DNA from: a virus
IMG/VR virus record: IMGVR_UViG_3300042691_014154
Span: 1 to 32,249 of that record
DNA length: 32,249 nucleotides
Direction: 5' to 3' (one strand)
Shown here: one piece after another, positions 1 to 32,249 of the stretch
Numbering within the stretch: position 1 is the first letter of the stretch
Layout: each line of letters begins with the position of its first letter
Translations under genes and position numbers: made by a program
Notes under the pieces: generated by a model
Told to the model about the DNA's origin: nothing
The model's database searches: none
The model's input: only the letters and a program-made list of their open reading frames with translations

Positions 1-944
1 TTGATAAAACAAAAACATTTTACGCTACCAATGGTGGTAAATCAATAGCACATTATCCTATATACGATAAGATAATAAATAAAAATACAGGTAGAGAAGA
101 ATACGTTCAAATAAAGTTAAAAGAAAGAGAAGCTGATTCAAAAAACTGGGATGATTGGAATAAATTAATATTGGATAGTAATATTTCAACTGATAAAATT
201 GATTTGAATACAGAAGTAGATTTAATTGATTCACCTACTTCTTATATAAAAATTCATGTATTAGGAGAACCACAAGCAATGTTTTTTAATGCAACAGTTA
301 GTGGTATAAATGAAACTGTCACACCAGAAATTCAGGATTATAAATTTATAGGATCTCCATTTAAAGTTTATACATATGGTGGAGTTGAAAGAAGCTTAAG
401 TTTTGATTTTAAATTATATTATTACGATAGAGCATCAAAACAAAGTTTAGTTGAAAAATTAGAATATTTGACTAAATTGGCATATCCATTTGAACAATTG
501 GTACAAACAAAATATTCAACACCTGCTAATTCACCTAATTCAGCATTGGATAGTGGGCAAATAATGTTTGCACCTAATTTTATTAGATTAAGTATTAAAT
601 CTTTGTATAATAATCTTCTTGGAATAGTAGAAAGTTTATCATTTTCAGTAGATGATAATACGGCATGGTCAACAACATTGGCAACCGATGGTAGCACGGA
701 AATATTACCTAATGTTATAAATGTTCAATTCGGAATGAAAATAATTGAAAGTTTAAATAATTATAATATAACGGATTCTAATGGTAAAAAAGTGTTCAGA
801 TATAATTTTAGAGATATAGAAGATCAATCCGATGTAAATAAAAATTTAGATGGAAAAGGTAAAGCTTCTAAAAAAGATGAATTAACTAAAGCGGATGAAT
901 TAAAAGCAGTTGAAGTATTTAGTGGAAGATTTGGATTAAAATAA
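1..944 (+). CDS. Baseplate / tail-tube-associated protein, 5'-truncated by window edge
   Basis: The reading frame that starts at base 3 is open from the window edge to the stop at 942-944, giving 313 visible residues. The gene therefore begins upstream of this window. A TTG at 171 lies inside the frame and is unlikely to be the real start. The middle holds a beta-rich segment (residues about 82-160 of the visible part) with a pattern of the type SPFKVYTYGGVERSLSFDF followed by a helix and LAYP. This resembles the N-terminal domain that accompanies LysM modules in XkdP-like and gp53-like tail proteins. The C-terminus is charged and lysine-rich. The next gene, 6 nt downstream, encodes a LysM-type protein and the one after that a hub-like protein, so a baseplate or tube-initiation role is inferred. 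The exact T4 counterpart (gp48, gp54 or other) cannot be decided from sequence alone. Confidence 0.6.
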   Translation, partial: DKTKTFYATNGGKSIAHYPIYDKIINKNTGREEYVQIKLKEREADSKNWDDWNKLILDSNISTDKIDLNTEVDLIDSPTSYIKIHVLGEPQAMFFNATVSGINETVTPEIQDYKFIGSPFKVYTYGGVERSLSFDFKLYYYDRASKQSLVEKLEYLTKLAYPFEQLVQTKYSTPANSPNSALDSGQIMFAPNFIRLSIKSLYNNLLGIVESLSFSVDDNTAWSTTLATDGSTEILPNVINVQFGMKIIESLNNYNITDSNGKKVFRYNFRDIEDQSDVNKNLDGKGKASKKDELTKADELKAVEVFSGRFGLK

Positions 945-950
945 TAAAAA

Positions 951-1244
951 ATGAGATATAAAAATTCTGAAATATTAAAATCTGATATTGGAAAAAATTA
1001 TTTGGCAAGTACAATTTATCCTAAAATAAAACCAAACGATAATGATTTGTATATTATTTCGGAAGGAGGTGATAGATTAGATTTATTGGCAAATAAATAC
1101 TATAATAACCCATCAATGTGGTGGATAATTGCGACCGCTAATAATTTAAATGATGCTAATTTTTTTGTAGAAGAAGGAATACAATTAAGAATACCTTCAA
1201 ACATAAATGAAATACTTTCAGATTTACAAAAAATAAATAAGTAA
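951..1244 (+). CDS. LysM-type baseplate protein (T4 gp53 / P2 gpX-like)
   Basis: This 97-residue protein carries a LysM-like fold at residues about 38-85. The stretch GGDRLDLLANKYYNNPSMWW, followed by IATANN and then IQLRIPSNI, matches the pattern seen in P2 tail protein X and T4 gp53: a short strand, a helix with LA.KYY, a tryptophan pair, then the final strand with RIP. In those families the domain sits in the baseplate, where it joins wedges to the hub or tube. It is much shorter than T4 gp53 and is close to gpX in size. It starts 6 nt after the preceding stop, and its own stop overlaps the next ATG (TAATG), which suggests translational coupling in a baseplate operon. Confidence 0.75.
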   Translation: MRYKNSEILKSDIGKNYLASTIYPKIKPNDNDLYIISEGGDRLDLLANKYYNNPSMWWIIATANNLNDANFFVEEGIQLRIPSNINEILSDLQKINK

Positions 1245-3670
1245 TGGGTTTTCCGTATTTACAGCCAATAAAAGGATGGATGGTAGAAGAGTTCAAAAGA
1301 AGAGAACAACTACCAGAAATGGAATCTCTTAAAGTTCCATTTGCAATATTAACATCTGCTGCGACAGTTGCAAAAACAAACACATATGAATCTGCAGTAT
1401 CTGGCGAAACTCCAAAAGGTATAACAACATATCATGGATGTATAATTCATAGTAATATAAATCCAGATATTAATTATTCAATGAATACAAATCCAACTGG
1501 TCAATGGTTGCAAGGAACTTCAATTGGAGTTGATTTTGATGGAAAAGCAGTGGTAGTTGATTATGATGGTGAAAACGGAGCAAGAAGACCAAGCCCAATT
1601 ATAACATCAATTTCAATAGATACGGATGGTGATAATAATGCATTAAAAACTGCTCAAATTAATCTTACACTCTTTACATTAAAACAATTAGAATTGTTTG
1701 AATTATTTTTTTGTAGACCAGGCTATAATTTATTATTAGAGTTTGGGAATAATTTTTCTTTAAAAGAAAATTTACTAAATGAATATAAAAAAATAAAAGG
1801 TTTATGGAGTTCAACAAGTAACACAGGTAAAGATACTATATTTGGACCAATTTCCGGACCGGTTGATGTTCCAAATATTGAATCTGTATTAGTTCCAAAA
1901 AATGATTATAAGACATATGTTTCAACAGAATTTCCAAGATATGTTGCTTTAAATTTGGATGAACAGGCTGCATATCATAATAAAATAATAAATACACTTG
2001 GTAATTACGATATATTTGCAGGTAAGGTTACTAATTTTACAATTGAAATGGGAGATAATGGTACATATAATGTTATGGTAGAACTATCCGCCGGTAATAC
2101 CGTTTCAATGGCTATACCAAATACAATTGCAACTGATGCGGTAAAAATAGCTGGTAAAGATAAAAACACATTATTAAAAGAAGAAATTATTTTAAAACAA
2201 TTGAGAATTGATTTAAATATACCCAAATTACAAATACCTTTAGATTATTTAAAAAAACATACATTTAATTTTATAAAACCACAGGACTTAGCAAAAGATT
2301 CAAATGTTAGTGAGTTGAGATATGTTACTTTAGATTTTGTAATAACTCATTTGGTTAATTATAGTTCTAAAAATAGTGGAATATCAGGTAAAGAATATAA
2401 ATTAGAAGCACAGGATATAAAAATAGCAGGAGCGAGTGTAAAAGGAATACCTTGTAATTATCAAAATAAATTAATATCTTCAAGTGAGGATGTTATATTT
2501 CCTGGCCAACTGCCTACTATCCTAATTGGTATTGATGATCAAAAAAGAGATGAATTACGGCTAGATGAAAAAAATCTTAGAGATTGTAGAATAAATGGAT
2601 TAGATTTTAAAATATCTGGTAATGTAGAAATACCAGAATTGGTTTATAATCAAAAAACTAAAAAAATAGAATCTAATTTTAAAAATTATAGTGCAAATAA
2701 AAATATTGGAAATGCTTTGAATATATTTGTAAATTATGAACAAGTTGTAGAGATTTGGCAAAAATCTCAAACAAAAGCAGATTTTATAAATGCGGTTCTT
2801 AGTTTAATAAATAAAAATTCGTATAGTGTTTTTAATTTAGTAACGGCACCTATACATGGTGATGCGGGCGGAGGTCCTATGACTATAATTGATAGAAAAT
2901 TTGTACACTTTACAGATAAAGATGGTAATGATATAAAATCGCCTACGGAAGTATATAGATTTAAAACAAATGGTGTAAATAGTATAGTGAGAGAATGTAC
3001 TATACAAATGGATTTGGGTAACTTAGTTGCGGGTCAAACGGTTTTCCAAACAAGTACTGCAATTGAAGATGCGTTAAAAAAACTAAAAGAAAAAGATAAT
3101 AGTTTAATAGGAAAACAATATAGTATTCCTAATTCGGACACAAACGATGCTTTGGCAAATAGATACAGAAACGCAGATGGGTATTATTCGGTAGATGGAG
3201 TTGAGTTATATGTTGTTAAAAAATATGTAGATGAAGAATTAAAACAGGCGGAAAATAAAAAACAATTTGATGACGCCGAAGCAAAAAGCAAAGCAAAAAA
3301 AGATAAAAAAGTAACAGAAAAACAACCTTCAGCAAGTTCTGTAATTGACTCAAAAGTTTTAAAGTTTAAAATACCAAAAGAAACTGGTGGAAGTGGAAAA
3401 ATAGAAATACTAATTTTAAATGATAAAAACAATGTTTTAAAAGAATTAAATTTAGTTACTGAACCATCTAATAAAACTTTAACAAATACAACTATGACTC
3501 TAACTATAAACGGAATATCTGGATTGAGTTCTGGTGAATATTTTAGAGCAAATGGAATACCTGAAATATATAATCAAAATGGAGTATTTCAAATAACAAA
3601 TGTAAAGCATTTAGTTGACGCACAAGGTTGGAAAACTGAAATAGAAGCAATGTGGTTAATAATATCGTAA
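1244..3670 (+). CDS. Large baseplate hub protein (gp27 / late-control-D-like)
   Basis: This 808-residue protein sits directly after the LysM protein. An N-terminal beta-rich region (residues about 110-175) contains SPIITSISIDTDGDNNALKT and then a helix with LELFELFFCRPGY, a layout I associate with hub proteins of contractile tails. Residues about 660-705 are a highly charged Lys/Glu linker (EELKQAENKKQFDDAEAKSK). The last 50 residues, with GEYFRANGIPEIYNQNGVF followed by GWKTEIEAMW, match the closing strands of gp27 and gpD hub domains. It is about twice the length of T4 gp27, so it may be a hub with extra inserted domains. The start ATG overlaps the upstream stop by one base. Assignment to the hub is fairly secure by context and C-terminal pattern, but fold-level confirmation is missing. 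Confidence 0.65.
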   Translation: MGFPYLQPIKGWMVEEFKRREQLPEMESLKVPFAILTSAATVAKTNTYESAVSGETPKGITTYHGCIIHSNINPDINYSMNTNPTGQWLQGTSIGVDFDGKAVVVDYDGENGARRPSPIITSISIDTDGDNNALKTAQINLTLFTLKQLELFELFFCRPGYNLLLEFGNNFSLKENLLNEYKKIKGLWSSTSNTGKDTIFGPISGPVDVPNIESVLVPKNDYKTYVSTEFPRYVALNLDEQAAYHNKIINTLGNYDIFAGKVTNFTIEMGDNGTYNVMVELSAGNTVSMAIPNTIATDAVKIAGKDKNTLLKEEIILKQLRIDLNIPKLQIPLDYLKKHTFNFIKPQDLAKDSNVSELRYVTLDFVITHLVNYSSKNSGISGKEYKLEAQDIKIAGASVKGIPCNYQNKLISSSEDVIFPGQLPTILIGIDDQKRDELRLDEKNLRDCRINGLDFKISGNVEIPELVYNQKTKKIESNFKNYSANKNIGNALNIFVNYEQVVEIWQKSQTKADFINAVLSLINKNSYSVFNLVTAPIHGDAGGGPMTIIDRKFVHFTDKDGNDIKSPTEVYRFKTNGVNSIVRECTIQMDLGNLVAGQTVFQTSTAIEDALKKLKEKDNSLIGKQYSIPNSDTNDALANRYRNADGYYSVDGVELYVVKKYVDEELKQAENKKQFDDAEAKSKAKKDKKVTEKQPSASSVIDSKVLKFKIPKETGGSGKIEILILNDKNNVLKELNLVTEPSNKTLTNTTMTLTINGISGLSSGEYFRANGIPEIYNQNGVFQITNVKHLVDAQGWKTEIEAMWLIIS

Positions 3671-3681
3671 GTAGATTTTTT

Positions 3682-4056
3682 ATGTATAAAGATGTAGCAA
3701 AAAATATAGAACAATTTACTATACAGTTTCCAAAAACAATAGTACCTAATCCAACAAAAAATGATTACTCAAATGGATTTATTCAAAGGTATTTTGTCCA
3801 AAAAGCAAATGATATCAACGGACATGTATATGAAGTTGATGAAATAGTATACTCAAAGCATATTGAAAATCCATTTTGGATAACTAATAATTTGTATTGG
3901 AGAATAAGTGGACCAATTGATACTACATATAAAGCGGATGGAGAAATAAATGATATAGGTGTTAGAAACTCCAATAAATCTGCAATTTCTATCGCTGCTA
4001 GTAAAATAAAAAACATAGGATTGTATTTGCCAAACCTATTACAATTTCACAAATAA
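3682..4056 (+). CDS. Conserved small protein of the tail/baseplate module, function unknown
   Basis: This protein has 124 residues if translation begins at ATG 3682. An in-frame ATG at 3652 would add ten residues, but those bases are the out-of-frame end of the hub gene. The later start gives a clean 11-nt gap, so it is preferred. Visible patterns are YSNGFIQRYFVQKAND near the N-terminus, then NPFWITNNLYWRISGP, and a C-terminal IGLYLPNLLQFHK. I believe this combination recurs in T4-type phage structural clusters, but I cannot name a function. There are no membrane segments and no cysteines. Position suggests a virion or assembly role. It is the last gene before a promoter-like element and a replication-type gene, so it probably closes the structural operon. 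Confidence 0.6.
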   Translation: MYKDVAKNIEQFTIQFPKTIVPNPTKNDYSNGFIQRYFVQKANDINGHVYEVDEIVYSKHIENPFWITNNLYWRISGPIDTTYKADGEINDIGVRNSNKSAISIAASKIKNIGLYLPNLLQFHK

Positions 4057-4057
4057 C

Positions 4058-4087
4058 TTTGTAAATACAAATATTTTTCGTATATTA
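4058..4087 (+). promoter_or_regulatory. Promoter-like element (TTTG-N19-TAnnTT type), copy A
   Basis: TTTG at 4058-4061 and TATATTA at 4081-4087 have the same spacing as eight other copies in this window. The ATG of the polymerase-like gene lies at 4095, only 7 nt after the second box, so the transcript would start at or just before the ATG. The layout matches the Bacteroidota consensus of TTTG near -33 and TAnnTTTG near -7. An inverted repeat, TTTGTA and TACAAA separated by 2 nt, overlaps the upstream box. Confidence 0.6.
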
Positions 4088-4094
4088 GAGTTCT

Positions 4095-5366
4095 ATGAAC
4101 CTAATTGAAGATAAACAATCCTTACAATCATTTTTAAAAGGTAATGTAAATATTGACCTTATAGTTCCTGTGTGGAGTTCTCATAAAGCACATCCATTGG
4201 GTAGTCGTTTATCTTTTATATATTTTAGACATACAAATGGTGAAGATGGAATAATAAATTTCAATCACATAGATGCAAAGAAGTTAGATAAATTTGACAT
4301 ATCTAGCATAATACATGTTAATACGTTGGTTTTGGACAATAGGTATTTAAGAACAAATGGGTTAGATTATGAGTGGGTTTATTTTGAAGAGTATGGGAAA
4401 CCATTTCTATTCAACGAGTTCGTAGGATCAGTTTATAAAGGGTATAGAAACGATTATAAAGAGTTGAATGATTGTGTACCTTTAATGAAGTGGTACGAAA
4501 TACTAAAACAAATTCCAAACATCAGTAATAGAAATGAATGGAATAGAAAATATTCCACAGCAATCCGTACATTGGGAAGGCTGGAAGGGGCTGGGGTAAA
4601 GGTCGTAGAAGAAAAATTTATTGATAGTTTTGCTTTCAATCCCGCTTATATTCGTAAAGGGGGTATCGTTTATACACAATACAATCCATACACCATCACC
4701 GGTCGTCCATCCAATAGACACCTTAATGTAAACTGGTCCGCACTAAACAAAGGGGATGGGAGTAGAGAGTCCATCGTTTCTCGACATCCGAATGGTACTC
4801 TTATTCAATTTGATTATGAATCGTATCACATTCGTCTTATTGCAAAAATGGTTGGTTACGAATTTCCTAAAGGGGTTACTGCTCACCAACACTTAGCGGA
4901 TTTATATGGTGTGGATTACGAAACGGCGAAGGGTTTAACATTCCGTTACCTTTATGGGGGATTAGATGATATGGCAAGAGGAATTCCATTCTTTCAAAAA
5001 GTAGATGAATGGATAAAGGAAGTATACCAAAAGTTCATCATTTCTGGAAAACTTACGACACTCTTATACAAAAGAGAAATACATTTTGCAAGGATTGAAT
5101 CACCGACCGAACAAAAGGTATTCAATTATCTCCTACAATCGTTAGAGACTGAAATCAATTATATGAAGATTGGTGAGGTGTTGGATTTCTTAGAAGGTAA
5201 GATGAGCAAGATGGTTTTATACACATATGATGCGTTCCTTATAGATACACACCCCGCTGAAAGAGATTCGGTTTTGGATGGAGTTAGAACGATTATGGAG
5301 AAGGGTGGATTTCCGGTCCGAAGTTACGAAGGAAAGAATTACAACGATTTAGTAGTAATAGATTAA
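4095..5366 (+). CDS. Stand-alone family A DNA polymerase-like protein (Pol I palm)
   Basis: This 423-residue protein aligns by eye with the Pol I polymerase domain. It has a TITGRPSNRHLNVNW stretch (200-214, like T.TGR.S...PN.Q), motif A FDYESYHIR (239-247, catalytic Asp240), an O-helix-like motif B with K279, F283, Y287 and G288, a helix LLQSLETEIN (346-355), and motif C YTYDAF (376-381, Asp379). Both metal-binding aspartates are kept. Unusual points are His245 where Pol I has the steric-gate Glu710, Ala380 where Pol I has Glu883 (VHDE becomes TYDA), and Tyr275 where O-helix Arg754 is expected. The first 150 residues show no clear 3'-5' exonuclease motifs. The phage has a separate family B replicase at 23946-26501, so this is probably a specialised or repair polymerase. 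The family call is firm and the role is inferred. Confidence 0.75.
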   Translation: MNLIEDKQSLQSFLKGNVNIDLIVPVWSSHKAHPLGSRLSFIYFRHTNGEDGIINFNHIDAKKLDKFDISSIIHVNTLVLDNRYLRTNGLDYEWVYFEEYGKPFLFNEFVGSVYKGYRNDYKELNDCVPLMKWYEILKQIPNISNRNEWNRKYSTAIRTLGRLEGAGVKVVEEKFIDSFAFNPAYIRKGGIVYTQYNPYTITGRPSNRHLNVNWSALNKGDGSRESIVSRHPNGTLIQFDYESYHIRLIAKMVGYEFPKGVTAHQHLADLYGVDYETAKGLTFRYLYGGLDDMARGIPFFQKVDEWIKEVYQKFIISGKLTTLLYKREIHFARIESPTEQKVFNYLLQSLETEINYMKIGEVLDFLEGKMSKMVLYTYDAFLIDTHPAERDSVLDGVRTIMEKGGFPVRSYEGKNYNDLVVID

Positions 5367-5378
5367 AAAATTATATTT
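5349..5378 (+). promoter_or_regulatory. Promoter-like element, copy I (weak match)
   Basis: TTAG at 5349-5352 and TATATTT at 5372-5378 share the fixed spacing of the other copies but have one mismatch in the upstream box. The element overlaps the end of the polymerase-like gene and lies 21 nt before ATG 5400. It is the least certain member of the set. Confidence 0.35.
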
Positions 5379-5399
5379 ATATCATATAATTATGTTTGT

Positions 5400-5702
5400 A
5401 TGAGATTAGTAGATTTAGTTCCATTAAAGGAATTTTATAACCCAGCAGATGCTTTTAATAAGAAAGTAAGTAGAATGACGGATAATAACGAACATTCTGC
5501 GGCGGCAGTTGAATTGGCAATTTTTATGGATGATAAAGATGCTGTTCGTAAGTTACAACAAATCAAAAAACAACATGATAAAGACGGAAGTATTTCTCCG
5601 GAAGCTGCAAAGAAAAGAGATAAGATGGTTGATGATTTGTTAAAAAAAGCAAAACAAACCCTAACTAATAAAGATTATACATTAGTAAGTAATTCATTTT
5701 AA
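5400..5702 (+). CDS. Small charged helical protein, function unknown
   Basis: The 100-residue product is predicted to be mostly helical, rich in Lys, Asp and Ala, with a short hydrophobic N-terminus (RLVDLVPLKEFY) and a central segment EHSAAAVELAIFMDDKDAVR. A repeated charged segment, KKRDKMVDDLLKKAKQ, could form a coiled coil. No cysteines, signal peptide or catalytic motif are visible. It is followed after 13 nt by a long gene of unknown function and is probably co-transcribed with it. I do not recognise the family. A scaffold-like or adaptor role would fit the composition, but this is only a guess. Confidence 0.55.
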   Translation: MRLVDLVPLKEFYNPADAFNKKVSRMTDNNEHSAAAVELAIFMDDKDAVRKLQQIKKQHDKDGSISPEAAKKRDKMVDDLLKKAKQTLTNKDYTLVSNSF

Positions 5703-5715
5703 TAAAAGATAAAAA

Positions 5716-7806
5716 ATGTCAATAAATTTTCAAGAAATCCTTAAAGAGCTAGAATACAGAGTAAATACGGGTATTATAGACTTAACAAAAGAGGAACAAG
5801 TTACAAAACTAGCTGAAATCCTAAAAGAGAATGGTGTTTCGGATGCTAATGAAATGGCACAGAAAGCTAGAGTATATTTTTCTTATTTAACAGAAGAAGA
5901 TGTTGTAAAAAACAAAAAAACAGGTAATGTTTATGTGGTTAAAAACTTTGACCCATCTAAACACTCCAAACCAACTCCTGCTGAAATTAATAAAGCAAAA
6001 GCAGCAAATGGTGGAAAATTACCTAAATCAGATAAACCCGCTTCAAAACCTGCACCAAAAGTAGGAAAACAACAAACTGCACCTAAAGCAAATATTAAAG
6101 TAAGTGGTGCAGAAAAAAGAAAAGAGAAAAAATCTAAAGAAGTTCCGAGTAAAGAAGTAAATGTTGAAAAGGGAGCAGTAGTTGTACCACCTAAACAAAA
6201 ATATGGTACAAAAGGTTCTAAACAATTGGACCAAAAGAAGGCTTCAAACAGAAATAAATTCCTTCCACCTTCTGGAATTTCAACAGAAAAAGCATTAGCT
6301 AATTTTAGGAAAGCGTATCCTGGTCAAGTAATTTCAAAATACGAATATCCAAAAGGAATAGATAAATTTTTACAAGGTAAATTACCACCAGCAGGATACG
6401 ATGCATTAAAATCATTACTTAAAATGTCAAAGCAAGGTACATTTGAACCACCAATTGGTATGATTACAGACCAATATGGTGCAGGACAAGTATCTGCACA
6501 GGCAAACGAATTGGCAATGCAAGCGGTATATTCATTTCCGCCAACAAGAGAAGGTATGGCTGCGAGAGCACAATTTATCAAATCTTTAGAAGATAATGCA
6601 GATGCAATTGAAAGAGCAGGTGGTGTTCCAATTTTAGATAGAAGTTGGATTAAACAGATGGCAGGTGCACACGATGCGTTCATTAAAAATATGAATAGAC
6701 AATATGGTGCCGGAAGATGGGAAGTAACTGGTATGACTTGGGATGTTAGAGCACAACAGGAAGCATTAGGTGCAAACTATGATGAAAAGGGTGATTCAAC
6801 TGATATAAATGCTCAAGTAAGAATTGCTGGTAAAGATATACAAAATATTGAAATCAGTTGTAAAAAGGATTGGCAAATTTATCTATTAAATGCAGGTTTG
6901 GGTGATGCTGAAAACTGGTTCTATACATTGGGACCTGAAAAAGAAAAAAGAGCTACCGAATTAAAAAATATGAAAGATGCCGAAGACCCTCGTTACGGTA
7001 AAGCAGAAGATGCGGAATTAAGACAATTATCAGAACAAGCCCTTTCTAAAGCACCTGTTAAAAATACAGAATTACAAGAAAAACAAATGGCATCTGCAGA
7101 AAAAGGATTTTTACAAACTAGAGAAATTCCATCTTCAGATTTAGGTAGAGCAATTAAAGCATGTAGAGAAAAAGGTCAAAATGACCCATTATACATTGAT
7201 AAGAATGATGAAGAATTGGTAAGAAAAGTTGCTAAATATATGAGTAAAACCAAAACATTGGATGTTGATGAGTTTAGAGCATTTTTAGGAACAAAAAGTG
7301 AAAAAGAATTTAAGAAAGCAGTAATGGTTTATAACAAAGTATTGGCCGAATATAGTGGAGATAGTAAATGGATTGATTCTCACAGACAGATTACTTATGA
7401 TTTTATGAAAGAATCTGCACAAAAAATGGCAACCAATAAAGAATTTCAGGGAATGTTGTTAAGGAAATTACAAGAGGCGATTCCTATGAAAACGATGGTT
7501 GAGGGTGTTGAAACAATGCAGATTGATGGTATGTATATTACACAAGCACATATGCAAGAAATGTTTGGTACTGATAGATGGGAAGATATTAAAGAATTTC
7601 TATCAATTAAAGTTGTAAACGGAGTTGCATCAATAGTATATTCTGCAAAAGGTAAAAAACCAGAAAAACCAATTAGATTAGCAAGTATAGAAATGAGAGA
7701 GAAAGGAGTTGGATATAACGGAGTAGTTGGTCTACAATGTAAGCCTACCAAAGATTTTGAAGATGCGTGTAGAGATATTGATGCGAAAATTAATAAAAAG
7801 ATATAA
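5716..7806 (+). CDS. Large phage protein of unknown function with possible PD-(D/E)xK-like patch
   Basis: This 696-residue protein has three visible parts. Residues 1-80 are helical with a TGNVYVVKNFDPSKH motif. Residues about 80-180 are a Lys/Pro/Ala-rich, probably disordered linker. The rest is a long folded region. Within it, STDINAQVRI (361-370) is followed after nine residues by EISCKKDW (379-386). An Asp, a short hairpin, then E-I-S-x-K on a strand is typical of ISxK/ExK variants of the PD-(D/E)xK nuclease fold. The downstream region 520-640 is helical (KAVMVYNKVLAEYSGD). Its stop overlaps the next ATG (TAATG). A DNA-processing or packaged nuclease role is possible, but the acidic residues beyond D363 and E379 cannot be placed with confidence. 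Confidence 0.55.
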   Translation: MSINFQEILKELEYRVNTGIIDLTKEEQVTKLAEILKENGVSDANEMAQKARVYFSYLTEEDVVKNKKTGNVYVVKNFDPSKHSKPTPAEINKAKAANGGKLPKSDKPASKPAPKVGKQQTAPKANIKVSGAEKRKEKKSKEVPSKEVNVEKGAVVVPPKQKYGTKGSKQLDQKKASNRNKFLPPSGISTEKALANFRKAYPGQVISKYEYPKGIDKFLQGKLPPAGYDALKSLLKMSKQGTFEPPIGMITDQYGAGQVSAQANELAMQAVYSFPPTREGMAARAQFIKSLEDNADAIERAGGVPILDRSWIKQMAGAHDAFIKNMNRQYGAGRWEVTGMTWDVRAQQEALGANYDEKGDSTDINAQVRIAGKDIQNIEISCKKDWQIYLLNAGLGDAENWFYTLGPEKEKRATELKNMKDAEDPRYGKAEDAELRQLSEQALSKAPVKNTELQEKQMASAEKGFLQTREIPSSDLGRAIKACREKGQNDPLYIDKNDEELVRKVAKYMSKTKTLDVDEFRAFLGTKSEKEFKKAVMVYNKVLAEYSGDSKWIDSHRQITYDFMKESAQKMATNKEFQGMLLRKLQEAIPMKTMVEGVETMQIDGMYITQAHMQEMFGTDRWEDIKEFLSIKVVNGVASIVYSAKGKKPEKPIRLASIEMREKGVGYNGVVGLQCKPTKDFEDACRDIDAKINKKI

Positions 7807-8213
7807 TGAACACACAACTACTTTGCCTATTTACGACAAAGGATGAGTTAGATAAATCAGTAGATTTTATATTAAAGAATTATATACTAACTAACCCAAA
7901 CGTTTTCATTTTAGAAAGTAAAACTAAACCAGAAGAAGTGTTTATTACTTTCAATGTTGAAAAGGGTTCGTCTGCAATTCCTTCTGATTGGAAAACAATT
8001 CTTGTACATAGAAAAAAACAATCAAATACAATATACACTATTAATGCCCTAAATGAAGTTGTTAAAGAAAAAACTGGTGGGCAAGTTGATACATCTTATA
8101 TTATTGATTGGGAAGAATTTAAAAATTGTATTCTTACTACATCTAATGTAGGTTACAAAAAAATACCTACAAAAGTTTTCAAAAGCTTTAATACACAAAA
8201 TTTGGAGAATTAA
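7806..8213 (+). CDS. Conserved hypothetical protein
   Basis: This 135-residue protein is translationally coupled to the preceding large gene through a TAATG overlap. It is alternating helix and strand with a central VHRKKQSNTIYTINALNEVV segment and a C-terminal WEEFKNC helix. There are only two cysteines, and no signal peptide or membrane segment. I recognise the central pattern as one that recurs in uncharacterised proteins of large myophages, but no activity is known to me. Coupling to the preceding gene suggests the two products act together. The promoter-like element for the next operon overlaps its last codons. Confidence 0.55.
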   Translation: MNTQLLCLFTTKDELDKSVDFILKNYILTNPNVFILESKTKPEEVFITFNVEKGSSAIPSDWKTILVHRKKQSNTIYTINALNEVVKEKTGGQVDTSYIIDWEEFKNCILTTSNVGYKKIPTKVFKSFNTQNLEN

Positions 8214-8231
8214 AATATTTTTGTTATATTT
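8202..8231 (+). promoter_or_regulatory. Promoter-like element, copy F (leaderless layout)
   Basis: TTGG at 8202-8205 and TATATTTG at 8225-8232 form an exact TAnnTTTG match to the Bacteroidota -7 consensus. The ATG at 8237 is only 5 nt after the 30-bp element. The element overlaps the end of the upstream gene and probably drives the small-gene cluster 8237-9815. Confidence 0.6.
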
Positions 8232-8236
8232 GAAAT

Positions 8237-8548
8237 ATGACAAAAGTAAAAAAATATACTCCTATTGAAATTCATGCCAATGAACCTTCTGATGTTTTTG
8301 AAACTCATAGAAAAGAGATTTCAAAAGCAATTGTTGAAGGTATTGAGTATGGTATAAGATACAAAAAGAAAAGAGTAGATTTTGCTAGAGTTCTAATTAA
8401 GAACATTATAGTTATAACTCTATCTATTGATAGCAGAGAATTTTCTGACCTTTTGGATGAAAATTTACAAACATTGATTGATTTTGAAGAATATGAATCT
8501 TGTGCATTGGTTGTAAAATTGCAAGAAAAATTAAACAAACAAAAATAA
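8237..8548 (+). CDS. Small hypothetical protein, first gene of small-gene cluster
   Basis: The 103-residue product is predicted to be helical with one beta-prone stretch (VLIKNIIVITLSID, residues about 52-65). The N-terminus is basic, and a lysine cluster YKKKRVDFARV lies at residues about 42-52. The acidic segment LLDENLQTLIDFEEYE follows. No known motif is visible. It starts 5 nt after a promoter-like element, so its mRNA is likely leaderless, and three or four small genes follow with 3-6 nt gaps. I do not recognise the family. Confidence 0.5.
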   Translation: MTKVKKYTPIEIHANEPSDVFETHRKEISKAIVEGIEYGIRYKKKRVDFARVLIKNIIVITLSIDSREFSDLLDENLQTLIDFEEYESCALVVKLQEKLNKQK

Positions 8549-8554
8549 TAAGTT

Positions 8555-8854
8555 ATGGCAGAACATCATGTACCTTTAACAATTAATGAAGATGGATTAG
8601 TAACATCCGTTGGGAACACAAACGACATTTACGAAGATTGTATAATGTGTGGTTGTAAAACAGAAACTCTTAAAACTACACATATTGATTTCAGATATGG
8701 ATATGTAGAGGGAGCAGGACAATTATGTAGAAGTTGTTATTTAGGAGAAGATAGAAATCTTATCACCGTAAATAGCAGAACAATATTAGATACACCTAAC
8801 GATTCGGAATTGGGCGCAAAGGTTAGACAAATGTATTGGGATAGTAAAAAATAA
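8555..8854 (+). CDS. Small zinc-ribbon-like protein
   Basis: This 99-residue protein has two Cys pairs, CIMCGC (residues 30-35) and CRSC (58-61), separated by a beta-prone loop with FRYGYVEGAGQL. The C-x2-C ... C-x2-C pattern suggests a four-cysteine zinc ribbon. The C-terminal third is polar and helical (ELGAKVRQMYWDSKK). It is flanked by short genes with TAAGTTATGG start contexts. Small zinc-ribbon proteins of phages often act as adaptors or transcription-related factors, but nothing here identifies a partner. The function is unknown. Confidence 0.6.
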   Translation: MAEHHVPLTINEDGLVTSVGNTNDIYEDCIMCGCKTETLKTTHIDFRYGYVEGAGQLCRSCYLGEDRNLITVNSRTILDTPNDSELGAKVRQMYWDSKK

Positions 8855-8857
8855 GTT

Positions 8858-9154
8858 ATGGAAAACAGAAGAGAATTTTTTAAAGCAATTGGGTTATTTG
8901 CTTCTGGTGTAGTTGGTGCAAAAATAGCAAGTTTAATTCCTAAAAAGGAAGAACCCAACGAAACACTTTTAGTTTCAGAACAAATTACAATTAATCATGA
9001 AGGACAGGAATATCATCCGGTTGTTGTTAAAAAAACAATAACTAAAGTTAGAAGATATAACGAGGATGGGGTTCAAAAAATGAGTATTCAAAGTAATGGG
9101 AATATTGGTATTGGGAATATACCACCACCATATGAAATAAAAGTAAAAGTGTAA
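8858..9154 (+). CDS. Small protein with Tat-like N-terminus and tail-fibre-like C-terminal motif
   Basis: This 98-residue protein begins MENRREFFKAIGLFASGVVG, followed by AKIASLIPKK. That is a short basic head, a twin-arginine RREFFK, a moderately hydrophobic stretch of about 18 residues and a polar end, which fits a Tat signal or signal-anchor. The remainder is beta-rich with paired basic residues (VVVKKTITKVRRYNEDG). It ends with SIQSNGNIGIGNIPPPYEI, which resembles the NGNVGIGT.P...L repeat common in Bacteroidota tail-fibre and surface proteins. No lipobox cysteine is present. Its stop overlaps the spacer to the next gene (TAAGTTATG). It could be exported or membrane-anchored in the infected cell, which would be unusual for a phage product in this position. 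Confidence 0.55.
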   Translation: MENRREFFKAIGLFASGVVGAKIASLIPKKEEPNETLLVSEQITINHEGQEYHPVVVKKTITKVRRYNEDGVQKMSIQSNGNIGIGNIPPPYEIKVKV

Positions 9155-9157
9155 GTT

Positions 9158-9460
9158 ATGGCACCGAAAGCAAAACCAGGAGAATTCCATATAGGAGATG
9201 GTAATCATTTAACAATAAAAAGTTCTACAATAGTAGAAATGCATGACTATTTAAAAATAGTAAAAGCTGAAAATGATATCATAGCATTGGATGTAAAAAT
9301 ATTGGCGGATTTTGAAAAAATACCTGCGGAGTATCATCAATTGTTTTGTAAAATGATGATGGTTAGATATGGTGGTATTGTAAACATTTATGATAATACC
9401 CAACCATTTGCAAATCCAAATCCAAAGAAAAAGAAGTGGTATCAATTTTGGAAAAAATAA
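9158..9460 (+). CDS. Small hypothetical protein with basic aromatic C-terminus
   Basis: This 100-residue protein starts after a 3-nt gap with the repeated TAAGTTATGG context. The N-terminal half contains FHIGDGNHLTIKSSTIVEMH, probably beta, then a helix with KAENDIIALDVKILADFEKI. The C-terminus ends NPKKKKWYQFWKK, a lysine and aromatic tail that could bind nucleic acid or the membrane surface. There is a single cysteine. No known family is recognised. It is likely part of the same early cluster as its neighbours. Confidence 0.5.
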   Translation: MAPKAKPGEFHIGDGNHLTIKSSTIVEMHDYLKIVKAENDIIALDVKILADFEKIPAEYHQLFCKMMMVRYGGIVNIYDNTQPFANPNPKKKKWYQFWKK

Positions 9461-9470
9461 AATAAGTTAT

Positions 9471-9815
9471 ATGAAAGAAGAATCAGCAGTAGAATTTTGT
9501 GAAAGAGTATATCCTGAAATGATGGATGAATTTAAGAAAGTCCAATCAGAAATGTATGAAACATTCTGTAAGAAACAAAGAAACTATGGACCTTCAAATA
9601 TATCGGTTGGAACATCTCTGCAAACTAAAGAAGATGTAAAATTATCCTTAACTGGCCTTTGGTTTAGAATCAATGATAAAGTTCAAAGATTAAAACAATT
9701 GGTGGTTTTAGGACATCCTGATGAGGTAGGAGAATCAATACAGGATACATACCAAGACCTATCGGTTTATGGTATAATTGCCCAATTAGTACAGAGGGGA
9801 AAGTGGGCAAAATAG
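9471..9815 (+). CDS. DUF1599 / nucleotide modification-associated domain 1 (Nmad1) protein
   Basis: This protein has 114 residues from ATG 9471. An in-frame upstream ATG at 9390 lies inside the previous gene and is not favoured. The pattern FCKKQRNYGPSNISVG, then LWFRINDKVQRLKQL, then ESIQDTYQDLSVYGIIAQLV matches DUF1599, later named nucleotide modification associated domain 1. The family is all-helical and related to MazG-like NTP pyrophosphatases, with conserved R..DK..RL and E...DT..DL acidic positions that probably bind metal and nucleotide. In phages it is found near DNA-modification genes. Here it is the last gene before the SSB operon. Its substrate is unknown. Family membership is fairly secure. 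Confidence 0.75.
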   Translation: MKEESAVEFCERVYPEMMDEFKKVQSEMYETFCKKQRNYGPSNISVGTSLQTKEDVKLSLTGLWFRINDKVQRLKQLVVLGHPDEVGESIQDTYQDLSVYGIIAQLVQRGKWAK

Positions 9816-9817
9816 AT

Positions 9818-9847
9818 TTGGTAATTTCGGAAATTTTCCGTATATTT
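9818..9847 (+). promoter_or_regulatory. Promoter-like element, copy B, upstream of the SSB gene
   Basis: TTGG at 9818-9821 and TATATTT at 9841-9847 have the standard spacing. Unlike copies A, C, E and F it lies about 100 nt before the ATG, leaving a long leader that contains a predicted hairpin. A short inverted repeat, AATTTC-G-GAAATT, lies in the spacer. Confidence 0.6.
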
Positions 9848-9853
9848 ACATAG

Positions 9854-9947
9854 TAAAAGTTCAAAAAGGTTATATTTATCTATATAGGATATAGCTATAA
9901 ACCTTTAAACTTAAAACAAATTTTTAAACCTTAAAATCTAAAAAACA
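9854..9947 (+). promoter_or_regulatory. Structured 5' leader of the SSB gene, candidate autoregulatory operator
   Basis: Left arm AAAGGTT (9865-9871) pairs with AACCTTT (9900-9906), extended by ATA/TAT (9872-9874 with 9896-9898) past one bulged A. Inside, CTATAT (9880-9885) and ATATAG (9889-9894) form a second perfect stem with loop AGG. Downstream, 9904-9947 is A/T-rich and holds four TTAAA repeats and a second AAACCTT copy (9926-9932) that could compete for the left arm. T4 gene 32 mRNA has a folded element followed by an unstructured A/U-rich operator bound by gp32. The similarity in layout is seen in sequence, and the regulation is inferred. Confidence 0.5.
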
Positions 9948-10778
9948 ATGGACATTTCATTGGCACTAAAGAGATTTAGCTCTTTACAAAACAACACTAA
10001 AAAGTCGGATTCAATTTACAAACCGGCTAACGGAAAATCACAAGTTAGAATCGTTCCGTACAAGTTCAACAAAGACATTCCTTTCATTGAACTTTATTTT
10101 CACTACAACATTAACAACAAGACTTATTTGAGTCCAATGTCGTTTGGTAGACCTGACCCTATCGTTGAGTTTGCAGAAAAACTTAAAAGAACAGGTGATA
10201 CTGATGATTGGAAAGCAGGTAAGAAAATGGAGCCAAAATTGAGAACATTCGTTCCAGTTATCGTAAGAGGTAAAGAAAACGAAGGTGTTAAATTTTGGGG
10301 ATTTGGTAAAACAGTTTATCAAGATATTTTAGGATACATTGCGGATCCTGATTACGGTGATATTACTGACCCAATCACAGGTAGAGATATTGTATTAGAA
10401 GTAACTTCAGCGGAAGAATCAAACGCATCTTACCCAACAACCACAATCAGAGTTAAACCTGCAACATCTAAATTGCACGAAGACCCTGCAACGATTAAAT
10501 CTTTATTAGAAAATCAAAAAGAAATTACTGAATTATATCAGGAATTATCTTATGCAGAATTAAAAACAATTTTAGAGAATTGGTTAAACCCATCTTCACC
10601 TTCTGGAGCAGATGATGATATTGTTGAGGAATTGGAAGCACCAAAACCAAAAGCACAACCTATTCAAGCAGAAAGCAAGCAAGAATTCAATGATTTGCCT
10701 TGGGAAAAAGATGAACCAAAGAAAGCAGCACCTGCGGACGATGTAGCATCAGCATTTGATGATTTATTTAACAATTAA
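9948..10778 (+). CDS. 32: Single-stranded DNA-binding protein (T4 gp32-like)
   Basis: This 276-residue protein has a basic N-terminus (MDISLALKRFSSLQNN) that resembles the gp32 cooperativity region, an OB-like core with FIELYFHYNINNKTYLSP and KFWGFGKTVYQDIL, and an acidic, proline/alanine-rich C-terminal tail ending DDVASAFDDLFNN. The tail is the part of gp32 that recruits replication partners. The core contains no cysteines, so the zinc site of T4 gp32 is absent. It is followed by UvsX 15 nt downstream, matching the recombination-replication grouping. It coats single-stranded DNA during replication and recombination. Family assignment rests on pattern and context and is strong. Confidence 0.85.
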   Translation: MDISLALKRFSSLQNNTKKSDSIYKPANGKSQVRIVPYKFNKDIPFIELYFHYNINNKTYLSPMSFGRPDPIVEFAEKLKRTGDTDDWKAGKKMEPKLRTFVPVIVRGKENEGVKFWGFGKTVYQDILGYIADPDYGDITDPITGRDIVLEVTSAEESNASYPTTTIRVKPATSKLHEDPATIKSLLENQKEITELYQELSYAELKTILENWLNPSSPSGADDDIVEELEAPKPKAQPIQAESKQEFNDLPWEKDEPKKAAPADDVASAFDDLFNN

Positions 10779-10793
10779 TAAAAGGTTACATTT

Positions 10794-11897
10794 ATGGCCA
10801 AAAGAGAAGAAGATTTAGCGAGTTTACTTGCTGATTCCCTTAACAAACAAAATAAGGACGGTAAGATTGCATACTTCCTGACAGATGAAGGAGGCGATGC
10901 CCCTACAAATGTTAAAGATTGGTTATCTACGGGTAACGCAATGCTAGATGTTGCAATTTCTAATAGACCTTATGGGGGGATTCCTGTTGGCCGTATTAGT
11001 GAGATTACGGGTTTAGAGCAGAGTGGAAAATCTCTGCTCTCCGCCCATCTCCTTGCTGAAACACAACGTAAAGGTGGTGTTGCAGTATTGATTGATACGG
11101 AAACCGCAGTAAGTAGAGAATACTTAGAAGCAATTGGAGTTGATATTGCAAAACTACTATATGTTTCAGTTGATACTGTTGAAGGTATCTTTGAAGCGTG
11201 TGAAACGATTATTGAAAAAGTAAGAACAGGTGATAAAGATAGATTAGTAACTATCGTTGTTGACTCAGTTGCAGCTGCATCAACTAAGAAAGAGTTGGAA
11301 GCAGATTATGATAAGGATGGTTACGCTACCGATAAAGCAATTATCATTTCAAAGGCAATGAGAAAGATTACCAACATGATTGGTAGACAATCTATTGCAT
11401 TAGTATTCACAAACCAATTAAGACAGAAAATGAACGCAATGTTTGGCGACCCTTGGACAACATCCGGTGGTAAAGCGTTGGCATTTCATAGTTCAGTTAG
11501 AGTTCGTTTAAAGAATATGGGACAATTGAAAGCAGGTGATAAGATTGTTGGTATCAAAGTAAGAGCACAAATTATCAAAAATAGAATGGGACCCCCATTA
11601 AGACATGCAGATTTTGATATTTTCTTTGATAGAGGTATTGATAATTACGGAGGATGGTTAGCAGTTATGAAAGATAACAAAATTGTTAAACAGGCCGGAG
11701 CTTGGTATGAATATATTGATATTGATTCAGGCGAAGTTATCAAATTTCAATCTAAGGATTTCGCAAAAATATTAGAAAACGAAGAAATTAAAGATCAAAT
11801 CTATCGCAGGATTTGTGAAGCAACAATATTACAATACAAAAATTCCGCATCGGAAGAAGTTGAAATTACAACGGACGAAGCAAATGAGTCAGATTAA
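10794..11897 (+). CDS. uvsX: UvsX-like RecA family recombinase
   Basis: The 367-residue product is a RecA-fold ATPase. Walker A is GLEQSGKS (73-80), preceded by the typical PVGRISEITG strand. DTETA (101-105) holds the catalytic glutamate region and LVTIVVDSVAAAS is Walker B. A loop with FTNQLRQKMNAMFGDPWTTSGG corresponds to the DNA-binding L2 region and the following GGKALAF helix. It forms filaments on SSB-coated ssDNA for strand exchange and recombination-dependent replication. Its last 14 nt overlap the start of the exonuclease gene. A local patch encoding Walker A and the next helix uses CTG, CTC, TCC and GCC codons that are rare in its neighbours. Confidence 0.9.
   Translation: MAKREEDLASLLADSLNKQNKDGKIAYFLTDEGGDAPTNVKDWLSTGNAMLDVAISNRPYGGIPVGRISEITGLEQSGKSLLSAHLLAETQRKGGVAVLIDTETAVSREYLEAIGVDIAKLLYVSVDTVEGIFEACETIIEKVRTGDKDRLVTIVVDSVAAASTKKELEADYDKDGYATDKAIIISKAMRKITNMIGRQSIALVFTNQLRQKMNAMFGDPWTTSGGKALAFHSSVRVRLKNMGQLKAGDKIVGIKVRAQIIKNRMGPPLRHADFDIFFDRGIDNYGGWLAVMKDNKIVKQAGAWYEYIDIDSGEVIKFQSKDFAKILENEEIKDQIYRRICEATILQYKNSASEEVEITTDEANESD
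11015..11040 (+). other. 9-bp perfect hairpin inside uvsX at the Walker A codons
   Basis: AGAGCAGAG (11015-11023) and CTCTGCTCT (11032-11040) are perfect complements with an 8-nt loop, unusually stable for this AT-rich genome. It covers the codons of the P-loop and the following helix. It may be fortuitous, or it could slow translation or bind a regulator. Confidence 0.4.
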
Positions 11898-12936
11898 TAA
11901 AAAGTATTTAGATATACTAAAACAAATAGATAAGGAACATAATGAATTTGGTGATTTACAAAGAAATTCCAAAACATTAGTTATTGATGGTCTTAATACC
12001 TTCATCCGTTCCTGGTCAACAGCACCTAATCTTAATGATAATGGTGACCACATTGGAGGCATAGTCGGTACACTTAAAAGTATCGGCTACGCTATCCGTT
12101 TAATTAACCCTACCAGAGTTATTATTACTTTTGATGGTAAGGGTGGTTCTAACAGCAGAAAACAAATATATTCTGGTTATAAATCCGAAAGAGGTAAAAA
12201 CAAAATCAGATTAAATAGAGCTTACACCGATTTGATGAATGAAGAAGATGAACAGGTTTCTATGAAACGTCAAATGGTTGGTTTAGCTGAGTTATTAACT
12301 TGCTTACCGGTTACTGTTATGGTATATGATGGTATTGAAGCAGATGATGTAATGGCATATATAGCTACTCAACTAAAACAAGAAGGTGAAAAGGTTATTT
12401 TAATGAGTACCGATAAAGATTTCTTACAATTAGTAAACAAAGATGTAAGTGTATACTCCCCATCTAAAAAGAAAATCTACAATATAGATGAAGTTTTAGA
12501 AGAATTTGGTATCCATCCACACAATTTTATTAATTTCAGAATGATTGACGGAGACAAATCCGATAATGTTGGTGGTATAAATGGATTGGGAATAAAATCT
12601 ATTATTAAGAGTTTTCCAATTCTAACCGAAGAAACATATCACACAACGGAAAGTATGATTGAATATGTAGAAGCAATAGATAAAAAAACAAAAGCACATG
12701 AATTGTTTTTAAATCATTTGGCAATTTGCGAAAGAAATCGTAGATTGATGCAGTTATCTGAACCAGAGTTTAGTGGTAATCTTCGTATGAAAATTATGAA
12801 TAGATACGATGAACCAACCCCTAAGTTTGATAAACAGGCATTCTTAAAATTAGGATTGAAACATAGAATGTTAGAAGGATTTCCAAATGTGCTGGATTGG
12901 TTACAATCAACATTTTCACATATAGCAAAATTTTAA
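11884..12936 (+). CDS. 5'-3' exonuclease / flap endonuclease (RNase H-like, FEN family)
   Basis: This protein has 350 residues from ATG 11884. The longer in-frame start at 11815 would overlap uvsX by 83 nt and is rejected. Conserved metal ligands are visible in order: VIDGLNTF (D35), ITFDGKGG (D84), an arch with RKQIYSGYKSER (92-103), IEADDVMAY (E152, D154, D155), STDKDFLQL (D177, D179) and GDKSDNVGGINGLG (223-236) of the helix-hairpin-helix. This is the T4 RNase H and Pol I 5' nuclease family, which removes Okazaki RNA primers and flaps. The stand-alone Pol A-like protein at 4095 lacks this domain, so the two could act together. Its first 14 nt overlap the uvsX end. Confidence 0.9.
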   Translation: MSQINKKYLDILKQIDKEHNEFGDLQRNSKTLVIDGLNTFIRSWSTAPNLNDNGDHIGGIVGTLKSIGYAIRLINPTRVIITFDGKGGSNSRKQIYSGYKSERGKNKIRLNRAYTDLMNEEDEQVSMKRQMVGLAELLTCLPVTVMVYDGIEADDVMAYIATQLKQEGEKVILMSTDKDFLQLVNKDVSVYSPSKKKIYNIDEVLEEFGIHPHNFINFRMIDGDKSDNVGGINGLGIKSIIKSFPILTEETYHTTESMIEYVEAIDKKTKAHELFLNHLAICERNRRLMQLSEPEFSGNLRMKIMNRYDEPTPKFDKQAFLKLGLKHRMLEGFPNVLDWLQSTFSHIAKF

Positions 12937-12952
12937 AAAAAACAAAAAAGTT

Positions 12953-13261
12953 ATGACAACAGACAAATTAGCAAAACCATTGGGAGATAGAGTTCTTCTA
13001 ACGGAATTAGAAGGTGAAGCATCAACAACCGCAGGAGGAATTATTATTCCGGATAGCGTAAAAGCAGAAGATGTTAAAAGAGCAAAAGTAGAAGCAGTTG
13101 GTGATGGTTTATTTACACAATCAGGTGTAGCAATCCCAATGAGTGTAAAAGTTGGTGATGAAGTAATTCTTCCACCATACCATCAAGGAGTAGAAATTAA
13201 AGTTGGTGGAAATAAATACATCTTATTAAGAGAGTCCGAATTATTAATGGTTATTAGATAA
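12953..13261 (+). CDS. groES: Co-chaperonin GroES (T4 gp31 functional equivalent)
   Basis: The 102-residue protein is a clear Cpn10. It starts with PLGDRVLLTELEGE, has the mobile loop STTAGGIIIPDSVK (residues about 25-38) that docks on GroEL, the roof region VAIPMSVKVGDEVILPPY, and the closing YILLRESELLMVIR. The mobile loop is of bacterial type, unlike T4 gp31. No GroEL is in the window, so it would work with host GroEL, probably to fold the major capsid protein or other large phage proteins. It starts with an AAAGTTATG context and lies 16 nt after the exonuclease gene. Confidence 0.95.
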   Translation: MTTDKLAKPLGDRVLLTELEGEASTTAGGIIIPDSVKAEDVKRAKVEAVGDGLFTQSGVAIPMSVKVGDEVILPPYHQGVEIKVGGNKYILLRESELLMVIR

Positions 13262-13271
13262 AAAAACACAT

Positions 13272-13276
13272 GGAGG
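13272..13276 (+). promoter_or_regulatory. Strong Shine-Dalgarno-like GGAGG
   Basis: GGAGG ends 6 nt before ATG 13283. It is the only clear, well-placed, non-coding Shine-Dalgarno-like site found in the window. Most other starts have only A/T-rich upstream sequence. Confidence 0.5.
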
Positions 13277-13282
13277 TAAACT

Positions 13283-13510
13283 ATGAAGTGTCTTAAAAAC
13301 AAACAAACGGGAAACATCATCAGAGTTGATGATAAACAGGCTTATCAAATGGCAGGAAGCACATGGGAATATGTTGCAAAAGCCGAATGGAAAAAATTGG
13401 TAAGAGATGTTAAAACTGAAAAGCAAGAAGTAGAATCAGAAAAGAAAGAAGAAACTTTATCTGAAAAGGCTTTAAAAAGAAAAAAACTTAAAGAAAAACA
13501 AAGAGCATAA
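13283..13510 (+). CDS. Small charged protein, function unknown
   Basis: The 75-residue product has an N-terminal segment KCLKNKQTGNIIRVDDKQAY, then WEYVAKAEWKKLVRDV, and a long Lys/Glu-rich C-terminal tail that is likely a coiled or disordered helix. One cysteine is present. No enzyme motif is visible. It lies between groES and the helicase and is coupled to the helicase by a TAATG overlap. A helicase-associated or loader-like role is conceivable from position only. It has a GGAGG ribosome-binding site, unlike its neighbours, so it may be translated strongly. Confidence 0.55.
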   Translation: MKCLKNKQTGNIIRVDDKQAYQMAGSTWEYVAKAEWKKLVRDVKTEKQEVESEKKEETLSEKALKRKKLKEKQRA

Positions 13511-14868
13511 TGGAAGCAGTAGATACATTAGTTAAATATGGCCAATCGTATCAATCTAAAGTTGTTGCTTCACTCATCACAGATGCTAAGTTTTTAGAGC
13601 AAGTAACCGAAATTACTAAAACAACTTTTTTTGAATCGCAAGCAAACCAGTGGATTGTAAAAGAAGTACAAAATTATTTTGACGAATATCGTGCAATTCC
13701 TACAATGGAAGTGTTCAAAATTAAAGTTGGAGATATTGAGGATAAAGTTCTTAAGCAAACGGTAATTGAACAATTAAAACAGGTATATTTACAAGTCAGT
13801 TCAGAAGATTTACCTTATGTTAAGAAAGAGTATCTTACCTTTGCTAAAAACCAAAAGGTTAAAGAAGCTTTATTAAAATCAGTTGACCTTCTAAAAGCAG
13901 GTAATTATGATAAAATTATAGATACAATGATGGCCGCATCTAAAGTAGGTGTGGAAAATGATTTGGGTTTAGATTTTATTGATGATTTTGAATCTATTTT
14001 GGAAAATGTTAAAAGAACATCAGTAGGTACAGGATGGGATGTTATTGACGAATTAATGGATGGAGGTTTAGGTCCAGGTGAATTAGGAGTAGTTATGGCA
14101 CCATCGGGTATTGGTAAGAGTTGGTTCTTATCTAAAATTGCATGTGCGGCTTTACAGAGAGGTGTAAATGTATTACATTACACACTAGAGTTATCCGAAT
14201 CATATGTTGGACAAAGATATATTACAATTCTTACGGGTATTACAACCGCAGACCAGAAACTAAATAAAGGAGAAATTATTCGCAAAGTTAAACAAACTGA
14301 AGGTAGAGTAAAAATTAAATATTATCCACCACAATTTGCATCTGCTAAAACACTTTCGGCACACATTGAAAAAGTAAAAACTACCGGATTCAATCCACAA
14401 TTAATCATCATTGATTACGCGGACTTATTAAAAAGTGGCAATAGGGGCAGTGATGGGTTGTACGCAGAGTTAGGTGGGATATATGAAGAATTGAGAGGAT
14501 TGAGTGGTGAAACTGGAATACCTGTTTGGACAGCAACTCAAACAAATAGAGCAGCAATTGATCACGAAGTTATTCAAGCAGATTCGGTTGGTGACTCGTA
14601 TAAGAAAGTTCAAACCGCAGATTTCATTATGAGTGTGAGTAGAAAGACCAAAGATAAATTATCAAACACAGGTCGTATTCACATTGTAAAGAATCGTTTT
14701 GGTCCAGATGGTATGACATTCCCCGCAAAGATAGATACATTTCATGGTATTATGGATGTGTTTGCAGCAACATCAGTAGATGGTATGATGGCAACAAAGG
14801 AAAGTAAAAATGGTGAAGGACTTGAAAAAAAACTACTACATAAAAAGTATGTAGAGAATATGGGATAA
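13510..14868 (+). CDS. 41: Replicative DNA helicase, DnaB/gp41-like
   Basis: This 452-residue protein has an N-terminal helical domain (1-150) and a RecA-fold C-terminal ATPase. Walker A is APSGIGKS (197-204), preceded by GPGELGVVMA. A YTLELSE motif carries the catalytic glutamate, LIIIDYADLL is Walker B, and VWTATQTNRA matches the DnaB H3-type glutamine region. The GPDG segment near the end corresponds to the arginine-finger strand. It unwinds DNA as a hexamer at the fork. The start overlaps the preceding gene by one base, and its stop overlaps the first SPPY methyltransferase-like gene by one base, so the two are co-translated. No primase (gp61-like) is visible in the window. Confidence 0.9.
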   Translation: MEAVDTLVKYGQSYQSKVVASLITDAKFLEQVTEITKTTFFESQANQWIVKEVQNYFDEYRAIPTMEVFKIKVGDIEDKVLKQTVIEQLKQVYLQVSSEDLPYVKKEYLTFAKNQKVKEALLKSVDLLKAGNYDKIIDTMMAASKVGVENDLGLDFIDDFESILENVKRTSVGTGWDVIDELMDGGLGPGELGVVMAPSGIGKSWFLSKIACAALQRGVNVLHYTLELSESYVGQRYITILTGITTADQKLNKGEIIRKVKQTEGRVKIKYYPPQFASAKTLSAHIEKVKTTGFNPQLIIIDYADLLKSGNRGSDGLYAELGGIYEELRGLSGETGIPVWTATQTNRAAIDHEVIQADSVGDSYKKVQTADFIMSVSRKTKDKLSNTGRIHIVKNRFGPDGMTFPAKIDTFHGIMDVFAATSVDGMMATKESKNGEGLEKKLLHKKYVENMG

Positions 14869-15923
14869 TGATAAATTATAATAGTTTTAGTAGGTTTATT
14901 GAAGTTGATGATTTGGATTTAGAATATCACAAAATTACCTCAAATATATTTGAGGTAACCGACAGAGAACATGCTGAAAAAATTATATTTGATTATCACC
15001 GAAAAAAAGGATTCCCACATTATAATGTTCCAAAGCATCAAAAACTAGCTCAATTAAAATCGTTGATTAGTTTTGATGAAGATACAATTTATAAAGACGG
15101 AAAATTAGAACAAACAATGCATTGTTTATCATTAGCATGGTCCTATTTTCCACATTGGGTTGAGGTAGCATGTGGCAACAATAAAATGAAACCAATTGAT
15201 TATTGGAATGATGATAATAAGTTAAAAGAAGTTATAAGAAAAACTTGGGATTGGCAATTGAAACATGGTAATGGAACATTTACACTAAATAGATTGAGAC
15301 AGAATTTTAAAATATATGGAGGAAATCAGTCGGTAAGTAACTTCCGACCATCAGTAGCTAAATGGATTTATAATACCTATGGTGGTGAATCCGTTTGGGA
15401 TATGAGTTGTGGATGGGGTGGTAGGCTGACTGGGTTTCTTACAAGTAGGTGTAAAACGTACATAGGAACGGATCCTTCCACTAAAACATATGAAGGGTTA
15501 GTAAGATTAAAGGATGAATTAAACTTCTTTAATAAGGAGATAATACTTCATAAAATCGGTTCTGAAGAATTTACACCGGAAAAAGAAAGTTTAGATCTGT
15601 GTTTTACTTCTCCTCCTTATTTTGATACTGAAAAATATTCAGATGAAGAAACTCAATCTTATAAAAAATTTCCATCCGAAACAGATTGGTTAAATGGATT
15701 TTTAAAACAAACTATGGCAAATTGTCATATTGGATTAAAAGTAGGAGGAAGAATGTTAATAAACATTGCAAATACTCCTAAATATAAACAAATTGAAACG
15801 GAAACCGTTAGAATTGCCGAAGAATTGGGATTTACAAAAACTGACACTTTGTACCTTATATTATCTTCAGTAGCAGGAAACGGAACTAAATTAGAACCAA
15901 TATTTGTGTTTATTAAAAATTAA
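14868..15923 (+). CDS. SPPY methyltransferase-fold protein, paralogue 1
   Basis: The 351-residue protein has an N-terminal region of about 155 residues without recognised motifs, then SNFRPSVAKWIYN, a motif I-like glycine loop DMSCGWGGRLTGF (178-190), an acidic residue after strand 2 (YIGTDP, D202), and motif IV TSPPYFDTEKYS (247-258) followed by DEETQSYKKF. Motif order is I then IV, as in gamma-type amino-methyltransferases, but no target-recognition domain follows. SPPY occurs in N4-cytosine and some N6-adenine methyltransferases. Two paralogues lie at 20358 and 22366. It overlaps the helicase stop by one base, so it is made with the replisome. A 24-bp palindrome lies within its 5' part. 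The substrate is unknown. Confidence 0.75.
   Translation: MINYNSFSRFIEVDDLDLEYHKITSNIFEVTDREHAEKIIFDYHRKKGFPHYNVPKHQKLAQLKSLISFDEDTIYKDGKLEQTMHCLSLAWSYFPHWVEVACGNNKMKPIDYWNDDNKLKEVIRKTWDWQLKHGNGTFTLNRLRQNFKIYGGNQSVSNFRPSVAKWIYNTYGGESVWDMSCGWGGRLTGFLTSRCKTYIGTDPSTKTYEGLVRLKDELNFFNKEIILHKIGSEEFTPEKESLDLCFTSPPYFDTEKYSDEETQSYKKFPSETDWLNGFLKQTMANCHIGLKVGGRMLINIANTPKYKQIETETVRIAEELGFTKTDTLYLILSSVAGNGTKLEPIFVFIKN
14935..14958 (+). repeat. Perfect 24-bp palindrome inside the 5' end of paralogue 1
   Basis: The arms TTACCTCAAATA and TATTTGAGGTAA are exact complements with no spacer, centred between 14946 and 14947, 67 nt into the gene. It could be a protein-binding operator as DNA or a stable hairpin as RNA. 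It was the longest perfect palindrome I noticed by eye. Confidence 0.65.
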
Positions 15924-15931
15924 GCATAAGT

Positions 15932-16015
15932 ATGAAAAAAATAAAAAAACAACTAATAAAAATTTTTGAAAAAAACCTAAAATTAACTAAAGAAAATGAG
16001 ACTATTGGCGGGTAG
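15932..16015 (+). CDS. Possible 27-residue leader peptide before the RNR gene
   Basis: ATG 15932 opens a 27-codon frame ending at TAG 16013-16015. The product is very basic at the start (MKKIKKQLIKIFEKN) and ends ETIGG. It occupies about half of the 158-base gap between the first SPPY gene and RNR. It might be a leader peptide or a chance frame in A-rich sequence. The start context is A-rich, and no promoter-like element precedes it. Confidence 0.25.
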   Translation: MKKIKKQLIKIFEKNLKLTKENETIGG

Positions 16016-16036
16016 ACTCCATATATATCTTTTTAA

Positions 16037-16054
16037 TTTCAGGTTTTCCTGAAA
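16037..16054 (+). promoter_or_regulatory. Short hairpin in the RNR leader
   Basis: TTTCAGG (16037-16043) and CCTGAAA (16048-16054) form a 7-bp stem with a TTTT loop, 28 nt before the RNR ATG. No T-run follows on the + strand, so it does not look like a standard terminator. It may regulate RNR translation or be incidental. The rest of 15924-16081 is A/T-rich, with no cobalamin riboswitch core that I can recognise. Confidence 0.35.
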
Positions 16055-16081
16055 AAATTATTTACTAAAAAATTACAAAAA

Positions 16082-17938
16082 ATGGACATTTCACAAAGGA
16101 TTTTATCAGACATTACGGTCTATATGAAGTACGCAAAGTTTAGACCAGAATTAAACAGAAGAGAAACATGGGAAGAGTTGGTTACCCGTAATATGGATAT
16201 GCATATTAAAAAATACCCACAATTAGAAACGGAGATTAGAGAAAATTATAAATTTGTGTATGATAAAAAGGTTTTACCTTCTATGCGTTCAATGCAGTTC
16301 GCAGGTAAACCAATTGAAATAAGTCCAAATAGAATTTACAATTGTGCATTCGCACCGGCAGATGATTGGAGAGTATTCTCAGAAATTATGTTCCTCTTAT
16401 TAGGTGGAACAGGTGTAGGATATTCTGTACAAAAACATCATGTAGAGCAATTACCTGAAATTAGAAAACCAAATCAAGATAAAACAAGAAGATTTCTTAT
16501 TGGAGATTCTATTGAAGGATGGGCAGACGCAATTTCTGTGTTAATTAAAGCATATTTCTTTGGAGGAAGTAAGCCAGTATTTGATTTTAGAGATATCCGT
16601 CCAAAGGGTGCACGATTAATTACAAGTGGTGGTAAAGCACCAGGACCTCAACCACTTAAAGAGTGTTTGATTAAAATTGAAGGAATTTTAGATGGTAAAA
16701 AAGATGGTGATAAATTAGAACCAATTGAAGTGCATGATATTATTTGCCACATCGCTGATGCAGTATTAGCAGGTGGTATTCGTAGAGCAGCATTAATTTC
16801 TCTTTTCTCTGCAAATGATGATAAGATGATTAGTTGTAAAAGTGGTGCTTGGTGGGAAAATAATCCACAAAGAGGTAGAGCTAACAACTCAGCAGTTCTA
16901 ATGAGACATAAAATCACAAAATCATATTTTATGGACTTGTGGAAAAGAATTGAAGCAAGTGGTGCCGGTGAGCCTGGTATCTACTTATCAAACGATAAAG
17001 ATTGGGGAACTAATCCTTGCTGTGAGATTGCATTAAGACCTTTCCAATTCTGTAACTTATGTGAAGTAAATGTAAGTGATGTAGTAGACCAGGATGATTT
17101 GAATGCAAGAGTTAAAGCAGCATCATTCATCGGAACATTACAAGCAGGCTATACTGATTTCCATTACCTAAGACCTATTTGGCAAAGAACAACCGAAAAA
17201 GATGCACTTATTGGAGTATCTATGACAGGTATTGGTAGTGGTGCGGTATTGAAATTAGATATGAAAGCGGCTGCTAAAGCAGTAAAAGAAGAAAACATAA
17301 GAGTAGCAGATGTATTGGGCATAAACCATTCAGCAAGAACCACAACTGTTAAGCCTGCAGGAACAACATCATTGACATTGGGAACAAGTAGTGGTATTCA
17401 CGCTTGGCATAATGATTACTACATTCGTAGAGTAAGAGTTGGTAAAAATGAATCAATATACAATTACCTAACTTTAAATCATCCTGAATTAATTGAAGAT
17501 GAATATTTTAGACCGCATGATACTGCAGTAATTGGTATCCCACAAAAAGCACCTGAAAACGCAATTTTCCGTACTGAATCACCTATTCAATTATTGGAAA
17601 GAGTTAAAAGAGTTCATAACGAATGGATTAAACCGGGTCATAGAAGTGGTAACAACACACATAATGTATCAGCAACGGTTTCAATCAGAGAGCACGAATG
17701 GGATGCAGTTGGTGAATGGATGTGGGAAAATAAAGATGCATACAATGGATTATCAGTATTACCTTACGATGGTGGAACTTATATTCAAGCACCATTTGAA
17801 GATTGTACGAAAGAAAAATACGAAGAATTAATGAAAACATTAAATGATGTTGATTTATCAAAAGTAGTTGAATTGGAAGATAATACAGATTTGAGTGGTG
17901 AATTAGCTTGTGCGGGAGGTGCTTGTGAAATTAAATAA
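16082..17938 (+). CDS. Adenosylcobalamin-dependent (class II) ribonucleotide reductase
   Basis: This 618-residue protein reduces ribonucleotides to deoxyribonucleotides. Visible elements are the first redox cysteine in RIYNCAFAP (C88), the glycine-rich LLLGGTGVGYSVQ (105-117), the radical-cysteine loop NPCCEI (N311, C313, E315), TVKPAGTTSLTLG, and a C-terminal redox pair ACAGGACEIK (C-x4-C). It resembles monomeric RTPR-type enzymes but is shorter than the Lactobacillus enzyme. No small (NrdB-like) subunit is nearby, consistent with class II. A DUF5522 protein and a thioredoxin follow with overlaps, and thioredoxin would re-reduce the C-terminal pair. The first 12 bases (ATGGACATTTCA) are identical to those of the SSB gene. 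It depends on host or environmental cobalamin. Confidence 0.88.
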   Translation: MDISQRILSDITVYMKYAKFRPELNRRETWEELVTRNMDMHIKKYPQLETEIRENYKFVYDKKVLPSMRSMQFAGKPIEISPNRIYNCAFAPADDWRVFSEIMFLLLGGTGVGYSVQKHHVEQLPEIRKPNQDKTRRFLIGDSIEGWADAISVLIKAYFFGGSKPVFDFRDIRPKGARLITSGGKAPGPQPLKECLIKIEGILDGKKDGDKLEPIEVHDIICHIADAVLAGGIRRAALISLFSANDDKMISCKSGAWWENNPQRGRANNSAVLMRHKITKSYFMDLWKRIEASGAGEPGIYLSNDKDWGTNPCCEIALRPFQFCNLCEVNVSDVVDQDDLNARVKAASFIGTLQAGYTDFHYLRPIWQRTTEKDALIGVSMTGIGSGAVLKLDMKAAAKAVKEENIRVADVLGINHSARTTTVKPAGTTSLTLGTSSGIHAWHNDYYIRRVRVGKNESIYNYLTLNHPELIEDEYFRPHDTAVIGIPQKAPENAIFRTESPIQLLERVKRVHNEWIKPGHRSGNNTHNVSATVSIREHEWDAVGEWMWENKDAYNGLSVLPYDGGTYIQAPFEDCTKEKYEELMKTLNDVDLSKVVELEDNTDLSGELACAGGACEIK

Positions 17939-18110
17939 AGATGATGAATCGTTATATTATTTGGAAAATGGTAAAGTGGTGTTCACTCCTAAGTATCACC
18001 TTGAAAGAGGCTATTGCTGTGGTAGTGGGTGCCGCCATTGTCCATATATCCCAACTGGTATAAAAGGAAATAAAAATACAAAAGAAAAAGAAAAAAATGG
18101 TAACAGTTAA
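17925..18110 (+). CDS. DUF5522-like small cysteine-rich protein
   Basis: The frame has no ATG. GTG 17925 is preferred over GTG 17910, as it gives a 61-residue protein and follows GGGAGG by 5 nt, although those bases also code for the RNR C-terminus. The core YYLENGKVVFTPKYHLERGY, then CCGSGCRHCPY, is the signature of DUF5522, a small family I know mainly from Bacteroidota and other bacteria. The four cysteines and histidine likely bind a metal or are redox-active. The C-terminus is a lysine-rich tail. It overlaps RNR at its start and thioredoxin by 14 nt at its end. Position between RNR and thioredoxin suggests a role in RNR redox or metal handling, but this is inference. Confidence 0.7.
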   Translation: MKLNKDDESLYYLENGKVVFTPKYHLERGYCCGSGCRHCPYIPTGIKGNKNTKEKEKNGNS

Positions 18111-18360
18111 AAAATTCTCAGCAGTATGGTGTGGTCCTTGTAGAGCTCTTGCACCAGTAATGAATGAAATCAAAAGCAATTTTTCAAATGTAAAGTTTGA
18201 AGATTATGATATTGATGAATATAGTGAAGTAACAGAAAAATACGGAGTCCGTTCAGTTCCAACCGTTGTAATAGAAAGAGATGGAATTGAATTACAAAGA
18301 TTTACAGGACTTTCATCAAAAATTGCATATGTTAATGCAATAAATGAAGCAATAAAATAG
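18097..18360 (+). CDS. Thioredoxin
   Basis: The 87-residue protein has the WCGPC active site (residues 11-15) and the cis-proline strand VRSVPTVVIERDGIELQRF (51-69). It is shorter than typical thioredoxins because the first strand and helix before the active site are missing, so it resembles minimal phage thioredoxins. It lies in the RNR operon, overlapping the DUF5522 gene by 14 nt, and probably supplies electrons to the C-terminal cysteine pair of the reductase. The next operon begins immediately with a promoter-like element at 18361. Confidence 0.93.
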   Translation: MVTVKKFSAVWCGPCRALAPVMNEIKSNFSNVKFEDYDIDEYSEVTEKYGVRSVPTVVIERDGIELQRFTGLSSKIAYVNAINEAIK

Positions 18361-18390
18361 TTGGTAAATTCAATTATTTTTCGTAAATTA
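18361..18390 (+). promoter_or_regulatory. Promoter-like element, copy C (leaderless layout)
   Basis: TTGG at 18361-18364 and TAAATTA at 18384-18390 have the standard spacing. The ATG at 18396 is only 5 nt after the element. It starts at the first base after the thioredoxin stop codon. It should drive the amidotransferase, GNAT and second SPPY genes as one unit. Confidence 0.6.
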
Positions 18391-18395
18391 GTTAT

Positions 18396-19853
18396 ATGTG
18401 TGGAATAATAGGCGGTAATTGGTTTACCTCTGATGAGCAAACCTATACCCATTTAAACAAAATAATTCATAGAGGCAGAGATGCTTCTAAAGTAGATAAG
18501 GTTGACAACGTTTATGTTGGGCACAACCGTCTTTCAATACAGGACTTATCTTCATCTGCAAACCAACCAATGTGGAATGAAGATAAGACCGTTTGTATTG
18601 TGTACAATGGTGAACTTTGGGATAGTACTGAAACAAAAGAATTAAAATTATCTTTAAAAACAAAGTTCAAAACAAAATCAGATACGGAAATAATCTTAAA
18701 TGCTTATTGTGAATTAGGAACTGAATCATTTGAATTATTGGATGGTATGTTTTCATTTGCAATAGTTGATACAAAACTTAATAAAGTATTTGTAGTTAGA
18801 GATTACGTTGGTGAATTACCCCTATGGTACGCAATTGATAATGATGGTAAGTTGGTATTTTGTTCCGAAAAGAAAGGATTACCAATTTCAGAACTTTATG
18901 AAAAACAAGTTAAAGCGATTTATCCAGGAACTTATTTAGAATATGATTACAAAACATTAGAACACAAAACCGTAACTTACTATAAACTTCCAAATGAAAT
19001 TATAAATGATGATAGAGAAACTATTGTTAAAAATATTAGAGTAATGTTGGAAGAAGCTGTAAAGGTTAAAATGATTTCAGATGTTCCTATCTGCACAATT
19101 CTTAGCGGTGGTATTGACTCGGTAATTACAACTTATATTCTTTCACGCATCAAACCAGATATTGAGGCATTTGTAGTTTCAATGGGCGATGGTGATACAA
19201 AAAATGATGATATAAAATATGCCCGAATTGCGGCTAAAGAGTTTGGCGTTAAATTACATGAAATTATATTGACTGAACAAGATGTATTAGATGCGATTGA
19301 TGAAACACTTTATGTTATTGAACAAAGTAGATGGCAAAATGTAGGTTCTGCAATTGCACAAATCGCATTGGGTAAAAAGATTAATGAATTAGGATTCAAA
19401 GTTGTATTCAGCGGTGACCTTTCTGATGAAATTTGGGGTAGTTATGGACACATTCAAGCCTTTCATTACAAACCAGAAGATTACGATAAAGCAAGAAGAA
19501 AATTAGTAGAAGATGTACACAAAACAAACTTCTTAACTACCAATCAATCTATTATGTGGGGAGGGACAGTAGAAGTAAGAACTCCTTATAGTTGGAGACC
19601 ATTTGTAGAATATAGTTTAAATATCCCACCTTTATATCAAAAAGAAGGTGGACATATGAAGCCACTATTAAGAGCGGCATTCAAAGGCGAAATATCAGAT
19701 GAACTTCTTTTTAGACCTAAAGTATTTTTTGCAAAGGGTGCAAGAACAGGTGATATGATGGAGGCCAGAAAAGATATTTTGAAATCTCAATTAAATTCCT
19801 TATATTCGTATAAAGACAAACTAAACTTAAATAAATTTTTTGAATATGCTTAA
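18396..19853 (+). CDS. asnB: Asparagine-synthase-like glutamine amidotransferase
   Basis: The 485-residue protein has a class II glutaminase domain with Cys2 at the N-terminus (MCGIIGG), GHNRLSIQDLS (42-52), YNGELWD (70-76), SDTE (95-98) and LDGMFSFAIVD. An ATP-pyrophosphatase domain follows with SDVPICTILSGGIDSVITTY (228-247) and VVFSGDLSDEIWGSYGH. Both half-reactions therefore look intact: glutamine hydrolysis and adenylation of a carboxylate for amide formation. Differences from AsnB include HRGRD for HRGPD, GHNR for GHRR, and GELPLW where AsnB has GxKPLY. It is shorter than AsnB (about 554). The substrate may thus not be aspartate. It overlaps the GNAT gene by 8 nt. The enzyme class is secure, and the substrate is open. 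Confidence 0.85.
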   Translation: MCGIIGGNWFTSDEQTYTHLNKIIHRGRDASKVDKVDNVYVGHNRLSIQDLSSSANQPMWNEDKTVCIVYNGELWDSTETKELKLSLKTKFKTKSDTEIILNAYCELGTESFELLDGMFSFAIVDTKLNKVFVVRDYVGELPLWYAIDNDGKLVFCSEKKGLPISELYEKQVKAIYPGTYLEYDYKTLEHKTVTYYKLPNEIINDDRETIVKNIRVMLEEAVKVKMISDVPICTILSGGIDSVITTYILSRIKPDIEAFVVSMGDGDTKNDDIKYARIAAKEFGVKLHEIILTEQDVLDAIDETLYVIEQSRWQNVGSAIAQIALGKKINELGFKVVFSGDLSDEIWGSYGHIQAFHYKPEDYDKARRKLVEDVHKTNFLTTNQSIMWGGTVEVRTPYSWRPFVEYSLNIPPLYQKEGGHMKPLLRAAFKGEISDELLFRPKVFFAKGARTGDMMEARKDILKSQLNSLYSYKDKLNLNKFFEYA

Positions 19854-20367
19854 TTTTGTAAAAGCAGAAAAAGGTACAAATGAAATGACAGAAGCAGTGA
19901 ATCAAGCATCTGCTATCATTGATTTGTATCCTGAAATATTTCCACATCTCCATAAACAGGGATTTAAATTGGAAAAGTATATTGAAAAAGGTGGTATGAT
20001 ACTGCAAGATGGTGTTGTAGTTACTTTTGGTAGATATGGTAGTAATGGTAAAATGAGTAGGAATGCAAACACATACAAAAAGAAAGGTGATTATATTCTT
20101 CATCAGATTGCAAGTAACCATGCAGTGACGGGAGCATCGGTTAGAGTTCTTAATAAATTTATAGAGTACTGTAAATCACAACACGCAGAAAATCTATTTT
20201 TGACAGTTAGAGAATTTAATACCAGAGCCGTTGAGTTCTATTATAGAAATGGATTTGTAAAAGATAGTGAAATATATTGGACATCTAAAAAGGATGGTAT
20301 AATACCTGGTATTGTTTTTAGATTACGATTAGTTGCTGATAAAAATATTGAAACAGTATGTTCATAG
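19846..20367 (+). CDS. GNAT-fold acyltransferase
   Basis: This protein has 173 residues from ATG 19846. A TTG at 19840 is possible but not needed. The fold markers are GDYILHQIASNHAVTGASVR, which includes the acyl-CoA loop and its helix, then LFLTVREFNTRAVEFYYRNG and the strand EIYWTSKKDGIIPGIVFRL. The family is shared by many phages. Mu Mom, which carbamoylmethylates adenine, is also a GNAT-fold protein, but I cannot show a specific relationship. It overlaps the amidotransferase by 8 nt (ATGCTTAA) and the second SPPY gene by 10 nt, so the three are co-translated. It probably transfers an acyl group to a small molecule, protein or nucleobase. Confidence 0.8.
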   Translation: MLNFVKAEKGTNEMTEAVNQASAIIDLYPEIFPHLHKQGFKLEKYIEKGGMILQDGVVVTFGRYGSNGKMSRNANTYKKKGDYILHQIASNHAVTGASVRVLNKFIEYCKSQHAENLFLTVREFNTRAVEFYYRNGFVKDSEIYWTSKKDGIIPGIVFRLRLVADKNIETVCS

Positions 20368-21587
20368 AATATTTTAATAAGTTTAAAGGTATGCAACCAT
20401 ATCTTTATATTAATAAAGAAGAATGGGAATACATACAAAAAACATTTGATAGAGAAGATGTTAAAGAATCTCTTGCAGATATTTGTATGGAATATCCATT
20501 ACCATATGCGGAAATTAGTGAAGAAGAAGCTAGAAAAGAATATCTTAAACTAAAAGGAATTCGTTGGAGAGAATTACTAACTGAAGGTGAATGGTTTCCA
20601 AGAAAAGCATCGGATTTTAGATACTCATTGGATTTTCAAGGTAAACCGCAATATTTTAGAAGATTAAATACTGGAAATGAAGCTTCCAATTTTTTCCAAC
20701 AAGAAAATCGTTGGAGTGTTGATGGAACTGTTTCACCTGGCCCTTTAAGAACTTGGACAAATAGGGAATTTATGGTTACTCTAATGGGTGGGTTATATAC
20801 ACTTAAATTTGATGTAGTAGATAAGGCAGCTTTGAGAGTATGTTTAAGTTTAAGAAAATACATATGTTCACAATTTAAACCAAATGTTGCTAAGGCTTTG
20901 TACGATTATGTTGAAGCTGAGAATGTATTAGATATATCAGCCGGATGGGGAGATAGAATGTGTGGATTCTTTGCAAGTGAAAAAGGTAAACACTATGTAG
21001 GTATTGATCCTCGTAAAGAAAATCATCCAATATATCGCCAACAGGCAGATTTTTATTCTAAAAATAATGGATTCTTTGAAACTGAAAAGAAAGCAGATTT
21101 TATAGAATCTCCTGCAGAAGATGCAGACCTTTCAATGTACAAAGAACATTTTGATATTGTATTTAGTTCACCTCCATATTTTAATGTTGAAAGATATTCA
21201 TACGATGATACTCAAAGTTGGGTAAGATATAAAAATATTGATGACTGGAATACATTGTTTTTACACAAAACAATTTCAAATGTATGGCCAACTATTAAGA
21301 AAGGAGGATATTTGGCTATAAACATTGCAGATGTGTATGCAAGTTCTAAAGGAGATGGTAAAGGTTACAAAGAGATATGTAATCCAATGAATGATTTTAT
21401 TCAAACATTGGGTGCAGAATATCAAGGGTGTTTGGGTATGGAAATGGCCAAAAGACCGGGTAGTGCGGGTGCAGGTTCTATTATAGAAGGTGATGAAGAT
21501 CGTTATACGGAAGAAGCATTGGCAAAGGCGGCAGAGGCAGGTGATAAAACATTCTGTGAACCAATTTGGATTTGGAAGAAACTTTAA
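20358..21587 (+). CDS. SPPY methyltransferase-fold protein, paralogue 2
   Basis: This 409-residue protein shares its core with the proteins at 14868 and 22366: QFKPNVAKALYDY, a glycine loop DISAGWGDRMCGFF (192-205), YVGIDPRKE (D217), SPPYFNVERYS (271-281) and DDTQSWVRYK. The N-terminal 170 residues differ, with WFPRKASDFRYSLDF and RRLNTGNEASNFFQ. The C-terminal strand LAINIADVYASS is typical of the methyltransferase fold. A GAGAGSIIEGDEDRY loop near residues 371-385 is unique to this copy. It is the third gene of a coupled operon with the amidotransferase and GNAT. A methyl or other transfer to DNA, RNA or nucleotide is possible. Confidence 0.75.
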   Translation: MFIEYFNKFKGMQPYLYINKEEWEYIQKTFDREDVKESLADICMEYPLPYAEISEEEARKEYLKLKGIRWRELLTEGEWFPRKASDFRYSLDFQGKPQYFRRLNTGNEASNFFQQENRWSVDGTVSPGPLRTWTNREFMVTLMGGLYTLKFDVVDKAALRVCLSLRKYICSQFKPNVAKALYDYVEAENVLDISAGWGDRMCGFFASEKGKHYVGIDPRKENHPIYRQQADFYSKNNGFFETEKKADFIESPAEDADLSMYKEHFDIVFSSPPYFNVERYSYDDTQSWVRYKNIDDWNTLFLHKTISNVWPTIKKGGYLAINIADVYASSKGDGKGYKEICNPMNDFIQTLGAEYQGCLGMEMAKRPGSAGAGSIIEGDEDRYTEEALAKAAEAGDKTFCEPIWIWKKL

Positions 21588-21588
21588 T

Positions 21589-21618
21589 TTGGTATTATCA
21601 AAAAAAAGTAGTATATTT
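21589..21618 (+). promoter_or_regulatory. Promoter-like element, copy D, upstream of the clamp gene
   Basis: TTGG at 21589-21592 and TATATTT at 21612-21618 have the standard spacing, 28 nt before ATG 21647. It overlaps the bases just after the stop of SPPY paralogue 2. The short leader is A-rich and includes one TTAAAA. Confidence 0.6.
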
Positions 21619-21646
21619 AACAAACATAAAATTTAAAACAAAAAGT

Positions 21647-22366
21647 ATGAACAAAGTAAGAGTTACACGATTTATCCAAAAGTATAATTTGGCTGGATTA
21701 GTAGAATCTGTTTCTTGGAAAGCAGCAGATGGTAAATTAGTTACCCGTTTTATCTCAGATGATAAAACAGTATTAGGTGAAGTTGAATTAGATAATTTCA
21801 CACAAACAACACCAGAATTAGGTGTGTATACAACATCACAATTAACAAAGTTGTTATCAGTAGCCGATGAGGATATTGAATTTGATGTTCAGCAAGTTGA
21901 AGGAAAAGCAGTAAATCTATTCATTAAGAATGGTGATACTAAGTTACAATTTCAACTAGCAGATTTAGCAGTTATTCCATCTGTTCCTGAATTAAAAAGT
22001 ATTCCTGAATGGGATGTTGAAATCGGATTTGATGCCAAATTTATTGATAAATTTATTAAAGCTAAAAACGCGTTGAGCGATGTTGATACCTTTACAATTT
22101 TATCAGCTGATGAGCAATTGAAAATTGTATTAGGATATTCAAATGTTAATTCAAATAGAATTGAATTTACTGCTCAAAAAGATTTTACAAAACAAATTAA
22201 ACCAATCTCTTTTTCTGCAAAATACTTTAAAGAAATTTTGACAGCAAACAAAGAGGCAACTTCAGTTACTTTAAAAGTTTCAACTGCAGGTTTAGCACAT
22301 GCTGAATTTAAAGTTGATGACTTTACTTCAAAATATTATTTAGTAGAAGTTCAATTAACTGCATAA
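21647..22366 (+). CDS. 45: Sliding clamp (T4 gp45-like)
   Basis: This protein has 239 residues from ATG 21647. An in-frame ATG at 21566 lies inside the preceding gene and upstream of the promoter-like element, so it is rejected. It is beta-rich with a PCNA-like two-domain pattern: KLVTRFISDDKTVLGEVELD, then DLAVIPSVPELKSIPEW as the interdomain region, and KYYLVEVQL at the C-terminus. Length and layout match T4 gp45 (about 228 residues), a trimeric ring that tethers the polymerase. It is followed directly by SPPY paralogue 3 (TAATG overlap) and then by the family B polymerase. It probably interacts with the polymerase C-terminus and clamp loader. Confidence 0.85.
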   Translation: MNKVRVTRFIQKYNLAGLVESVSWKAADGKLVTRFISDDKTVLGEVELDNFTQTTPELGVYTTSQLTKLLSVADEDIEFDVQQVEGKAVNLFIKNGDTKLQFQLADLAVIPSVPELKSIPEWDVEIGFDAKFIDKFIKAKNALSDVDTFTILSADEQLKIVLGYSNVNSNRIEFTAQKDFTKQIKPISFSAKYFKEILTANKEATSVTLKVSTAGLAHAEFKVDDFTSKYYLVEVQLTA

Positions 22367-23937
22367 TGAGTTTTAATTATCCTAAAAAATACTTTTACGA
22401 AAAGAACGATTGGATTTACTCTCCAGAAGTAAACTTAAAATACGAAGATGTTCTTAAAATGCCATTCCCTAAGTTTGGAGAGTGGGTGGCATTCTTTCGT
22501 GAATTGGCAGTAAGAAAGTGGAATGAGACCGGTGCACCACCTAGAATTGGTGTTGATGAATCGGAAATGATTGAACAGTTTTCTAAACTACAAACTTACA
22601 AAGTAAATGAGTTTGAAGAAAGAGATGATGACGGAAACGAAGTTATCTTTAACTTTAATAAATTTGCTACACCGGTCAATCAGTTCTTCCCTGCAATGTA
22701 TAAGACGGGTATTGGTGGTTCAACATATGAAAAACCAAAACCATCAATATACGATGTATTTGCAAATGATGAATACCTTCCTGAGTTTATCAAACAAATG
22801 AATAGATTAACTAGACAGGATGGTATGTATCGTTTTTCTAAAACTTTACATTTAGATAATCCAGAGTTTCATAATTCGCATATACAAAGTGGTAAAGAGT
22901 GGATTCAAAAATGGGTAGATGGTGATAGTTTGGCAGGTCATGGATTTTGCCTTTCTCAAGCGGATAGTAAAGTTCCATCACCACCAATTACTGCACAAGA
23001 GGTTAAAGACCTTTATAATGCAGGTATATTGAAGTATGAAAACATATCTTCACTAAAAACCGCAGATTGGGGAGAGAATATTGATAATTTACACGATATT
23101 CCAAAACAACCAATTCAAATTAAAATATACCCATTAGGTCAAACTATTTTTCCTGAGGCAACTGCTGCATTCCGTATTGGTATGGGAACACAGGCAGCGG
23201 TAAATTTTCCACCTTTAACAGCAAAATATCTTTACCAAAGATTTACAAATCATATCAAAGACCAAAAGCAAATTAATATATACGACCCATCAGCGGGTTG
23301 GGGTGGAAGAATTTTAGGAGCATTAAGTGTGGATGATAGAAACATACATTACATAGGAAATGACCCAAATACTGAAAACCAAATACCAGAAATTGGTAAA
23401 ACAAGATATGAATACCTTGCAGAATTCTTTAATAACAAAGTACCTGGAGCATCAAACCCATTTTGGGGTCATGCAAACACTTACGAAATTTTTACAACTG
23501 GCTCTGAAATTATTCATTTAGAAGAAAGATTTCAAAAATACAAAGGACAATTGGATTTTGTGTTTACATCACCTCCTTACTTTGATAGAGAAAGATATTC
23601 GGATGATGAAACACAATCATTCAAAAAGTTTAGTTCATATGATAGTTGGAGAGATGGATTCCTACGTCCTACATTAACAACTGCATTTGAATATCTTAGA
23701 AATGATAGATATATCTGTTGGAATATTGCAGATATTAAAGTAGGAACTGATAAATTCTTTCCACTAGAACAAGATAGTATTGATATCCTTACTGAATTAG
23801 GATGTGAATATAGAGGAAAATTAAGAATGACAATGAGTCCAATGACAGGAATGGATTTATCAAAAGCAAAAAATAGTATGAAGATTGAAGGTCAATTTTA
23901 TAAATACGAACCAATCTTTATATTTTACAAACCATAA
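22366..23937 (+). CDS. SPPY methyltransferase-fold protein, paralogue 3
   Basis: This is the longest paralogue (523 residues). The first 270 residues are unique and hold EFGEW-like aromatic segments, an RNR-unrelated SHIQSGKEWIQKWVDGDSLA stretch and PIQIKIYPLGQTIFPEATA. The core follows: NFPPLTAKYLYQ, YDPSAGWGGRILGAL (306-320), YIGNDPN (D333), TSPPYFDRERYSDDETQS (401-418) and FKKF. The C-terminal strands include ICWNIADIKVG. It is coupled to the clamp gene by a TAATG overlap and lies 8 nt before the polymerase gene, so it is expressed with the replisome. Activity on DNA at the fork is an attractive inference, but the substrate is unknown. Confidence 0.75.
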   Translation: MSFNYPKKYFYEKNDWIYSPEVNLKYEDVLKMPFPKFGEWVAFFRELAVRKWNETGAPPRIGVDESEMIEQFSKLQTYKVNEFEERDDDGNEVIFNFNKFATPVNQFFPAMYKTGIGGSTYEKPKPSIYDVFANDEYLPEFIKQMNRLTRQDGMYRFSKTLHLDNPEFHNSHIQSGKEWIQKWVDGDSLAGHGFCLSQADSKVPSPPITAQEVKDLYNAGILKYENISSLKTADWGENIDNLHDIPKQPIQIKIYPLGQTIFPEATAAFRIGMGTQAAVNFPPLTAKYLYQRFTNHIKDQKQINIYDPSAGWGGRILGALSVDDRNIHYIGNDPNTENQIPEIGKTRYEYLAEFFNNKVPGASNPFWGHANTYEIFTTGSEIIHLEERFQKYKGQLDFVFTSPPYFDRERYSDDETQSFKKFSSYDSWRDGFLRPTLTTAFEYLRNDRYICWNIADIKVGTDKFFPLEQDSIDILTELGCEYRGKLRMTMSPMTGMDLSKAKNSMKIEGQFYKYEPIFIFYKP

Positions 23938-23945
23938 TATAAAAA

Positions 23946-26501
23946 ATGTATCAAAATATATTCTACGAAAGGCAAAGAAACTTAATTCACTTATGGGATG
24001 ATGAAAAGGGTTACTTTACCTTACCATACAGAAAGTATGCTTACAAAAAGGATCCAATGGGACAACATCGTTCAATGAACGGTGACCGATTGACGAGGAT
24101 TAGTAAATGGGAAAAGGAAGAAAGTGAAGACCTATTTGAAAGTGATGTACCGGAAACGACTAGAGTATTGGTTGATATGTATGATTCTGATTTACCTTCA
24201 AAGGGACATAGAGTGATGACCTTTGATATAGAGGTAGAAATGATATCAGGTCTACCAAACACAAAAGAAGCACAAAATGAAATAACAGCAATCGCTGCAC
24301 ATGATGGAGCAACTAAGGTTTTTGATGTGTTTGTTTTAGATAAACAAAAAAAAGTTAAAAACAATGCAACAAATTTTAATAAAGATGGGAGAGAGGTTAT
24401 TGTTCACATTTACGATAACGAGAAAAATCTCTTACTTGCTTTCCTTAATTATTACGAGGAAGTTAATCCAACTATTCTCACAGGATGGAATATAGATTTT
24501 TTTGATATACCATATCTTTACAATCGTATTAAAAATATATGTGGAGAAGGTCATGCTAAAAGAATTTCACCAATAGGACAAACATTCTGGTCTCCATATA
24601 GAGAGAAATGGAGTTTCGGTGGTGTATCTATTTTAGATTACATAAATCTTTATAAAAATTACAACTATGGTTTAGAAAGCAGTTACACACTAAATCATAT
24701 TGCAACTAAAGAATTAGGTAGAGGTAAAGTTGAATACGAAGGTAGTTTAGATGACCTCTTTGAAACAGATTTAGAAAAATTTATTGAGTATAATATTGTG
24801 GATGTGGACTTGGTTGTAGCAATGGATAATAAATTACAATTTATTGATTTATGTAGAGCAATATGTCACGCCGGATTTGTACCATATGAAGATTATATTT
24901 ACTCTTCAAAATATTTGGAAGGAGCGTGTTTAGCTTATTTAAAAACTAAAAACTTAGTATCTCCAAACAAACCAAAAGATAGAAAGGAAAGAATGCAGGC
25001 TCTTAGAGATAACAACGAAGAGAAATTTATCGGAGCATATGTAAAAGAACCTATCGTTGGTAAGTATGATTGGATTTATGACTTGGACTTAACATCTCTA
25101 TATCCATCAATCATTATGACTCTTAACATCAGTCCTGAAACAAAGATTGGTAAAGTACAAAATTGGGATCCTGAGCAATGGATAAAAGGTGAACATAGAA
25201 ACTATAAAGTTCTTGGAAAGGATGGTGATGAATACGAGTACACCAAAGAGGAACTAGCAGAGGTGATAAAAGATAGTAATTTAGGTATAGCTGCAAACGG
25301 AGTTCTTTATAATCAGGATAAACCAGGTCTTATTGCGGATATCCTTAACACATGGTTTCAACAAAGAGTTGAGTTCCGAAAGCTAGAAAAGAAGTATGGT
25401 GAAGCAGGTGATACTGAGAAATATGAGTTTTATGCGAAAAGACAATTAGTTCAAAAAATTCTATTGAACTCAATGTATGGTGTATTAGGATTACCTGCAT
25501 TTCGTTTTTATGATATTGATAATGCGGAAGCAGTTACCATTACAGGTCAAACGGTAATTAAGAAAACCGCTGAAATGGCTAATATCAAATATTGGAAAGA
25601 GTTAGGAACAAAAGAAGATTACAATGTTTATATTGATACTGACTCAATTTACATGATGGCAGAACCTTTGGTAAAACACCGATACCCAGAATATAAGGAG
25701 TTTGATGAAAAGAGAATGGCACAAGAAGTAAATATTATAGCAGAAGAAACTCAAACATTCCTTAATAAATTTTATGACCTGTTGGCTGAAAGATTCTTTT
25801 GTATTCCAAAAGAGAAACATAGATTTGAAATTAAGAAAGAATATATCAGTAAAGCAGGATTTTGGGTAGCAAAGAAGAGATACGCACAATGGATGATTTT
25901 GAAGAATGGTATTCCTTGTGATAAATTGGATGTGAAAGGGTTGGATGTAGTTCGTTCATCATTTCCAAAAGCATTTCAGAAGTTTATGTCTACAATGTTG
26001 AAAGATATCCTAATGGGTAAAAACAATGAGTACATTGATGATACATTATTAAAATTCAAAAAAAGTTTACCTGAGCTTCCTGTTAATGCAATAGCAAAGG
26101 GTGGAGCGATTAAAGAGTTGAGTAAATATGATAATGGAAGATGGGAAAAGGGTAAACCTGTTGCGGAATTTGAAAAGGGAACACCTGCACACGTTAAAGC
26201 TGGAATAGCATATAATAGATTATTAAAGTTCTTCAATTGTCCGTATAAACATGAACCAATTAGAGATGGTGATAAAGTAAAGTGGGTATATTTAAGACAA
26301 AATCCATTAGGATTGGAAGGATTAGCATTTAAAGATTACAATGACCCAAAAGAAGTTATGGAGTTCATTGAAACATATATTGATAGAGATGAGATATATA
26401 AATCCGAATTGGAAAATAAATTAGATGATTTCTATACCGCTCTTAAATGGGAAAAAGCATCAGAAGGTGCACAAACAGCAAAGAAATTCTTTGCATTTTA
26501 A
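23946..26501 (+). CDS. 43: Family B replicative DNA polymerase (T4 gp43-like)
   Basis: This 851-residue polymerase has the 3'-5' exonuclease motifs TFDIEVE (D94, E96), GWNIDFFDIPY (180-190) and YNIVDVD (Y282, D286). Polymerase motifs are DLTSLYPSI (381-389), KILLNSMYGVLG (504-515) and IDTDSIY (563-569), with both catalytic aspartates kept. It is close in length to T4 gp43 (898). The C-terminus ends AKKFFAF, similar to the hydrophobic C-terminal peptide by which gp43 binds its clamp. It replicates the genome with the clamp at 21647 and the loader at 27031-28682. A dUTPase follows in a separate unit preceded by a promoter-like element that overlaps the polymerase stop. Confidence 0.95.
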   Translation: MYQNIFYERQRNLIHLWDDEKGYFTLPYRKYAYKKDPMGQHRSMNGDRLTRISKWEKEESEDLFESDVPETTRVLVDMYDSDLPSKGHRVMTFDIEVEMISGLPNTKEAQNEITAIAAHDGATKVFDVFVLDKQKKVKNNATNFNKDGREVIVHIYDNEKNLLLAFLNYYEEVNPTILTGWNIDFFDIPYLYNRIKNICGEGHAKRISPIGQTFWSPYREKWSFGGVSILDYINLYKNYNYGLESSYTLNHIATKELGRGKVEYEGSLDDLFETDLEKFIEYNIVDVDLVVAMDNKLQFIDLCRAICHAGFVPYEDYIYSSKYLEGACLAYLKTKNLVSPNKPKDRKERMQALRDNNEEKFIGAYVKEPIVGKYDWIYDLDLTSLYPSIIMTLNISPETKIGKVQNWDPEQWIKGEHRNYKVLGKDGDEYEYTKEELAEVIKDSNLGIAANGVLYNQDKPGLIADILNTWFQQRVEFRKLEKKYGEAGDTEKYEFYAKRQLVQKILLNSMYGVLGLPAFRFYDIDNAEAVTITGQTVIKKTAEMANIKYWKELGTKEDYNVYIDTDSIYMMAEPLVKHRYPEYKEFDEKRMAQEVNIIAEETQTFLNKFYDLLAERFFCIPKEKHRFEIKKEYISKAGFWVAKKRYAQWMILKNGIPCDKLDVKGLDVVRSSFPKAFQKFMSTMLKDILMGKNNEYIDDTLLKFKKSLPELPVNAIAKGGAIKELSKYDNGRWEKGKPVAEFEKGTPAHVKAGIAYNRLLKFFNCPYKHEPIRDGDKVKWVYLRQNPLGLEGLAFKDYNDPKEVMEFIETYIDRDEIYKSELENKLDDFYTALKWEKASEGAQTAKKFFAF

Positions 26502-26519
26502 AAAATTATTTGTATATTG
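26490..26519 (+). promoter_or_regulatory. Promoter-like element, copy G
   Basis: TTTG at 26490-26493 (first base inside the polymerase C-terminal codons) and TATATTG at 26513-26519 have the standard spacing, 14 nt before ATG 26534. It probably gives extra expression of dUTPase and the clamp-loader genes. Confidence 0.5.
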
Positions 26520-26533
26520 ATTAAAATAAATTT

Positions 26534-27019
26534 ATGGCAGATTATAAACAATTAGAATTATTTCCAAAAGAAGAACTAAAATCTACTTTTGATATTAAAG
26601 TAAAAATAAAGAAATTAAAAGAAAACGCAGTAATTCCAACATATGCAAAAGTTGGTGATGCAGGAATGGATTTGATAGCAACATCAATTACATCAGATAC
26701 ACCTGAAGAAATAACTTATGGTTTGGGTATAGCATTAGAAATACCTGAAGGATTTGTAGGATTGGTATTTCCTCGCTCATCAATCAGAAAGACTGGCTTA
26801 CAATTGAGTAATTCGGTAGGTGTAATTGATAGTGGATATAGAGGAGAACTACAAGCTACATTTAATAAGATATTTGGTGTGACATCTAGGAAATATGAAG
26901 TAGGAGATAGAGTTTGTCAAATAATGATTATACCATATCCACAAATTGAATTTGAAGAAGTAAATGAATTATCTAACACAGAAAGAGGCGAAGGTGGGTT
27001 CGGTTCAACTGGAAAATAA
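26534..27019 (+). CDS. dut: dUTPase (dUTP diphosphatase)
   Basis: This 161-residue protein has all five motifs of trimeric dUTPases: GDAGMDLIA (41-49), PRSSIRKTG (80-88), GVIDSGYRGEL (96-106), GDRVCQIMI (124-132) and RGEGGFGSTGK (151-161). It hydrolyses dUTP to dUMP, which prevents uracil incorporation and feeds dTMP synthesis. The first 20 residues are an extra segment with QLELF (6-10), which matches the bacterial beta-clamp-binding consensus QLxLF. That may be a coincidence or may tether the enzyme to a clamp. It is separated from the clamp-loader gene by 11 nt. Confidence 0.95.
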   Translation: MADYKQLELFPKEELKSTFDIKVKIKKLKENAVIPTYAKVGDAGMDLIATSITSDTPEEITYGLGIALEIPEGFVGLVFPRSSIRKTGLQLSNSVGVIDSGYRGELQATFNKIFGVTSRKYEVGDRVCQIMIIPYPQIEFEEVNELSNTERGEGGFGSTGK

Positions 27020-27030
27020 AAAAATATAAT

Positions 27031-27978
27031 ATGAGTTTTTTCGCAAATGATGTAGCTAAAAGAGAACACACTTTATGGGTAGAAAAGTATCGCCCACAAA
27101 CACTTTCCGAATATGTAGGAAATGAAGTAGTAAAGGAAACCATCCAACAATATTTAGATAATAATGATATTCCACACTTGCTTCTTTATGGAAAAGCAGG
27201 TACTGGTAAAACCACACTTGCAAAACTTATTGTAAATACAATTAAGTGTGATAGTATGATTATCAATGCATCGGATGAAAATAATGTAGATACCGTGCGA
27301 ACAAAGGTTAAAAACTTTGCATCATCTATGGGATTTGCAGGATTTAAAATTATTATTTTAGATGAGTTTGATTATATGACACCAGGAGCACAGGCAATCC
27401 TTCGTAACTTAATGGAAACATTCAGTAAACATTGTAGATTTATTCTTACCTGCAACTATCATGAAAAAATTATTGACCCAATTAAAAGTAGATGTCAATC
27501 ATTTGCTATTACACCTCCGACTAAAAAGGATGTAGCAGTTCAGGTGGCAAGAATATTAGATACTGAAAAGATTAAGTATGAACCAAAAAATATGGCGGAT
27601 ATTATTAATTCATATTATCCAGATATTAGAAGAATACTTAATACTTGTCAACTACAATCTGCAAAAGGTGAATTAAAAGTAGATCACCAAATTATGGTGG
27701 AATCAAACTTTCAAACTAAATTAATTGATTTGTTGAAATCAAATGATGATAAGCGTAATCTATTTATGAAAATAAGACAAGCGGTAGCAGATAATAAATT
27801 GAATGATTATTCAGAAATGTATTCAATGCTTTACGATAAAGTTGATGATTATGCAGCAGGAAATACTGCTAATGTAATAGTTACAATAGCCGAAGGATTA
27901 TCAAAAGACGCATTGGTAGTAGATAAAGAAATAGTATTTACTTCAACAATTATACAAATATTAAACATTATAAAATAA
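27031..27978 (+). CDS. 44: Clamp loader large subunit, AAA+ ATPase (T4 gp44-like)
   Basis: The 315-residue product is an RFC-type AAA+ protein. WVEKYRPQTLSEYVG is the typical N-terminal box, Walker A is GKAGTGKT (54-61), Walker B is IIILDEFD (107-114), and SRC (153-155) is the arginine-finger motif. A C-terminal helical collar follows. It loads the sliding clamp at primer ends using ATP. Only one large-subunit gene is present, as in T4, where four copies of gp44 join one gp62. The gp62-like gene lies at 28230, separated by a small zinc-ribbon gene. It starts 11 nt after the dUTPase gene. Confidence 0.93.
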   Translation: MSFFANDVAKREHTLWVEKYRPQTLSEYVGNEVVKETIQQYLDNNDIPHLLLYGKAGTGKTTLAKLIVNTIKCDSMIINASDENNVDTVRTKVKNFASSMGFAGFKIIILDEFDYMTPGAQAILRNLMETFSKHCRFILTCNYHEKIIDPIKSRCQSFAITPPTKKDVAVQVARILDTEKIKYEPKNMADIINSYYPDIRRILNTCQLQSAKGELKVDHQIMVESNFQTKLIDLLKSNDDKRNLFMKIRQAVADNKLNDYSEMYSMLYDKVDDYAAGNTANVIVTIAEGLSKDALVVDKEIVFTSTIIQILNIIK

Positions 27979-27984
27979 AAAAAT

Positions 27985-28230
27985 ATGGAACAGCAAATGG
28001 GACCTCAATTACCACCAAATTTCAATTTAAATGATGCAAGAGACATGGAATGTGATTGCGGTGGAAAAGTATTTATGCCAGGATATAGATTTAAAAAAAT
28101 ATCTAGATTACTAACGGGCGCGGCGAAAGATTCGGTTATGCCAATTGAATTGTATCTATGTGCAAAATGTGGAAAACCTCTAAATGAATTATTACCACAA
28201 GAATTACAAGAAACAAAAATTATTGAATAA
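27985..28230 (+). CDS. Small zinc-ribbon-like protein between clamp-loader genes
   Basis: The 81-residue product has MECDCGGKVFMPGYRFKKIS at its centre and LCAKCGKPLNELLPQE later. The pairs C-x-C (residues about 23-25) and C-x2-C (about 58-61) look like a zinc ribbon. The N-terminus is Gln/Pro/Asn-rich. Its stop overlaps the gp62-like start by one base (TAATG), and it lies 6 nt after gp44, so it belongs to the clamp-loader operon. I recall similar small zinc proteins in cyanophage-type genomes, but the function is unknown. It may serve in transcription or loader assembly. Confidence 0.6.
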   Translation: MEQQMGPQLPPNFNLNDARDMECDCGGKVFMPGYRFKKISRLLTGAAKDSVMPIELYLCAKCGKPLNELLPQELQETKIIE

Positions 28231-28682
28231 TGGCCGCTAAAAAGTTATTTGATCATATTTCGGCAATAACAACTGAACAAGACCCTAAATACTTTGATAA
28301 ACTTACAGAAGAAGATTTAAAATCTTGGAGTAATTTTATGATTAATCGGTTTCTTTCAATGAAACCTGAGTGGGTTGAGTTGATTGCAACATTACTTCCT
28401 TTGACACAAACTTTACAACCAAAGGAAATGTATAAGTTATATATCAGTGTCATTCCAAAAGGAAAATACTATTTAAAATATATTAAAGGAAAATCAGAAG
28501 ATAAATACGAATCTTTTTTAGTTGAATTAATTAAAAAAGAATACGATTGTTCGGAACTTCAGGCAAATGATTATATAGAAATTCTTTATTCAACCAGAGA
28601 AGGTAGAGAATATATTAAATATGTTTGTGAAAAATATGCAGTAGATAAAAAACAAATAACTAAATTAAAACTTAAGATATAA
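28230..28682 (+). CDS. 62: Clamp loader small subunit (T4 gp62-like)
   Basis: This 150-residue protein is helical and lies just after the gp44-like gene. SNFMINRFLSMKPEWVELI (34-52), YISVIPKGKYYLKYIKG (70-86) and IKKEYDCSELQANDYIEILY (101-120) match, in order, gp62 segments of the type MAAVPRGKRYGKWAKL and LAKRYQVNTNDAINYKSIL. T4 gp62 is somewhat longer (about 187). It acts with gp44 in the 4:1 clamp loader. The assignment is by pattern recall and by its position, so the probability is good but not certain. It is coupled to the zinc-ribbon gene by a TAATG overlap. Confidence 0.7.
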   Translation: MAAKKLFDHISAITTEQDPKYFDKLTEEDLKSWSNFMINRFLSMKPEWVELIATLLPLTQTLQPKEMYKLYISVIPKGKYYLKYIKGKSEDKYESFLVELIKKEYDCSELQANDYIEILYSTREGREYIKYVCEKYAVDKKQITKLKLKI

Positions 28683-28683
28683 T

Positions 28684-28713
28684 TTGGTAAATCCAAATAA
28701 TTTAGTTATATTA
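28684..28713 (+). promoter_or_regulatory. Promoter-like element, copy E (leaderless layout)
   Basis: TTGG at 28684-28687 and TATATTA at 28707-28713 have the standard spacing. The ATG at 28719 is only 5 nt after the element. An inverted repeat, ATTTGG-N5-CCAAAT, overlaps the upstream box, so a repressor or activator might bind there. Confidence 0.6.
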
Positions 28714-28718
28714 CATCT

Positions 28719-29585
28719 ATGGCAAGAGTATCATTTTCACAATATAGTATGTGGCATACGTGTCCACAACAATACAAATTAAGTTATATAGACGGGTTAT
28801 CCGAGTCGAGTTCAAACATCCATAGTATCTTTGGGACTGCTATGCATGAAACTTTACAAAACTATTTAGAAAAGTGTTTAAGAATATCTAAGTCACAAGC
28901 TGACAAAATGATTGACTTAAAAGTTTATCTAAAAGAAAGAATGAGAGATGCGTACCTTAAAGAAAGTGGTGGTGAAATCGGAAACACTACAATTTGCACC
29001 AAAGAAGAAATGGTAGAGTTTTTAGAAGATGGAAATGTTCTTTTGGACTGGTTTCAAAAATCAAAAAACTTCAACAAATTCTTTTCGTTAAAACACGATG
29101 AATTGGTAGCAATTGAACAACCCATAAACACAAAGATTTCGGAAAACGTAAACTTTATGGGGTTTATTGATTTAATCATTAGAGATACATTCACAGGCAA
29201 ATATAAGATTATTGATTTTAAAACTTCAACTAGAGGATGGAGCAAATATCAAAAATCTGATCCGGTTAAAAACGCACAAATACTTTTATATAAAAAGTTT
29301 TATGCAGAATTAATTGGTATATCAGAAGATATGATTGATGTTGAGTTTATAATCTTAAAAAGAAAAGTAGAAGTACGAGAAGATATCCCAACACACCGAA
29401 TGAGCAGACATGTACCTGCTAATGGTAAACCTTCTGTGAATAAAGCTTGGAAAGGATTTACTGAATTTGTTGATAGTGTTTTTGATAAAGAAGGGAACTA
29501 TAAAACAGAAATTGAATATATAAAGAAACCTTCAAAACTATGTGGATGGTGTGAATTTTATGGTAAATACTGTGATGGAAAATAA
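28719..29585 (+). CDS. PD-(D/E)xK exonuclease, RecB/Cas4-like with likely Fe-S cysteines
   Basis: This 288-residue protein starts with SFSQYSMWHTCPQQYKLSYI, the typical opening of the PDDEXK_1 (RecB/AddB) family, then FGTAMHETLQNYL with His43. The catalytic core is MGFIDLIIRD (D151), IIDFKTST (D166, K168) and NAQILLYKKFY, the Gln motif. Four cysteines fit a Fe-S cluster: C15 at the start and C275, C278 and C285 near the end, as in AddB and Cas4. It likely degrades or resects DNA, either for recombination or for host DNA breakdown. The gene stands alone behind its own promoter-like element. No CRISPR array or Cas gene is nearby. Confidence 0.88.
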   Translation: MARVSFSQYSMWHTCPQQYKLSYIDGLSESSSNIHSIFGTAMHETLQNYLEKCLRISKSQADKMIDLKVYLKERMRDAYLKESGGEIGNTTICTKEEMVEFLEDGNVLLDWFQKSKNFNKFFSLKHDELVAIEQPINTKISENVNFMGFIDLIIRDTFTGKYKIIDFKTSTRGWSKYQKSDPVKNAQILLYKKFYAELIGISEDMIDVEFIILKRKVEVREDIPTHRMSRHVPANGKPSVNKAWKGFTEFVDSVFDKEGNYKTEIEYIKKPSKLCGWCEFYGKYCDGK

Positions 29586-29586
29586 A

Positions 29587-29616
29587 TTTGTACCATATAT
29601 ATGTATATATAAATAT
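29587..29616 (+). promoter_or_regulatory. Promoter-like element, copy H
   Basis: TTTG at 29587-29590 and TAAATAT at 29610-29616 have the standard spacing, 9 nt before ATG 29626. TATAAATA at 29608-29615 is also a perfect match to the T4 late promoter core, so this could be a late or dual promoter. In such AT-rich DNA the late-type match could be chance. Confidence 0.45.
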
Positions 29617-29625
29617 AGACGAATT

Positions 29626-29823
29626 ATGGCAAATTTAAAATTAACAACGGTTAAAGTTATTCAAAAGTTATATGATGAAGATTTTAAAATTTCATCTTTA
29701 CAAGGTGGAATAAATTTTCAAAAATTAGTTAATAGAACTTTGGATCTTTACACAAAAAATGAAAAATTTAGAAAACAATTAAACGAATACACAGTACTTC
29801 AAGTAAGTGGTTCACAATTTTAA
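29626..29823 (+). CDS. Small conserved phage protein, possible ribbon-helix-helix
   Basis: This protein has 65 residues from ATG 29626. A longer in-frame start at 29542 lies inside the nuclease gene and upstream of the promoter-like element, so it is rejected. The pattern LKLTTVKVIQKLYDEDFKIS, then NFQKLVNRTLDLYTKNEKFR, shows a short beta-prone start followed by two helices, reminiscent of ribbon-helix-helix DNA-binding proteins. It has no cysteines. It ends with LQVSGSQF. It precedes the two glycosyltransferase genes by 17 nt and may be co-transcribed with them. A transcriptional regulator is plausible but unproven. Confidence 0.55.
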   Translation: MANLKLTTVKVIQKLYDEDFKISSLQGGINFQKLVNRTLDLYTKNEKFRKQLNEYTVLQVSGSQF

Positions 29824-29840
29824 TAAAACAATAATAAGTT

Positions 29841-31223
29841 ATGGCAAAAAAGAAGATTCTGTTACTTTCGGATGATCTTAGGATGGCTAGCGGTATTGCT
29901 AACGTTTCTAAGCAGTTGGTTTTAGGAACTGTTCACAAATACGATTGGGTACAATTGGGTGCGGCTATTAAGCATCCTGAAACAGGAAAAGTTTTTGATT
30001 TAAACGATGATGTTAGACAAAGAACTGGTGTTGCAGATGCAAACGTAAAAATATATCCCTATGATGGATATGGTAATCCAGATGTAATTCGTCAATTATT
30101 GATGGTTGAAAAACCAGATGCAATTTTACACTTCACAGACCCGAGATATTGGATTTGGTTGTATGATATTGAGCATGAAATTCGCCAATCAGTACCTCTT
30201 TTCTTTTATCACATTTGGGATGATTTGCCAGACCCAAAATATAATAGAGATTACTACGAAAGTTGTGATTGGATTGGATGTATTTCAAAACAAACATATG
30301 GTATTACCAAAAGAGTATATGGTTGGAATAAAGAAAAGCATTGGAATACTGCAAAGGATTGGCAAGTAAGTTATGTACCACATGGTATTAACTCCGAGTT
30401 ATATAAACCTACTGAAGTTCCAGAAGACTTTAAACAAAGTATTTTTGGAGATAAAGAATACGAATTTGTTCTTTATTGGAATAATAGAAATATTCGTAGA
30501 AAACAACCGATTGATGTTATTTTAGCATTTGATAAGTTTGTAGAAGCATTAAGACCAGATGAAAGAGATAAAGTTTGTTTATTAATGCACACAAATCCTG
30601 TTGAAGAACATGGTACTGATTTACATACCACTATTGAACACTGTTGCTCACCGGAAACAAATGTTGTATTTGCATCAAATAGATATTCAGAAGAACAATT
30701 GAATTGGTTATATAATATCGCTGATGTTACAATTAATATAGCATCAAACGAAGGATTTGGATTAGCAACAGCCGAATCGGTTATGGCCGGAACTCCAATT
30801 ATTGTAACCGTAACCGGTGGATTGCAAGATCAATGTGGATTTAGAGAAAAAGGCAATGGTAAATTATTAACCGCAGAAGATTATGTAGAGATTGGTTCTC
30901 TGCATGATAAACATAAAAAGAATACTCACGTTTGGGGTGATTGGGTTAAACCAATTTGGCCAGTTCGTTCAACAACCGGTTCAGTTCCTACTCCTTATAT
31001 TTTTGATGATAGAGTTGATTTTGAAGATGTGACACCTTTAATTATGGATTGGTATAAAACACCAAAAGAAGATAGAGAAGCAGCGGGATTAAAAGGTAGA
31101 AAACACTTTATTGGAGAAGGTAAATTAAGTAGAGAAGCAATGTGTGATTCGTTGATTGAAGGCATGGAAGGTGCATTTGCAAATTGGAAACCAAGAGAAA
31201 AATTTAAATTAATAGAGTTATAG
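29841..31223 (+). CDS. GT-B glycosyltransferase (GT4-like)
   Basis: The 460-residue product is a two-domain GT-B glycosyltransferase. The N-terminus KKKILLLSDDLRMASGIANV is the first strand and glycine loop. Residues about 118-150 contain VPLFFYHIWDDLP and the acceptor-side segment. The donor-binding domain has VLYWNNRNIRRKQP and NEGFGLATAESVMAG, with E304 and E312 forming the EX7E signature of retaining GT4 enzymes, then GTPIIVTVTGG. It transfers a sugar from a nucleotide-sugar donor, to either modified DNA bases or a virion or cell-surface component. A second GT-B gene follows after one base. The acceptor is not evident. Confidence 0.85.
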   Translation: MAKKKILLLSDDLRMASGIANVSKQLVLGTVHKYDWVQLGAAIKHPETGKVFDLNDDVRQRTGVADANVKIYPYDGYGNPDVIRQLLMVEKPDAILHFTDPRYWIWLYDIEHEIRQSVPLFFYHIWDDLPDPKYNRDYYESCDWIGCISKQTYGITKRVYGWNKEKHWNTAKDWQVSYVPHGINSELYKPTEVPEDFKQSIFGDKEYEFVLYWNNRNIRRKQPIDVILAFDKFVEALRPDERDKVCLLMHTNPVEEHGTDLHTTIEHCCSPETNVVFASNRYSEEQLNWLYNIADVTINIASNEGFGLATAESVMAGTPIIVTVTGGLQDQCGFREKGNGKLLTAEDYVEIGSLHDKHKKNTHVWGDWVKPIWPVRSTTGSVPTPYIFDDRVDFEDVTPLIMDWYKTPKEDREAAGLKGRKHFIGEGKLSREAMCDSLIEGMEGAFANWKPREKFKLIEL

Positions 31224-31224
31224 T

Positions 31225-32249
31225 ATGAAACCAACATTAATATTTCAAGCACCAGTATCAACTAGAAGTGGATATGGTGATCATTCAAGAGACCTTTTAC
31301 AATCATTATACGAATTAGATAAATTTGATATTAAAATAATAAGTACTCGTTGGGGTCAAACACCAATGGATGCATTAAATTATGAAAACGAATTCCATAA
31401 ATGGATTGTAAATAATATTATAGGACAAATTACAGAAAAACCAGATGTATATGTACAGGTAACTGTTCCTAATGAGTTTCAACCAATAGGACATTACAAT
31501 ATTGGAATTACAGCAGCTATTGAAACCACTGCCTGTCCTATGAATTGGATTGAAGGATGTAACCGAATGGATTTAATTATTACACCATCCGAACACGCAA
31601 AGTTGAGTTTAGTTGGAACAATTTATAACGAAACAAATAAGCAAACAAACCAGGTTGTAAGACAAATTAAAGTTGAGAAACCAGTTGAAGTTCTTTTTGA
31701 AGGATTTAATGAAAATGATTTTGGAACTGAGTATATTGCACATATTTCGGAATTGAATCAAATCAAAGAAGATTTTGCATTCCTATTTGTAGGACATTGG
31801 TTAAAAGGCGATTTGGGAGAAGATAGAAAGAATGTAGGAATGATGATTAAAACATTTGCAATGGCCTTCAAAAATGAAAAGGTTAAGCCTGCATTAGTTT
31901 TAAAAACATCATCTGCAGGATTTAGTGTTAGAGATAGAGAAGCTATTATTAAAAAAATAAAAGATTCATTGGGTAAAGAATATGGTAAAGTTCCAATTTA
32001 TTTACTGCACGGTGATTTGACACCGGCACAAATGAATGGTTTATACGAACATTCAAAAATAAAAGCAATGTTAAACTTCACAAAGGGTGAAGGATTTGGT
32101 AGACCTTTATTAGAATTTAGTTTGACAGGTAAACCTATAATCGTATCTAATTGGTCAGGTCATTTGGATTTCTTAAAAGAAGGAGCAGTTTTATTGGAAG
32201 GAGAATTGAAAGAAGTACATCAATCAGCATCCGATGATTTTTTATTAAA
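31225..32249 (+). CDS. Second GT-B glycosyltransferase, 3'-truncated by window edge
   Basis: ATG 31225 opens a frame that stays open to the window end (341 complete codons), so the gene continues beyond 32249. It starts KPTLIFQAPVSTRSGYGDHS and shows TVPNEFQPIGHYNIGITAAI, then PVEVLFEGFNENDF, AFLFVGHWLKGDLGEDRKN and KGEGFGRPLLEFSLTG, with E289 and E297 in an EX7E arrangement. The pattern is that of a GT4-like retaining glycosyltransferase, paralogous in fold to the one before it. It begins 1 nt after that gene's stop, so they are one operon. The two may act in sequence on the same acceptor. Confidence 0.85.
   Translation, partial: MKPTLIFQAPVSTRSGYGDHSRDLLQSLYELDKFDIKIISTRWGQTPMDALNYENEFHKWIVNNIIGQITEKPDVYVQVTVPNEFQPIGHYNIGITAAIETTACPMNWIEGCNRMDLIITPSEHAKLSLVGTIYNETNKQTNQVVRQIKVEKPVEVLFEGFNENDFGTEYIAHISELNQIKEDFAFLFVGHWLKGDLGEDRKNVGMMIKTFAMAFKNEKVKPALVLKTSSAGFSVRDREAIIKKIKDSLGKEYGKVPIYLLHGDLTPAQMNGLYEHSKIKAMLNFTKGEGFGRPLLEFSLTGKPIIVSNWSGHLDFLKEGAVLLEGELKEVHQSASDDFLL

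Follow-up and report, generated by a model that had tools for sequence, protein, structure and literature searches.

The window (the whole stretch of viral DNA that was analysed, 32,249 nucleotides long; IMG/VR record IMGVR_UViG_3300042691_014154) carries an intact open reading frame at 4095-5366 (+), with an ATG start and coordinates that include the stop codon, encoding a 423-amino acid (aa) protein related to family A DNA polymerases. This gene is followed by a companion gene encoding a 135-aa protein and by genes for gp32, UvsX, a Pol I-type 5' nuclease and gp41, with a family B replicase (PolB) and a clamp loader further on. The initial annotation had placed a second polymerase, of family A, beside a PolB replicase, and both enzymes proved to be real. 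The features concerned are the following:

3652-4056 (+): conserved gene just upstream of the polymerase, putatively baseplate wedge gp53-like, by position only
4095-5366 (+): divPolA1-type family A polymerase gene, 423 aa, with a vestigial exonuclease-fold domain, a thumb stub, a palm and reduced fingers
4812-4829 (+): motif A, from the codon of D240 (catalytic Asp, aligned to D705) to that of H245 (His at the gate position, aligned to E710), invariant in 214/214 relatives
4917-4955 (+): O-helix codons Y275 to Y287 (K279=K758, F283=F762, Y287=Y766), from alignment and conservation
5226-5234 (+): motif C codons Y378-D379-A380, invariant in 214/214 relatives
7806-8213 (+): companion gene, 135 aa, small alpha/beta protein, distributed across phages as divPolA1 is
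9948-10778 (+): gp32-type single-strand DNA-binding protein (PF08804, E 2e-16)
10794-11897 (+): UvsX/RecA-type recombinase (PF00154, E 7e-61)
11884-12936 (+): Pol I-type 5'-3' exonuclease, a flap/primer-removing nuclease (PF02739, PF01367), its start set at an in-frame ATG
13510-14868 (+): gp41/DnaB-type replicative helicase (PF03796, phrog_19)
23946-26501 (+): family B replicase with exonuclease domain (PF00136, PF03104)
27031-27978 (+): gp44-type clamp loader (phrog_168)
28230-28682 (+): gp62-type clamp loader (phrog_225)

Gene neighbourhood and companion gene

The order companion, gp32, uvsX, 5' nuclease and gp41 is common to Flavobacterium phage immuto, Microcystis phage Mel-JY01, the 484-kb metagenomic phage LR756508 and a Winogradskyella MAG contig, and the polymerase holds the same operon position across distant lineages. 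The Pol I-type 5' nuclease is present in 16 of the 17 carriers of the polymerase, the exception being truncated, and a search for ATP-dependent ligases detected their OB domain in a single one of the 17.

The gene at 3652-4056 has no match in Pfam or PHROG, and the same is true of a 696-aa open reading frame (5716-7806) between the polymerase and the companion. A GroES-like Cpn10 gene (12953-13261) lies between the 5' nuclease and the helicase. A class II B12-dependent ribonucleotide reductase is encoded at 16082-17938; the corresponding site in immuto (L082 6895-9483) is occupied by a class I pair, NrdF/NrdA. Three apparently related methyltransferase-like genes (14868-15923, 20358-21587 and 22366-23937), interspersed among the replication and nucleotide genes, share an 'SPPYF..E.YS.DE/DTQS' motif; the first, the only one scanned, matches PF01555 (E 1e-4).

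The companion gene was found in 165 of the 166 fetched loci with enough flank, and in a search of 50,697 phage records it occurred in the same six records as the divPolA1-type polymerase. Members of the companion family are 135-150 aa long and have an invariant HRKK..N.Y.TINALN core, with a degree of conservation that matches that of the polymerase. The AlphaFold2 model of the companion (pLDDT 91.9) has a ferredoxin-like N-terminal part, and the fold search returned only common ferredoxin-like matches, with Z under 7. Searches against Pfam (no match), PHROGs and PADLOC gave nothing convincing, and identity with T4 RegA was rejected, no similarity being found.

Homology, fold and active site

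Taken alone, the 423-aa protein matches Pfam DNA_pol_A with an E-value of 2e-7, just under the curated cut-off, and the same Pfam family is matched by 23 of the 34 family members. The protein also matches a PHROG DNA polymerase (E 8e-11), and E. coli Pol I aligns with the polymerase family profile at E 5e-8 (hhalign). Its homology to family A is thus beyond chance. The AlphaFold2 model, built from an alignment of 34 diverse relatives, has a mean pLDDT of 92.9 and a pTM of 0.90. Its best structural matches are Pol I enzymes: residues 1-421 superpose on the large fragment of Bst Pol I (residues 301-876) with Z 26 and an rmsd of 3.9 over 395 residues, and Taq is likewise among the matches. The initial annotation described a stand-alone palm, a description that does not hold, since fingers, the stub of a thumb and a vestigial domain with the exonuclease fold are present as well; the model matches a Klenow-type fragment from end to end, and the protein is therefore a shrunken but whole Klenow-like enzyme rather than an isolated palm.

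In addition to the fold, the protein shares with the Pol I large fragment (Klenow, Bst, Taq) the positions of motifs A, B and C, the TGR motif and the equivalent of Q849. It differs in its length (423 versus about 605 aa), in its shorter fingers, in the substitutions E710H, R754Y, H881Y and E883A, and in having the 5' nuclease as a separate gene. The segment that forms the thumb (GVKID to TGR) is 33-35 aa long in the family (33 aa in the window protein) versus 120 aa in E. coli Pol I, and the model shows a short helix in this region. No conserved Asp/Glu pair is present at exonuclease motif I in 214 distinct relatives (variants PVWS, VIS and PFV), so that the proofreading site can be taken as lost. 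Bst and Taq polymerases are likewise without an active exonuclease. The dN/dS of the family lies between 0.07 and 0.18, and the family is under purifying selection.

Residues were assigned from a HMMER alignment to Taq and an hhalign alignment to E. coli Pol I, which agree. The two metal-binding aspartates are D240 (D705) and D379 (D882); in addition, H245 corresponds to E710, Y275 to R754, Q348 to Q849, Y378 to H881 and A380 to E883. Nine residues (D240, H245, K279, F283, Y287, Q348, Y378, D379 and A380) are invariant in all 214 distinct full-length relatives, which are not independent counts, although the lineages differ in about 70% of their sequence (about 28-31% identical). Most of the active-site description in the initial annotation is thereby borne out: both catalytic aspartates are kept, as are Lys and Tyr of the O-helix, both alignments place His and no Glu at the Glu710 gate, and motif C is altered, with Ala at Glu883. 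The Tyr reported at Arg754 is correct for the window protein and is not a family-wide feature, since position 275 is variable (Y in 164/214, in others L, I, T and V among the residues found, and Arg in 1/214).

The Glu at position 710 is described as universally conserved in family A and as belonging, with Y766, to the closed nucleotide pocket (PMC4882331), which makes an invariant His in the divPolA1-type family unusual; this His is a derived feature of the divPolA1 branch. His nonetheless has a bulky side chain, which may or may not admit ribonucleotides. The polymerase of Thermus phage Tt72 provides an experimental comparison. It is an active family A enzyme with a natural Ser at the E883 equivalent, where the S616A mutant retains 76% activity; the E389A mutant (E710 equivalent) retains 35%, and mutation of either catalytic Asp leaves 4% (PMC9324360). 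The Tt72 enzyme differs from the window protein in retaining Glu at the gate and in its strong proofreading (PMC9324360). Loss of the carboxylates at 710 and 883 is, by analogy, compatible with activity of a family A enzyme. We infer that the 423-aa protein retains polymerase activity, as catalytic D240 and D379, together with K279 and Y287, are invariant and dN/dS is low.

The conservation just described bears on the idea that the protein is a catalytically dead scaffold with a polymerase fold. Several active-site changes (H245, Y275, Y378 and A380) would fit such a scaffold, which is nonetheless quite improbable, because lineages with about 28-31% identity all retain the two metal-binding aspartates as well as Lys and Tyr in the O-helix, and because comparable losses leave the Tt72 polymerase active (PMC9324360).

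The initial annotation also read motif C as partly RNA polymerase-like. This reading finds no support: T7 RNA polymerase shows no similarity to the polymerase profile (hhalign probability 0.04%, E 0.9), whereas similarity to Pol I is clear, and a residue other than Glu at position 883 is also found in phage DNA polymerases (Ser in phage CRP-235; Ser616 in Tt72, PMC9324360). Kinship with RNA polymerases was rejected on the profile result; T7-type RNA polymerases are also not among the fold matches listed, which shows little.

The divPolA1 family, its replicases and its primases

The family itself was already known. It was described by Yutin et al. (2024, Virol J 21:200; PMC11348598) from 14 phages including immuto, whose gp001 is named as a divPolA1. 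The published members occur in large phages, always accompany a regular PolA, PolB or PolC, and have a truncated thumb, an inactive exonuclease in which all three aspartates are replaced and intact catalytic residues in the palm; a participation in replication was suggested (PMC11348598). Immuto gp001 matches the window polymerase (tblastn E 1e-37) and is alignable over its full length, and the window protein thus belongs to this family. The two share an additional polymerase in the genome, a truncated thumb, a dead exonuclease (loss at motif I in the window protein), the palm residues and the downstream replication genes. The window member differs from those published in that it lies in a PolB phage with two extra genes between polymerase and companion.

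The published set contrasts with the hundreds of metagenomic loci found here: two scans of metagenomic viruses gave 207 and at least 596 confirmed matches, and IMG/VR holds hundreds of members. Compared with the published description, the new elements are this abundance, the finding that the unusual residues are strictly conserved, the test for primases, the 5' nuclease that accompanies the polymerase, and the companion gene; the text of the paper is silent on the gate residue, on the companion gene and on co-occurring primases (PMC11348598). The protein is predicted to be a small, proofreading-dead helper polymerase carried by large aquatic phages alongside their main polymerase.

In a palm-domain tree with four other family A enzymes, the divPolA1-type family groups firmly together, on a very long stem and with too few outgroups to place its origin within family A. 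Two looser matches, in Roseobacter phages CRP-3 and CRP-235, were rejected as members because they are of a different kind, the CRP-235 gene encoding a family A polymerase of 701 aa that has Glu at its gate. An origin from cells or plasmids was also rejected: there was no plasmid match, and only three MAG contigs were found among genome contigs, two of them with phage gene neighbours. On a Flammeovirgaceae MAG contig (L166 8052-8540), a 162-aa open reading frame corresponds to the C-terminal part only of a divPolA1-like protein, with YDS replacing YDA.

Two other groups of compact or divergent enzymes resemble the family. TV-Pols are compact family A-type polymerases of mobile elements and viruses, predicted to be prim-pols, with a coiled-coil thumb, an RxxxK motif in the fingers and an association with D5 helicases (Iyer et al., 2008; PMC2579912). 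The window protein has none of these three features and, unlike TV-Pols, has a vestigial exonuclease domain; membership was rejected because the thumb is a stub and Y275xxxK279 stands where RxxxK is expected (Arg in 1/214). The divPolA2 of barbaviruses is likewise a second divergent PolA beside PolB, with no canonical thumb (PMC11348598). By the published description, it has another N-terminal domain and a variable gene neighbourhood.

The main replicase of the carriers is not constant. PolB was found in the window, Mel-JY01, LR756508 and six IMG/VR relatives (8/17 among the records tested), and full-length PolA in immuto and four relatives, so that 13 of the 17 carriers have PolB or full PolA; contigs classed as linear make up the remaining four. 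In these four (G002, G006, G008 and G009), the absence of PolB was not accepted as a sign that divPolA1 is itself the replicase, because the contigs are linear and the window PolB lies about 20 kb downstream of the polymerase, a distance that falls beyond each contig end. In LR756508.1 (regions 258000-272000 and 47415-48068), two long open reading frames give PolB matches, and there is also a PolC-type (DnaE) match. The small enzyme is kept while the replicase changes family, and it is therefore not the replicase.

The initial annotation saw no primase and considered a primer-making polymerase in its place. The first point is true of the 32-kb window, which lacks a primase because it is only a fragment, and does not extend to the relatives. 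In a search with the DnaG-annotated protein of immuto, each of the 16 relatives that are 137 kb or longer proved to carry a gp61/DnaG-type primase, as did one relative of 101 kb; no match came from five contigs, which measure 110-126 kb and are without exception classed as linear. The primases found are distantly related to T4 gp61, and the TOPRIM acidic residues are kept in the nine that were aligned. The divPolA1-type enzyme is therefore no primase replacement. That it makes RNA primers de novo, as a primase substitute or RNA polymerase in a primase-less phage, is very improbable: the His at the E710 gate, the Ala at E883 and the reduced thumb would suit such an enzyme, whereas the 16 longest relatives carry primases, with conserved TOPRIM residues in those aligned, the best structural matches are Pol I enzymes, and the profile shows no similarity to T7 RNA polymerase.

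A proposed accessory polymerase and its alternatives

The reading somewhat favoured here is that this divPolA1 member is a degenerate bacterial Pol I-type large fragment that serves as an accessory polymerase for short synthesis in replication, recombination or repair, and not as a replicase. It draws on homology and fold, on conserved residues and selection, and on gene order together with the co-occurrence of a primase, a nuclease and a separate replicase; activity, low processivity, the partners and the task would follow from these. The two-metal polymerase centre is kept, but the proofreading site is gone, together with most of the thumb and some of the fingers. With the thumb absent, weak primer-template binding and low processivity are expected, and synthesis would be distributive, with few nucleotides added per binding event. 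The polymerase would probably be held on DNA by partners from the same operon: gp32, UvsX, the 5' nuclease and perhaps the 135-aa companion. Its likeliest task would be gap filling after the Pol I-type nuclease has removed RNA primers or flaps, as a Pol I in two pieces, and it may also extend recombination intermediates or damaged ends.

The Pol I-type 5' nuclease is common in phages without divPolA1, such as T4, which makes its co-occurrence with divPolA1 weak evidence for this task. In the immuto lineage, the full PolA replicase could itself fill gaps, and the idea of a two-piece Pol I is not compelling there. That the search for ATP-dependent ligases was positive in a single carrier also weighs against this reading. 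The invariant His, the Tyr-Asp-Ala motif and Glu351 also suggest a changed active site, beyond what plain gap filling explains.

The main rivals of accessory gap filling are a primer extender resembling Pol alpha and a translesion enzyme. In the former, an exonuclease-dead enzyme of low processivity would extend the RNA primers of the gp61-type primase before the replicase takes over, possibly inserting some ribonucleotides. The lack of proofreading, the reduced thumb and a position adjoining gp41 and gp32 whichever family the replicase belongs to would fit this role. The primases of Mel-JY01 (L091) and LR756508 (L092) have lost their zinc-finger cysteines and kept the TOPRIM acidic residues, which leaves room for altered priming in these two phages. 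However, the primase gene lies elsewhere in the genome, with no physical link to the polymerase, T4-type replication does not require such an enzyme, and a bulky His need not open the gate, so that this role is considered unlikely. The more elaborate proposal of a phage counterpart of Pol alpha, in which a His-gated enzyme complexed with the 135-aa companion extends primers, perhaps with mixed rNTPs and dNTPs, and keeps its place in the replisome while the replicase is swapped between families A, B and C, is speculative and rather improbable.

A dedicated translesion or damage-tolerance polymerase would be consistent with the absence of a proofreading site, the reduced fingers and thumb and the nearby UvsX recombinase. 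It is also judged unlikely, because no lesion-bypass inserts or motifs were identified and because the gene is kept in every carrier, which suggests a core function rather than an optional role in damage.

In this family, a stripped-down second polymerase is a constant component of a phage replication module that is widespread and whose main replicase can come from one or another unrelated family. Its task, once known, would explain what these replisomes need in addition to a replicase. With its invariant gate His and Tyr-Asp-Ala motif, the family lends itself to testing how family A enzymes discriminate between dNTPs and NTPs, and the companion gene is a concrete candidate partner for divPolA1.
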